Below, in pieces: positions 1-64,000 of a stretch of 64,000 nucleotides of DNA. Position 1 is the first letter of the stretch, and each line of letters opens with the position of its first letter. A program made the position numbers and the translations under genes. Below the pieces are notes generated by a model that had not been told where the DNA came from, ran no database searches, and was given only the letters and a program-made list of their open reading frames with translations. Location: positions 1,006,447-1,070,446 of the forward strand of contig JAQGDQ010000013.1 of assembly GCA_030141605.1 (NCBI GenBank), given 5' to 3'. This stretch comes from Tubiluchus corallicola (taxonomy: Eukaryota; Priapulida; Priapulimorpha; Priapulimorphida; Tubiluchidae).

Positions 1-629
1 AAAGCAAACTGTGATACGTGAAAAGACCGCTGACGATGAACTTCTACAGACATTATGCATCTTTACTGCAAGCGAGCAGTTGTCAGTGCAAAAAACATCA
101 ACACCAACCAAAGAAACAATAAAATTACAGGTTGAGGATAATTTTGTGGATCAGAAGTCGTTAGCAGGTGATTCGCCTAGCCACTTAGCAACTCGGAAAA
201 AGCTTGGACACATCCGTTCCATGTCTGACGCTGATTTGCCTTTCTCCCCTATGGTAGAAATCTCTATGCAAGATACACTTACAGACAGGCATCATTCTTA
301 CTCGTATGACAGCAGCGCTTATTATTTTCCTCGTCCAGCTCAAGGACAGTCGCTGAAGAGTTACCTGGCTTCTCAAGATTTCCACACTTGTTCGAACTTG
401 GAAAAAGAAAATGCACATTTCAGCATTTGCGAAGCGTTGGTAGCCGCTATAGAACATATGAAGTGCAAAGCTGTGCTGGAGAAACATGGACGAGAGTACG
501 AAGTTGCTGACGATTCAGATGAAGAAATACAGGAACTAAAGCAGAAAATTCGCATTAGACGAAGACAGAAATTTAAAGAGAGGGCTTTCGGTTTTCCTAC
601 AACCCTGCTTAGTGATGGACAAACAGATA
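1..629 (+). CDS. RUBCN: RUBCN exon a (5' end outside or at window edge)
   Basis: The frame is open from base 2 to the donor GTGAGT at 630-635. One base of a split codon remains at 629. Any start codon must lie upstream, because the frame is open to the edge and the Rubicon N-terminus is absent. Confidence 0.9.
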
Positions 630-3600
630 GTGAGTAAACAACTTAGTGAGCAAGTTATGAAATTTGTTTATGACAAAAGTGTCAAATCGTTTGGTACATC
701 TTTAACCATAAATAGGTTTCAATGCTTTTATGGAACCTAAAAAATGTAGGTGCTCCAATTCCACTAAGTTGGATGCAACTCTGGAATAAATAACTCGTCC
801 ACATTTAAGTTATTTTGTAAATTCTTAGTTCTGGTTATTTGTCTTTTTACACAGTTTCTTACACCTGTAAGCCAAGCTGCACTGGCAGTGCCTTCATCAC
901 TTTTGAATGTTGTGGCAGGGTCGGTACCTAGTTTGCCACCAGATACTAGTTGTCTATTAGAAACATGACATGCTGATGTTTATACATATTTTTTTAATCA
1001 CAAAAATAGCCAAACTGTGTAGCAGATATAATCCACTCGGTATAAGTCTTCTACTGGTGGCCACTCATCCAGTTACTGATCAAGCATTGATTAACTTTCG
1101 TAGCTAAGTACAACACTGTGGCATAACTATTTGTTTGCCGTCGTCGCAAATTAATGAAACTGTATATCGGGAGTAAGTCAGGGTGCAAACAACATATGTG
1201 TGCTTGCATAGCGACAGCTACAGCGACAGTAGTAGGCAATTCAGCTTTTTTAGTTATTCAAATATCCTGATTCTCCATTTCATGAGGATCATTTTGATAT
1301 CAAGCTCATTGCTCCATGTTATTTTTAAGATAAGATAATCCATGTTGAAGTTGAGGTGCAGGCTACACACTGAAAAACATAATCTTGAGAAAATCGCTGT
1401 GAAAATTAGCCAGTGTTTTTTGTCGCAGTTCTACTAAACACTTAGCAACTGTACGAAAGTGTGGTTGCTATGGATTTTGCAAAAACACTTTGAAGTTAGT
1501 TTAAAACCAGTGGTTGGCTCTTCCTGATGAAGATCTGGTTTTGACAGCAGAAAAAAGCCGAAGCAAAATGACTGGTTCCACGTGCTGATATCGGAGTTTG
1601 AAAATACATGTTTTTTACAATTGCACTACTAGTTTCTAGCCAGAAAATGGGGTTAAAAAATAGATTTTTAGTATTTTTTGAACATGTTCTTGATAATTTG
1701 ATACTAGAATATAAAAGTCCAATAGGTTTAGCATTCATTTTTATAAAAAAAAACAAGAAATTGACATTTGACCCAGTTTTTGGAGCATTCTACTTTGAAG
1801 CACCGTAACGTAGCTTTAACTATGCTGACTTGTGGATGGTTTCGGTTTGCAAGCACACATTTGTTAATTTTTGTTTATGATATTTCAGCTCCACCAACAA
1901 CCTCATCGCCTGCAGAGACCAGCAACTCTGCTACTGTGAGCTTTTCTTCTGCTTCCGAATCGTTTTCACCATCGTCCTCTAGCGACAGTGTCGAGGAGAT
2001 GTTTCTAGATGAGAATGGGGAACAGCAACAGTCAAATTTATCTCGTTTACAGCAGTCTGGCTTGTCTTTGTCAATGGCATCAATGTATTCAGGTAATTCG
2101 AAGGTTTGATATAGTCACAATTGTGAATTATGGAATTTTGGAGTGGTAAAGCTATATTGCAAATCTAAGCCAATAATTTTATATCACCTGTTATTATTTG
2201 TTGTCATTCAAGTGTCAGAAGAGACATACATTTCTTTCTATTTATAAACAAATTTGCTAAATACGTAATAAGCAACAAATTGCTTGCTACGTCCTGCTGT
2301 GATCTTATTCAAGTATTTTTTCGTATGTTGTGATTTATTTAAAGTATGAAATAAGTTTTACTAAATTACTAAAATTACGTAGTAGTTATAAAACTATGTT
2401 TTTTCACTATGCTCAATAGCAGATTTAGCAGCATTTCCCTAAATTTTCTTTATATCAGTCAACATTTTTACTGTTTTATAAATCTCTCATCAATTAAATT
2501 TGTCGTGTTTCAGTCCCGGAATGCCCTTTCTGCTTGAATTTTAGAACATAAAAACATTAAAATTTAAATTCAGTATATTAAATATTTCATCCCATATCTG
2601 TTGTCATTGATTAGTAATTAATGTAACATTAGTGCATTAGACTGTGTGTGTGCGTGTGTGTGTGTGTGCGTGCACGTGCGTGCATGTATGTGTTTTTTTA
2701 TTATAATAATGAAAGAATTTTGGGCTGGGTTATTTTAAATAACATTAGTACATTAGTTTGTGTACCACGTGTGTGTGCGCGTGCGTGTGCATGCATGTGT
2801 GTTTGTCTGTTTTTGTTTATGGCAATGAAACGAGTTTCGGGGCAGTGTTATTATAACTTGTCTCTATCTACTGTGAGGTGTATCTTCATTTTACTTTCGA
2901 TGAGTGGTGATGTTTGTCATATTATGAATGTAAAATAGATTTGCTTTATACGCAATTGCACAATTGTGTTTGGAAAAATGCTGACTTGCTTTTATATACC
3001 ATTGCACAATTGTGTTTCCAAAGGCTGACTTGCTTTTATATACCATTGCACAGTTGTGTTTCCATATGCCGACTTGCTTTTATATACCATTGCACAATTG
3101 TGTTTCCAAATGCCGACTTGCTTTTATATACCATTGCACAATTGTGTTTCCAAATGCCGACTTGCTTTTATATACCATTGCACAATTGTGTTTCCAAATG
3201 CCGACTTGCTTTTATATACCATTGCACAATTGTGTTTTCACATGCCGACTTGCTTTTATATACGATTGCACAATTGGGTTTCCAAATGCCGACTTGCTTT
3301 TATATACCATTGCACAATTGGGTTTCCAAATGCCGACTTGCTTTTATATACCATTGCACAATTGTGTTTCCATATGCCGACTTGCTTTTATATACCATTG
3401 CACAATTGTGTTTCCAAATGCCGACTTGCTTTTATATACCATTGCACAATTGTGTTTTCAAATGCAGACTTGCTTTTATATACCATTGCACAATTGTGTT
3501 TCCAGATGCTGACTTGCTTTTATATACCATTGCAAAATTGTGTTTCCAAATGCCGACTTGTTTTTATATACCATTGCACAATTGTGTTTCCAGATGCCGA

Positions 3601-4678
3601 CTTACAGAAACAATCAGCTTTTGTTGGCGCTGCTAGTGTTGAGAAACTGAACGCGACAGGCTCACAGGAGTCCTCTAGTCTCTCTGCTGACACAGTTGCC
3701 ATTAATCTGTTAAGAAGATTCGAAGACAGAAAACTTCCTAAAGCGTCCGAATTGGAGTGGCTCGTTTCCGAACAGGATGCCCCGCAGGCGCTTCTGCCGT
3801 TACCACTTTCCTGGCCTGTTTCGCCCGATGAAAGCGAACAGATGGACTTCAGTAAGAGGGTGCGAATAAGAGGTAATTTGGAGTGGGCCCCACCCAGAGC
3901 GCAGGTAATTTTCAGTATTCATCCTACGCAGAAACGTAAGGTAGTCATGGCCAAACAAAACTATCGGTGCGCAGGATGCGGAGCCAAAATTGAAGCTAGT
4001 GACATCAAGCGATACAGGTACTGCAATTATTTCGGCAAATATTTTTGTCCGTGTTGTCATAGCAACCATCAATCTTTTATGCCCGGGCGCATTCTTCAAA
4101 AGTGGGATTTTTCCAAATTTGGTATTTCACATTTTGCTCTTGACCTGCTGAAGAACATATCACGTAATCCTTTGTTCAATATGCAAGACATTAACCCTGC
4201 TCTTTACCGTAAGGTTGGTGCTTTGAGCAAAACGTTGGAACTTCGACAAAAAATGCCTCATTTCAACAACTATATCAAGACTTGCAGGCACGCTGGTAGT
4301 GTAAACGAAGAGTTTTCAAAACGTCCACCACATCTCCTCGACGAGATTCACGTGTATTCACTGGACGATCTGATCGAAGTGAAAAATGGAGCTCTCATAT
4401 CCGACCTGAAATCACTAGCAAAGTTAGCACAGAATCATATTTACAGTTGTGAACTCTGTAAAGCGAAAGCGTTTATCTGTGAGATTTGTCAGAACAGTGA
4501 CGATTTCCTGTTTCCGTTTGAACTAAAGAGGGTCGTGCAGTGCAAAATGTGCAGATCCATATTTCATAAGGCTTGCTTTGTGCCGGGCGAATGCCGAAAA
4601 TGTGCACGGTTGAAAGCTAGACAGATGCTGCAAGAAGAGTTGGAATTTACATCAAGTTCTTCAGACGAGAAACCTTGA
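1..4678 (+). CDS. RUBCN: Rubicon (RUBCN) orthologue, 3' part, three exons
   Basis: Join 2-629, 1889-2092, 3594-4678, continuing upstream of the window; about 638 residues are visible. Rubicon is a Beclin1/VPS34-complex-associated negative regulator of autophagosome and endosome maturation; its C-terminal Rubicon-homology (RH) domain binds zinc and RAB7. Seen here: an N-side segment with the family blocks '[20 protein letters not shown]' and '[20 protein letters not shown]', then a Ser-rich linker, then the RH region containing '[18 protein letters not shown]', '[17 protein letters not shown]', '[13 protein letters not shown]', '[12 protein letters not shown]' and 'KWDFSKFG', and a series of paired Cys/His motifs ending in CRKC. 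Splice phases match at both junctions. The upstream RUN-domain part is outside the window. RUBCNL/Pacer shares the RH domain, but the upstream blocks favour Rubicon. Confidence 0.95.
630..1888 (+). other. RUBCN: RUBCN intron
   Basis: Intron from GTGAGT at 630 to TTTCAG ending at 1888. I see no further coding signal in it, only AT-rich sequence and short spurious ORFs. Confidence 0.85.
1889..2092 (+). CDS. RUBCN: RUBCN exon b, serine-rich linker
   Basis: Acceptor TTTCAG precedes 1889 and donor GTAATT starts at 2093. Phase joins to exon a and exon c (one base plus two at each junction). It encodes a low-complexity Ser/Thr/Glu-rich linker including '[15 protein letters not shown]', the variable region between the central blocks and the RH domain. 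Confidence 0.88.
2620..2850 (+). repeat. Diverged tandem duplication with TG/CG microsatellites
   Basis: Two copies of a segment of roughly 120 bp each start with 'taacattagtgcattag'-like sequence, run into a GTGTGTGCG purine-pyrimidine tract (near 2642-2690 and 2768-2805), and end with related AT-rich sequence. It lies in the last RUBCN intron. The alternating GT/GC tracts could adopt Z-DNA, which is an inference. Confidence 0.75.
2940..3605 (+). repeat. 44-bp minisatellite, about 15 units, ending across the RUBCN splice acceptor
   Basis: Each unit carries 'cttttatatacc', the perfect 10-bp palindrome 'cacaattgtg', 'tttcca' and a 'atgccgactt'-like end. Most units read TTTCCAAATG. The last unit reads TTTCCAG and is the splice acceptor of the final RUBCN exon; another unit (acceptor at 3505) also has the AG. 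Because 44 is not a multiple of 3 and the unit has no stops, all three forward frames stay open through the array. Confidence 0.95.
3594..4678 (+). CDS. RUBCN: RUBCN terminal exon, Rubicon-homology domain
   Basis: Acceptor CAG ends at 3593. The frame joins exon b (g + AT gives Asp) and runs to TGA at 4676-4678. It encodes the whole RH domain in one 1,085-base exon with CAGCG, CPCC, CELC, CEIC, CKMC and CRKC motifs, an HKAC motif and an acidic Ser-rich C-terminus. The competing acceptor at 3505 would give the wrong frame. Confidence 0.93.
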
Positions 4679-4707
4679 TAAAAATGTTCAAACAAAGCAT
4701 CTTAGTG

Positions 4708-5207
4708 CTAAGGGGCCATTCACATTTAATGATTTCGAGGACTGCTTGCCCACCTTGCGCTATAATGGCGTTATTATATGCCCCACCGCCTGCTTGTCCT
4801 GTATGTTGATGTCGATATCACAGTGATGCAGCTTTTTGTGCATTTTATTTGTTGTCCTCCCAAGGACAGGCAATAACATCACTTGTGTTAATTAACGGGA
4901 AACCATCAGTGGATGGCAGACCCAATTCACTGAACTCATTGTCATTGATCCATTCAGCAGATTCTTCCTCTTCACAGCTGACTACAATGAACCATTGCTT
5001 GTTCCGCATCGCTGCAAGATGTACCAGATGAGTTGGTTGTTGGTTTAATTGCACCGCCATCAGTGGTGCAATCTGCTGCTTTTCACTCAACGTTAAACGA
5101 TGTCGTGACTAAATCACCTGCCTACCTTGCATTATAATGGCACTATCACATCTCCTGCCACCTGCCTACCCTAAACTTGATATCGTTACATGTGGATGCC
5201 CCCTAAG
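4708..5207. mobile_element. MITE in the RUBCN 3' UTR region
   Basis: About 500 bp with terminal inverted repeats: left end 'ctaaggggccattcacat', right end 'atgtggatgccccctaag'. The inversion continues inward, with TGCCTACCTTGC-like and 'ctataatgg' motifs at both sides. It starts about 30 bases after the RUBCN stop. A TA at each end may be the target duplication. No coding capacity. Superfamily not assigned. Confidence 0.8.
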
Positions 5208-5900
5208 GTACTCATGGATAAGAAAAATGAACAAAATGTCTTGTCTGTGTATTGGTAAGTTACATGCAGTTTGTGATAGTATTGATTTTTGACTTGCAGT
5301 TCATCTTTAGACATGACTACACTTATTAATGCTTCTGATTACCCTGTTTTGTCAGCGTATGCAGCTTAGTGTATTGTTTGTAAGCAAAACCCTTTATCTC
5401 TCATTTACAGTTTCAAGTGAAATGATTAGTAAGAGGAGAAGGTACTGAAAAATTGTGCATCATCCAGGTGTGTGTGGAGCAACATGTGCACACCATGGTA
5501 AATGTTTAGCACTGTGGTATGGTGAAATGTTTATTATTGATGTTTACCTTTTGTATGCCATTTATAACTCAAATTTAAAAGTAATTATTTGAGTCAAACG
5601 TCACTAATACTAATACTCCAACCCTGTTCACACTGAATGCCACTCGGTTTGTTTGGCGGAAGGCGATTTAAAATGTTTGGAGACATTGTAAACTTCACGA
5701 AACCTTTTTTTTGTAAAAATAGTACTAGGTTAGTAATCAAATTTAAATATTGTCAAAAGTGAAATTATAAGACAACTTGGCTTTTGTACTTGTAATTCGT
5801 TGATAAAGTGGTCGTTATAGTACCTTGTAGTTCATATAATAGCTTTATATCTAATAATAGTAGTATAATAATAATAGTAATAATAGTGATAATGATGATG

Positions 5901-5935
<35 letters not shown>

Positions 5936-6600
5936 TCCATATTTATAGTGCTAAAATGCAATAAATAATAGACTATAGTACTTATAAAGTCCACAGTTTA
6001 TGACATTTAAATACGTACTTAAACACATATATTAGTCAATAAAATTAATTTGTTGTACTGGAATATATTTTGACACAATAACAACAATTATTAGCTCCTG
6101 TAGCCCTAAGATCAAGAAAAAATGGTGGGAATGACCAAAAGTTGCTCTTAAACGAGAGACTTTAAGTCTTAAATGACTCAAAGAGATTGCAAAAGCGTCT
6201 TGAAAAAACCTTTTTATGCAAAGGCCTAGTTTTGTAATGCCTTTAAGTGAAGTAGCGAAATAGATTATTTTATAAATGCTGTGAATAAAATTGTGAATAA
6301 AACTGTAGTCAGTGACTTTCTCGTCGAAAGTAAAATTATATTCCTTAATCAATGCAATTACGTGATATAAATGTATTATTAATATATTGTAATATCCTTA
6401 AACGTTTTGTTACAATTTCTGTATGCATTGTAATATAAATAGAATTTATATGATATTATATTATAAGGATGATAAATTTATTATAGCTTTAGGTTTCTTT
6501 AATAAAAAAAACTATAAGCAAAGTACAAAATGTGTGAGCACTTATATTTATGTAAACCTTAAATGAAGTTAAGCAATTGTGATGTTGGTGTTACTTTTTT
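5208..6600. other. Intergenic, AT-rich, with AAT microsatellite
   Basis: I see no gene here. It holds an imperfect (AAT)n/(AATG)n tract near 5853-5936 and several AATAAA strings near 5960-6300, any of which could serve as a distal RUBCN polyA site. No single one stands out. Confidence 0.6.
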
Positions 6601-6629
6601 AGATCTGAAACGAAGTAAAACTTGGTTAT

Positions 6630-6795
6630 GTTACTGTTGCTGCTGTTGTTGTTGCTATTGTTGCTGTTGCTGCTGCTGTTGTTGCTGTTGCTGCAGCTGC
6701 TGTTGTTGCTATTGTTGCTGCTGCTGCTGTTGTTGTTGCTGCTGTTGTTGCTGTTGCTGCAGCTGCTGTTGTTGCTGCTGTTGCTGTTGTTGTTC
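6630..6795. repeat. CTG/TTG triplet-repeat tract with higher-order duplication
   Basis: About 165 bp of mixed TGT/TGC/CTG triplets. A block ending in 'ttgctgttgctgcagctgct' occurs twice about 67 bp apart, so the tract grew partly by segmental duplication. Its ORFs (poly-Cys, poly-Leu or Ala/Thr depending on frame) have no conserved context and are not called as genes. Confidence 0.9.
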
Positions 6796-7624
6796 TTCTT
6801 TGGAAGCTAATCACAGGACACAGTTTTCGTCGCAGAAAGTTGAAATTTTGCACGAAGATTTTACGGGAGATTGTGCAAACATTAATAGGACCCGATTTTT
6901 TCCGGCTTTTCACTTTCCCAGTATCATAGCCATGAAATGGATGTTCCATATACGTTGTTGTCGTTTGTTTCATTCTAATATTTGAGTGGATCTGCTTCAA
7001 CAATGCGTATTCTAAATTTTTCAATAGGAAACAAACGGACAGCACCCAAACGCTTCTCATATTTTCTTCTAGAAAGCATTGCAAGACGTAAGCAAGTAGG
7101 GCGTGCTGGATCCAACCCCACTAGTGCCCTCGTTCCAGTTTATTGGCAAAATTAAATATTTGTACAGCTATAATAACACTGCGCAAAACCCAGTTTGTAT
7201 TAGTCGCAAAACTGTTTTAAAAGTTTTCGAATTCCGAATCTACACATTACAGATATACCCGAGTTTCTTTTTAATTACTTTAATGCAATTATTGTTAAAA
7301 GTTCGATTGAAATTCATCATTGAATTAAGTTGAACCACTTTAGCCACAAGAGTCCATGCTACAATACAGATTTTAATAAGTTTCAACATGGGACGTCTGA
7401 TTTGCCTGACAAAACAATATAAATTGACTCAATTGATTAAGCAGACGTCATAAATCTGTAATTCTTTTCTGCCTGATGAAATTTCGTTATCCTCTTAGTA
7501 GACAGCAACCATTTCTTGTTCAATGATATTGTTGAGTCTGATGTTACACGTAGTATGCGTCAGGTTTAAAATTCTGTGCTGTTTTGCCCACCAGTGAAGC
7601 GGTGAAGCCTGAAGACAATCTTTG

Positions 7625-7665
7625 TTAGTCTAGGCAGTCAAATGATAAATCCACAGCATTTGGAG
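7625..7665 (-). CDS. SBP-like gene exon 9 (terminal)
   Basis: Acceptor 'cattttcag' on the minus strand. The two leading bases complete the codon left by exon 8. It encodes APNAVDLSFDCLD and a TAA stop. Short, so the least certain exon, but the phase and pyrimidine tract fit, and the late Cys could pair with the earlier LC motif. Confidence 0.7.
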
Positions 7666-10600
7666 CTGAAAATGAAAACAAAGTAATTAAATATTGTCTT
7701 TGATATATGACGAATTGCTCATATTAGACTTTTTACTGTCCCTGTACTTCTTCCTTACTGGGAAGAATCATCAAAAACAATAGAGCATGTCAGATAGTGC
7801 AAACGCATTGTTTTTTGTGAGTAACTCTGGCATCAGGTTATCTGTCACAGTGATATGGTGTAACACACCTTTGTATTTTCTGAGCACATAAATTTTATTT
7901 TTAATCAACAAAAACATTCAATCTGATTCACTGCTGCTGCAAGTGTGGAATCATTCGTGTTAACTGGATGTCTATTTTTAAAAATATTACAATGAATAAT
8001 GTAACACAGAAGCAGTGATATTGCTCATTTTTAAATGAATAATCTTGACTGACAGTGTGTGTGATTTGTTCATTCTGAGTGCTTAAGTTGATAAGAAAGC
8101 CAGTCGACTCGCTCAGTGCTGTGTGACTTCTGCGTTTAGTCACATTTTCAAAGACGACCTTATAGTGAACTTTGACCTTAGACATGACCTCGAATCGTTC
8201 ACATAATCCTGATATTTGTTGGCGAATTTCGGTTAGATCTCTTGTTTAAGAGGCGCGAAATTTCATCTCCTGCGAATGACATTGACGTGGCGGTCACTTA
8301 AGGTCACGTTATAACAAATTTACGTCCATTCTCAAGTGTCGCAAAAAATGCTAAAATTTTTACAAATTGTTCATAGTATGTGATTTAGCGATATATCAAC
8401 TTTGTCCATTTGTTATCTCAAAAATTTTGAAATGCTGTTGACTTTAAATCGTGGGGCGGTGATTTATGATATAACTTATGAAATCTGGGATTTGCGAATA
8501 AACGCTGAGGCATTTAGAAAAGAAACGAATTGCTTTGCATTTGCAATGGTTAGGAATTTCAAAATACCAACTTGTTGCACAACTGCTCTCTGGAAGAAGT
8601 TGCCAAGCCGTACACACGTTGCAAGTTCACTCTCAGAGAGAAGTTGCGAGAGAAGTCTACGTCTGAAAGAGACACTTTTTGATATTCATCACCCTGACAC
8701 CTTGGTACCGTTGTACCCCCCCCCTCCCCAACTTTCCGCGATGTGCGGTGTACCACTTACCGTGCTTCCGTGGTGCCTCATCACAAAGCTTTTTATAAAC
8801 CCCGCTTTCTTTCACTTGTTTCAGTGCTGGATTCCACCAAGTTGGCACTGGGCTGTCTTTTCTTACCATCATAGATAATCCTCGTATCATACAGCTCCAT
8901 TTCTTACCAATCCACTCATATCGGGTTAGGTCCACTGTTGCGTCAACCGAGTGAAAGGCTGCATCGATCTGTAACCAACAGAAGAAACTGACAAATCTTC
9001 TTAGCGTTATCGTGAATGACATCCGTAATATATGCAGAGTGTGCGATGATGGTTGTTGCAAAACCAGACGATGACAAAGATGACAGCAACGATCACGAAT
9101 GATGGTAGTGATGATTTCGAATCGAAGGGAATTATTATAGTGGTGGTGGTGGTGGGTGGTTGTGAGGTGATGGTGGTGGTGGTGGTTGTGTGTAGTTGCG
9201 GTGGTGATGGTGTGGATGGTGGTGGGGGTACTGGTGAGGGTGGGGTTGTGGTTGTTGTTGTGGTGGTGGTGGTGGTAGTGGTGCTGGTGGTGGTGGTGTT
9301 GTTGGTGTGTTGGTGGTGGAATGTCGGGTTAACAGTTTGTGATTTTACTGTTGTTGTTACTTTTGGCGGTGGTGGTACTGGTGCTGGTGGTTTTAGTGAC
9401 AATCATATTACGAAGTTGATGTTGTTGTTGTTTGTTTGTTGTTGTTGTTATTACTATTGTTGTTGTTGTTGACGACGACGACGACGATGATGATGATGAA
9501 GAGATGATGATGATGAATATGATGATGATAATGAGTAGTGAAAAAAATGACGAGCATTTCGGTGATTATGACGATGTAGGTGAAAATGACGATGATGGCG
9601 ATGATGGCTAGTACCAAATCACAATCGTAATGACGCAGAGTATTGTTAATGATGCCGATAACAATGATCATGATTATGATTAATGAAAATTCCTGCAATC
9701 AATATTTCAGAAACGAATTTCTTTAATTGTACCTGTACTTGTTAATTGTTATTAACAATTAAATTTGCGTTATTACGATTATGAAAAATGACGATGACAC
9801 TTTGAGTGCGCGCATACATGTACCTCTCTCTTATCCAAGGCAGCAAACATGTCCGGTTGGTCTTTATAATGTTTAATTTGCTCCAGTGATAACTGATTAT
9901 TTCGAATGTCAGTCTGACTTCTGATACACTTTTCATCATTCACCCAACCATCAAGAAATCCTGCAAGTAAATAAGACAAGAAGATATTGTTACGGAGGCA
10001 CCTGTGTCGGGTCAGGTGTAGGGCCCTCTACACGCCCTGCTTCCAGCAGCGACTCACCCCTTTTTTGTAGGTCCAGACGTCTTGTTTGGGCCTACACGTG
10101 GTGTGAGAAGCCAGCTGACCCGGAATGCCAGTATAAAAGCGTGTAGAGGTCACTACGGCCTTGATTTCTGACACAGGTGCTCCTCGGGTGTAGTGCTGTT
10201 ACTGAGTTAGTTAGTTATTTTTTTGTGCACGTGTATTTTGTTCCCTATTTTTATTAGTGCTGATAATAAACTCCGTACAGTGTAGTTTTTGTATATTTTA
10301 TTTTATGAGAGTTAAATGACATGCTATAACAGGTATATGGTACTAGTTTACAGACATTAACTTAGTTAACTGGCATAACATTTGTAATTAAAATTAACAT
10401 TTGTAGTTAAGTAATCAGTTACACAGCGATAGTAAAATGGATCTTCATGATGCGCATTATCAAGACCGCCATGCCATATTGGAGTTCGACCCCCCCCCCC
10501 CCCCCGAGTCGAATTCAGTCCAATATTATACGAAAAGTTCCCCATCCGTCAAAACTGTTAATGTTGACTTATATGCTCTGTTTTATAGGTGAGATGTTTC

Positions 10601-13600
10601 ATTGCGTTTTTGTTTCATTTTACCTATAAAAACAATGCAATTCAAACAACACAAATTAGATTTAATTTAAAACTCATCAATGTGCTTGCTATGTCTTATC
10701 AAACGCCAATTTTCAATTTTATGTCGGTTCAATGAGTTACCAATGTAATAATTCACCGTTGTATCAATTATCAATGTATCAAAGACGATTATATACATAC
10801 TTACCGATTTTCTTGCCTCGAAGATCGCTTGGATCAAATCTTCCAGGATTTAAACGCACCACAATGAAATTAGCTAGAATTGGCTTCATAAAGGGGTCGG
10901 TGAATGCGATAGTGTTTAGTCTTTCTGGGGCGACGTACCACCCACTACAAGCGTCAACCCATCTTGCCATTAACGCTGTCGAGAAATTAGATGCGAAAAC
11001 ATTAACATTCTCCATTTACTAAATTTGTAATAAACAGCAAGTATTGTATGTTAAGGTTATTTCAAGCTTTCTTGGTTTACGATCATGTCAATTCGTTTTT
11101 ATGCAGGGATTAAGAACTATTAAAAAGTCTATTGTGGCCGCCATGATGAGCAAAAGCTTACATTGCCACGTGGTCAAATCTGTTGCTTTATCGGCCGCCA
11201 TGATGAGCCAAAGCTTACATTGCCACGTGGTCAAATCTGTTGCTTCTACGGTCCTACCTTGAAAGCGAGAATAGAATAAACAAAAAATGGTTGCGCTTTA
11301 CGGTTGACCAAATCATTGATGTTGAAGTCGACATCACTTAACCTTCCTCCACCTAGCGATGGGTGACAGTCAAATAAACAGTTTCAGTTATCTGCCGTAC
11401 TGTTACTAGTGCTAACTTTATCAAGCGAGGGACGAGACATCTCTGTCGATTTTTACTTCACTTCAGGAGAATGCGTTTAATTAGATCGGTTATAGCACTG
11501 CTACAACTAGGGTACAGCACTGCCACCACTAGGTTACGGTACGGCCACATTTAGATTACGGTACGGCCATAAACATTCATCATTACTAACTAACAGGCCT
11601 GCTGTTGAGTGCTGGATGTCGACTTCTGACGAACTCTGTAAAAGCATATAGGCACCTATGGTGCTGCCACAACTAAGTTACAGCACTGCCACAACTAGGT
11701 TACGGTAGGGCCACACTTAGATTACGGTACTGCCACAAAAACTCGTAGTTACTAACTAACTTTATGCTGCATGACTTTCTGCGTTTAGGCACATTTTCAA
11801 ACACGACCTTATAGTGAGCTTTGACGTTAGACATGACCTTAATGGGCTTACTGCTGAGATGCCCTGGATGTCGCCATCTGCCGGACTCTGTAGGAACATT
11901 TAGGCATCTACGGTGGTAAGAAACTTTAATGTGAGGAAAGCCTGCATTACATGTGAATGACGTCTTTAATGAGTATGAATTAAGTTTTACCTGGTCCAGG
12001 TACAGGATGTTTCCCCGGGACTGTATCCCAGCAGATTTTGTATTCGTGGTAGACTGTGTGACACTCCATGCCGGCAACTTCACAAACTGCGAATTAAAAA
12101 CATGATAATGGCGATTAATGTTCCTCCGTCCATGTTACTGCTTGCCAACTGTTAGGCGGAATAAGAATTTATTTTTAACTGGTCACTTCCGGAACAAATA
12201 TTCAAATCAATAGTTCGCGATAATCTCTAAAGCTAGGGTTTCACGGAGTTCGCGATATCGTGATTCACTAACAAAAAGGTGATAAAGAAGTGAGGTGGCT
12301 ATGTCTATTATTATTATTGTCGAAGAATACACGTTAAAGTTTTTTTTTCGTTAATTCAAATTTTTTGAAAAGTCCAGCCTTCTGGATAGTTCGGCCTATT
12401 TCAATGTTTGAGAAAAATGTTAGAATGGTTTGGTAATAAAGTGTGAAAAGGGCTTCGTGTGATTAGTGAAATCACTTTGAAGTCGCGATCATTTCACGCT
12501 TGGGCGCTTCATTTTGAATGCTCATTCTTCTACGAATGACGTCATTCATTGGCTGAAGAAAAGTAGTGCACTGTTAATCTCCGCCAAAAATATAATAATA
12601 TTTACAAGAAATTAGATAACAGAGAAATAATAATATTTATAACAAATAGCTAATTTTGTGATATTTTTGCATGAACATTAGGTGAGTTGCAAAAGTTTGA
12701 ATTAATTTAAGAGCTGGTGGTTACGGAAAGCCACGATGCGCTTACGAAAAGCCACGAAGTCCACCACTACGTCATAGTTTTCAAGCGAAATAAGTGCGCC
12801 TGATGATTTCTATTCAGTAATAGTATAAATTAACTTTATTATATGATGCTTAAATATGATGCTTTATTCTCTTTAGAAACTTTCTGTGAATGTCTTTGTT
12901 ATATTTTTCTAAGTTTAAGTAGTAACACCAACATACTAAATAACGTATCCTTTCCTTAAAGCTACTGAATCAAGTTCAGTAAAGTACGTCTTACTCGTAC
13001 CGTGCGCTGCTAACATTCATAGTTGCGTCCGTAGGCCCTACTGGAACATCATTTTCTTGTACACTTAATAACTACTGTGTTTAATATCAAATTAGAAATT
13101 ACGAACAATACGTAAATTAAAGAAAACACTGCGTTATATAGCAAGCAGTCATTTGCAATTACAATGCTTTATTAATTTTCTGGGCTTAATTGGACCATAC
13201 ACAGTTAAGTATTTAAACTTAATGAAGCATCAGTTCAGTTTGAATGACGAATGACAAGTTCATTTCACTTTGTCAGCGTACAAACCTTCCCGTATGAGAT
13301 CAATATTGAAGCCATCAGTACGACCTTGTGCATTCCTGGAATAATATATAAATTAATCAGTTAAAGCCATGTAATGAAATTACACGTGCTTTACAAGTTC
13401 TACGTTGAATGTTTAAAATTAATTAAAATGATTGCAATTATGGAAAGGGGCGCGATTATTTTTAAAAGCATTTTAACCATTTCAAAGTAATAATGGAATT
13501 CTCTATCTCTGGAATTCTCTACCATTACAGGTTAAACAAATCAAGTCCCTATCAGCATTGAAAACAAAATTAAAATCACTAATATTAACCAGATATGAAA

Positions 13601-16201
13601 TACCATCACACCAGTACGACAACATACACACTAATTAAGAATTTATACATCCACGGCCATATTAATTAAATCTTAGTTTTTTCATTTTTTGTGCATAGTT
13701 GTAGATTATGTTTGATTTTATTCGTCGTTACTGCACAGTAGTTTAGATTGCACTGACGCATTTGCCTTTAGCAGTGTAAGTTTTTATTAACTAGCACTGA
13801 TTGATCATCTCTGTAAAGTTTTTATCAGTGATTATCAATGTATTTTAATGGCAAATAAAGATTATTATATATATATGTATATATATAATGTATGTGGATT
13901 TATATCGGTGTATTGTAAATGGTACATTTTTAACGTGTTTAAATATATTCATCACCTTTTTTAACTAGATAAAATATATTACAATAATATTTTTTATTAA
14001 TTAATTTATTAATTACGTTCATTAACTAATATGGGAAGGGAAGGACTATATAAATATTATACTTCATCCTCCCTATGTTTTATATATTAAATTAAATTTG
14101 ATTTTAATTTTCACGTTGTCTTAAATATTATTATTTGATATGTACATTTTATGTATGAAATAAGTTGATTTATGTATTTATAGTAAATGTTTGCTTATTC
14201 TTTAGAGATTAGGTAACTCTCATTGTGCCATCTTGGTGCTAGGACTGTGATTAAAAGTTTTTGTCAAGCAAACGATCTTGTCTGGCGTTTAGTATTAGTT
14301 CATGTCAGCCTGGAAAAGCAGACTGGGACAGATTTTAAGAAGTTAGTACATGACCTCAGGACTCACGACTGCTAAGGTTACTGTTTGGCGGCGGCGTGGA
14401 TGTTGACTGTTTGAAAGAGGATGTTTGTTTGAAAGCTTAAAAAATCTCGTGTTAAGATATTTCTGCTTGTATGGAGAAATGAATATTTGATATGAGAGGG
14501 AGCCAGTATCTAGTATGGTGCATGTACCGAGCTCTCTCAAAGATGATTTAAAGCAAACATAAAGAAGAGCCCACAGCTTGCTGGGCCTGGCCAATGCCGC
14601 GCAATTGATCAATTTCACAAACTGCAATAGAAACATACACGCTGCAAGAGGGGTAGAGGTGCTTAAAGTACTGCTACTGCTGTGTAACAATCTTTGACTT
14701 AGGAAACCCAGAACTCTCGCTTACTCGCTTTCATTCTAAAACAGCAATTGTTTTGAAAAAGTTTCTAAGCTGTTAATATTGTTGTACTCCTGACAGGAAT
14801 AATAGTTTGAGAGAAACAACAATAGTCAGAACCAATCAAGAATGTCTGCTATTACCAATAGAGTTTCGCTTGTGTCAAACAACATTATCTATCAGCCCCA
14901 GGAGATGAAGATAGTGACAAATCAAGTGTCTAACAGTCTAACCTTGGTTAATACTTACAAATATTCGAAAGGCGCGTAATCGTGACCTACGTGGATCGTC
15001 CAGACTCGCTTCAGACCAGTTTGGACTGTTGCATTACCTAAAAATAAATATGATGTCTAGCATTTGTGTTTTCCTGTGAAAGAAACAAGTTTAATAATTC
15101 ACTAAATAGGTGAAAATATTTCATTATATTGCGTACTACAGATATACAGGCTGCATGTAGACTCTAGACACCATCTGCACAGAAATTAGTCATAGATTAA
15201 GGCTCTCAGATTTAACGCTTTAATTTAACACCTTGCACGATACGCTAAATCGTTTTTTTACTTTTATATTAGTAATTTTTTTATTTATTAGCTATGCAAG
15301 TTTAAGGGAAGAAAAGAAGATTTTGAGGTATCCCAAAAAACTTTCCATACAAAGTTATATTATTTAGTATTACGTTCATCTGTTTGAAAGATTCATGTAA
15401 TTGGTTAAGAAAATTCTTAGTAATTAAAAATGTTGCGCCAACTGGTAAAACGGTACTGAATCACCATCCCATTGTGCACCACATAACACATTATTCATCT
15501 TATTGGCAATGTAATAAAGCAATTTAAGCTTTTGCTTAGTTTGTGAAAATGTGGTATGAATGCTCTAAATATTTGTTTCATACTTTATGCAATATTATCT
15601 AAACTTGTTTCAAATGTTGTGTGTTAAAATGTTTCTGTTAAAATGGCTGCACTTAATGGTCATCGCCGGAGTTTAATTTACAAGTTTTTGGACACTGTTA
15701 CAACGCTGGTGGATAAAGCGTTTTCTTGTTCTTAAACAGTGATTTAAATCCTACCTGTAAACGCGCTAGTGTTGATCTGTCCTCCTAAACTAATATTCAG
15801 GTTAGTTGATCGTAAACTAACTGCTGCCAGGACTAAAGCAACAATTGTTAGACCCGCTGTAACTATCTGAAAATGTATAAAAATCAACATAAAAAGCGGC
15901 TGTCCATCGTGCTGTCTGTAGTTCGTTTCTTTTCCTATTTGAACTTAGCAAAAAACTGTTTTACGATGTCTGATATTTGAATAATTGTAGAAGTTTCTTC
16001 TTACTGTATCGAAACTTCGGACGTTGTATACAGGGAGGTTTAAAAAACTGCAAACGTTTTAAACTGCAAGTGTTTCTTTGAGTAATTTTGGGTATTTTTA
16101 AACTCGGTGTTTTTATGCATTAACTATATTTTTAAGAACTTTTCTTGAAAACTTACACGCCACTGTAAAAAAAACGATTTAAAAACCAAATCTTTTTTCA
16201 T
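7625..16201 (-). CDS. Membrane-anchored periplasmic-binding-protein type II (SBP_bac_3-like) protein, nine exons
   Basis: Complement of join 7625-7665, 8761-8968, 9824-9960, 10805-10975, 11991-12086, 13286-13335, 14959-15037, 15755-15866, 16157-16201; 312 residues, all eight junctions in phase. Residues 1-15 are basic and 16-33 form one hydrophobic segment (type II anchor or uncleaved signal). The rest resembles bacterial amino-acid ABC-transporter solute-binding proteins, the fold shared with ionotropic glutamate-receptor ligand domains: 'DYAPFEYL' (72-79), 'DGFNIDLIREVC' (86-97), 'GWYVAPERLNTIAFTDPF' (139-156, compare the bacterial TPER...FTDPY block), 'LRGKKIGFLDGW' (179-190) and 'DAAF' (232-235). 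Several Cys, including 97, 104, 114 and 137, suggest extracellular disulfides. Metazoan members exist to my recollection; ligand and function are unknown. Bacterial ancestry is inference. Confidence 0.87.
7666..8760 (-). other. SBP-like gene intron 8
   Basis: Intronic. It contains a copy of a dispersed repeat (about 8137-8195, 'cgaccttatagtga' core) that recurs at 11787-11838. Confidence 0.65.
8761..8968 (-). CDS. SBP-like gene exon 8
   Basis: Acceptor 'ctgttggttacag', donor g|GTAAGT. It encodes IDAAFHS, 'TRYEWIGKKW', 'MMVRKDSPVPTWWNPALK' and 'YKKLCDEAPRKH', the C-terminal lobe of the binding-protein fold. Confidence 0.85.
9120..9600. repeat. GTG/GTT then GAC/GAT triplet repeats in intron 7
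   Basis: Long imperfect triplet tracts: GTG/GGT/GTT near 9139-9330 and 9366-9470, then GAC/GAT near 9471-9600. They yield spurious poly-Val, poly-Thr, poly-His and poly-Asn ORFs. They lie between exons 8 and 7 of the SBP-like gene. Confidence 0.9.
9824..9960 (-). CDS. SBP-like gene exon 7
   Basis: Acceptor 'tcttatttacttgcag', donor GAG|GTACAT. The split Gly joins exon 6 to read KKIG-FLDGW. It then runs through 'VNDEKCIRSQTDIRNNQ' to 'MFAALDKRE', and continues at exon 8 as IDAAF, the usual order in solute-binding proteins. Confidence 0.88.
9988..10331 (+). mobile_element. Solo LTR of an LTR retrotransposon
   Basis: About 344 bp starting TGTTACGG and ending TATAACA (inverted TGTTA/TAACA termini). 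It has an internal TATAAAAG near 10133 and AATAAA near 10265 in the expected LTR order. The flanks 'gatat' and 'ggtat' form a 4-of-5 target duplication. No internal retroelement coding region is attached. It sits antisense in intron 6 of the SBP-like gene, 27 bp from the exon 7 boundary. Confidence 0.82.
10490..10505. repeat. Poly-C run
   Basis: Sixteen consecutive C bases. The length may be a sequencing or assembly weak point. Confidence 0.95.
10805..10975 (-). CDS. SBP-like gene exon 6
   Basis: Acceptor 'tctaatttctcgacag', donor g|GTAAGTAT. It carries 'DACSGWYVAPERLNTIAF' and 'GRFDPSDLRGKKI'. The acceptor at 10976-10977 was chosen because it alone matches the phase left by exon 5; the AG at 11019 would put TAA in frame. 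Confidence 0.9.
11136..11247. repeat. 57-bp tandem duplication
   Basis: Two copies of a segment beginning 'ggccgccatgatgagc' and ending 'caaatctgttgctt', with period 57. Intronic. Confidence 0.9.
11495..11920. repeat. Nested imperfect direct repeats in intron 5
   Basis: Short units of the form 'cactgccacaactaggtta' / 'acggtacggccaca' recur several times. Larger blocks at about 11500-11600 and 11650-11760, and about 11596-11668 and 11843-11915, are diverged duplicates. The block at 11787-11838 also matches about 8137-8195. Confidence 0.8.
11991..12086 (-). CDS. SBP-like gene exon 5
   Basis: Acceptor ending cag at 12087, donor CAG|GTAAAA. In the selected frame it encodes 'CEVAGMECHTVYHEYKICW' then 'DTVPGKHPVPGP', the Cys-rich stretch after the first helix, which leads into ALMARWVDAC in exon 6. 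The longest ORF here is in another frame and is not the gene. Confidence 0.87.
12360..12961. mobile_element. TTAA-type MITE family A, copy 1
   Basis: Diverged copy of the family seen better at 28853-29467 and 39482-39976. It shares 'ctatttcaatgtttg', 'tttcacgctt', 'tgacgtcattca' and 'gaagtccacca' blocks and ends in 'tcctttccttaaag'. Intron 4 of the SBP-like gene. Confidence 0.75.
13286..13335 (-). CDS. SBP-like gene exon 4 (50 nt)
   Basis: Acceptor 'atatattattccag', donor g|GTTTGT. It encodes 'NAQGRTDGFNIDLIRE', the conserved DGFxIDL block of the family. Phase fits on both sides. Confidence 0.86.
13490..13890 (+). mobile_element. LINE 3'-end fragment
   Basis: Reads NSLPLQVKQIKSLSALKTKL in the + frame, the typical C-terminal 'WNSLP...K' end of CR1/L2-type reverse-transcriptase ORFs. 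A stop, a short 3' UTR and an 'aatggcaaataaag' tail with a TA microsatellite follow. 5'-truncated and inactive. Confidence 0.7.
14959..15037 (-). CDS. SBP-like gene exon 3
   Basis: Acceptor 'atttatttttag', donor tt|GTAAGT. It encodes 'NATVQTGLKRVWTIHVGHDY' followed by APFEY. This is the first beta-strand and ligand-loop region, typical of the start of the mature binding domain. Confidence 0.87.
15296..15740. repeat. Dispersed repeat family B, copy 1
   Basis: Matches 25355-25960 through 'ttaagggaagaaaag', 'tacaaagttatattattta', 'catctgtttgaaagatt', 'gccaactggtaaaac' and 'aaaatggctg' blocks. Non-coding; class not identified. Intron 2 of the SBP-like gene. Confidence 0.75.
15755..15866 (-). CDS. 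SBP-like gene exon 2, membrane anchor
   Basis: Acceptor 'tttttatacattttcag', donor g|GTAGGA. It encodes 'IVTAGLTIVALVLAAVSL', a single hydrophobic segment, then a Ser/Thr/Asn-rich stalk with an NIS sequon. Confidence 0.82.
16157..16201 (-). CDS. SBP-like gene exon 1, start codon
   Basis: ATG at 16199-16201, donor CGT|GTAAGT. It encodes MKKDLVFKSFFLQWR, a short basic cytoplasmic tail in phase with exon 2. A TATA box lies about 165 bp upstream. Confidence 0.75.
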
Positions 16202-16367
16202 TTAAAAAATGATTTTTTTCGATCCGTGAGAGCGAACGCCACGAATGCCATGCAAGCCATGGAGGTACATAAATGTGACAGTTGTGGAGTGTACTGTGAA
16301 GCGGCTGTCTGGAATTAGCGATTAAAGTGACATATCGTGCATAACTGATACAGTAATGCACTCAGAG

Positions 16368-16375
16368 TTTATATA
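16368..16375 (-). promoter_or_regulatory. TATA box for the SBP-like gene
   Basis: TATATAAA on the minus strand. An initiator-like TCAGTT lies about 25-30 bases downstream, giving a 5' UTR of about 140 bases to the ATG. Confidence 0.5.
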
Positions 16376-16780
16376 TCTCTTTTTGAATTTGAATGTAATA
16401 TTTTATCTTTAGCACAGGTATGTTTACAGTAATCTCGCAAGTGGCAAAAAAAGTTATTAATCATGTCATTTTATTTCAGGTCTAGACTGTACAAAGCTTA
16501 CTGCTCCGTTATGATGGCTTCTCTCTCGTATGCCTTTTTATTGTCCTGAGCTGACCAGTTAAGTATTAGAAGAGTTCGATTAGATTAGATTAGAAGCATT
16601 AGATTAGTGAAAAAAACAGTGGTTACACTCTGTTTCTTACCAGGCTAAGTGAGATGAGTTTTCCATTGGTGAAAAACAGGGAAGATCGTTGAGATGGCTC
16701 AGTTATAGCAAGAGTGTCCGGTTCACTCATTGTACTAGTATTCACTCAAACATCTAAAGAGCATTAATATTAGTAACATT

Positions 16781-17062
16781 ATGATTGCTGTTGTTATTGT
16801 CGTCGTCATCGTCGTCGTCGTTGTTGTTGTTGTTGTTGTTGTTCCTGCTACTGTTGCTGCTGTTGTTGCACTTGTTGTTGCTGCTGCTGTTGTTGTTGTT
16901 GCTCCTGTTGTTGTTGCTGTTGTTATTGTTGTTGTTGTTGTTATTTTCATCATCATCATCATCACCACCCCACCACCATTATCATCATCATCATCACCAC
17001 CACCCTGCCACCACCACCATCATCATCATCATTATCATTTAATTATAATTATAATTATAATT
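16781..17062. repeat. Compound GTT/GCT, ATC/ACC and TAAT microsatellite
   Basis: Successive imperfect triplet blocks (GTC/GTT/GCT near 16790-16945, ATC/ACC near 16946-17035) and a TAATTA block to about 17062. ORFs inside are low-complexity artefacts. Confidence 0.9.
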
Positions 17063-20000
17063 GTCAGTATCATTTCAACAAAACGAATATTTAACACTAA
17101 ATTAGTAGCTTGATAACTAAAAATTAAACAATCGTGCGTACTTTTTGCATATTAAATTTATTTCTCATTCTTAATTATAAAATCAATCAACATTATAATA
17201 TTAAAAGTTGAGTCAATAAACCAGTAGTCGATTGTGGACAAACCGAACTTACGTTACACAACTCTGCATTAAGTTAATTTATCTTGAGTAATAAATCTCA
17301 CTGCAACTAGGCGCGTGCCTACAGCATTCATTATTTTACCTTTCTATAATGTTATTCACACACTTCATTTAATCTTCAATCACTTCTATTCTTCCCCACA
17401 CAGTTAATCCTATAATGAACTTAAGTATGCACACAATTATATCCCAACCTAGAAACACTGTTCTCCTACCTCGTTGGAATGTGAAAGAAAGTTGGCGCTC
17501 TCATTCCACTTTTCTTGTCAATTCTTGAGCATATTTTGCCGTGGCAGTATGGGCACTTAGAATTAGCATTGACCATCAACCATGTCTTGTGGCAATATCG
17601 TTGCGCTTGACTTCATACTCAACACGGATAAACCAAGAAAAACCTGCACAAATTTGGAAAAACTGAAAATACTGGGAGACAGTAATATCAGTGTGTGAAA
17701 GCGAGGCAGAAAGAAATTCTTCCACAAAATTCGTTCTCGCTGGCTACATAATTCGACTGATGACTACAAAACCATTTAATAGTGCGAAAACTTCATCTTT
17801 TTGTTTTACTTCCTTATCTATGACCGTCTTGCAGTTCATTTGAAGGCTCTATTGTATCACATCAAGACGAAATGAATAAGCTTGATATTTCGTTGGTGCG
17901 CTGGGATTTTTTGTATTGGTGATCGACTTATAGGTTTATGTACATCGAGAATGGTTTCTGTTATCGTATCTATTGTATGGGTTTTGTAAATTTCAATTAA
18001 GTATTAACTAATGAATTAGTCGTATTTTTGAATTAATTATTTTTTGAGTTATAGCCTACTCGAACTGATTAATTGTGTATTTCATTGCACATAGTGGAAA
18101 TATTGTGATCAATAATAGTTACTGTTTTGTAAATCCACTCAAAATAAATAGAGTTTATATCTATATCATGATCGTGCTGTTACATACGTCCATGCAAGAC
18201 ATATGATGGCTGCCAGGCACTGGCCTGCAGCCACCGTTGCAAGCCTTTCGCCTCTTTCCCCCCTCCGTGTTGAGCAACAGCGCTGCATCATGTGTTAATG
18301 AATATTCTCAGGCACTGTACTTATATTCATAAACAATGCCATGCGTCACATTTTAGTACATAGAGAACAATGTGTATACAATCGCTAAAATACAAATAAT
18401 TCATTTATTTACAGCATTTGTGTTGAAAAGAACTCTTAGTGTGTTTGTCTCTGTTCATCTGTTCTTCTGTCTTATATTATTGTTGTTGCTCTTTCACGAT
18501 TGACTCAAGAAAGTTTTGCCGTTTTCTTTTAATTACATACAGTGAACTCTGCAAACGAGCTTCCGACACTCAGTGGCAGTGTCGAGATTCACAGCTGCAC
18601 TTTGGTTTGGTCTGGTTACAGATCCGCACAGAGTGGTTCCTTGGCTCACAGAGAACTGCAGACTCTATACGATAAGTGGATCCGCCACAAAAATCAATTT
18701 TTCTAAAACCGAGACGCTGATTTCCTCCATTTTTTGAAAGTTGTTTGTAATACCGTAACGGTTTTTTGGGATGAAGCCAGTAATTGAGTAACTCGTGCAT
18801 GTTTTCTCCCTACGCATTAGAAAAAAACTCAAAGCAGCTCTCAGTAAATATGATATCTCAGTTGTTTTCCGTAAATCAGGTCCGCAAATAGTTTAAAAAA
18901 ACCCGGACCACATCTTAAACTAAACCTCAAAACAGAATACCCTATAAATGGTCTACGCCACTGAAAGTGAACGTACAAGAGAGACTTATGTGAAAGAATT
19001 ATGACCAGAATGTTTAATTACACGGTCACGCGGCTAGTTCTTCGCTGTTGCTTCATTCGCTAGTTAGACGGGCACTAGCCCCTGCATCTCGAAAATGCGC
19101 TTTGCAAAAAACAGTTGTTCAGTTGTTGTACCCCTCAGTTCAGGGGTGTTCAGTTGTGATGCAGTGAACAAGTTCGAGAGCTCATGCGTGAACACAGCAG
19201 TAAATTTGAATTTTCATTTGAATTTAAAATTTGTCGAATTTTGGCACCCCATACCCGGTGACATCAAGAGGAACCTAAGCAACTTTTCTTCTACCACCAT
19301 AACCCTCATTTCTTCATACAAACATATTCATTTATGAACAGCATTAACAATGGAGCACATATGTATTCCTTAAAGAAAACTGGACGATTGATCAGACTCA
19401 ATCGCATTTTAATTTACTATCCAAAATATATATACGTTTTCTTCCCTATAAAAGTTAGCAATTGTTTCTTATATTTGAAGAATTAGCTTAGAAAGTTAGT
19501 TGACGGCAACCGAACATAGCTATTGCTTACGTCAGAAACTAACCACAGTTTGTGCAATGACAGGCATCTTTCCTTCCACTTCAAGTACGTTTGCGCAAGT
19601 GTTTATGCTTAAACGCGTGATGTCACGAAAAGGGGCTCTACGTCATATAACGTCAGAACTAACACTGCAGTTCATGATCATGGTTATTATTGTACCGCCT
19701 TCTGTTTGTCGGCCACGCGAATGTGACTAAAAGGCGTCGTTGTCAATCTTAGTAGATTCACTGAGCCGCGCGTAGCTTTGAAAGTTTAACGGAATTTGAG
19801 TATCCGAGGTAATTATTATTTAATCTAAGCTTTGATTTAAAAAAACCTATTGAAGTTTTCAATATTTTAGAGCATTCTTTATTCTGAACTAATGTTTACA
19901 CAAGTCGTCCTCTAACTGAAGTTTCTGCTGTTAGTCATCACGTTATATCGTATATTGCAGTTACTTGCCGTCAAAACAATTTTTGCATAATGTAAATTAC

Positions 20001-21690
20001 CTAATGTATTGCAGTTGACTTCCTCTGCAAGCAAGAAGCATTTATTTATACTTATTTATCGTAGATGTTGGATTGTGTGTTATAATAGAATTACCCAATT
20101 TTATTACGCCCTAAATGTTCGAGCTATGAGACTTTATTGATATGTCTCTACTACGAGTATTTTATTGGCCACCATTATACCTACCGCTCGTCCATTGATA
20201 ATGGAGTAAAATGAAAGTTGTAAATAAAATGAAATAAAGTCAAAACTTTTCCTGTTCGGCAGTTGTTCTATTTACTGATATACGATACAATTACATATAT
20301 AAAGCATCATAAAACCGCGATTTTCTAATTATCATAAATTGGCGTAAATGTCAACAATTATCTATTTAGGTTACCATATAGCGAAATCTTGATTTGCCTT
20401 TCACCAATAAGAAAAGAAATGATTTCGTCTTTGCGCGTCTTTGATTAATGTCAGTTTTTGAACTTTGCACAAGGCATTTTTTATAGAATTGAATTAAATT
20501 GCATTTATTGACTAATATAATTTAGTTGACAGTTACAGAATTCATGTCTCAGTGTAACTCATTGTACTCAATTACGATTACATTAGTCCAATTAAGAAAG
20601 TGTACGTGCGATCATCATTAGTTGATCAGATGGTAATTTATAACGTGAGATGAATTACCAGTACATCATAATTGTCACAATTACAGATATAAATGGAGAA
20701 TTTTAGCTACTGCATCAATGCTTGAATTTACATTGTTCAGGTTAAAAACCGATAGCAAATATCAAAGTTGATGGACAAATATTCCAACTGAACAGCTGCC
20801 GATAGACGGCGCTCACATATGACATGAAACTCGCACTTAACAGGCGAATTAACGCCATTACAGAAACATGTCCTGTCTTGTCTAGGGGTTCTCCACCACC
20901 GCTCGTGTCTGCGTGTGGGCAAAGCCGAGCTCTGGTCCAGAAAATTCTATTAGTTTCATTAATATTAATTCGTGTCATATGAACATTATAAGTCTTAAGT
21001 TCAGGATTGCAAAGTTTGTACACATTAATTTTATTGCTTTCACTGTTTAAAAGATTCATTGTTTGAAAATTTTAAAAATCTAGGCCATCTGTGTACTTGT
21101 ATATATTATAGTGTATACATTATCATAATGAAACTTATAATAATACATTTTATTTTATCCATACAATAGGTATATGTTTAAACTCCAGACATTATGACGC
21201 AGCACATGTATTATACCCATCACATATACATTACGTATTTTACTTAGGCAATAAACTTCAAATTATTCTATTGCACTACCATTTCACTTTCTAATATCTC
21301 ACTCGATGTCCATGACTGACCATCTGAAAAAATATGTTGTAAGCGGATGCGCTTCCTGGAGAGAAAGCACCGATTTTCCGAGCGATACCTTGTCAAGTGA
21401 GAGTTTATAAATACCCTTCCTTGTCTTTCTGTGATAAGTATCTTCTGAAAGATAAAAGTTTAAAGATGAAAAGCGGTTAAAAGAGAGATTCCAGTTCGGT
21501 TCCAAGTTGAAAAGCTCTTTATCTTTCTAGTACATTTAGGTTAATCCTATACAAGTGTTTTTGATGGCCAAATCTTTTTAATAAGACACAAAGAGAACGT
21601 TTATGGTCACTTTTTTCCGTTTACTCTGTCGTTAGATGGTTTTCTTAAATTTAGCGTTATTAGTTTCCTAGGCACAATGGTGAAACAGCA
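17063..21690. other. Intergenic region
   Basis: I find no exon with supporting splice signals or family motifs. It holds a LINE-like tail near 18050-18165 ('ttttgtaaatccact' then AAATAAATAG, resembling the tail near 32210) and a family C repeat near 18880-19110. Confidence 0.6.
18880..19110 (-). repeat. Dispersed repeat family C, partial inverted copy
   Basis: Reverse complement of blocks in 34995-35420 and 50325-50900, including 'tgcccgtctaactagcg', 'cagcgaagaacta' and 'cataattctttcac'. Confidence 0.75.
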
Positions 21691-21692
21691 GG

Positions 21693-21700
21693 TATAAAAG
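21693..21700 (+). promoter_or_regulatory. TATA box of the CD225/dispanin gene
   Basis: TATAAAAG, followed about 25-35 bases later by a pyrimidine-rich candidate start region (CTCTCCAG). The 5' UTR to the ATG at 22117 would be about 390 bases. It contains a short upstream ORF, ATG-CGT-CTT-TGA, at 22043. Confidence 0.65.
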
Positions 21701-22116
21701 TGCGAAGGCATGCATGGTCGCTCTCCAGCAGTGCAACGCTCCAGTTCACTCTACTAGAGATATCAACTGATAGTATCTAGAACCCGTGCGTGTCTTGGTC
21801 AGAGCACATTCTCACTGGAGTGACTGGACCTTAGTGGACGTCGGTTCTACTGCTGTGTATGGTGTTCTGAAGAACATTGATATATTCTGGCTATATGAAA
21901 CAGTGATATAATGTACAGAGTATATTCATTATGCCATATACATGTAGTTACTACGAGCTTGCATGCTCTTCGTCTAAAATGCTCTGAATTTGAGTGAACT
22001 AACTGAAGTGTAGAGAACACGAAACATCTTCTAAAAGCTGTAATGCGTCTTTGAAAGAAACGTTACTTCTGAAGCAACAATCAAAAGCGTTTGGACAGTT
22101 GCGCTACAAAATCAAC

Positions 22117-22968
22117 ATGGATCCGCGTACACGTGATAGGTATAATCGCATCATGGACACGCCTCCGCCAGATTACACCATCCCTACCCGACATGCAACC
22201 CGTTGGGAAAATGGAATCGGCGTCCACCAACCTAAACACCAGCAGCCGAACAATATAAACATCTTGAATGAGGTAGAATATCGCAGGACGAACCTAACAA
22301 AATCGGCTTCGTGTTATGGACCTCCTCCACCACGCCGCGGTACAGGTAGGCCTCCACCCACATCCACGCTACCACCCACCGGCTATGGACCTCCTCCTCC
22401 GCAGAAGAAGTCCCGTCCGGCTTCTTACGCCCACAGAACAGAAAACTTTTCAGAGTATCACGTTCCAAGGTCACACTCGTTAGATGTTAGGAAGCCAATG
22501 TCAGATTACAGAGTTACTTACGATACCAATCACCGTCCCCCTCCCGTCCATCAGAGGGACCCACGGCCGTATACTGTTTACCGGCCAAGCAGTCCAACCT
22601 ACAATTTTGTACCACAGCAGAGCACCCTGGGACCTCCTCCGCGACCGTACGAAGCGAAAAACAAGAACGTTGTTACAAGTCATGGTGTGCTACTTGGACC
22701 ATCAAATTACACCCTGCCAGCGCCTCCAAGAAGGAACAACTATGAACAAACGAGACCAGATTACAATAGAAGCAACATGCAGGAGCTGTACGTATCTCCA
22801 GAGCATGGGAAGGACAACCACAACACTCCACCGAAGAGGTCACCCTCCTCGTATTCACCTCAGTCGAATGGTTACTCTACTAGCCCACTTCTACCACCTG
22901 TTGATTATCATATGAGTCCAGTTACCAAGAAGCCAAGCGCTGGTCCTTACTACGCTGTAAATAAATCG
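22117..22968 (+). CDS. Dispanin gene exon 1, proline-rich
   Basis: Start ATG at 22117 in good context (aacATGG). The open frame begins upstream at 22003 without another ATG. Donor TCG|GTAAGT at 22969. Overlapping ORFs in other frames are shadows. Confidence 0.86.
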
Positions 22969-25900
22969 GTAAGTAAAAGTACTTTACGTAGTATATTGTT
23001 CTTGACTATAATCACAAGCATTAAATGGCGCTTCTAACTGAACTTGAAGACGATTCTGGGATGTAACAATGTGGCCTCTTGTGGGATGTAACAATGTCTG
23101 GTAACAATGTACAATGAGATGGTTAGTGGGTGCCTTTTGCTGGATATCTATTCCAGAAAATCTTAGAATTCACACCTGACTGAGATAATTCAGAGCCAAC
23201 CTAACTGACTAACTAGAATAATTTTAGATATCTACGTATGATGTTAAGACATAGGTAGGAACGTTGCCTTGTTGTATGAGCTTATATATGCTTGAACCAT
23301 TATACTATGTAGATATGGCTCCTATGTTGTATTGCGTAGTAAAATATTACGTTCCCTTTTCGTCTCTAGTGTATACAGTTTTTCTGTATCGCTATTCTAT
23401 TCTCTAGTTTTACAAACGTGAAATATGTTCAAAAGTAGGGTATTCAAAGTGTACTTTTAGATCTATTCGTTGTTGAATATGATTTCGAGTTCACAGATTT
23501 TTAGCAAATAAGCAACGTGAATGACATTTTCTTGCAATGCCAGAAGTCACATTTATGTAAACGTATATAGTGAAATCAACGTGTTATTCTTCATCTTGTA
23601 AATTATTTCTGATTTGCTTCATCATATTAGTAAGTAGCTATTTGAACCAGGCCCACTGCGTCCATCACGTTCATATCTGTAAAAACTAGCAGTTCAGTAC
23701 AGATGTCAAGTTCAGTTGCCATTGGAATGCACCGTGCGTGAGTTACTACCGCATTTATAATGCAGAAATTACAGCACTTACTAAACTAGCACTAGGTATG
23801 GTAAGTACTTAACCATGGCTCACGTAATTGTCTAAAATGTTCACAACAGTGTTAATCGATTAGCATTTCGTCCACTTTTTTGGACCACTGACCTAAAGGG
23901 GTCTTAAGTTTTATGTCTTAGTAAAAGCAATCTTACCTCGTCGGCATTTTGAGTGCACTTACGTTCTAAAGCACGGCACAGTCCACTTGTTGATGCCATG
24001 CACTCCTGTCCACCGCCTCAGCTTACAATGCATCAAAGTCTAGAACCCTCAAATCTAGAACAGTATTTGACGAATCTTTTTGCAACATCAACATATCTAC
24101 AGTAGCTGACCTCCTCTCAAGAGTTTTACATAATGCTACAGGAAGAGGAGATTTTTTACGTAGTCTTAGTGTCAACCTAATCTACTTACTTGAAGTTGTT
24201 TAAACCAACAATTCTATTCCACCACATCATACAGACCATCACTGGGTTGTCTATCAGCCCATTTAATTCTTAAAAATTTTCTGTAGAAACGTTTTTGAAA
24301 AGCGCCAGTAAGCCCGTATTTGTATCTGCGTGACTATTTAGACTCTTCGTTACCGGGATTGTTTTTTAATCTGTACTAATTCTTTACAACTTTGTATATG
24401 CTGTATATTATTAATATACTTTTTCTCTGTTAGTCAACAAATTCAATTGAATTCAAATTTCTTGCACAATAGACAGTAAATAGAGTCATCCATAGGCAAT
24501 ATTTAATCAAGCGGACAGATGAGTTTAACGTGAATTGCCTTAGTTGTTTGTTTAATATAGTCATCCTCATTTCTATTGAGGAAGCTTGCAAAATTAATAA
24601 TATTCCCCGTGGCATCGCGTGCCAATGTTTATTCATACATAGTCAAAATATGCCATTTTTCGCGCACTGATTTTCCTTAACAAAGTTGAATAATTATTTT
24701 AATAATTGCAAATTAAGGTTTTACATTGATTAATAAGCATGACTGATAATGTCGTTACATGATAGGAGAAATTTATTACGATTGTAAAGTTGTTCATGGC
24801 GTGCGTGATCGTTTCCTGCTATTAACCTGAAAATGTTCATCTTTTCTGACAATGTCATTAAAGTTCGTACGTAGATTAACATGATCAACATAAGCATGGT
24901 TTGTGTTCTTGTGTTGATCAGTCCGTTTTTTGTTATTTTTTAATTTTTTAACCTTTTCAGTTTTTGCAAGAGTCATCAATTTTTAACTATCAATTTTTTC
25001 ACTCTACATTTTTACTATTATTTTTAGTATCATTGTCACATCGTTTCCAGACTTTTGTTTCATTCATCATCATCATCATCATTATGCCCATTATGTCTAC
25101 TTAAGACACTGGTCAGGCAGAAAATGTAAAATAAAAAAACTGCCTTCGAGACAGGTAAGTATAATATTGATCCAGTAAAAACTAGACACCACTATGTCAG
25201 CACCAGACTACCAGTTCCGTTTTATTGCAGTAGCCTGGAAACTTCTACTGTTTACTGCTACGTTAGCTAAAATTCGTCTTCATTCACCGTATTAGTTTAT
25301 GCGCAATTTATGAATTTAGTCACATTTTAAAACAATTTCTTTTTAAGGTACTTTCTACTTTAAGGGGAAGAAAAGTGAATTTTAATGAAAAGCCCAAAGG
25401 ACTTTACATACAAAGTTAGATTATTTAGCATTGCATTTATCTGTTTGAAAGATTTACATAATTGCAAAGAAAAATCTTGATAATTTCAAACTTTTTCGCC
25501 AACTGGTAAAACCTCATTGCGTCATCACCCCAGTGTGCATCACTGATTCCGAAAAAATACATTATTATTCTTATTGATAATGCAGAGTAATTTAAACTTT
25601 TACTTAGTTATCAAACAGTATGCTGTGAATGCTCTGGTTATTTATTCAAACTTCACGCAATGTTATCTAAACTTGTTTCAAACGACTTACCGTTAATGGC
25701 TAAGCCAAACAGTCATCGTGGGAGTTTAAATTTACTAGTTCCATACAGCTTTAATGTTAACGCAAACCCTGCATGCAAAGCTAGCGAACATTATGCTATA
25801 AATGCTCTGATTATGTTTTCAAACTTCACGCAAAGTTATTAAAACTTCTTTCAAACGACTTACTGTTAAAATGGCTGAGCTTAACGGTCACCTTGGGAGT

Positions 25901-28900
25901 TTAAATTTACCAGTTTCGTACAGCGTTGCTGCCGACGCAAACCCTGTACGTAATAAGCCAGGATATAAGTGGTATAAAATTTCAAGACTAATTTTGTACG
26001 CTTTCTTGTATTTTAATATGTAAATCACAACTCACATGTTTTTATAATGCATTGAAATCAGTTATTATTGTCGGTTCACTATTGTTTCTAAACTCAAACT
26101 AACGCCATGATATAAAACAGCCCATTCGTTCGATTTTTTTGTTTTTTTTACAAAATGTTTTTGATTTTTGAAGAACTATAAAACGGGAAGCAACTTGTAA
26201 GCAATCATTAACCCAGTGACAGCTAGGCCTACTTGAGCTGTCTGAGACAGCCACCACGGTACACGATGTACCAAAACTGTCAACCGCCGTATTTAACTAA
26301 CTACTCTCTTCCGTCTGCATTTCAGATGCGCAATAATTACTTCATTCCACCGATTGTGCTCAGGGGGTCAAAGGCACCAACATTCGCAGTTTTGAGCCTC
26401 GGGACATTGTTCTTTTGCTGTCCTTTGCTGGGATTCATCGCTAGCGTGTATTCTTTTAAGGTAAGACTCTAATTATTTGTAATCAGGTCACCTTCCGGTG
26501 AACTTTAACTGAGACAATTGAAGTCAAGCAAGTCATGGGCAGAGCGCCCCGGAACATGCATATGTGAACAACGAGCTATGTTCGTACAGGGTGGTCTGAA
26601 AGGAATAGAAGTGAGCTGATGGAATGAAATAAAAAGGTTTCAAAATGAACTTAGGTTTCTGCATAATATTTACAAAGATACAAAAGTAATTTAATATTTG
26701 CACAAGTCAAAAATTTTCTACTTAGAACTGACCACAATTTCTGGAAGTCATATGGTGTAATATCGGCATGTTTATAGCATTTTAGAGAACTGTTTTTTGG
26801 AACACCCTATTCAACTTTAACGGATGGCAGGGGCTCATAAGCCTACTATAAACTATTCTTTATATAAAATAAGGTTTTGTTGGATGGAAGTTTAGCAGAA
26901 ATAGATAAAGAACAGACCATATAAAAGTGGAAATTTATAATTTGCAAATTGTGAGAAATGTTGTTAATCTCAAGATAGTGAACATTACACCTCATTGGAA
27001 AGGGTGCCCCAGGGAAAAAGAATCCAGGTAAAAAAGTTACAAGGAAAAAGAAGAGTATGGAAAAAGAAAATTAATAACTCTATCCCTAACCCTAACATTA
27101 ACTCTAACCCTAACTTTAACCCTAACTCTAACCCTAACTCTAACTCGAACTCTAACCCTAACTTCAACCCTAACCCTAACTCTAACTCTAACCCTAACTC
27201 TATTTTCAACCTTAACCCTAACTCTAGCTCTAACTCTAACCCTAAGCCTAACTCTAACCCTAACTCTAACTCTAACTTTAACCCTAATTCTAAGCCAGTA
27301 ACCCTAACCCTAACTCTAACCCTAACTCTAACTCTAACCCTAAGCCTAACTATAACTCTAACCCTAACCCTAACGCTAACTCTAACCCTAATTCTAACTT
27401 CAACCCTAACTCTAACTCTAACCCTAACTCTAACTCTAACTCAAACTTCAACCCTAACCCTAACTCTAACATTAACCCTAACCTGTAACGCTAGCCAAAA
27501 TTGATTGTGACTTTTTTCTCTGTCAAAAGTGTAACTTTTCCCCCTCCCCGTGACTTCTTTTCCTGTAACTTTATTAACGGTCACCGAAAAAAGTTTTGTT
27601 TTTTCACAGTTAATTATTTTCCTTTGGTTACGGTTGGATTGTTTGCGCAGTTGTAGCACACTAATTCGGTACGTTTTTTACTCTGCACAATTTGCAGATA
27701 ATTAAGCTTAAATTGTTTCTACTTGTTCCAAACATCTCCGTTGTTTACTTTCAAAATATAGTTAAGGCTATTTGTGTTTCTGCAAAGTAGGTTAGGCCTA
27801 CTACATATAAATTACTAACACTACTTTGTAATGTAAGACTAAACTAATTAAGCTATTATACTGGTGTAATTTGCAGTTATCTGTGTTATACCTCCCGATA
27901 ACGAGCACGATGCTTTTTTAATGACTTCCACCTTTCAACTTTCAACATTGTGCTGGAGTAGTGAAAATTTTCTACTTTTAAACTTTTAGCGCTCAGCAAA
28001 TAGCTGCCATGATGTCTGTAGGGCAATTTTGTGCGTTTCCTCTATTATCATAAAGAGCTCCGCGTAAATTATAAGCCTACGCTTTGTTGACCCGCGGTCA
28101 TTGCAACTGATAAAATCTTCGTTTTATGAAAAGTGTTTTTCTTTTCACTGGCTTTAACCGGCTTTTAGTTGTTAACTTACGCCTAGTCTTCAAAAGAATC
28201 ACATTCAAATGAACCGAACTCTTGCTACGAGATCAATGTGTTCACTAACAGATACTTTGTACATAACTATTTGTTGAAGGCGTGTTCTCTAATTTTTTCG
28301 CGCCAAATAGCCCCAAAAACAGCTTGTATGAAAACGAGCTTTGTTTTAGGAAAGCGAAAGTAAAGAGAAAAGAACTTTGAAAAAGAAATGAAACAAGGCG
28401 TTATTGTCAAATACTTCGGCAATTAAAAGAAGGGCAAATGACCAAATTACATTCGGGTAGCGACAAGTTTTCACCTCTAAATAGTGTAAAAAAGTAGGTT
28501 GTTAAGGCACTATAGTGACTACTGTACAAGTGCAAATTCCTGTATATTTTCTGTGAAAACTTACGTACAGTCTATCATCGAAATTTTTGCGCTTACACAT
28601 TTACAAAATGGGATGTAATCTATGCAGTCGCTTTACGTTGATGTAATAAAACTTCAATCACAGTGTTTTGAATGACCGCATGGACGGCCTCTTATTGAAA
28701 CTTCGAGACAACTGGGTACATTTACTTACAAAACTCTACGTACAAGTTCATCCTATGCGCATAGGAATGCAAGACATGACTAACTTACTAAAGTATTTAG
28801 AAATTTATAAATTTTTCCCGTGATAAATACGTGTCTTTGGTGGAACGGTGACTTAAAGGAAAGGCAAGTCACTTAGCATCTTGGGTTTGTTTAAGTTTTC

Positions 28901-31900
28901 TCATTTAAACTTAGAAAAAAGGTAACAAAGGAATTACAAAAAAATAATGTATAAAGCATAAAATTAATTTATACAATCGCGGTATAAAATTTTTCAGGCG
29001 CGCTGGTAGCCGCCATTCACTTGAAAATTATGACGTAACTGGTGGACTTCGTTGTACAGAAATCTTCAGGTGCGGTGGTAGCTGCCATTCACTTGAAAAT
29101 TATGACGTAACTGGTGGACTTTGTAGACTTTTTGTAAGCTCGTCGTAGCTTTCCATAAGCGCTGCTTAAACTGATTCATGTCAATACATCACAAAATTAG
29201 CTATCTACATCACAAAATTATTCTTTAGACAAAAGCTGACAGTGTGCTGCTTTTCTTCAGCTGATGAATGACATCAGCGGTGGAAGAGTGGGCGTTAAAA
29301 ATGGGAGGGGCCAAGCGTGAAATCATCACGACTTTAAAGTGATATTACAAATTACCCAAGGCGTTTTCTTTTTTATTTACACACACTTTTATTACTAAAT
29401 CTTTCTAACATTTTTCGTGAACATTGAAATAAGCTTAACTTCGTAAAAGACTTGGCCTTTCCTTTAAGATATTAAGCCGAGAATATTTTAGCTTTTTTTG
29501 TAAGTTCTACGCGCAATTTTAAAGCATGGCGGCCAGTAATCCGGCTGATATGAAATTACTACAACGGCAACCTATAGCTATTTTTACTGACGTCTTTATT
29601 TGAAATACCCACACGGGCAAGTTTGAACAAGAATTTGACCAGAAACTTTAACATTAATCATCAAGTAAATTACCCAGCAAATACGCTGAAAAAAGACCAC
29701 AGAATTATGGCAACCTGTCAAAGTCGCTACGGGGTGACTGTTATTATAGGATAACCCTAATTACTGTAGAGTAATTTGCAATTTTAATGTATGACCCTAT
29801 AATAAAGAGCTGTAGCTAACGCAAGAATGTAGTCACTTCATGTATCTACAATGCATACGATGACTACTGACTTGGCAGGTTGAAGATTATCTGACACAAC
29901 GAGCTGCTGCTACAATTACTGTACGTGATGAACATAATAACGGGATACAATGATATGTTACTGCCATTGTGTTATACGTAAGTTTCCATTTAAATTCAAG
30001 TGCGCCGCCCACCTGGGTAGTAAATTAAAATAATTTTCTGTAAAAATGGGTCGCATTTTAAATTCAATTGGCGATGTAAACTCTACTAGCGCCTTACTGG
30101 GAACAGAGAGACGTTTGTTATTCTTGCTCGAGTATCGTTTTTAACTAACAGAAAATGCTTTTCCAATACTTATTCCAACACCGAAATTACGAATTTGAGT
30201 TAAATTGGTTTCAAAAACGCACTATATAGATCTATTAAATTTGTTCTACAAAATTTAATTGTGGAATGAGGAAGTAAATTAATTTTGAAACACTAAACTA
30301 GCGATGCTGTCATAAATAATACCGAGTTTATTGTAATTACGCATATTTCTCTTTTTGACGACCACCATGTCATTGCAATGTTTCACCACCGCGTGTGTTT
30401 TATTTGTTTAGATAATTAAAATGTCTTTGTTTGACAGTTTAAACATTTCCGCGTGCCCTAGAGCTGTTCTCTCCACTATAAAATCATGTTTCCTTGCAGG
30501 TCTGTACGTCATATACTTGATTGTAAAACATCCCAACTCGAATCGAATGCCTTTTCTTTGTTGACTTCAGGCGGCTTTTTTGCCCTCAAATTTTCTTGTT
30601 GGCTTTGTAGATTTACCAGACATTGACACTTGACATAACCACCTTGACAACTGCTTGCTGAAATTATTTATTTGTTCACAGTTGAGCTGCGGTCAGTGAA
30701 GGAAAAAATGCGCAAAAAGTGACAGGATAGAAGAGGCATGCTGTAGTTAGGTATTAACTGCCTGCCCCAAGTATGCTAGATTTGTGCATTTCTCGCAGAA
30801 TTCTTTGTTGCATTCCAAACATCAAGTTCAAGTGTTCAATCAGTTTATTTCACATACATTACATAACGTAATACCAACACAGTCTAAAAGTGTCCACGCT
30901 CGTAACACGTGTAATGATTAACAAACGTGTTACTTGCAAGAGGACTCAAAAACGTCTAATGAAAACTCTTAACAACACTAGTGTTATCTTGCAAGATTTT
31001 TCAAAGCTTGAAACAAAATACATCCCATTACACGCGTTAATTGTCACTTTAGCTAACAATAAATTTATGTAATAATTTGCATTAAAAAGTAGTGTCTTAT
31101 AGTATAACTCGACTGAAATCACATGAGACCTAAGAAGTGGACTTATGGTAGGCCATCTACGTATTAAGTGATTAGTTTCACATATAATTAGTAAAACAGA
31201 CTATTAATATTAAAAATGAAAAATCCAAGTGACAAACTATAAACAGGGCAATGTACGAGAAAAAAGAATTTAACTGAATTGTAATCAGGAAATACAAACT
31301 AAACATGGAGAAAAATGAAATGAATCACAATAAATCTATGATCCTCATTGTAAACAGAAGTAGGTGGTACAAAACTTAATCACAATTGTAATAATGTAGT
31401 TATAAATTTATGTATTGTATATTAACTGTAGTATTTAGAACCTAGATGATTGTCATATATATATATATATATATCCAGGCAAGAACCGCCCCAGTTTGAC
31501 TGAAGTGGAGCCAGTTTTTGTAGTCTAAACCATGACCAGACCCACCTAGAACGCCAGAACAACCCCTCTCACAAAGGGGGAAATTTAACAACCTCTTTGG
31601 TCTGCTTTGGGACGCGTGTGGTGTAGTACATTTATTTGCAAAGACCGGCTAACAGCGCCTACAACTCTTTCATTAGGGTGTGTTCACATTTTCGCGGCTG
31701 CTGCGACGCTGACAATAACGGGGTTAAGTTCACAAGGTTCAGTTAAATCACTCATCCAAAAGTTACGATCATCCATCCGACCTGCTGGACAAGCAGATTG
31801 AACACGTGAACATTTACAAAATTTTAATACTGTAGTATTATACAGAAATATATTCGAAAAATTCAAAATTGATAGGTTATCCACTTGCTTTGTTAGCCAT

Positions 31901-33570
31901 AGTTTATTACAGGAGTTTATTAAATCAACCTTTCGCTTTACAATACAATAGAATTTACTGTTAGACCATTAACCAGCCAAGTTATTTTTATTATTTGTAA
32001 ATGCATTTTTATTATTACTATTGTCGTTAAAATATTATGTTTATATAGATCATGTGTGTAAGTTTAATCACCATCTGCTGATTGTAATTGAATCAAATAT
32101 TTTAGCAAATCGAGTGTGATATTAGTTATGATGTCCACTATTCTTTTATTAGCACTTTAACTCTACACTAGCACCGTGGAGATACCTGTATCAGATCCAG
32201 TCTGCTTTGTAAATCCACTATAAATAAAAAAGTTTAACATAAATTAAAGTAGCTTTGAGCGGTGAATCTTCCCAAAATTTTAGAATGTCGTTTATCCATC
32301 CCAGACATGTCATATTACTTGAGGTTGTAAATCACATGTACATTCAGTGGAGTGAGGAGTGTTGATGTTTTGTAAGTATTGTGTTGAACCTTTTCATGTT
32401 TAAACCTCCACGGTCTGCCAAACCAATTATTGTGGCTGTTGACCACGTGAGTGGTTAAAACTGGGTATTTCCGTTAATCTAATAACGTTTCATTGTAGGA
32501 AGTAACTTTCACTAGTTTTTATCAGCCTGTACAAAAGTTAATCACTGACCGACGGCGAACCCGGACAAGAAGCTACTTTAAGCTTACTGTGTACACATTG
32601 AAAACGTAGATGATGCCACTTCAGCATTTAAAGTCTGTTTCCTAGTTTCACGATTTAAAGTGAACAAACAACGTTGAAGTATTTCTCTTTTGAGGAGGAA
32701 ATCATAAGTTTCTTTTTTAAAATAAGTTGACTCAGAATATACATTGAACAAAAATCTGCAGGCTCAGATCCTTATTCACGAAAACATTTTATGCAGAATG
32801 CACCAATGAAGGTACTTATGAATACCTAACTACACAGTTAAGTATTAATTAATTGCCATGGACGGGAAAAAGGGAATGGAAATTTCTTGCAGGTGTAATC
32901 TAGAACTTTCTGCTTGCAAATGTGTTTTACCAGTTAAGCTGTAGAGAACAGCTAGTAGCAGTAAACATGGACATATAATTTCAAAAACATCTGTCAGACA
33001 TTCATAAAAAAACGACAACTGATAATTTATTAATAAAAAGCATCACGTAATACACACTTTTTATATTCATTTTACAATTAATGGCGAATGGGCATAAAAG
33101 TAGAATCAGCCGCTATAGAGTGGAGCTCATTGTGATTTGAAAGAAGCAAGTCTAGTATAGTAGTTATGCAATTCCGAATTTTCGTTGAAGTAGTCGAAAA
33201 ACAATGGTAGAAAACACATAAAGTATCACAAACGATAATTATGGACATGTCATTAAGGAGCAGAAGCGAGTAATGCCTGGTTTCTTTCTACCTACCACCT
33301 GATAGCCGATGGTCCATGGTTCAACTCAGGGTTGCTGTGAAAAATACAAAAAAATCTACTTGAAAATAGTAAAAAAACGTCCTAATTAATCTTATTTACA
33401 TTTTAATATTTCAGACGAGTCAAAAGAACAGACGTGGTTTGTACAAAGATGCGTGGAGAACGTCCAAGAAGGCATGGCGCTGGGCTCTCAGTGCTGCTGT
33501 ATGTGGGATTTGCATCATCATAGTGCTCATAGTATTGGGTATACTTGGACATCTACGAATCGATGATTGA
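22117..33570 (+). CDS. Proline-rich CD225/dispanin transmembrane protein (PRRT1/SynDIG-like), three exons
   Basis: Join 22117-22968, 26326-26460, 33415-33570; 380 residues, all junctions phase 0. The N-terminal 284 residues are cytosolic-like and rich in Pro, Tyr and Ser (PPPPRR, PPPPQKK and similar). The C-terminal 96 residues form a CD225 domain: a re-entrant or first membrane segment 'FAVLSLGTLFFCCPLLGFIA' with a Cys pair where family members are often palmitoylated, the linker YSFK-TSQKNRRGLYKDAWRTS, then a second hydrophobic segment 'ALSAAVCGICIIIVLIVLGI', and a short tail. CD225 proteins include IFITM, PRRT1/PRRT2, SYNDIG1 and TMEM91 and influence membrane fusion or vesicle and receptor trafficking. 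The long proline-rich N-terminus resembles PRRT1 rather than IFITM. The GD dipeptide common in IFITMs is not evident. Orthology unresolved. Confidence 0.86.
22969..26325 (+). other. Dispanin gene intron 1
   Basis: GTAAGT to CAG. It contains repeat family B copy 2 (25355-25960) and a short ATC microsatellite near 25066. No other exon found. Confidence 0.7.
25355..25960. repeat. Dispersed repeat family B, copy 2, with internal duplication
   Basis: Related to 15296-15740. A segment of roughly 180 bp inside ('atgctctg', 'aacttcacgcaa', 'caaacgactta', 'gggagtttaaattta') is repeated in tandem at about 25615-25790 and 25790-25960. Confidence 0.75.
26326..26460 (+). CDS. Dispanin gene exon 2, first CD225 half
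   Basis: Preceded by a branch-point-like CTAAC and the pyrimidine tract 'tactctcttccgtctgca' before TTTCAG. It encodes MRNNYFIPPIVLRGSKAP and the first hydrophobic segment to YSFK; donor AAG|GTAAGA. A second in-phase acceptor at 26250 would add 25 residues; the 26325 site has the better tract. Confidence 0.85.
26587..26809. mobile_element. Small MITE
   Basis: About 223 bp with ends CAGGGTGGTCTGAAA and, inverted, TAGGGTGTTCCAAAA. TA precedes the left end. No coding capacity. Confidence 0.45.
27010..27585. repeat. Interstitial telomere-like array flanked by inverted arms
   Basis: From about 27075 to 27488 the + strand is almost wholly TAACCC, TAACTC and related hexamers (C-strand of TTAGGG/TTAGAG). 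TAA and the hexamer phase are conserved, and variant units are scattered throughout. 'gttacaaggaaaaagaag' on the left is inverted to 'cttcttttcctgtaac' on the right. The six-base period gives spurious Asn-Pro-Asn-Ser and Leu-Thr ORFs. Confidence 0.9.
27586..28852. other. Intronic, no recognisable feature
   Basis: AT-rich intron sequence. I see no coding or repeat structure that I can name. Confidence 0.5.
28853..29467. mobile_element. TTAA-type MITE family A, copy 2 (best termini)
   Basis: About 615 bp starting 'ttaaaggaaaggcaagtc' and ending 'gacttggcctttcctttaa', a near-perfect inverted terminus of about 18 bp with TTAA at both extremes. An internal segment of about 70 bp ('gccattcacttgaaaatta', 'gacgtaactggtggac') is tandemly duplicated. 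No transposase. Confidence 0.88.
29468..33414. other. Rest of dispanin intron 2
   Basis: No exon found. It contains (AT)n at 31459-31474 and a LINE-like tail near 31980-32240 ending 'gctttgtaaatccact' then AAATAAAAAAG. Confidence 0.55.
33415..33570 (+). CDS. Dispanin gene exon 3, second CD225 half and stop
   Basis: Acceptor 'attttaatatttcag'. It encodes 'TSQKNRRGLYKDAWRTSKKA', a second hydrophobic segment, HLRIDD and TGA at 33568-33570. The intron falls between the two membrane segments. Confidence 0.87.
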   Translation, partial: TSQKNRRGLYKDAWRTSKKAWRWALSAAVCGICIIIVLIVLGILGHLRIDD

Positions 33571-34008
33571 ATGTAATACGTAGTGCTCCGAGATGTTCAA
33601 ATTTTACTCGTGCCAAGTACGAATTAGTGGTAATTATTGACGAGTGTCATCTATTTAAGATGATTGTATGGAGAATGACGACAGACGGGCACGAAACATG
33701 CTAACATTGTAGTAGTATAGATGACTCGGAACTAAAACTTGTCTTACGAACTTACAGAGTCTATTTGCTCAAAACTGTGTTATGAAAACGTTATTAACAT
33801 TAAATAATTTTATAACTTGGTACTTATTAAAATATTGTTAAAAACAAACATATGGCAGTAGTAATTTATCATTGTATAGACCCTTTCGTGTTAGTAACGA
33901 CTTTTGGCTAATTAAGAGGCATTATAGTCGTATCTTTGCTGTTCATGACGCCATTGACCTGGGACAAACGTCGAATCACTCTTCAAGATACGCGAAACAT
34001 TCAATTTT

Positions 34009-34014
34009 AATAAA
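34009..34014 (+). terminator. PolyA signal of the dispanin gene
   Basis: AATAAA about 440 bases after the stop; the first clear one on this strand. Confidence 0.6.
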
Positions 34015-34751
34015 GACGACGGAAAAAACTCAGTAAAGATAAGGCGTTGCAGTGAGAAAGAAGTAAAAGACAAAACATTTAGGGTCAAAAACCAGAAGTG
34101 TGGCTATGCACGTCAAAAATCCCTAGAATTCCAGACTTGGCCATTGTAGACACGGAGCAAAGATTTTTTATCTGTGTGAGATCAGTGAAACGATATCTTC
34201 TATTCAAGATGTAAACGTATCGTCATTTCCCAGTAGGAATGTTACCCTTGTACACAAACCAGACAATTCTGTTTTAATGTTGAAGGTTTTTTTTTCTAGA
34301 AAGTGTCTAGCTTTCACGCCCATTATTTAATGTCCTTCCCCGAAGGCTGTATAATTACATAATACACTAACTGCTATGAATTTTAATTGACACGGTTCAT
34401 AAAACTACTAGTTCTAAGTCTATGATTTTCTTTTGACATAAAGCAGCTGACATGTGAAAAATTGTCTGTTTTAATTGTCAAGACTTTTACAGAAATGTGT
34501 AAAGCAAAAGCATTGTTAAAATGCTGTCGTGTGGGCCTTCAAAAAGATTGAAGTAGGCAATGACCTTTGTACCATGAAATAAGCAAGCAAATGCAACAGT
34601 TACGGTGCAAATCGACATTAAAATTTTGTTATTCGATACACAATATACGAATTGTGTTTCGAACCAAAACGGTTGAGTTTAAAATCGCCAGGCAAATGAA
34701 ATAAATTCATTTTGGGTTGAATTGAATAGCTTCATTGTGTGTGTGTGTGCT

Positions 34752-34815
34752 TAGCAACCGAAGTTAAGCAACACTAAACTTAGTCAGTGAATGGATGGGC
34801 GTCTGCCGGACTCGT
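34752..34815 (+). repeat. 5S rRNA-like fragment (probable SINE head)
   Basis: Reads 'cgaagttaagcaacactaaa' then 'ggatgggcgtctgcc', recognisable as the internal promoter part of 5S rRNA (AAGTTAAGCA...GGATGGG.GACCGCC), diverged and incomplete. Confidence 0.6.
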
Positions 34816-34994
34816 ACTCATCCCGGGTAGTTTCGCCTGGCGTACTTGTTATATAATCTCTGCGGTTCACTACTGGATTGACGCAGAGTGCACAGTGGGA
34901 AATTTAACTACCAATGGCACAGTATAAAGTTATGAATTTCAAGCTAAATTAATTTTTCTTGTCAAATGGTACGATGTTAATCTTATTCTTGATT

Positions 34995-35420
34995 AAAGAA
35001 AACACGATGATTTTTCATATATGTCCCCATTTTCAAGTCTGATGAAAAGTATACATTTTAACACCAATAATACTGCAAAAGCGTTTGGATAATTAAATAA
35101 CAGAATAAAAACAATCAACGGTGGGCGAGCCCAACTATAGATGACATCACAAACTAACACATCTGAACTGAAAGGTATAGGACCTATTTTTATGCAATGT
35201 ATTTCCGAAATGCAGGCACTAGTAGTGCCCGTCTAACTGGCGAAATGCATGTAACAGCGAAGAAGTAGTGGCGCGAAGGTGAAATTGTGTTTCTGTGGTA
35301 ATAATTCTTTCACGTAAGTAATTTTGGAAAAAATAGTACGTCTCCTTTCAATATTTTAATGAGTAGATTGTTTTGACATACAGTTTAACATTGGGTCCAG
35401 TTTTACTTTGTTGACACTCC
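34995..35420 (+). repeat. Dispersed repeat family C, copy 1
   Basis: Shares 'aagtatacattttaacac', 'cgagcccaacta', 'atgcaggc', 'agtggcgcgaa' and 'aattctttcacgtaagt' with 50325-50900. Confidence 0.8.
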
Positions 35421-35837
35421 TCACGGTGTTTAAGGATGGTGAAGAATAATGAGCTTAATTAAGTGAAAGAGATGATGCAGCAGACCTGTGCTTGAAATCA
35501 CAGGAACATTAGCAAGCAACAGTTAAGACATTTAAATGCTCTAAATGAGATTATAACGGTAAGGTCGTCCTTCATAAGCCATTGTTTACCCGCTTGCCTT
35601 TTCTTCTGGGAACCACGTTGACTCGTTAACGCTACTACGTCTATAGTGAGATGACTGCAACGAGGTTAATCCTATAACAGTTTCTCTTCACTCAATTAAC
35701 CTCCAAATAATTTCCTTAAACATTTAGTTGTCAGGTAAAGTATAAGTGTGAAAAAGAAAGGTAAACCCAATCTGATTGTGTTTACAGAGTAAGGGTAAGT
35801 GGTTAAACTGCAAGAGATGTGCACCTGTTTGTATGTA

Positions 35838-36213
35838 ATAAGCCTTTTCACAGTTTTTTGTGCGCACGCGCAGTTACTGTAGGTCAATAGTTAAGTGTAC
35901 CACAGCTACGCATATGAATTACAACCGTCACGTGACATGTGGGTAAAGCAAAGCTGTCTGCCGCAACAGCTCAATTTCTTCAGGTTTTACGTGACTTTAC
36001 TTAATTATAAATTAGTCTGTGCATGGAGTGATTTACTAGCAGAACCTTGCTTGGGAACAAGAAAAAATGAACTAGGTAAGGTTCTAGCCAGCTGTTACTA
36101 TCACAATAACATGGACTGTGAGGTGTTGTCAGGCGCACACAAATGCATTATCTGATACACTTAACCCTTTACCTTTTCAACATCATAATCGATGGAGCTG
36201 TGAAAAGGCTTAT
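35838..36213. mobile_element. MITE with 16-bp perfect TIRs and TA duplication
   Basis: Left end ATAAGCCTTTTCACAG, right end CTGTGAAAAGGCTTAT, flanked by TA on each side (35836-35837, 36214-36215). 376 bp. The + ORF at 35895-36155 inside has no family motif and is not called. TA duplication suggests mariner-like mobilisation. Confidence 0.85.
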
Positions 36214-37821
36214 TAATTACAGTCCACGATAAAATAATAGGCAAATGCCAAACCAAAATTTATTTGTGTCTAAAAACAAGATCCAGCATTATTTATGATA
36301 TTAGTTTGATTCTACATACAGTACTAACAATGGCGGAATAACAGATTATGCTAATAGTTAGATAATAACAGATGATTTAAAATTAATGATAAAAAATCAA
36401 CGTGCAATTACCTACTCGATATGCAGAATGATACAGACAGTGACAGTGATTAGAAAATGTAATAATAATAAAGCACTAAGAAGTCCTGTACTTAGTACAA
36501 TGGCACGAAATCGTTTAATGTAAAATTTATTGGTGTACTACATCAACATCTTACAGATATAGGTCAAACTAATGTAGTCAAATAGTTGCAATATTTTCTG
36601 ACAGTTTAGACTAATGAGCTTAGTGCTCTCTAAACTAGGACTGGTCTGCTTAATGGCACTTAAGTTAACTAGTTAACAAGATAATAGCAACCCGCATTTT
36701 ATTTAACCCAGTAAGCCTAAGTAAGAATGCCGAGTGTCGCGATCATTTGTTGTGTAAGAATGGGGCAGTCAGACAACAATCTAGGGGCAGTCAAAGACAG
36801 CAATCTTGTAACACTTTCCTTCTCTCATTATTAAATATTAGTCACACAGTTCAAGAGTCTCTGCAGGCGAAGACAGAAGGATCCTAAGGTTTGTGTCACA
36901 CTGGGCTGGAGATAAGGCGTTAAGCCGCGAGGAAAAAAGGCTGCCTCATGAAAAATGAACGTATATGCTAACCAGTAGTTCCTGCCATATAGGTAATCCA
37001 TTTGTCATCTTCCACCTAACGCGGTTTGCCTACCGTAAGCCGCCAGTCATAATCTGCAGTAGTCTCTTAACAAACTGTTTTGAATAGTTCACGAGGCGCC
37101 TTGTGACGAAATGAATTTGACTATTAATTTCATTGACCACAAAGCGTTTTAGGTCCTCACTAACGCGTAATTAGCATGTTTGTAGTTTCTTAATATGGTT
37201 ACCACAAAGCATTTATATGATAAGAATTCACAGATGAACGTCTCATAAACATTAATAAGCAATTTTTAAGCAAATATTTCACTAATACTGCAATTAGACA
37301 CGTGCACTACAGAAACGGATTATGGCAAAAAACCTATTATTTACACACAATAAGGAGCATACCGCGGATTATGATATGTGCCTTATGGAAGATGGAAGAC
37401 ACCCTTACGGCTTATGGTTTATGCCTTGTTCCTTACGCCTTTGTGACATAGGCGTAATTGTTCTATAAAACTGTACATTTAGTTACAGTACAATAAGCTT
37501 AGCTTAAATGAACAATTTATATCCTTATAAAGCAATTTGATACAATTACTTAATAGCAAGATGAGCAGTAGTCCGTAGCTTATCAAATCTGTCAACCCAT
37601 TTTCAGACCAGGAACATTTTTATTTTTATTTCAACAGATATACGCTAGTTGCTATAATCGCACTAATGGCAATAATGTAGCTTATGACTCATTCACATCT
37701 AAATGAATCATTACGCATAATTTCTACCAAAGTTAAACAGTTACATCCTGGTGTCAAAGGCACTGCTTAAATTTGATCACCCATAGCTTAATGCACAATA
37801 ACTCGAACAACAGGAGGATCT

Positions 37822-37896
<75 letters not shown>

Positions 37897-38618
37897 TTCA
37901 TGAGGACAGAACATATTAAACCTTATCCTTTCCTTTCTTTGCTCACCTTTGCAATTCTTGCAGAATTTAAACCATCATTACAAGAGGATTCTACCTATAT
38001 TACCCGAGTTTTATCACTTAGTTTTATGACTTTTTCAGTGCTATTAAATTCCAGCAAGGTCATCAACGACACTACCCAGTTGAACAAGTCAAAGTATCCT
38101 TGTCACTTAGACATTAAACAGACAATTGCCCCAGCAGCATGAAGATGCAACACCTCTTATTGTACTAAGCAGAAAAGCTTACAAGTAGCGATTCCTCAAC
38201 TTACTTTTTATTTTGCCGACATAAATTAGCATAAATAATGTACAACCTGCAGATGCGAAGGTAGTCAAAAAGTACATATTTATATAGTTTTATCCATCAG
38301 CATGCAATTACTTTAATTTCTCGAGTTATTAAACATGTTAAACAAGCGCAGAGAGAATACAGCTTTTTTATACAACTGATACATTATAGTACACTATGTT
38401 TGGACTTTCTATGTATAGTATACTGAGTCACATACAAATGCTCCTATTTTCAAACAAGCAGAGCAGAAAGTGGAAGCTTCTCGGCATGTGTACACCAGTA
38501 AAAGCACTTGGTAAAATGAATTCCGAGCAAGCGTACCTACAGATCTACACATACAACCAGTGATGTACAATTTGCATATGGTTAAATAACAGCATAATAA
38601 TGATTCAATTCAGCGTGC
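36214..38618. other. Intergenic region between the dispanin gene and TRAIP
   Basis: No gene seen. A (CT)n tract of about 64 bases lies at 37829-37892 after a run of C. Confidence 0.6.
37829..37892. repeat. (CT)n microsatellite
   Basis: An uninterrupted CT dinucleotide run. Confidence 0.97.
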
Positions 38619-38624
38619 TTTATT
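38619..38624 (-). terminator. TRAIP: PolyA signal of TRAIP
   Basis: AATAAA on the minus strand, 23 bases after the stop codon, which implies a very short 3' UTR. Confidence 0.65.
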
Positions 38625-38646
38625 ACAAAGCTGGAACAACACGGGG

Positions 38647-38772
38647 TCAGGAGGAATCGTCGTCATTAAAACTGAGATATTTGTTTAGCGATGGCACAAC
38701 ATCTTTGCTCTTTTTCTTAACGTCTTTAGCTTGTTTATATTTACTAAATGGATTTGCAGCCGCTGCTGACTT
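38647..38772 (-). CDS. TRAIP: TRAIP exon 10
   Basis: Acceptor TTTCAG. It encodes 'KSAAAANPFSKYKQAKDVKK' then KSKDVVPSLNKYLSFNDDDSS and TGA. VPSLNKYLSF aligns with the vertebrate C-terminal VPSL...LDTF region that carries a PCNA-interaction motif, but the canonical Q..[IL]..FF spacing is not seen. Confidence 0.85.
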   Translation of the reverse strand, partial: KSAAAANPFSKYKQAKDVKKKSKDVVPSLNKYLSFNDDDSS

Positions 38773-41700
38773 CTGAAATGAAAACAAATAACAATGATTT
38801 GTTACGCATCTTAGATAAACCGACGGGAACTATGATGCACAGGAAAGTAAAGAGAAACCTTTAGTTTAAACATAATTTATTATAGGATTGGATCAGACAG
38901 TTTGAACAACATGATTTAGGATCCTCACCAAAACAGACTTTATACACTATTTACAAAAACATTTACAGTAAGAATAAACTATAACTACATAAACTGACAA
39001 GTTTTACTACAAGATTACATTAGACATTAGTACAAAATGGCAGTTAAAAATATTAATGTACAAATATTTAAGACTGACGTATCTCATATTAGATAGAAAC
39101 TACTGGAAGCGCTTAGTACGAAATATAAGGTCATGTGTACATTGGAATATTTTACAGTTAACAACATAATTAAATTCATCTTTTCTGAACAATAACAACT
39201 TCAACAGATCATTAGTTCCTCCGATTCTCATCTCTTTTCTCATCTAAAGAAGCCTTTTCAAGCCTTCTATATTAACGTTACTTCGCAAACACATTCATAA
39301 GAAATTAAGATGACTATTTATGATCTATTGAAACTGTTTTCTCATATATGCTACAAACAAAGTTTATACAATGTAAATAATGGAATAAACCTTAAGAACA
39401 ACAAAAAATAAACTACACACTTTGTAGTACTTTGATGAAGAGCAAGACTTTTTTATCAAAATGATAATTGAAAACGAATTCTTAAAGGAAAAGTCAAGTC
39501 TTCTAGGAGGCAGGCTTATTTCAATGTTTGTGAAAAATGTTAGGAGGATTTAGTAATAAAACTGCAATAAGTGCCTCGTGTAACTAGTAAAAGCACTTTA
39601 AAGTCGCAAATGTTTCACGCTTGCATGCTCCCATTTTCCACCAATGACGTTGTTCACTGATCTTAAAAAAAGCAGCGCACAATCAACTTCTGTCAAAAGT
39701 ATAGTAAGTTTTAACATTAACAAAGCTGCATAAATCTGAATTAGTTTAAGCAGCGCGCGCTTAAGGAAAGCCCTTGCGCTTATGAAAATCACGAAGTCCA
39801 CCAGTTACATCATGATTTCACGATTTTCAAGTAAATGGCAGCTACCACGTGCCTGAAAATTTCTATACAGCAGTAGTATAAATTAACTTTTAGCTAATTT
39901 CTTTGTATACATTTTAAGTTTAACTGATAACAGTCGATTAAATCCAGCATGCTAAGTGACTTGTCCTTTGCTTTAAGTTTTAAGAAATATTTTGTATCAG
40001 CCATTGCAGAGGAAACACTGAACTATGAAAAAACAAAGCGTTTTTGAAAAGAAGTTGGTTATTCACGATATTCTGCCTATCAAAAGCTGTTAAGACTATC
40101 TCCGACTAAGACATCTAAGACTAAAAAATACATACATTAGAAACTACATCATTTGCTTTAAGTTTTAAGAAATATTTTGTATGTCATTGCAGAGGTAACA
40201 CCAAACTATCAAAAAACAAAGCATTTTTGTCTACAAAAGTTTATCAAAAGCTGTTAAGACTATCTCAGACTAAAAAATACATACATTAAAAACTATATTC
40301 CTCGTCGTTCCCCCTAATCCATCATAGCCAGTCTTGAACTGAAAAAGAAAGTAGAGATAAAATAATTTCATAAGTGTCTTTAACATGTCTTTAAGCTTGA
40401 CTAGACAGCAGACCCTATAGAATGTTAATATGACGAACATTCTCAACAACTTTCAATGGATTTGTAGGCCCCCAGGCACGGTCACATTCAACTTTCATAT
40501 GATAAATAGCACATTTATGAGTTTGTTGTTACAGCTGTAAGGTAAAAGTTAGATAGCTGCTACAATTTTTACTACGACAATAAACAGGTGTGAATCTAGT
40601 TCACTGCACTGGCAACAAAGCTGGTTTTCACTTTCTAGAATACAGATGAGTTTCATACGGTGAAATCATGATATCAATTAGAATTACGTTGGTCAGGGAT
40701 TGACAAGTGATCTTGCAAATTGTTAAACATGTAAGAAAAGACGAAAGCTTCCGCATTTCTGAACTGAAGCACTCCTACCATCTCAAAACCAGCTGGTGTA
40801 AGTTCCGTGAACATTTTTAACTGTGACAACCTTTTCAATAATTGCATACTTAAAATACATTTTAAAGTCGACAAATGAGATGTCAGTTTCTGAGCTGTTA
40901 AAATTTAGGAAAAATTCTGTACTGTTTGACTAAAAATCAACAACTTATCTCATGTTTGTGAATATCAATGTTAATATAGTAATTTTTGAAAACTAACTTA
41001 AACTTCAGTGTGCTCCAAAAACCGTGCTAATCATAATTTAATCAAATCTTATATAAAATCTGATTACAAGGCACTAAGTGATGACACATACACATTGTCA
41101 TTGCAAGATTGTAGAAAAAATGTGCAGAACTTACCGTGTGACTGAATCCTCCCAATGAAGAATGTTCATTCTTACCAGGATCATTTGAATTTTTCATGCT
41201 GAAGTGTTTTAAACCATTTACAACAGGCAGAGATTGTGATGGTGATTTCTGAAAAGAAAGATGTGACTAATGTAGAGATCAAGACAACAACAGTATCATA
41301 AAAGCTTTCATTTTAAGAAATTTTAGTCTATAATAATATTTTTTTGTCCAATTAGAAAATTGTTAGAGCTGAAACTGAAGATTGATGTTTTATGTTTTGT
41401 GTAGTTCTCCAGTCTCAGCCAAAAAGTGTTGAGGGCTTCAGGTTACACCATTAGCCACAATGATAAACTAAAAATTAAAAGCCCAATATGAAAGCTTTAA
41501 TGTTTATTACAAGTTAAGATAATTACTGACATGCTATTCGTACATAGACCTTCTAAAAATCTTTCAAAATCCTTTCAAAGTCATCGGTTTTTGTGATGTC
41601 ACTTTCTATAGATAATATTACCAAGTTAAATTTCAGTCTCTGTTGTGAAATTGTTGAGCATGGTTGGTTGGCATCCTTCTGTCTCGGAAGACAATGGAGT

Positions 41701-44700
41701 GTGCGCCAAGAGCGTCAGTTATTGATCACACTGATGGAGCCGCAGTGTCGACTGTGGCTGAGCAGTGCGATCCTTGAACGTCTCCAGGGTGCACACCTGG
41801 GCAAGGTGTATGGAGATCCTGAGTTGCCTAGACAACAGAAACCCCCTCTCTTCCTCCCTGGTGTAGTCCCAAGGAAAGCAGAGCGATACGTTTTGCACCA
41901 GGTTGGCTGCAGGAGCTGCCAGAGTCAGTGAGCATGCTCCACTGGTCCGCCTTCCGGTCTCCACTCCTGATTTGGAAGGTTTACTCCTCTACACATGGCC
42001 GTTGGGTCACTTGACCTCCTCCGCCCTCTAGCCGTTGGCTGCTTGTGCAGGTCCTCCGCCTAGTGTCAAGACACAGTGTGGGCATCCCGCAAGCCTACAG
42101 CACCTGGTATTCCTAGGCGGTCACCCATCCAAGTACTAATCAGGCTCTATGTTCCTTAACTTCAGTGATCAGACGAGAACCGGTATTTTCAACGTGATTT
42201 GGCCGTAATTGAGCATAGGTATGTTTTAATCAGTTTTAGTTTTGAAAAACACTTCTGTCACCTGATGTGACTGATGCCGGCCCCTCCCTCGGTGATTTAC
42301 TGGTTTAGTAGCTTTAAACATCAACTATAATCATAGTAATATGCAGTAAACAAATACATGTAGCAGTTATAAACTGATTTTACACACGGATTAAAACCAA
42401 TAGTCCAAAAATAAGTTTTATTAACATCAGTGTGCTCGACACGTGCTAAATACAAGTCCGACAGTCTTTTAGATGTAATTTATGATTTTTTATTGTCCAA
42501 AATGGCCAATCATCATCATATTTCAAATTCACTATCACATCATGACAGACTGACATATTATGTGCAACTCGACTTAGTTTTATCTGAAGCAAATGAAAGC
42601 AGAAAGCTAATCCAACGTCAAAAATTAATTAAATGGTATAATGAAAATGAATAATAATAAAACGAAATATGAAGAAATCATGCTTACATCTTTGCCGCAT
42701 CTTACTAACTTGCTAAAGAGAAAAATTTTGTTATTAAACGACCCGACATACTGAACAAAAATGACTTCTTTCCTATTCTGTCTCCAAAATGAGGCCAATG
42801 GCCTATTTCCTGTCCTAGTTCAGCTGTCGATTGACAGCTTAATTTTACAAAAAACAAACACAAGGAGGCACCACGTGCTTATATCTAAAACAATCAGGAT
42901 GACACATTTTCGAAAAATGTAGAAATTCATCAAATGTATCTTAAAATTTAGAAAAAAGCAGAGAAACCAATCTAACTACCAAAAGTTTAAGGATGGCTTC
43001 GTATCACTGGAAGAAGTGACAACTAAGTGGTTATGGCAATTGAACTTTTTGTGAAAGCAAGTCAGTGAATGGATGAGTGACCCTTGGGTTCAATGGAAAG
43101 TTTCATTCGTCATTCAAGGCTGATTCTTGTTATCTACCTTGGTCAGTAGCATACATTGGCAACAGAATTAAGGCACTTCTGCTGGTTCAATAGCTCGTCT
43201 CAGAGGATCCTGCCATGACAACCGCATTACGTTCTACTGCACTGCCAGCGTGTGAAGGAATCCAGGTGTGCAGAACATGACAATCGAATGAGAATAGAAA
43301 AACTTAATCTATGCATTCATTATTGCTCAAATCATCTATCAGATTAAATAAGAAGCAAGAACTACAAACTTGATTAAAGGTAGTTTTTTTGCACATCTAC
43401 TTACTAAGTGCAGTTTATCTGGCTTCCCTGCAAATTTGATCGTTGGCATTGGAACATTATACCTAGAATTTTAAAATAAAAAAAATTTGCGAACATTTTG
43501 CTTATGATGACTAAACTCTGTTGATATTCTAGTAAGTGGTTTAGCACAGTAAGTAAGAGGTTTTTACTTTTACTAAAGTTCTGTCTCTTACAAGCAGTGT
43601 GTTTACTATAACTATTTGTCGTTTTTTTGACATAAACGTATTTATTTAGAATAGTCAAAAATAAAAATGTTTATTTGTTCTTCATGTATACATAACAAAT
43701 TTTGAAATTACCGCATAGGTTGTACAAAAACCAATCTTTTCCAGAAAAAATTCGCTTGAAAACTACAAGCTACAGACACAGATAAAACACACTACTGTCC
43801 AGATGGCTGGCGCCATCTACGTGGAGAAATTGCCACATACTAAAAGTTTTCACTTACTCGTGGCAAGCTTTCCGCAGACGAGCTGTCATTGGAGTTGGAC
43901 GTTCATTCTCAGCTAGACCTTCTTCAAATAGATCTACGGACATGTTGGGATCAGTAAGCTTAACGCGTTTATTTGCAGATTCAGGTGTCGAAGGTGCAGG
44001 ACTGAAAAAAATCATTATAAACTTTTATCAGTAATGCATTCATGAAACAGCAAACTTGCTACTGCTTTTACACGTGTTGTACAAGAATTAGTAGGACATA
44101 TATGTTTTACGTCGTACATATTATATGTCTTGTAACACGTATACAACACGATGTCGTATAAGAATAAGGAAGAAGAATCAAGAAGTATAGAAGAAGTTTT
44201 AAGGCTGTTGTCCCTGGCTCAACAGTGGGCATCAAGAGCATGACTCCTACTGATTTCTGCAGTGACTCAGCTAACTGATCTGTTTCTCTTTTCATTCTCA
44301 TGTGAATCTAACCTTCATTTTCATCATCATCTCATTCACTCTTCATTGTCATTTCCTTACCTTTACTACCACCCTTGTATTTCATTTTTTGCATTTTTAT
44401 CCTGCACCTTCTACGTCTTTTCTTTGCATTTTGCCTTCTGCTCAGTCTTGTACAAGTTTACCTTCTTGGCCCGAGCCGATATATCAATATATTATGGTGA
44501 ATTTAAATTGGAATTTTGTTGTAATAACAGCTTTTTTGTAAAATATGTAACCATGTTGTATCTATGGCATTTTGGAAATAAACTGAACTAAACTAAACTA
44601 AACTTTTGATATTAAGGTCCAGCTTTTTTTCAGTAAAAGTGCTGAGTATACGGCACTCTATATGTAAAACTTGGTAACTTTTGTGATCACTTTAAATTGA

Positions 44701-47700
44701 ATACTCCCTTATAACTCACAGATGACAATAATTTACTTAGCATGACTGCAGACAGGCATTTGTGTCTAAAAAACGCTAATTGTGGAGCCCACGAGCCTTT
44801 TGGATACCAAATTATGCTTATCGCACTTGTGTTGAAAGCACTTATCATATGATAAATGTCATTCTATTTCTCTGATCTGAGTTTTGTACGTTTTGCTGAA
44901 AAAACGGACCAGAAAGGTAGATTTTTAGGGTTTTCCTGCCCCGATAAAAAAAACGAATCCCTATGGAGTACATGGGAGACTGAGTTGATTCGTTTGATGT
45001 ATAATTTATGACAAATAGTTCAGCAGTTGCAAAGAAAATGACATATTATATAAATCCACAAATAAACATAAGTTGAAACTTATAGTATCAGATGCATATA
45101 GGATTTAATTCACAGATTTCAAGGCGCATAACTCATATGATGAAAATGAAAAATCATTTCAAAACTACCATACTTTATTAGGTTTCTGTGGTACTTTATA
45201 GCTTCAAACATAGTTAACAGACTTAACTACGTTCAGAATTTTTTGTAACCCGTGAAAAGTGGTCACCTGTGAAAAAGAGCTAAGGGCACCAAACCTGATA
45301 AGACCCACGTGTTCACGCCTGGTCATAAGCTGATACCTTTCATTTATTAAGCGTGACCGCACTCTGTCTTTGCGGTTCGTCTGCTCCAAAAGTGTATCGA
45401 ATTTTCGTCTTAAACTCATCCGGCTGGATTCCGAATGCTCCAAGTCCGCTTCGAGTAACTTGACTTTCTCTTGCAGTGAATTGATTTGAGTCTCCTGCTT
45501 TCTTAACTCTGATTCTCTTGATGCGGCATCTTTGTGTAACTGGAGAACGGCAGCCTTCAGCTTCTTCTTTGATGCCGTTTCATTTTGCAGCTCGCTGACA
45601 AAATTAAACAAAGAATGAGAATTGTCGGAACTATAATATTAGGTTGCATCCATTTTTGAAGTTGATGTTATAATCGAGCAGAATAGAATGATTTTACAAC
45701 AACAGATGCAATGATTCTATAATACGATAACAATAATAAGAAAGTTGCTGTAAGGCGGAAAAAGGAGAAAGTGATTTCTAGTTTTGCTCTTACCAGGTAA
45801 AGACCATAACTGTAAATTTTAATCCATTTAAATTTTATTGAAAAAAACCTATAATGTAAATTTCGGGAAACCTGTGAAATTTTAGGGAACTACTACATTA
45901 CTCAAGGGAAAAATTTGAACAATTGAAAACGTCTAACACATTTCTATTGTACTAACAACAATTCTTACAACAGATACGTTTAGAAAATGTTTACTTAGTA
46001 GATTATGAATAACAATCAAACAAAAAATGTTGAACTGATTTGTTAAAACTTACTTAAATTAAACATTTTAAATTCATCAGGTATGTTCAACCAAAGTTTT
46101 ATAACATTATATTTATTTGTTCGCTGAAAAATATTAGTCGAATGCTGTGGCTTAAAATAATTAGTAGATGCAAGTCTGGCATAATGATTATGAGTATGGA
46201 GAGTTGAAGTAAAATCTTTAGAAAATGCGAGGGGTAATAATTTGTGATGAAATTTGTAAATAAACACAAGAGAGTGAAAGTCATGTTTCTTTAATCTTAA
46301 AAGTGTAAGCCGGCTTTTATATTACATTAGTTTCATGATCATAAGGAACTGTACGGCTAATTTTCTTTTGAGTTCTTCGAAGTTGAGTTAAACTAGATTT
46401 GTAAGGTCCACCTCATCATGTAATATCATAAACTAAGTCTTCATAGACTAAACTGTAATAAATTTTCAAGAGTGATTGCAGATTAGTGATTTTGCAAAGC
46501 TTATAAACAATGGCTAACAAATATACATAGGCTGAATAACAGAGCAGCTTTTGAGTAAATGAGATTGCATAATCAAAAGTCTTTTACTGAACATTTATTT
46601 CAAGTATCAATGATTAAAGTCACCGACAATAAGGAAAACAAAGTAAATGTGAAAATATCCTTAAAATGTCTTACAAATACAATATAACGGCTTACGCAAT
46701 AAGTCCTTGCTTAACGACTCCCCATTTACCGACGTTTCGTTTTAACGACGCCGAACTTTTGACACCTTTTTCTTACTTAATGGTGCACCGTTATGTTTTA
46801 ATGATGATTTTTTACCTTGAGCACAGCCATATTTTATTTTATCAAAAACTTTTTTTACCTAATTAGAAGTACTAAAACGTTACTCTGTTCTAAAAATGTA
46901 TTAGTAACCTAAATAGTACAATTATTACAATGTTTTAGCTTCTTAACTGACTCGTACTAAATTCTATACCAAGCGACACCTGAGTTTAAACTTTATGCCA
47001 AAGAATTTTGTTACTAACCTGTTGCTATAACGACCAGATTAGTATAAAATGAAATTGTCTCAATGTATGCATTGCACGGCTTTCACTACGTAGTGTTTAA
47101 CACGAAGTTAGCGAGTAGAAATCGTTAGCCAGTCTAGCTAGATACTGGCAAGAAAGATAGATGATTTCAAGCAAATAGAAAAAAATTAATCAGTGGAAAT
47201 ATGATGAATAAAACTCATAAAACATTTAATTTATATGATTTAAGCAGCATTGATGCATTGATTTTTGGTTCTGGAACGTATCTCAATTCTTTTACATTGC
47301 TTCCTATGGAAATCTGGGTTCGTTTAACGACGTTTCGCATAATGTGGCATTTTGCTGGAACGTACTAGCATAGTTATGCGAGGATTTACTGTAATTACTT
47401 ATTATTACAAATAATTTTGTTACCAAGCAATAAATGACAAATTCGCGATTGAGCTCAATTTGAACCCGGGATCTCGAGATTTGTCTGGATTGATTGGATT
47501 TGAACCAAATTCAATCAAAGAACTTTGAACCACAACTCAAAACTACTAATCGAATTCTAAACCCCAAAGGTCCCAGGTTCAAAGCTAGCCTAAGTGCTAA
47601 TTTTTTCACACATTTCTTTTTTCGGCATGATGTGTTACCTAAAATGAAAATGAAAATTGTGGGTTTCTTTGATCCATTAACAAACAATCTTGAAATTAAG

Positions 47701-50700
47701 ATTACCTTAAATAATTCATTAATTAATTACCGACAAGTAATTAAATACAGTATCACAACCACCAACAACCAAATACCTTTGCAAAAGAGCAGTGACCGTA
47801 GCGATGTTTTTTAATGCCTCCGGTCCACCTGAGCTTGCACGGATCAAGTTTTCCACAGATTCCTCTCGGCCGGACAACAATTCTTCAACATTTTCTAAGT
47901 ACGTTAGTTTATCCCGCAGAGCCTTTGCCTCTTGTTTAGCGTTTTCTCCGTCTTGCGCTTTCCTTTGCAAGAAGCCGAGTTGATCTTGTAGCGAATTAAT
48001 CAACTTCTCTTGTTCCAGAAACTTCTTTCGCAGTTTCTTGTTTTGTTCCTCAGCAGCCTTGCTGTTTTCTTCAAAGAGTGCTTGTTGAAGTAGAGCATTT
48101 GCTACGATATTCTCTTCAAAAAAGATATTACTTGTAGGCTTACCAACTGTTTTGCTTTAAAATGTATGCAAATAAGATGTTTTACCCCCTTTAACGACAG
48201 ACGAAAGTTAAACAGTACCAGTGGCGGCTCATGTGGAACTGCAGAACCCCTTATTTTTTACTCGATATTATTGCTAATGTTCAATATAATTTGAGGCTTT
48301 TTTGTTTAATTATTTTTTTTATACTTGTAAATACTTGTATGGAACCAGAGCATGTGACGGGACTGTGCGCTTTACAGTTTCAGTGACACTCTGGTTGGCT
48401 GTTGTGAGATAAGACGCTGCACGCAAGGTAGAGACAGTACTGTCACTCACACAGTGTCAACCAAAGAGAAAATTATTAATCTTTTCACACAAATTTAAGC
48501 CAAGAAGAATGGATTTTGTTTTTAAATGAATGAATCAATTCAAACTTAAATTAATTAATTCGATTAATGAACTGTAACAATTTAGTCTATTAGTAAGTAA
48601 AAAATATTTAATTTGTTTAGGATTTTAACAAATTCATGTATAAAGTTTCTTTTTATATGTTGGTTTCGTTTTACACGATATTAAAACAATGGCTAAAAAT
48701 TTTCCGAAGTATCATTAATTTTAGCTGCGACCCGCCACTGTACAATACACAAACACCAGGCTGCAAATTTTGACTAATGCAAACATGTTGACATTAGCAA
48801 CTAGTCTATATGCAAGAACTTTGTATAAAGATAAGATAGGAAAAAATATTTATGTAGATAAAGTTGATTGAGCAAAACCTCGTTTACAACAAGGATCTGA
48901 TTAGAGGTTGCACCAATTTAAAATTAAGAATATAAATACACTTGTACAGTGTTCCCTTACCACTTCGCGGTTCATTTATCACGGACTCACTGTTTCGCGG
49001 TTTTCAAGAATATTAATGTCAAATATTCATCGCGGTATTTTCGCTGTTTTGCGGGTTTTTGCGGGTACTCCGTCTAAAGTATTTTTGCATATGCATAGTA
49101 CGTATTGTACAGTAATGCATAAATTTGATGAATTTTGCATCATAAAAAATCACAAAATGTATAAAAACATATTAAAAATATTAATTCTAACATTAAAAGA
49201 ATATTATAAATCATAAAAATTACCATTTACAGTAAATAGTGTATTTATTTGGTGGATGAATACACACCAAAAACGAAATGTAGTACTTGCGCCCACTTGA
49301 GATGCTACTTGTCGACATGAGATTGTACACAACACACGATTAGTTGACTGATGGAAAGCAACCAACCAGAGAATGCTTAAAATAATGTATAACTACTAAA
49401 ATAAGTATAAGCGTCCCTACTTCGCGGAAATTCATTTATCGCGGGTGGGCCCGGAACGGAACACCCGTGATAAGTGAGGAAACACTGTATATGTAATAAC
49501 ACAAACACAAAATTTACAAATGCGTCATTGTCGTGTCAAACATCTTGTGACATAGACATAAAGAAAATAAACAAAAACGCACAAAAAATTAATTTCAAAA
49601 GCTAAGATTAGATCGCAAAAACAACCTAAAAAAAGCAAAAAACAAAAAAACGTAGACACGTTAACAATGGAGAAATAAAGAGCAACTGAAAAATAGTTAC
49701 ATAAGACACAGACATGCTAGTAAATCAAGCAGAACAGAAAAAAGGCAAATTAAAACTATGATAAAAACATTTACATTGAAAATCCAAAACAAAATAAAGT
49801 TAAGATTACAATTGCAAAAAACGAAGAGGAAGCAAAAAGTTTAGATATATAAAAAAATAAAAAATAAAAAAATAAAAATGGCATATGAAACATGGCTAGT
49901 ATAAACCAGAGGAGAATATTAAAAGCAAAGTGAGCAATAATAAAAAATTTTCACAAATAAAAATTAGTAAAATTAGTACAACAGTATTACTATATATATT
50001 TAAAGAAAATCGTAATAAAAAGTAGTACCTTTTTGAACTAATTGGGCTCTGATTGTTTCAAGTTCGTTAGTTAACTTGTCAAGATGATCATCATCTTTCT
50101 CATTACCATCGGGACAGTGAAAGTACAGCTTCTTCACAACACTACTCTTTAAACATCGAGATCTGCACGATGGGCAAGTCTTTGAATTATTCAACCACGT
50201 AAGTAAACTGTTGAACAGAAAAATAAAAGTGACACATCATCTATTAGTTCAGAAAGATAATTATCCACCATTCAGAATGCCTGCAGTAAACAGGTAGGAC
50301 ATCTGTGTTTTAAACGAATACAGGGTGATTTTTCATTAGTCCGATAAAAAGTATACATTTTAACACAATCAATACTGCAAAAGCATTTCTGATAATTAAA
50401 TAATAGTTAAATCTTAATTAACAGCAGGCGAGCCCAACTATTGATGACACCACAAACTAATATAGTGTGCAACAGCAAAAATATTCCACGAGCACATTGC
50501 ACGTGTTTGCAAAAGCAAAAATTAAAGTACAGTGCTACTGTGAGATATTCAGCGTGTTGTACTAAAACTAGGCAAGTTTTAAGATAAAAATTCAAATTTC
50601 AAATTTACCACTGAGCTGTCAAAGGTGTGTAGTTCGTCAAAAACTAACACATCTGAATTTAGAGGTACAGCACCTGTTTTTTGTACAATGCATTTCCAAA

Positions 50701-52759
50701 ATGCAGGCGCTAGTGTCCGTCTAGCTGGTGAATGGCGAAATGCATGTAACAGTGAAGAACTAGTGGCGCGAACGCGAAATTGTGGTCATAATTCTTTCAC
50801 GTAAGTCATTTTTGAAAAAAATAGTATGTTTTTTTTCAATATTTTAAGGAGTAGATTGTTTCGACCTACAGTTTAAGATTGCGTCTAGCTTTGCTTGAAA
50901 TTGTTATTAGTCTTGTAGCCTTAAAGATATCATTTTAGATACATCTATATATCAGAGGTCCTGTCATAACATACAATAGGTAACTACGAACATTTTTAAA
51001 ATTTTCGTCATTACTAGTGATTAACCATTTTACTTTATCGATTTCTATTTTCTATTTTTTGTGCACTTTGGCACATTGTAAGCCAAAATCTAGCACATGG
51101 CGACTAAACCTATTCAACGCTACACTTGTGGCGTCACCGGAGCGTGGTTCATTATCAAGGACATCATTCTAAGATGAGCCACTAAACCAGAAGAGACACT
51201 GTAGCCACGTTCTTGATGTATGTACATCTGGCTCTATGAGAAGAACCACCAGAATCAGTATCGTGAATGAAACAGTTCAGAGTGATAATCAGCTAGATGT
51301 TTTATTCACTGTGTGACACTGAAGTATTGCTATTTCACATAAAATCACTCATTAAAAACTGGAACGAGGATTGTATCACATATACAATTGCGAAATAATG
51401 TACCAAATAGTAGTTTTCTTTCAGGATCAGCTTTGACAGTACTCACGTGCGGTACAGTATGCTACAATGTAACAGTTAAAAATAAGAAAGTTCACATTTA
51501 TGACAACACATGCTATATAATCATGTCTTCATTAATAAGTAAGTATCAAGCCGTATCAAAAAATACTAAAACAATTATGAATACTTGTATTAATACGTAC
51601 CAGTCATAGTGAAAGGTATGGCCACCTGAATGTTACTGTTAAGGAAATTGAAAGAAATTATGTGACTATGAAAGCATGAATTGCATGCATTTTCTTTTAA
51701 TTACATACAAAATTGTGTCACAATTTGGTTCACCACATTAACCAACACACACTGGCAGGTCTTGCTTATTATGTAGATCGCTGAGGACTGTAGAGGGACT
51801 GGAACCTAGCTCATCATTGCGGGTAACCATCCTAGATAAAATTTCTGGCCTCTAAGTGTTCTGGCCACACTGGAATTCACAGATGTCCTCATTCAGCAAG
51901 GCAAATAACCAGAAGCATTATTGCAGTGTAAGTGTTCAAAACCAGTTGCCAGGTGGTCATCCCTACATTTAATAACTAGACTTGGTACTATCACAGTCAA
52001 GCACACACGTAATACATAATCATGTCTTCGTTAAAAAGTAATAAACAATTTTTTAAAGTTGCGATCACTTCGTACTTGGGAGCTCTCATTTTAAATGCTC
52101 ATTTTTCCGTCAATGACGTCGTTCATCAACTAAAGGGAAGCAATGCACTTTCAATTTTCATCTAAAGTACAATAAGTTTACGCAAAAAATTAGATAATTA
52201 ATTTAATCATATTTTAATCACATAAAGGTAAGCTTCAGAAATCTGAATTAGTTTAAGCAGAGTACGCTTGCAGAAAGCCAAGATGCACTTATGAACACTC
52301 AGGTACAGTAGTCGCTGCTGTTTTTGCAAAAATATTATTTCCATCTGCTTAAAAACAAAGACTAGACTTTGTACATTAAAAGCAACATCACTTATCAAGC
52401 TACTTGCTTTTATTACCTTAAAATGCAGAAAATTTTATTTCACGAAAGAAGAATCTTTTGATCTTCTGAATGAGTTAAGTGAGAAGCAAGAAAAATACCT
52501 AGCTAATCACGAACTTATTTGTCTGAAGATTCTGAAATTATGCTCAGCTCAGAAATTACTTAGTAACTGTAGACAAATTTATAGGTTGTATTGTCTGTAT
52601 GTAATAAGCAACAATAAGTACATTTCAGCATGCAACACAAATAAGAAAGTTCAAGCTCTAACAAGAAATTTGTCGATAACAGAAAAGGATACAAGGACAA
52701 GCCGCGATGCCACGTGTCTCTTCGAAAAACTCTGTACAAATCTGACAAACTCCTCGCAT
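38647..52759 (-). CDS. TRAIP: TRAIP, RING-type E3 ubiquitin ligase, ten exons
   Basis: Complement of join 38647-38772, 40285-40338, 41135-41248, 43405-43462, 43858-44001, 45337-45594, 47777-48113, 50029-50207, 51601-51625, 52693-52759; 453 residues (vertebrate TRAIP about 470), phases matching at all nine junctions. TRAIP ubiquitylates replisome components and helps resolve replication and crosslink blocks. Seen: an N-terminal RING-H2 with C5, C8, C23, H25, H28, C31, C42, C45 ('MRGVCQICTEFFEETRGIAA' then CPCGHTFHYDC); long coiled coils (about 75-280, including 'YLENVEELLSGREESVENLI'); 'INESPAPSTPES', which matches the vertebrate LESPAP block; 'TGYDGLGG', the conserved GFDGLGG motif; and a basic C-terminus ending VPSLNKYLSFNDDDSS. 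The RING, the TRAIP-specific blocks and the order make the call firm. Confidence 0.95.
39482..39976. mobile_element. TTAA-type MITE family A, copy 3
   Basis: Starts 'ttaaaggaaaagtcaagtc' and ends 'gacttgtcctttgctttaa', with TTAA at both ends, 495 bp. Inside TRAIP intron 9. Confidence 0.85.
39965..40300. repeat. Tandem duplication spanning the TRAIP exon 9 donor
   Basis: Two copies of 'ctttaagttttaagaaatat' ... 'aaaacaaagc' ... 'atcaaaagctgttaagac' ... 'aaaaaatacatacatta' at about 39971-40146 and 40156-40300. The right copy includes the real 5' splice site of exon 9 (GTATGT on the minus strand); the left copy keeps an identical GTATGT decoy about 148 bp away. Confidence 0.85.
40285..40338 (-). 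CDS. TRAIP: TRAIP exon 9 (54 nt)
   Basis: Acceptor 'actttctttttcag', donor AAT|GTATGT. It encodes FKTGYDGLGGTTRNIVFN, containing the TRAIP TGxDGLGG signature. Confidence 0.92.
41135..41248 (-). CDS. TRAIP: TRAIP exon 8
   Basis: Acceptor TTTTCAG, donor ACG|GTAAGT. It encodes 'KSPSQSLPVVNGLKHFSMKN' and continues to GGFSHT: a low-complexity Ser/Asn-rich linker. Phase 0 on both sides. Confidence 0.85.
41650..42209 (-). mobile_element. 5S rRNA-headed SINE-like element
   Basis: Minus-strand 42209-42091 is a near full-length (119 nt) 5S rRNA-like sequence: 'cacgttgaaaataccggttc', 'gtacttggatgggtgaccgc', 'ccaggtgctgtaggctt'. It runs directly into a GC-rich body of about 440 bp ending near 'ttccgagacagaaggatgcc' and has no T-run terminator. 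This suits a 5S-derived (SINE3-type) retroposon better than a functional 5S gene. The boundary near 41650 is approximate. It sits inside TRAIP intron 8 in the sense orientation. ORFs here are not called. Confidence 0.65.
42091..42209 (-). pseudogene. 5S rRNA-like sequence
   Basis: Contains recognisable box A-like (GAAGTTAAGGAACA), intermediate and box C (TACTTGGATGGGTGACCGCC) elements with substitutions in the middle, and no downstream T-run. Probably the promoter head of the element above rather than a working rRNA gene. Confidence 0.65.
42990..43260 (+). repeat. Possible second SINE-like segment
   Basis: 'caagtcagtgaatggatgag' followed by TGACC recalls the 5S-like box C seen at 34752-34815. 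GC is higher than in the surroundings. Weak. Confidence 0.35.
43405..43462 (-). CDS. TRAIP: TRAIP exon 7 (58 nt)
   Basis: Acceptor 'aaattctag', donor TTA|GTAAGT. It encodes YNVPMPTIKFAGKPDKLHL, completing a Glu codon shared with exon 6. Confidence 0.85.
43858..44001 (-). CDS. TRAIP: TRAIP exon 6
   Basis: Acceptor 'gatttttttcag'-like tract, donor GA|GTAAGT. It encodes 'PAPSTPESANKRVKLTDPNM' then SVDLFEEG and RPTPMTARLRKACHE. The ESPAP junction with exon 5 fixes both splice sites. Confidence 0.9.
44200..44606 (+). mobile_element. LINE-type 3' UTR and tail
   Basis: Pyrimidine-rich 3' UTR-like sequence ends in 'tttggaaataaactgaact' and short AACTA repeats to about 44604, the tail style of non-LTR elements. 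No reverse transcriptase attached. Confidence 0.55.
45337..45594 (-). CDS. TRAIP: TRAIP exon 5, coiled coil
   Basis: Acceptor TTTTGTCAG, donor AAG|GTATCA. It encodes a charged heptad region including 'INSLQEKVKLLEADLEHSES'. The donor at 45335-45336 was chosen because it gives the phase needed for SPAP. The CAG|GTGACC 70 bases further on would shift frame. Confidence 0.9.
46040..46300 (-). mobile_element. LINE C-terminal fragment
   Basis: Minus-strand reading FIYKFHHKLLPLAFSKDF ... HYARLASTNYF ... VIKLWLNIPDEFKMFNLSKF resembles the end of CR1/L2-type reverse-transcriptase proteins (YKxHH...NTRxA...LWNxIP). Truncated. Confidence 0.65.
46697..47391. mobile_element. Pogo/Tigger-like MITE, degenerate
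   Basis: Left end 'caataagtccttgcttaac' and right end (inverted) 'cagtaaatcctcgcataac' match with a few differences. Further inside, 'gacgtttcgttttaacgac' is inverted to 'gttcgtttaacgacgtttcg'. TA follows the right end. Within TRAIP intron 5. Confidence 0.6.
47777..48113 (-). CDS. TRAIP: TRAIP exon 4, coiled coil
   Basis: Acceptor 'atatcttttttgaag', donor AAG|GTATTT. It encodes 'NALLQQALFEENSKAAEEQN' through 'LENVEELLSGREESVENLIR' to VTALLQ. The second block aligns with the vertebrate TRAIP coiled coil (MEQIELLLQSQ...). The phase joins LVQK-E from exon 3. Confidence 0.9.
48219..48740. mobile_element. hAT-like MITE
   Basis: Left end CAGTGGCGGCTCATG, right end CGACCCGCCACTG, with flanking 8-mers 'aacagtac' and 'tacaatac' (6 of 8 identical). 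522 bp, no transposase. TRAIP intron 3. Confidence 0.7.
48947..49487. mobile_element. Pogo/Tigger-like MITE
   Basis: CAGTGTTCCCTTACCACTTC at the left end; the right end inverts to CAGTGTTTCCTCACTTATC, flanked by TA on both sides. 'ttcgcgg' and 'tttatc.cgg' motifs near both ends are typical of Tigger/pogo non-autonomous elements. TRAIP intron 3. Confidence 0.85.
49488..50028. other. A-rich part of TRAIP intron 3
   Basis: A-rich with AAATAAAAA runs near 49840-49880. No further feature. Confidence 0.6.
50029..50207 (-). CDS. TRAIP: TRAIP exon 3, end of RING
   Basis: Acceptor TTCAACAG, donor AAG|GTACTA. It encodes LLTWLNNSKTCPSCRSRC, 'KSSVVKKLYFHCPDGNEKDD' and ELETIRAQLVQK, matching the final CxxC zinc pair and the start of the coiled coil. 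Confidence 0.93.
50325..50900 (+). repeat. Dispersed repeat family C, copy 2
   Basis: Collinear with 34995-35420, with extra sequence of about 190 bp at roughly 50456-50645. TRAIP intron 2. Confidence 0.78.
51601..51625 (-). CDS. TRAIP: TRAIP exon 2, 25-nt micro-exon
   Basis: Acceptor CATTCAG, donor TG|GTACGT. It encodes the RING core: with split codons it reads CGHTFHYDC. The upstream 'ccttaacag' would put TAA in frame, so the acceptor 8 bases further in is used. Confidence 0.9.
52035..52320. repeat. MITE family A, copy 4, degenerate
   Basis: Contains 'agttgcgatcacttcg', 'tcaatgacgtcgttcatc' and 'gaattagtttaagcag' blocks of the family. The ends are eroded. TRAIP intron 1. Confidence 0.65.
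52693..52759 (-). CDS. TRAIP: TRAIP exon 1, start codon and first RING Cys pair
   Basis: ATG at 52757-52759; 'MRGVCQICTEFFEETRGIAA' plus CP; donor T|GTATCC. No in-frame continuation is needed upstream. Confidence 0.9.
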
Positions 52760-55247
52760 AATTGCCAACACCGTAACTTCTATAAGCAATGTACAGCATA
52801 CAATACAACCATTTTACATACTCAAAGGTAATTTAGACCAGAGTTACTATGGATCGATGAGCTACTGCGCTGACAAACATAACACACGAAACACCACAAA
52901 GGCTGCTAAGACAGACAGAGTGCCATAAAGTGATTTTGTTTGATTTTTCTGAAAAAAAAACTTTCATTCCAACAACAAGGTTGATTACACTTGTGTAGTT
53001 GTTCTCTACATGGCTATTCGTGCTTCACAGCATCTCTGTATATTGCACTACTGCATACTGCCTCGCTAAGTATGGCAGCAGGTGTTCCACATCGCAGTAC
53101 ACATATGCACTGCGGCATTGTGTACCATGTCATGGTGATATACGGGGCTGTGCAGGGTTGCTGCCGTTTATACGATGGCTATCAGTAAATATAATAAAAT
53201 AGAGGCTTCATACAAAAAAGAGACTACATGATAATTAAGCTTGAAAAAATTGTGAACTGAAAACAGTATTGCCAACCAGTGGGAAGTAAAAAACATTTGA
53301 TTTTGTCGTAGTCTGAAACATATTGATTGCAGTTTTTTTGAAAAGTACTCATAAAAGAATAATTTCAAAAAAGTATACTCATGATGACGATAACAAAACT
53401 TTGTTGGGAGTGGAGTAAGACACTAGCCAAAGTAGGACAATTGGTGTACATGGGCTGCCCAAGTAAGGCACTAGAGACAAGTCACGAATTGAGTTGTTAA
53501 CCGTGGTGGTAGCATCTGTTGTCATTGTTTATTTAACAACAATAATTGAAAACGTCAATACACATTGAATAATTTATCATACATTTGATAAAATAAAAAA
53601 AATATTCTGAGCTAATAGAACGGTCAATATTAAATTTGGCTTAGATGTTAATCTTTTGAAGTAAAATAAGCCCGCTTTTTAGCCAGTTCCAACATTTGGT
53701 TAAAGTATAACATTTTTATTTGGTCTCATTTCGCACACAGGTGATTCATTTCACTACCTCTTCATCAAATATTTGTTTCCTCTAAAGTATGTGCCCTACA
53801 TTGGCTAGTGAGCCATGTACTGTCGTTTGGTATACAAAATACTGAGCCATTCAACTCTCTGTTACAATACTGTCCGGATTATTGAAATTAATAGTCTTTG
53901 CCTTTCCTAAATGTTAAAACTTACTTTTTCGTGTTGTGAAGGTTTATCAGCAACTGTTTCATGGAACTGGTGAGAGAAATCGCTAGTGCTCTACTTCGGC
54001 TAGTGGAAATTAGCGACATTTTACTGTGTTTTGATAAATTTAATTTTACACTTATTAATGTCACCTTTTGGGGTTATAGTTACTTATTAAGTGTATATTG
54101 ATAATAATTTGCTGCAATTACGCAATAATTTTGCAGTTTGGGAGAAAATACAACAAGTTAGTAAAAATAATTAAAAATAAAATAAAGTTAGAACTTTCAA
54201 CTTTCAGCACGATGCCTTCAGCATTATATAAAACGGCAAACCTGGGACTGCGTTACATGTCGATCAAGAGCAAACATCCCATGTAGTATTGCAATTATGA
54301 CGGAGCATGAGCAATAACTCGATCTTTGAAAAGAGTTACTGCTTAACACAGAGAACCTCGTGTAAATAGGTCAATTCATTCATTAAACACTCTGCTGCAC
54401 GACTTATAAGTTGTGGTTGTCTATTCTAAAACTAATCTGAATTTCCGAAAGACCGAAATAACCACATTTTGATTTTCGTAGCGAAACAAAATTCAATAGG
54501 AGAAATCATCAGGATTACACTGAATAATTTTGCGTGACGTCATGGATGAAGTAGCACAGATAATAATATACTGCCTACGCCGTGCTGCAATAATAATTGC
54601 CAGTTATACTGTCATTGAGACCCAATATTCGTAAGATGACCAGCCTGGAACGTTATGTATAACTAACAACCACAGTGAAAATGCTGCGTGTTATTTAATT
54701 CATATTAAAAATAACATTATCTCAATAGTGTCAAGCTACTCACTTAATACCAATTTTTCATGAATAGCTTAACTATAAATTACATAAATTTACACTTGTC
54801 AGTAAACAGCTTTCATAGCAAAAATAAACTGCAATCATAAGAAGCTTTCAGACATTTTTATATTGTCTAAGTATGTAAAAAGAAAGACTGTCTAATTTTA
54901 GTTAATTTATACACTTATCAAATTGTTACAAAAAAATTATTATACACTCTGTGTATCATGTATTATATTTGTATTATCTTTGTTACCAGAGGTCTTTTTG
55001 TATCAGTTTTACTTCCAAAGATTGTAAAATAAATATGCTTAAACTAAACAAAAGAGAAATAAATGTGGTACCAAAGAAATAATTCACATTATACAACCAA
55101 GCAGTATAATTATGTTATATATTCAAGATTATTTCCATACATTCACTTACTTATATATTATAAATCACATTTCTAAGATATCACTGACTCAACTGGTTAG
55201 CCAAGAACAACAAGAAAAAATCTAGTAGCATTAAAAGCAACTACTAT
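52760..55247. other. Between TRAIP and TEFM
   Basis: No further gene seen. It holds long-TIR MITE family D copy 1 and AT-rich sequence. A 24-codon ORF at about 54211-54286 (MPSALYKTANLG...) in good start context has no family match. Confidence 0.55.
53408..54010. mobile_element. Long-TIR MITE family D, copy 1
   Basis: Begins 'gtaagacactagccaaagta' and ends near 'gctctacttcggctagtgg'. The interior is collinear with 58505-59262, including 'cgtcaatacacattgaataa' and 'cacaggtgattc'. Termini eroded. Confidence 0.75.
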
Positions 55248-56267
55248 TTATCTGTCCTCTTTTGATGGCTTAAAAATAACAGTTTTATAAAAAGCAAGAG
55301 CATCTAGAAAACAGCCACACATCTGTTCACGCTCCACTGAGTTCATGCTTAAGTAATTATCGATTAAATGAGGCGGAACTTTAACACTTACATCACACAC
55401 TGTCTTTCCACCTAATAAATCCTTTAAAATATTTTGGCCACTAATGGCTTCATTTCCGATCAGCATGTCAAAATACGAACTAGCTGCATCTTTCTTAAGG
55501 ACAAATAATCGCTGATTTTGGACAACTTTGGTGTGTTCGCAACTGTCATTGGTTACAGGGGAGTTCAAGAATACAGCCAACATGGCTTCAACGGTTCGCA
55601 AGTTCAGTATCAGCGCAAACATATGTGGCTTCATTTGATAACGAAGCAGCTTGTTTTCCATGATGTAGATATCTGCAACTGGTAATCTTTTCACAAATTT
55701 CTGCACTGCGAGCAAAAAATTTACATGATCGTATTTAGGAGCTGTTTTTCCAAAGAGAAGTTCTTGCTTCCAATCTAAAACTCTGAAACTTCTATCTAAG
55801 TGAGCTAAAGTTATGTAGTCTTGGCGCAAGCTCATGGCAACCAAAGATTTCGCATTCTGGCATTGAGAAGCTGAAATGGGAGGGCTCGTAGCAATGGTTC
55901 GAACCTTTGCTCTCTTGCTGGTAAACTTCTGAGACAATAACGCTGAACACATGCTTTGAACTGTCTTAAAGCTAATTCTGTCAAGATTTAGCAGCTCGGC
56001 AATGCTTTCAAATTTTCTTTTTGCTCTATACTGTATAATTTTCTTTGCCTGCACTTGCGAGATTCCACCATACTCATCCAGTTCTTGTAAACTTGCACTA
56101 TTTAATGTCGTAATTATAGCACGTTTTTCTTCAGTTGAGTATAATGCTTCTGCTTCATTGACCAATGCCTCAAACTTTGTTCCTTCGTGTCCAGGGGATA
56201 AGCGCAAACAACGTTTTGAAATCACACCCGTTCTTAGAGATGCTTGAAGCAACTTCAGATACTTCAT
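55248..56267 (-). CDS. TEFM: Mitochondrial transcription elongation factor TEFM
   Basis: 339 residues from the first in-frame ATG (56265-56267); stop TAA at 55248-55250. TEFM binds mitochondrial RNA polymerase (POLRMT) and raises processivity in the matrix. Seen: a basic, acid-free N-terminus (MKYLKLLQASLRTGVISKR) typical of a mitochondrial presequence; a helix-hairpin-helix region ('LNSASLQELDEYGGISQVQA', 'KRKFESIAELLNLDRISF'); then the family's degenerate RNase H-like domain with 'AHLDRSFRVLDWKQEL', 'RLPVADIYIMENK', 'RTVEAMLAVFLNS' and a C-terminal 'FLDALAFYKTVIF'. Single exon. The frame is open 5' to 56384, so a longer N-terminus via an upstream exon is possible. Human TEFM is about 360 residues. 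Confidence 0.93.
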   Translation of the reverse strand: MKYLKLLQASLRTGVISKRCLRLSPGHEGTKFEALVNEAEALYSTEEKRAIITTLNSASLQELDEYGGISQVQAKKIIQYRAKRKFESIAELLNLDRISFKTVQSMCSALLSQKFTSKRAKVRTIATSPPISASQCQNAKSLVAMSLRQDYITLAHLDRSFRVLDWKQELLFGKTAPKYDHVNFLLAVQKFVKRLPVADIYIMENKLLRYQMKPHMFALILNLRTVEAMLAVFLNSPVTNDSCEHTKVVQNQRLFVLKKDAASSYFDMLIGNEAISGQNILKDLLGGKTVCDVSVKVPPHLIDNYLSMNSVEREQMCGCFLDALAFYKTVIFKPSKEDR

Positions 56268-56368
56268 TTTGCTGTATTTGTTTGACAACTCTTTCAAATT
56301 ACTTGGGTGAAGTGCACGTCTAATACTACTAATCAATTTCAAACATGTTCTTGTGTCTATTGAAAAAC

Positions 56369-56370
56369 CT
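56369..56370 (-). promoter_or_regulatory. Candidate splice acceptor between COX19 and TEFM
   Basis: Minus strand 'gtgctacag' then GTTTTTC, 27 bases after the COX19 stop and about 100 bases before the TEFM ATG. It could receive a spliced leader or an upstream exon shared with COX19. The pyrimidine tract is weak. Confidence 0.35.
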
Positions 56371-56395
56371 GTAGCACTCTTACACTAGCTTCATT

Positions 56396-56653
56396 TCATT
56401 CACTTGAAGAATCCAGGTCACTGTAACCGAGTTTTGACCATTCTTCTTTAGACATTAAGTTGTTCTCCATTCTGCAGTGGAAATAATCCTTTGCTTCATT
56501 TCTACAAAGATTGTTGTTGCCACCATTTTGACGCAAGCAAAACATGTATTTCAACATGAACTGTTTGCACTCTCCTTCGTGATCTAGAGGAAAACTTCCC
56601 TTATCTGGAGCCTTGGGTTTAAATGCCTTCTGACCAAATGTTGTTGCAGACAT
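56396..56653 (-). CDS. COX19: Cytochrome c oxidase assembly factor COX19
   Basis: 85 residues. COX19 is a twin-CX9C protein of the intermembrane space and cytosol, needed for copper delivery and cytochrome c oxidase assembly. Seen: 'KAPDKGSFPLDHEGECKQF', nearly identical to the family core; a first CX9C pair in ECKQFMLKYMFC; a second in CRNEAKDYFHC; and the C-terminal LGYSDLDS. Start ATG at 56651-56653. An acceptor 'tctatttacag' ends at 56679, 26 bases upstream, so the 5' UTR is spliced and the first exon is unlocated. The stop lies 128 bp before the TEFM ATG on the same strand. Confidence 0.97.
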   Translation of the reverse strand: MSATTFGQKAFKPKAPDKGSFPLDHEGECKQFMLKYMFCLRQNGGNNNLCRNEAKDYFHCRMENNLMSKEEWSKLGYSDLDSSSE

Positions 56654-56678
56654 ATTTTGCGTAATCCGCTGATACAAT

Positions 56679-57875
56679 CTGTAAATAGATTCTTACCTTT
56701 ACACGTTTGTTAAGCAGTAAAATTCAATAACATGCCAAAATGTTAGGAAGATACAAGTACAAAAGACCATACATGTACAACACTTGGTAGAAAAGCAAAA
56801 GATTTTACATTTCATCAAAAAAGTCCATAATTGGGAGTTCAAGTATTCGTACTTAGCAAAGGATACAAGGCATTATTATTGTACTTTTTTTATTGCGGTA
56901 TCATTTTAAACTATCTGTGGCAAGAGCCAACAGTTGGAACAGATGCTGGACAAACAGTTTTTTTACATTTTAAGGGTAAAAATTAATAATTTTGCCATTT
57001 TAATTGGTCAGTCTAAAAGCCAATCAAAATAACGAGTTTAAAATCTGCATGTTACTCCTAAAATAAAGCAGAGATTGGTCGAATAACATGTTTGCACATC
57101 TACATCTACACCTAAAATACGATAATATATATATATATATACCTTGGCAAAATGAAATAAATTAAGATTTTTTCCTATTAAGTTTTATGTTACAAACCAA
57201 GCACATGTGCAAACTTTTGCACCGGGTCTTGAGCTAGATAAGTGAAAGAGCATTGATCTTTCAAAGGATACTCTTATATATAAAAATTATTCAATTAAAA
57301 TAAAAGTGATGTTTTTGTATCGGGAATGCAAATCTTTCCATTCAGTCTTTCCATCGGATACCCGGGTACCCGAGTAATTACCCGCATTATTTATTACCTG
57401 AGCCTGCCTAACAAAAATGAAAATGCAAGCATTATTGTTAATTTAAGATATCCATTGTTTAAGAATTTAAAATTTAAATGTCACTTGTGGCACTCTTCTA
57501 CAGTAGGTACCTACACTATACCTGCTACCAACAATAACTTCGGTGTTGATGTTTGATCACCTTTATCAATTGCAAGTGCATGTCAGATCAAACCACTTTT
57601 GCGGTAGGGGTGACCTACAAACAATAAACTATGATTTCTTTACCAAGAGGTTAACTATCCAAACAAAATTGTTTATTAACATTTTAACATAAAATTCAAA
57701 AAAATTATTTCAGGCCAATAACAAGATAAGAATAAACAGAGTGTTGAGTTTAATAACAGGCAAAAAGGACACTGCAAATTATTATGGTATTCCTGTAATT
57801 GCTTCACCGTACTAATAGTGCTCAAGGCAAAAACCCAAATGCCATGTATGCCAAAACACCAATTTTCATGACTTT
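56679..57875. other. Upstream of COX19
   Basis: Should hold the COX19 promoter and first non-coding exon, but I cannot place them. A (TA)n run lies at about 57126-57141. Confidence 0.5.
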
Positions 57876-57879
57876 TTGC

Positions 57880-58300
57880 TCTTGAGATGTCTTTACTTTA
57901 GGTTATTTGCAAATAAAACTGCATCTCTGCAGTCCGCCCGTGATCATTCTAAGATTAAGAAACAGCTCAAGTGCTTCACAAAAACTAATTGCAAGAGCAC
58001 TTTCCTTTCTCTTCGTGTGATGGACAAGTGGAATAGTTCGCCGGAGATTAATGATACAGCACCAAATTATAACATTTTAAAGGAGAGATTAAGGACTTCA
58101 AGATTAATAATAATAATGATTAAGCAATGCCTTAAGAAGCCAACATTTTTCTATATTAATAAAGGTCCTACGAATAAAAATCATAAAATTTCTTCACCGC
58201 TGTTGAGTCTTAACAATCGTTACCTGGCTACCCGGCCGGGTATAAGCAAAAGGGTACCCAAGTCTGTTTTTAACCCGTGTACACACTACAAATAGACGCT
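57880..58300 (+). mobile_element. LINE C-terminal fragment
   Basis: The + frame reads RDHSKIKKQLKCF ... 'FLSLRVMDKWNSSPE' ... NILKERLRT, the usual end of a non-LTR reverse-transcriptase ORF (FSxRVxDxWNSLP...FKxRLD). 5'-truncated. Confidence 0.7.
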
Positions 58301-58504
58301 AGACAGGCAGACTCACATCCATTCGTCCATTACTCATTTCGACTGTATTTTATAGGTTGACTAAATAAATGTGTGAAGCTGATTAAAGGTTGTAAAGAAC
58401 ACATACTCGTGCTTTTATTAGTTTCTCACATCATCCCTTCAACAATTAACTAAATAAAAAGCTTCGCTAAAGCATTAAGTTATCTCACTGATTCTCGCCG
58501 AATC

Positions 58505-59262
58505 CAATGTGTTGGGCGCCGAGTAATCCACTAGCCGAAGTAGGACACTTGGCGTACATGGGCTAGCCCAAATAGGACACGTCGTACATGGGCTGCCCAT
58601 GTAGGACACTAAAGAGAGGTCGCGAATTGAGTCGTTGAGCGTACTGGCACCGTTCATTGTCCTTGTTTATCTAATAATAATAATTAAACACGTCAATACA
58701 CGTTGAATAATTTATTATACATCTGATAAAATAAACGAATTTTATTCTGAGTTAGTATAATTTTGCCAATATTAATCTTCTTTGAAGTGAAATAAGCGTA
58801 CTTTTTAGGTGATTTCCACATTTGCTTAAAGTATATCATTTTTTATTTTATCTTGCTTCACAGACAGGTGATTCTTTTCACTCCCTCTTGGACAAATAAT
58901 TATTTTCTACTAAGTAAACGGGTTAGCGAGTTATGTGCCCTACGTAGTTTCTCTCTTTAACGCATTGGATACTTAGTTTAATGTTATGATGATAATTATT
59001 AATGGAGCTAATTATAGTGATGATATTGTTGTAAAAAGTAAATTGTCAAGGACCATCCATCATTATTATAAAGTTACCTTTTTTCTAAAACAAATCTAGT
59101 TTTATGTTTTATTATGTCATAGATCTCGATTCTTGACAGAAATCGCTAGTGTCCTACTTAGGCTGCCCCGTATACGACACCGCTTTTCCGCAAATTTAGC
59201 ACATGCATTTTACCGAAAGTGTCCTACTTTGGCTAGTGGATTACTCGGCGCCCTACACAATG
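58505..59262. mobile_element. Long-TIR MITE family D, copy 2
   Basis: Termini 'gggcgccgagtaatccacta' (left, from 58515) and inverted 'tagtggattactcggcgccc' (right, to 59253) continue inward through GCC(G/A)AAGTAGGACACTT, giving a TIR of at least 36 bp with one mismatch. A weaker inverted match (AATGTGTT / TACACAAT) extends it outward. 'gtcctacttaggctgcccc' type sub-repeats occur inside both arms. No coding capacity. Confidence 0.88.
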
Positions 59263-59727
59263 CTTCCTATAGCCATGTAAGGAAATCTTTCTAGTTCGGA
59301 AAGTGATTTCTCCATCTCCATTGACACCATAGTTATAACTGTACTACAGCATTGTATACACGAACTTTTTACAGATTAGTCAAGAAACAGCTAGCACAAC
59401 AATTAAGTTTGCAACTGTAATTAAATTCAACTGTATCTTATAATCAATTGTTAGATTATACAATCTAAATGTTGCGATTAAAATAAAGTTTAAAAATGAA
59501 AAGTGTTTAACTACTATGGAAAGCTTTGATTGAAGTTTGAATAAATAAAAATTTAAAGCGATTCTTTTCTCGAAAACGGTTCTTAAATGTACATTTAGTC
59601 TTTCCTTGAGCGGGAGAAACTTGAATCCTTCATGTATTTTTATCTATTTCACAACCTTTACCCTTAGTTGACCACAGCTGGGTTTGCTCGCATTTTTATA
59701 TTGATGAATACTATCAAAAATTATCAA

Positions 59728-59773
<46 letters not shown>

Positions 59774-60349
59774 TAACTTACATCATGTTACGCTCATGTT
59801 AATTTGTCTGACTACTTAATATTGTAACAATTATAAAATTAAAATTATAATCATTTTATTATTACCTTATTACATTATGAAGTTGATCATGAGGTTCCAA
59901 ACCCCACCACAACCAAAATTTCCAGCTATAAAAAACATAGAACAACAATTTACCAAACACCACAAAGATAACCAGAAGGACTTGTGTTAGAACTGATATA
60001 CAGAAGTGTTCAGCCTGGAGCCGAAACGGGCGAGCGTAAGATAACACTTTCTGCTCTAGAAAAAGAAAAGGTCATCAAGGGTTTGAGACCCAGCACTTGG
60101 TACCTAATATGTCTCAAGGCGATACGGCGATACGAATTAGAGAAGGCTTAACTCCCGAATCGAAGAAGAGCTGCAATTACGAGAGGACATTGAAGAAAGA
60201 TGGATCTTTATCAGACACACAATTGTACACTTGGGAAATACACCCAACAGACACATTCAACTTTATAATAACCACACATTGTAGTTCCCTTGTAATTATA
60301 TTACATTATGCAGTGTTGTAAGGAGCTATAATAGATATCTTAAAACATA
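59263..60349. other. Intergenic region
   Basis: No gene seen. (ATT)n microsatellite at about 59729-59771. Confidence 0.6.
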
Positions 60350-61480
60350 ATCTTTAAATGAGTTCTTAACCTTTCATTTTACATTTTCGTTTAGATCTAC
60401 AGTACAACCATATTTAAACCTTAAATTTACTTGACTGTTATTTACATAGTAGCATAACTTTGGAATTCTCAATGTGCAAGAGTTTACAATTTTTCACAAA
60501 AAGTTAAATTTTCGACTATCTATTCGATAATTCGCAGGCATTGTGCCACAAAAATACATTAACAATTTGACACTTTCATTTTGTCTAAAATCGAATATGT
60601 TTCTATAAGCAGTGTTCCATTTTACCCTAATGGCATTAACTTCATTGTTTGATATACCCCCAATTTCGCATCCGTATAACAAAATGGGTAGACAATATGT
60701 ATTGATCAGAGTTTTAGCTACTATGTCATTACGGTTATGGCCCATACTTGAGAGAATATTATTCACGGAACCAATGAATTTCCTTTTTAACCTTGAAACA
60801 TCAATAGCAAAACTATCACTTGTCAGAATATCGCAACCCAAATACTTTACTGTCTGTTTCCAAATCAGTTGTTTACTGCAAAAACAGATTACACCCTCTC
60901 CAGTAAAGCTTTTACCAAAATAAAGAAGCCATGTTTTGTTAGGATTAAATAAGATACTGCATTCTATATCATATTTTTCACAGATTTTAAGCATTTCACG
61001 TAAGTGCCTACATGACCCTGACAACAAGGCAATGTCATCAGCATACATGACAGTGCCTACAAAATTATCTGCCACATAACAACCGTAACCAGCTGAACGC
61101 AATTGACGTATAAGGTCGTCTGTATATACAGCATATAAAATCGGTGATAATACACCTCCTTGTCTGACACCTGTTTTTATACAAAATTGGGTACTATACT
61201 GATCTTGCCATTTGACACAGCCTGTAAGTTTACTATACCAATTCATTAATATGTTAACAAATATCTTGGGAAAACATTTTTCTTGTAGTTTTATAAACAA
61301 CCCTCCGTGCAGGACTCTATCAAAAGCTTTGGAGGCATCTAGAAATGCGACATATACATCATTATTTCTTGCGGTGAAAAAATTTACAGTTTCTTTTATG
61401 GTATTTATTAGTAGCAATTAAATACTTTTCAATTTGTTACGCAACTGTACCTTGCTTTTGCTGAATGCTTTTTTTCAAAG
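60350..61480 (-). pseudogene. Non-LTR retrotransposon reverse transcriptase, truncated and stopped
   Basis: Minus-strand RT domain with motif A 'YVAFLDASKAFDRVLHGG', motif B 'IKTGVRQGGVLSPILYAV' and motif C 'GTVMYADDIALLSGS'. The frame is interrupted by TAA near 61420 (the preceding residues RNKLKSI still read as RT) and TGA at 60494-60496 (the frame continues after it). The endonuclease part and N-terminus are missing. CR1/Jockey-like, subfamily uncertain. Confidence 0.88.
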
Positions 61481-61569
61481 CAAGATATATATATTACAGA
61501 TAAAAATAGCTAGTTAAAGGATTATGAATAAAAGCACAACGAGTCAAGACTACTTACATAATTACGTTT

Positions 61570-61720
61570 TTTAAGACAAATGATTATTAAAATTTGCATC
61601 TTTTAATTGTTTTTGAAGTGCAGCCCCATTGCCGACAAAGTCTGGGAGTTGATTCCAGTTTTTAATTAATCTGTTTGAAAAAAGTTTTTAAAATAATTGA
61701 GCCAGCATCTTAGATAAAGA
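61570..61720 (-). mobile_element. LINE C-terminal fragment
   Basis: Minus reading FSNRLIKNWNQLPDFVGNG then ALQKQLKDA, again the LINE ORF terminus, from a different copy than 60350-61480. Confidence 0.65.
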
Positions 61721-62039
61721 TGCTCTGCTAAAAATACATCTTTATTTACAGCACGATCTCTGCACAGCAAAGAGACAGCAGCTATATGTCTATGCAATAT
61801 AAAATAACACATTATCAGTTATTTAAGTTAACTAAAAGGTGAATTGCTGTTCGTCAATCAGAAAATTATTGGTAGTCCTAAAACATTAGACTTGAAGTCT
61901 TGAATAATATACTTCTAAAAGTCTTTAATGACATAAAGAAGTTTGGGATGCACATGGTTAGTATAAATGCTGAGAAAAGCAACATGCTAACTGGTGATGG
62001 TATTAAAGGTTATAAAAAGATGTGAAACAGGCAAAACAA

Positions 62040-63104
62040 GCATGATGGGCTAAAGATGCAGTTATATTTACAGACAGGTTAGGTGGGATGGCATCCTGAT
62101 GGTAGAAACAGCAGAGGGTGCTAGTGCTCTGATGTCTAGAAGTGGTTTCTCTGATATTCGGTGAAAGTTTTTTCCACAAGCGTATTGCTCTGGGGTAGAA
62201 ATATAAATAAATATTGACTCTTGCTGCTGGCTGACAAATTTGTTGTTATCCTTGAGAGATGGGGTGACATAAGTTGTTAAATTTATGCCTATCCTGTGAT
62301 GCACAATATCATGCAAAATGTTCAGCATCGTTTGTCATAATCTAATTTCTAGTGTTTGCCACTCCAGTTTGGAGATCATCTTAGATACTTCAGCGTTTCT
62401 GGTATATTGATTTCGTACAAATCGTGCTGCATTTCGCTAGACTTGCTCGATGTCAGTAATTGTGTACGGGTTCCAGGCTGCGATACTATATCCTAGTTTG
62501 GGTCTGACCAGGGCTTGATATGCTCTTTCTTTGATTTGTTGATGACATTGATGTAGTGTTCTGCAAATGACATTAAGTGTCCTAGTTGCGCGAGTGACAA
62601 TTTCCTAGCAGTGCTCACACTAAGAAGATTTGTGCTGATAGTAATGTCCAGGTATGGGTGTGAAGGAACATGCTGTAGGGTTTTGTCTCCCATGCTGTAA
62701 GGAAAATAATTGAGAAATAGTCAAGACTTTGCATTTATCAATGTTGAAGTCCATAAGCCAATTTTCACCTATACATGTAGCTGTGAGAGATCTTGTTGTA
62801 GAATATGGTGATCTTGAATACTCCATATAGGTCTGTAGAGAATCAAGTCATCACTAAATAGTCGGATAGTAGATGATACATTGTCACCGATGTCATTTAT
62901 ATATAGCCGGTCCAAGGAGGGACCTTGTGGGACTCCTGATGTAACATTTATGGATTTGGAATGAATACCATTGGCAGAGACCTTCTGCATCCGCTTAGAC
63001 GGAAAAGATTTGATCCATTGTAGCATATGGCCTCTGATATCATAGAATACGAGGTTAGCTAAGAGACGCTGGCGTGGGACCTGGTCTAAAGCTTTGCTGA
63101 AGTC
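62040..63104 (-). pseudogene. Second LINE reverse-transcriptase pseudogene
   Basis: In pieces across frames: 'LDQVPRQRLLANLVFYDIRG', 'ASVPQG'-type motif B as 'NVTSGVPQGPSLDRLYINDI', motif C as 'STIRLFSDDLILYRP', then 'WLMDFNIDKCKVLTIS', 'LQHVPSHPYLDITI' and a C-terminal MLHDIVHHR-like part ('MLNILHDIVHHRIGINL'). Several frameshifts and stops. It runs to the element's C-terminal end near 62040. Confidence 0.85.
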
Positions 63105-63150
63105 CAGTGGCTGACTAGGCTATAGCCTAGGGCGCCAAAGTTTGAGGGCT
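63105..63150 (+). mobile_element. Possible hAT-type terminus interrupting the LINE
   Basis: LINE homology stops at 'cagtggctgactaggc', which starts like a hAT inverted repeat and contains the 16-bp perfect palindrome 'ctaggctatagcctag' at 63115-63130, followed by GGGCGCC. The matching right end was not found. Confidence 0.4.
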
Positions 63151-63770
63151 TCCAATTTTAATAAAATCTTTTTCTCCTCGAAAAATGTGTATCCGTTCAT
63201 ATTCACGTAAAACAAGCATTGTATAACACACTACATGCAGCCATATAACGACAAGTATAATGTATTACTCAACAAGCAGTTCCCAGCCTAGCTAACAGGA
63301 AGATTTTAACAATATTTGTTTTATTAGTAACACGTTTAAACGATGCTAATTTTAATAATTATTTATCTTAAAAAATCTTAAAAAACACAATTATGTAAGT
63401 AGCCTTGGCTCTTTGTGCTTTTATTCGTGATCTTTTAACTAGCCATTTTTGTCAGTAAAATTTATAACAGTACTATATTAGACATTTCGTTATTCTGTTT
63501 TCTAAATTTGTCAGTTTTTAAACGAAATATATAATTTTTTGCTGAACTTATAAAGATTTTTATTTTTAAAAATTATGGTTACGTTCTCATTTTGACTGGT
63601 TCAACGTAAGTGAAATAAATATAAAAAATTTTTAATGCGTGACACATACACGTGCCATGCAGTTTTTGAGTATGTAGGCTTATATGCTCTTGCTATATCG
63701 TCATCATACATAAAAAATTTATTTTCTTATAAAAGCAATTACCATGGGCAGCCAAATGTCTCAGCAAAAA
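63151..63770. other. AT-rich, no recognisable gene
   Basis: No supported feature. Confidence 0.5.
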
Positions 63771-63777
63771 CATCGCT

Positions 63778-64000
63778 CATTTTGAAACCTTCATTGATTC
63801 TGAAAACTTCACTCATTCTGAAAACTTCTCTCATTTTGAAATCTTCGCCGATTTTGAAAACTTCTCTAATTTTGAAAACTTCACTCATTTTGAAAACTTC
63901 TCTCATTCTGAAAACTTCACTCATTTTGAAATCTTCACTCGTTTTCAAAACTTCACTCATTTTGAAATCTTCACTCGTTTTCAAAACTTCACTCATTTTG
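63778..64000. repeat. 18-bp minisatellite running off the window
   Basis: Units of the form 'gaaaacttcactcatttt' repeat to the last base. On the minus strand the 18-bp period keeps a frame open as MSEVFK-like hexapeptides down to a stop near 63739. Coding status cannot be judged. Confidence 0.9.

Follow-up and report, generated by a model that had tools for sequence, protein, structure and literature searches.

A candidate animal nuclear gene for an anchored or secreted SBP_bac_3 protein of HisJ/LAO-like type in Tubiluchus corallicola

The PBP type II fold is familiar in animals from iGluRs and IRs, and a surface protein consisting of a bacterial-type binding domain alone lies outside this usual picture. 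Does a 64,000-nucleotide stretch of the genome of Tubiluchus corallicola (GCA_030141605.1, contig JAQGDQ010000013.1, positions 1,006,447 to 1,070,446; hereafter the window) encode such a protein, and what would its origin and ligand be? Here it is proposed, with a probability of roughly one half, that the locus is a functional nuclear gene of the animal and encodes an SBP_bac_3 protein, either at the cell surface or secreted, HisJ/LAO-like and of bacterial descent, with a carboxylated ligand and a partner for readout.

Spliced at GT-AG sites, exons 2-9 (minus strand, 15866-7625) give one continuous reading (Table 1): AG precedes each of exons 2-9, GT follows exons 2-8 and the phases agree. The stop codon (TAA) lies at 7627-7625. 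The original prediction of nine minus-strand exons with matched phases therefore holds for exons 2-9, while exon 1 is ambiguous, having three candidate starts; the PBP type II motifs quoted in that prediction are all found in the spliced translation. The insert in exon 5 amounts to 4 + 7 residues in the alignment with bacterial proteins. The AATAAA hexamer past the stop is a weak candidate signal because the window has many copies of it (178 matches on both strands).

Table 1. Features of the SBP_bac_3 gene, in window coordinates.
Feature	Position	Strand	Content
Candidate first exon (a)	16641..16730	-	MSEPDTLAITEPSQRSSLFFTNGKLISLSL; donor GTAAGA, phase 0, in phase with exon 2
Candidate first exon (b), as originally predicted	16157..16201	-	MKKDLVFKSFFLQWR; phase 0
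Candidate start (c)	15867..15890	-	In-frame ATG abutting exon 2 (MLIFIHFQ), no upstream splice required; in-frame stop at 15947
Exon 2	15755..15866	-	Hydrophobic segment (putative signal anchor or signal peptide) and stalk start; sequons N54, N62 (model a)
Exon 3	14959..15037	-	Stalk end (sequon N69), lobe 1 start, DYAPFEY (Y88 = ligand stacking position)
Exon 4	13286..13335	-	GFNIDLIRE block
Exon 5	11991..12086	-	C112/C119 pair (HisJ C38/C45), W130, insert relative to bacteria
Exon 6	10805..10975	-	DACSGWYVAPER with ligand Arg (R161), FTDPF, LRGKKIG
Exon 7	9824..9960	-	FLDGWVNDEKC (W205, C211), insert, stretch preceding the IDAAF block
Exon 8	8761..8968	-	IDAAFHS (S252 at the LAO Asp161 position), lobe 2 end, WWNPAL block
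Exon 9	7625..7665	-	C-terminal tail PNAVDLSFDCLD and stop TAA
Candidate polyadenylation signal AATAAA	7139..7144	-	About 480 bases past the stop

Depending on the start, the product would have 327 (16730, model a), 312 (16201) or 305 (15890) amino acids. The first exon as originally predicted (16201-16157) holds a T run ending in ACAG, which resembles an acceptor. Under all three start models, exon 2 carries the hydrophobic segment, with a best 19-residue hydropathy of 2.2-2.6, and the stalk of about 28 residues has three N-glycosylation sequons (N54, N62 and N69 in model a). The membrane anchor proposed earlier is thus matched by an anchor-like segment in every model, but a second reading of that segment stands beside it, namely a cleaved signal peptide, in which case a soluble product would leave the cell and scavenge or buffer a small molecule. 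Bacterial relatives are soluble and either secreted or held by a lipid anchor, which counts for secretion, and the start at 15890 gives a short stretch, a hydrophobic core and then small residues (AAVS); from 16730 or 16201, however, 15-30 residues precede the run of about 18-20 residues, an arrangement that by eye is more typical of an anchor, and secretion is considered possible rather than probable.

The spliced product matches Pfam SBP_bac_3 (PF00497) with 54.8 bits (E = 1.1e-14), above the gathering threshold (26.4). TIGR01096 (lysine/arginine/ornithine-binding) gives 61.9 bits (E = 6.2e-17), below the model's own cut-off of 256.35, and the HisJ model of NCBIfam gives 42.9 bits, below the curated cut-off of 459. 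A profile from six bacterial HisJ/LAO-type proteins scores the product at 81 bits, with 200 shuffled copies reaching at most 0.5, and the profile comparison with six bacterial proteins returns a probability of 99.3 (E = 9.1e-21, 210 columns, 29% identity); the sequence alignment with bacterial proteins spans both lobes. Of 66 PDB sequences matched, the 60 listed are named as bacterial-type binding proteins, along with one sensor protein, cyclohexadienyl dehydratase and reconstructed ancestors. The Pfam, profile and PDB sequence comparisons agree with the PBP type II domain that had been predicted. The matches to AncCDT-1 (2.4e-7) and cyclohexadienyl dehydratase (5jos, 5.3e-4) would fit an enzyme that uses the fold of binding proteins, but the binding proteins score higher (best E 9.3e-14), and such an enzyme is hardly to be expected.

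As an unspliced control, 2,828 six-frame ORFs of at least 15 amino acids from the window were scored with the bacterial profile. The ORFs holding exons 6, 8, 4, 5 and 3 rank 1, 2, 3, 6 and 8, and the order of these high-ranking ORFs on the minus strand is their order in the protein. Exons 3, 5 and 7 taken singly are near zero (1.8, 0.5 and 0.0 bits), as are the ORFs ranked 4, 5 and 7, which are unrelated, and the low-scoring exons become significant only through the join. A decaying or unexpressed bacterial insertion, or a spurious join of chance ORFs, is highly improbable given this ranking and correct order with an independent bacterial profile and given that the domain runs for about 250 codons across introns without stop or frameshift. 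A permissive tblastn saw no paralogue in the window outside the gene; its best match there (51342-51307, 12 residues, E 0.46) was judged to be chance. The ORF that holds this match (51348-51292) is the one at rank 4, with 3.0 bits.

The iGluR/IR ligand-binding domains (PF10613) are likewise extracellular, animal and of the PBP type II fold class, and the product could be such a domain after loss of the channel part, as its weak Lig_chan-Glu_bd match (13 bits, E = 0.12) might suggest. This origin is nevertheless very unlikely, since the 13 bits stay below the cut-off of 30 and compare with the far higher score for the bacterial family PF00497, the HisJ Cys pair is retained and none of the 60 listed PDB sequences (66 matched) bears an iGluR name. 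The PF10613 match is itself silent on receptor origin because 6/6 bacterial proteins tested also match that family at E up to 10, the best at 1.2e-10. No channel family is among the Pfam matches of the spliced protein up to E 10, in line with the channel-free protein foreseen in the original prediction. In sequence terms, the domain lies nearer to the amino-acid-binding proteins of bacteria, with which it shares about 29% identity, than to the domains of glutamate receptors.

The neighbouring gene has Rubicon domains (Pfam). Rubicon is an animal gene, and the SBP_bac_3 gene is therefore placed in animal nuclear DNA; this neighbour and the exon structure both bear out the intron-rich, animal-type gene that had been proposed. 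A limited check of the long unspliced ORFs of the window (by eye, with Pfam on eight) found no ABC-transporter gene among them, the scan for bacterial promoters and terminators gave nothing informative, and the tRNA search found none.

The search for relatives matched 295 of 72,556 plasmid records at E 1e-5 and 610 at E 1e-3, every one below 60% identity; identities were 21-29% among the rows listed (40 and 60), with a single exception at 31.8% that covers a third of the query. The phage collection gave 11 matches in 50,697 records, with 22-30% identity. No bacterial donor was found among the plasmid and phage collections searched, and a recent transfer from them appears not to have taken place. 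Other contigs were covered by exact-short-word scans, which are weak. In viral contigs, the protein alone as query found nothing, alignment-derived patterns gave 48 matches with no relative by tblastn, a DGWxxDExC-type pattern (one match in the window as control) gave three matches unrelated by eye, and a GW[YF]-R-F-DP[FY]-type pattern gave none. In prokaryote contigs, the protein alone gave seven pattern matches and no relative. Additionally, three genome-contig loci, from a pattern that does not match the gene itself, included no relative (best tblastn E 0.048). Most likely, the gene goes back to an ancient acquisition of a bacterial gene for a solute-binding protein, to which introns, an anchor and extra Cys would then have been added.

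The ligand pocket was compared with 18 fetched bacterial relatives (17 loci on plasmids and one in a phage; the sources are Pseudomonadota or a Pseudomonas phage); because these were hand-picked as matches to the animal protein, the counts are biased toward similarity, and the pocket reading is approximate at an alignment identity of at most 29%. Like HisJ, LAO (ArgT) and ArtJ of PBP cluster F, the animal protein has the same block order, with R77, Tyr14, the aromatic residue at 52 and Cys38/Cys45. Arg77 is Arg in 18/18 relatives and is kept as R161, which is Arg146 of the original prediction and the conserved ligand Arg; Tyr14 is Tyr in 17/18, and an aromatic residue stands at position 52 in 17/18. 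The residue singled out beside it, Asp154 (D169 in FTDPF, model a), does not appear among the ligand-site residues in the available portions of the published descriptions, and S252 is more telling. C38 and C45 of HisJ are Cys in all 18 relatives and correspond to C112 and C119, so that the disulfide Cys earlier suggested to have been gained are not all new, with six further Cys being extra. In contrast to HisJ/LAO/ArtJ, the animal gene also has introns, a hydrophobic anchor or signal with a stalk, and inserts.

The differences within the pocket concern the amine side. In LAO/HisJ, the ligand is gripped at its amine by Ser72 and Asp161 and at its carboxylate by Arg77, according to the available text of PMC4192606 and PMC5740067. 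Position 161 is Asp in 13/18 relatives and Ser (S252) in the animal protein, the Ser72 position is Tyr156 (Phe or Tyr in 3/18 relatives), both amine contacts being absent, and position 120, Thr or Ser in all 18 relatives (Thr in HisJ/LAO/ArtJ), is Trp. The loop around LAO Asp11 is two residues shorter and was placed differently in two alignments. The replacement of the alpha-amine Asp by Ser252 speaks against a classical free amino acid as ligand; however, loss of this Asp alone is no proof of another kind of ligand, because Asp is missing in 5/18 relatives too and because, in the parts of PMC5740067 at hand, OccJ with Asn at this position still binds amino acids at micromolar level, its Asn-to-Asp mutant recognises octopine and arginine similarly, and LAO with Asp161 kept and Gln122 changed to Ala binds octopine.

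The opine-binding proteins of Agrobacterium, NocT and OccJ, are cluster F members whose Arg, Tyr and Trp are retained in the animal protein, and NocT, whose two amine sites are occupied by Gly and Ser, takes nopaline and octopine as ligands with no measurable arginine binding, as far as the accessible text of PMC4192606 and PMC5740067 goes. In the same text, the signatures for the keto-acid half are Gly97-Met117-His170-Ser207 in NocT and Ser91-Asn111-Thr163-Ala164-Asn202 in OccJ, and neither is kept save for Ser252, which matches NocT Ser207 at the Asp161 position. The animal protein would accordingly carry no opine signature, because Tyr156 replaces NocT Gly97/OccJ Ser91 and one of the four NocT residues is kept.

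The proposed protein would start with a short cytosolic N-terminus, followed by a single hydrophobic anchor, the stalk and a complete SBP_bac_3 domain, residues 77-327 in model a, whose two lobes are predicted to close on a small carboxylated ligand, with Arg161 gripping the carboxylate and Tyr88 and Trp130 clamping the side chain. Candidate ligands may be opine-like N-substituted amino acids or zwitterions resembling betaine or ectoine. As no transporter, channel or signalling domain was found in the protein, a separate partner in the membrane presumably recognises the closed form, or the ligand is simply captured. The flytrap of Venus kinase receptors and class C GPCRs is of another type and is fused to a kinase or a seven-helix part. 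These are likewise animal surface proteins with a flytrap module (compare PMC4026697), whereas no kinase or seven-helix part was found in the SBP_bac_3 protein. A narrower and rather doubtful version of the proposal is that an animal lineage gave a bacterial HisJ/LAO-type protein a new role on a tether at the cell surface, where the protein, read by a partner, senses or presents a carboxylated metabolite lacking a free alpha-amine; this opine- or betaine-like metabolite would come from the metabolism of the animal or from its microbes, and, if true, the protein would belong to a class of animal small-molecule receptors without a described member.

A bacterial small-molecule trap may therefore have been put to a seemingly unstudied use in animals. 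The protein is a concrete, expressible target, its ligand would tell whether animals possess a bacterially derived system for sensing or scavenging, and it would offer a reference point for the origin of the iGluR ligand domains. As had been supposed for its ligand and role, no study of such an animal protein was found among the papers listed from the literature searched (mostly outside subscription journals and bioRxiv), which gave only passing labels, and a search for four words in the available text on animal glutamate receptors in PMC6307864 gave no hit. In the accessible part of a mite genome paper (PMC6902594), the label is given in passing to an expanded family of 22 genes, for which contamination is suspected because a phage terminase stands in the same list. 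In a shrimp transcriptome, as far as the text available extends, the label appears in passing, grouped with immune-related genes (PMC5070816).

The product spliced from the minus-strand exons contains a bacterial-type solute-binding domain, as the original prediction had proposed: Pfam matched it to SBP_bac_3 (E = 1.1e-14), with Lig_chan-Glu_bd at a sub-threshold 13 bits only, and it scored 81 bits against a profile from six bacterial proteins alone, the best of 200 shuffles reaching 0.5 bits. The same profile was run against the 2,828 ORFs of the unspliced six-frame translation of the window. Those containing exons 6, 8 and 4 came first to third, those containing exons 5 and 3 came sixth and eighth, and unrelated ORFs filled ranks 4, 5 and 7 (2.4-3.0 bits). 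These top-ranked exon ORFs share one strand, their genomic order is that of the protein, and exons 3, 5 and 7 taken singly gave 1.8, 0.5 and 0.0 bits. Profile comparison with bacterial proteins gave a probability of 99.3 and 29% identity across 210 columns. The best 60 of 66 PDB matches carry bacterial-type binding-protein names, besides one sensor protein, a cyclohexadienyl dehydratase and reconstructed ancestors; HisJ is second among these 60.

The gene was rebuilt from the raw window sequence, and exons 2-9 have AG acceptors, GT donors and matching phases, exon 9 ending in the stop codon. This part of the predicted nine-exon structure (16201-7625) therefore stands, with its first exon being one of three possible starts; that exon contains an acceptor-like run of T with ACAG at its end. 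Under all three starts the strongest hydrophobic stretch (mean of 2.2-2.6 over 19 residues) lies in or at exon 2. It is followed by three N-X-S/T sequons at positions 54, 62 and 69 (residues of the 327-residue model), and the length of the hydrophobic run favours a putative anchor rather than a cleaved signal peptide.

Features of the gene and its surroundings (window coordinates)
Feature	Position	Strand	Remarks
Candidate first exon	16730-16641	minus	gives 327-residue model
Candidate first exon, original prediction	16201-16157	minus	
Candidate start, in-frame ATG	15890	minus	immediately upstream of exon 2
Stop codon	7627-7625	minus	
57-base unit, head-to-tail	11136-11245		intron between exons 5 and 6; 1.9 copies, 98%
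RUBC_PIKBD (Rubicon)	11-634	plus	Pfam
RUBC_PIKBD + Rubicon homology domain	3056-4675	plus	Pfam
44-base unit	2941-3603		fifteen copies, 94% match
Telomere-like TAACTC/TAACCC hexamers	27075-27482		about 400 bases
5S rRNA, full-length match	42092-42210		89 bits, RF00001; sole Rfam match in window
HHH_3 domain	55251-56342	minus	Pfam
CHCH domain	56399-56677	minus	Pfam
Reverse-transcriptase ORF	60494-61417		PF00078, 5.1e-24

The animal domain was aligned with 18 bacterial relatives (17 plasmid loci and one phage locus; HisJ/LAO numbering). Cys38/Cys45, which form a disulfide in HisJ and LAO, and Arg77 are present in 18/18 relatives and retained as C112/C119 and R161, and Tyr14 (17/18) is retained as Y88; the aromatic at position 52 (17/18) is W130. 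Position 120, Thr/Ser in all 18, is W205, and position 161, Asp in 13, is S252. The variable Ser72 site is Y156, with Phe or Tyr in three relatives, namely L022 (a Pseudosulfitobacter plasmid locus) and L018 and L020 (Ensifer and Sinorhizobium plasmid loci), which thus have one pocket change in common with the animal protein. The counterpart of HisJ Asp11 is uncertain (D87 in one alignment, a gap in that with the 18 relatives). Six further Cys are found at residues 129, 152, 211, 271, 307 and 325.

In LAO/HisJ, Ser72 and Asp161 hold the ligand amine and Arg77 the carboxylate; NocT carries Gly97 and Ser207 at the two amine-holding positions and is reported to bind nopaline and octopine, with no measurable arginine binding. 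For OccJ, in which these residues are Ser91 and Asn202, binding is tight for octopine and weak for amino acids (PMC4192606 and PMC5740067). NocT has Ser at the Asp161 site as does the animal protein, but Gly where the latter has Tyr, and in the alignment comparison the animal protein carries the opine signature of neither NocT nor OccJ. A simple reading of the Asp161 loss is weakened, because OccJ Asn202Asp left octopine and arginine recognition about unchanged and LAO Gln122Ala bound octopine although Asp161 was retained (PMC5740067). The pocket comparison with LAO/HisJ, NocT and OccJ, made across a distant alignment, suggests a carboxylated ligand, probably other than a simple free amino acid. 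The first candidates would be opines and zwitterions of the betaine or ectoine type; opines and betaines are abundant in marine invertebrates.

The complete binding domain lies downstream of a single hydrophobic segment, and Pfam matched no channel, transporter, GPCR or kinase family in the spliced product, in agreement with the proposal that no transporter or channel is attached. The lobes might close on the ligand and a separate partner read the closure; alternatively, the protein may merely capture its ligand. Bacterial binding proteins serve transporters and also stimulate receptors (PMC9602780). Descent from an iGluR ligand domain is unlikely: the model of that domain also matches 6/6 bacterial proteins tested, and the animal protein retains the HisJ Cys pair and matches no channel family. 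An old bacterial gene as ancestor is the best fit; no donor was found among the plasmid and phage matches, all below 60% identity and, among those listed, mostly 21-30%. The ligand and role had been called apparently undescribed, and likewise no study of a comparable animal protein was found in the portions of the literature accessible, where the label occurs in passing in two animal papers, one sentence each. Automatic annotations of SBP_bac_3 exist in several invertebrate genomes. What is unusual about the finding is therefore the architecture and the host of the domain, itself a known one; no description of its function was found in that literature.

The window is animal nuclear DNA and not a bacterial contig, with Rubicon-domain ORFs and, read by eye, COX19-like (CHCH) and TEFM-like (HHH_3) ORFs. 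No ABC-transporter part was found among its long ORFs by eye or in eight of them run through Pfam, whereas an annotated permease or ATPase gene adjoins in 6/18 bacterial relatives, the rest having other neighbours or no annotation. In L006 (Pseudomonas phage Phipami28, 38824-40050), amino-acid ABC transporter ATPase, binding protein and permease genes adjoin. The 44-base array is traversed over most of its length by the Rubicon-domain ORF 3056-4678 and probably represents a minisatellite within an intron, beside a Rubicon exon; the reverse-transcriptase ORF is probably a LINE fragment.
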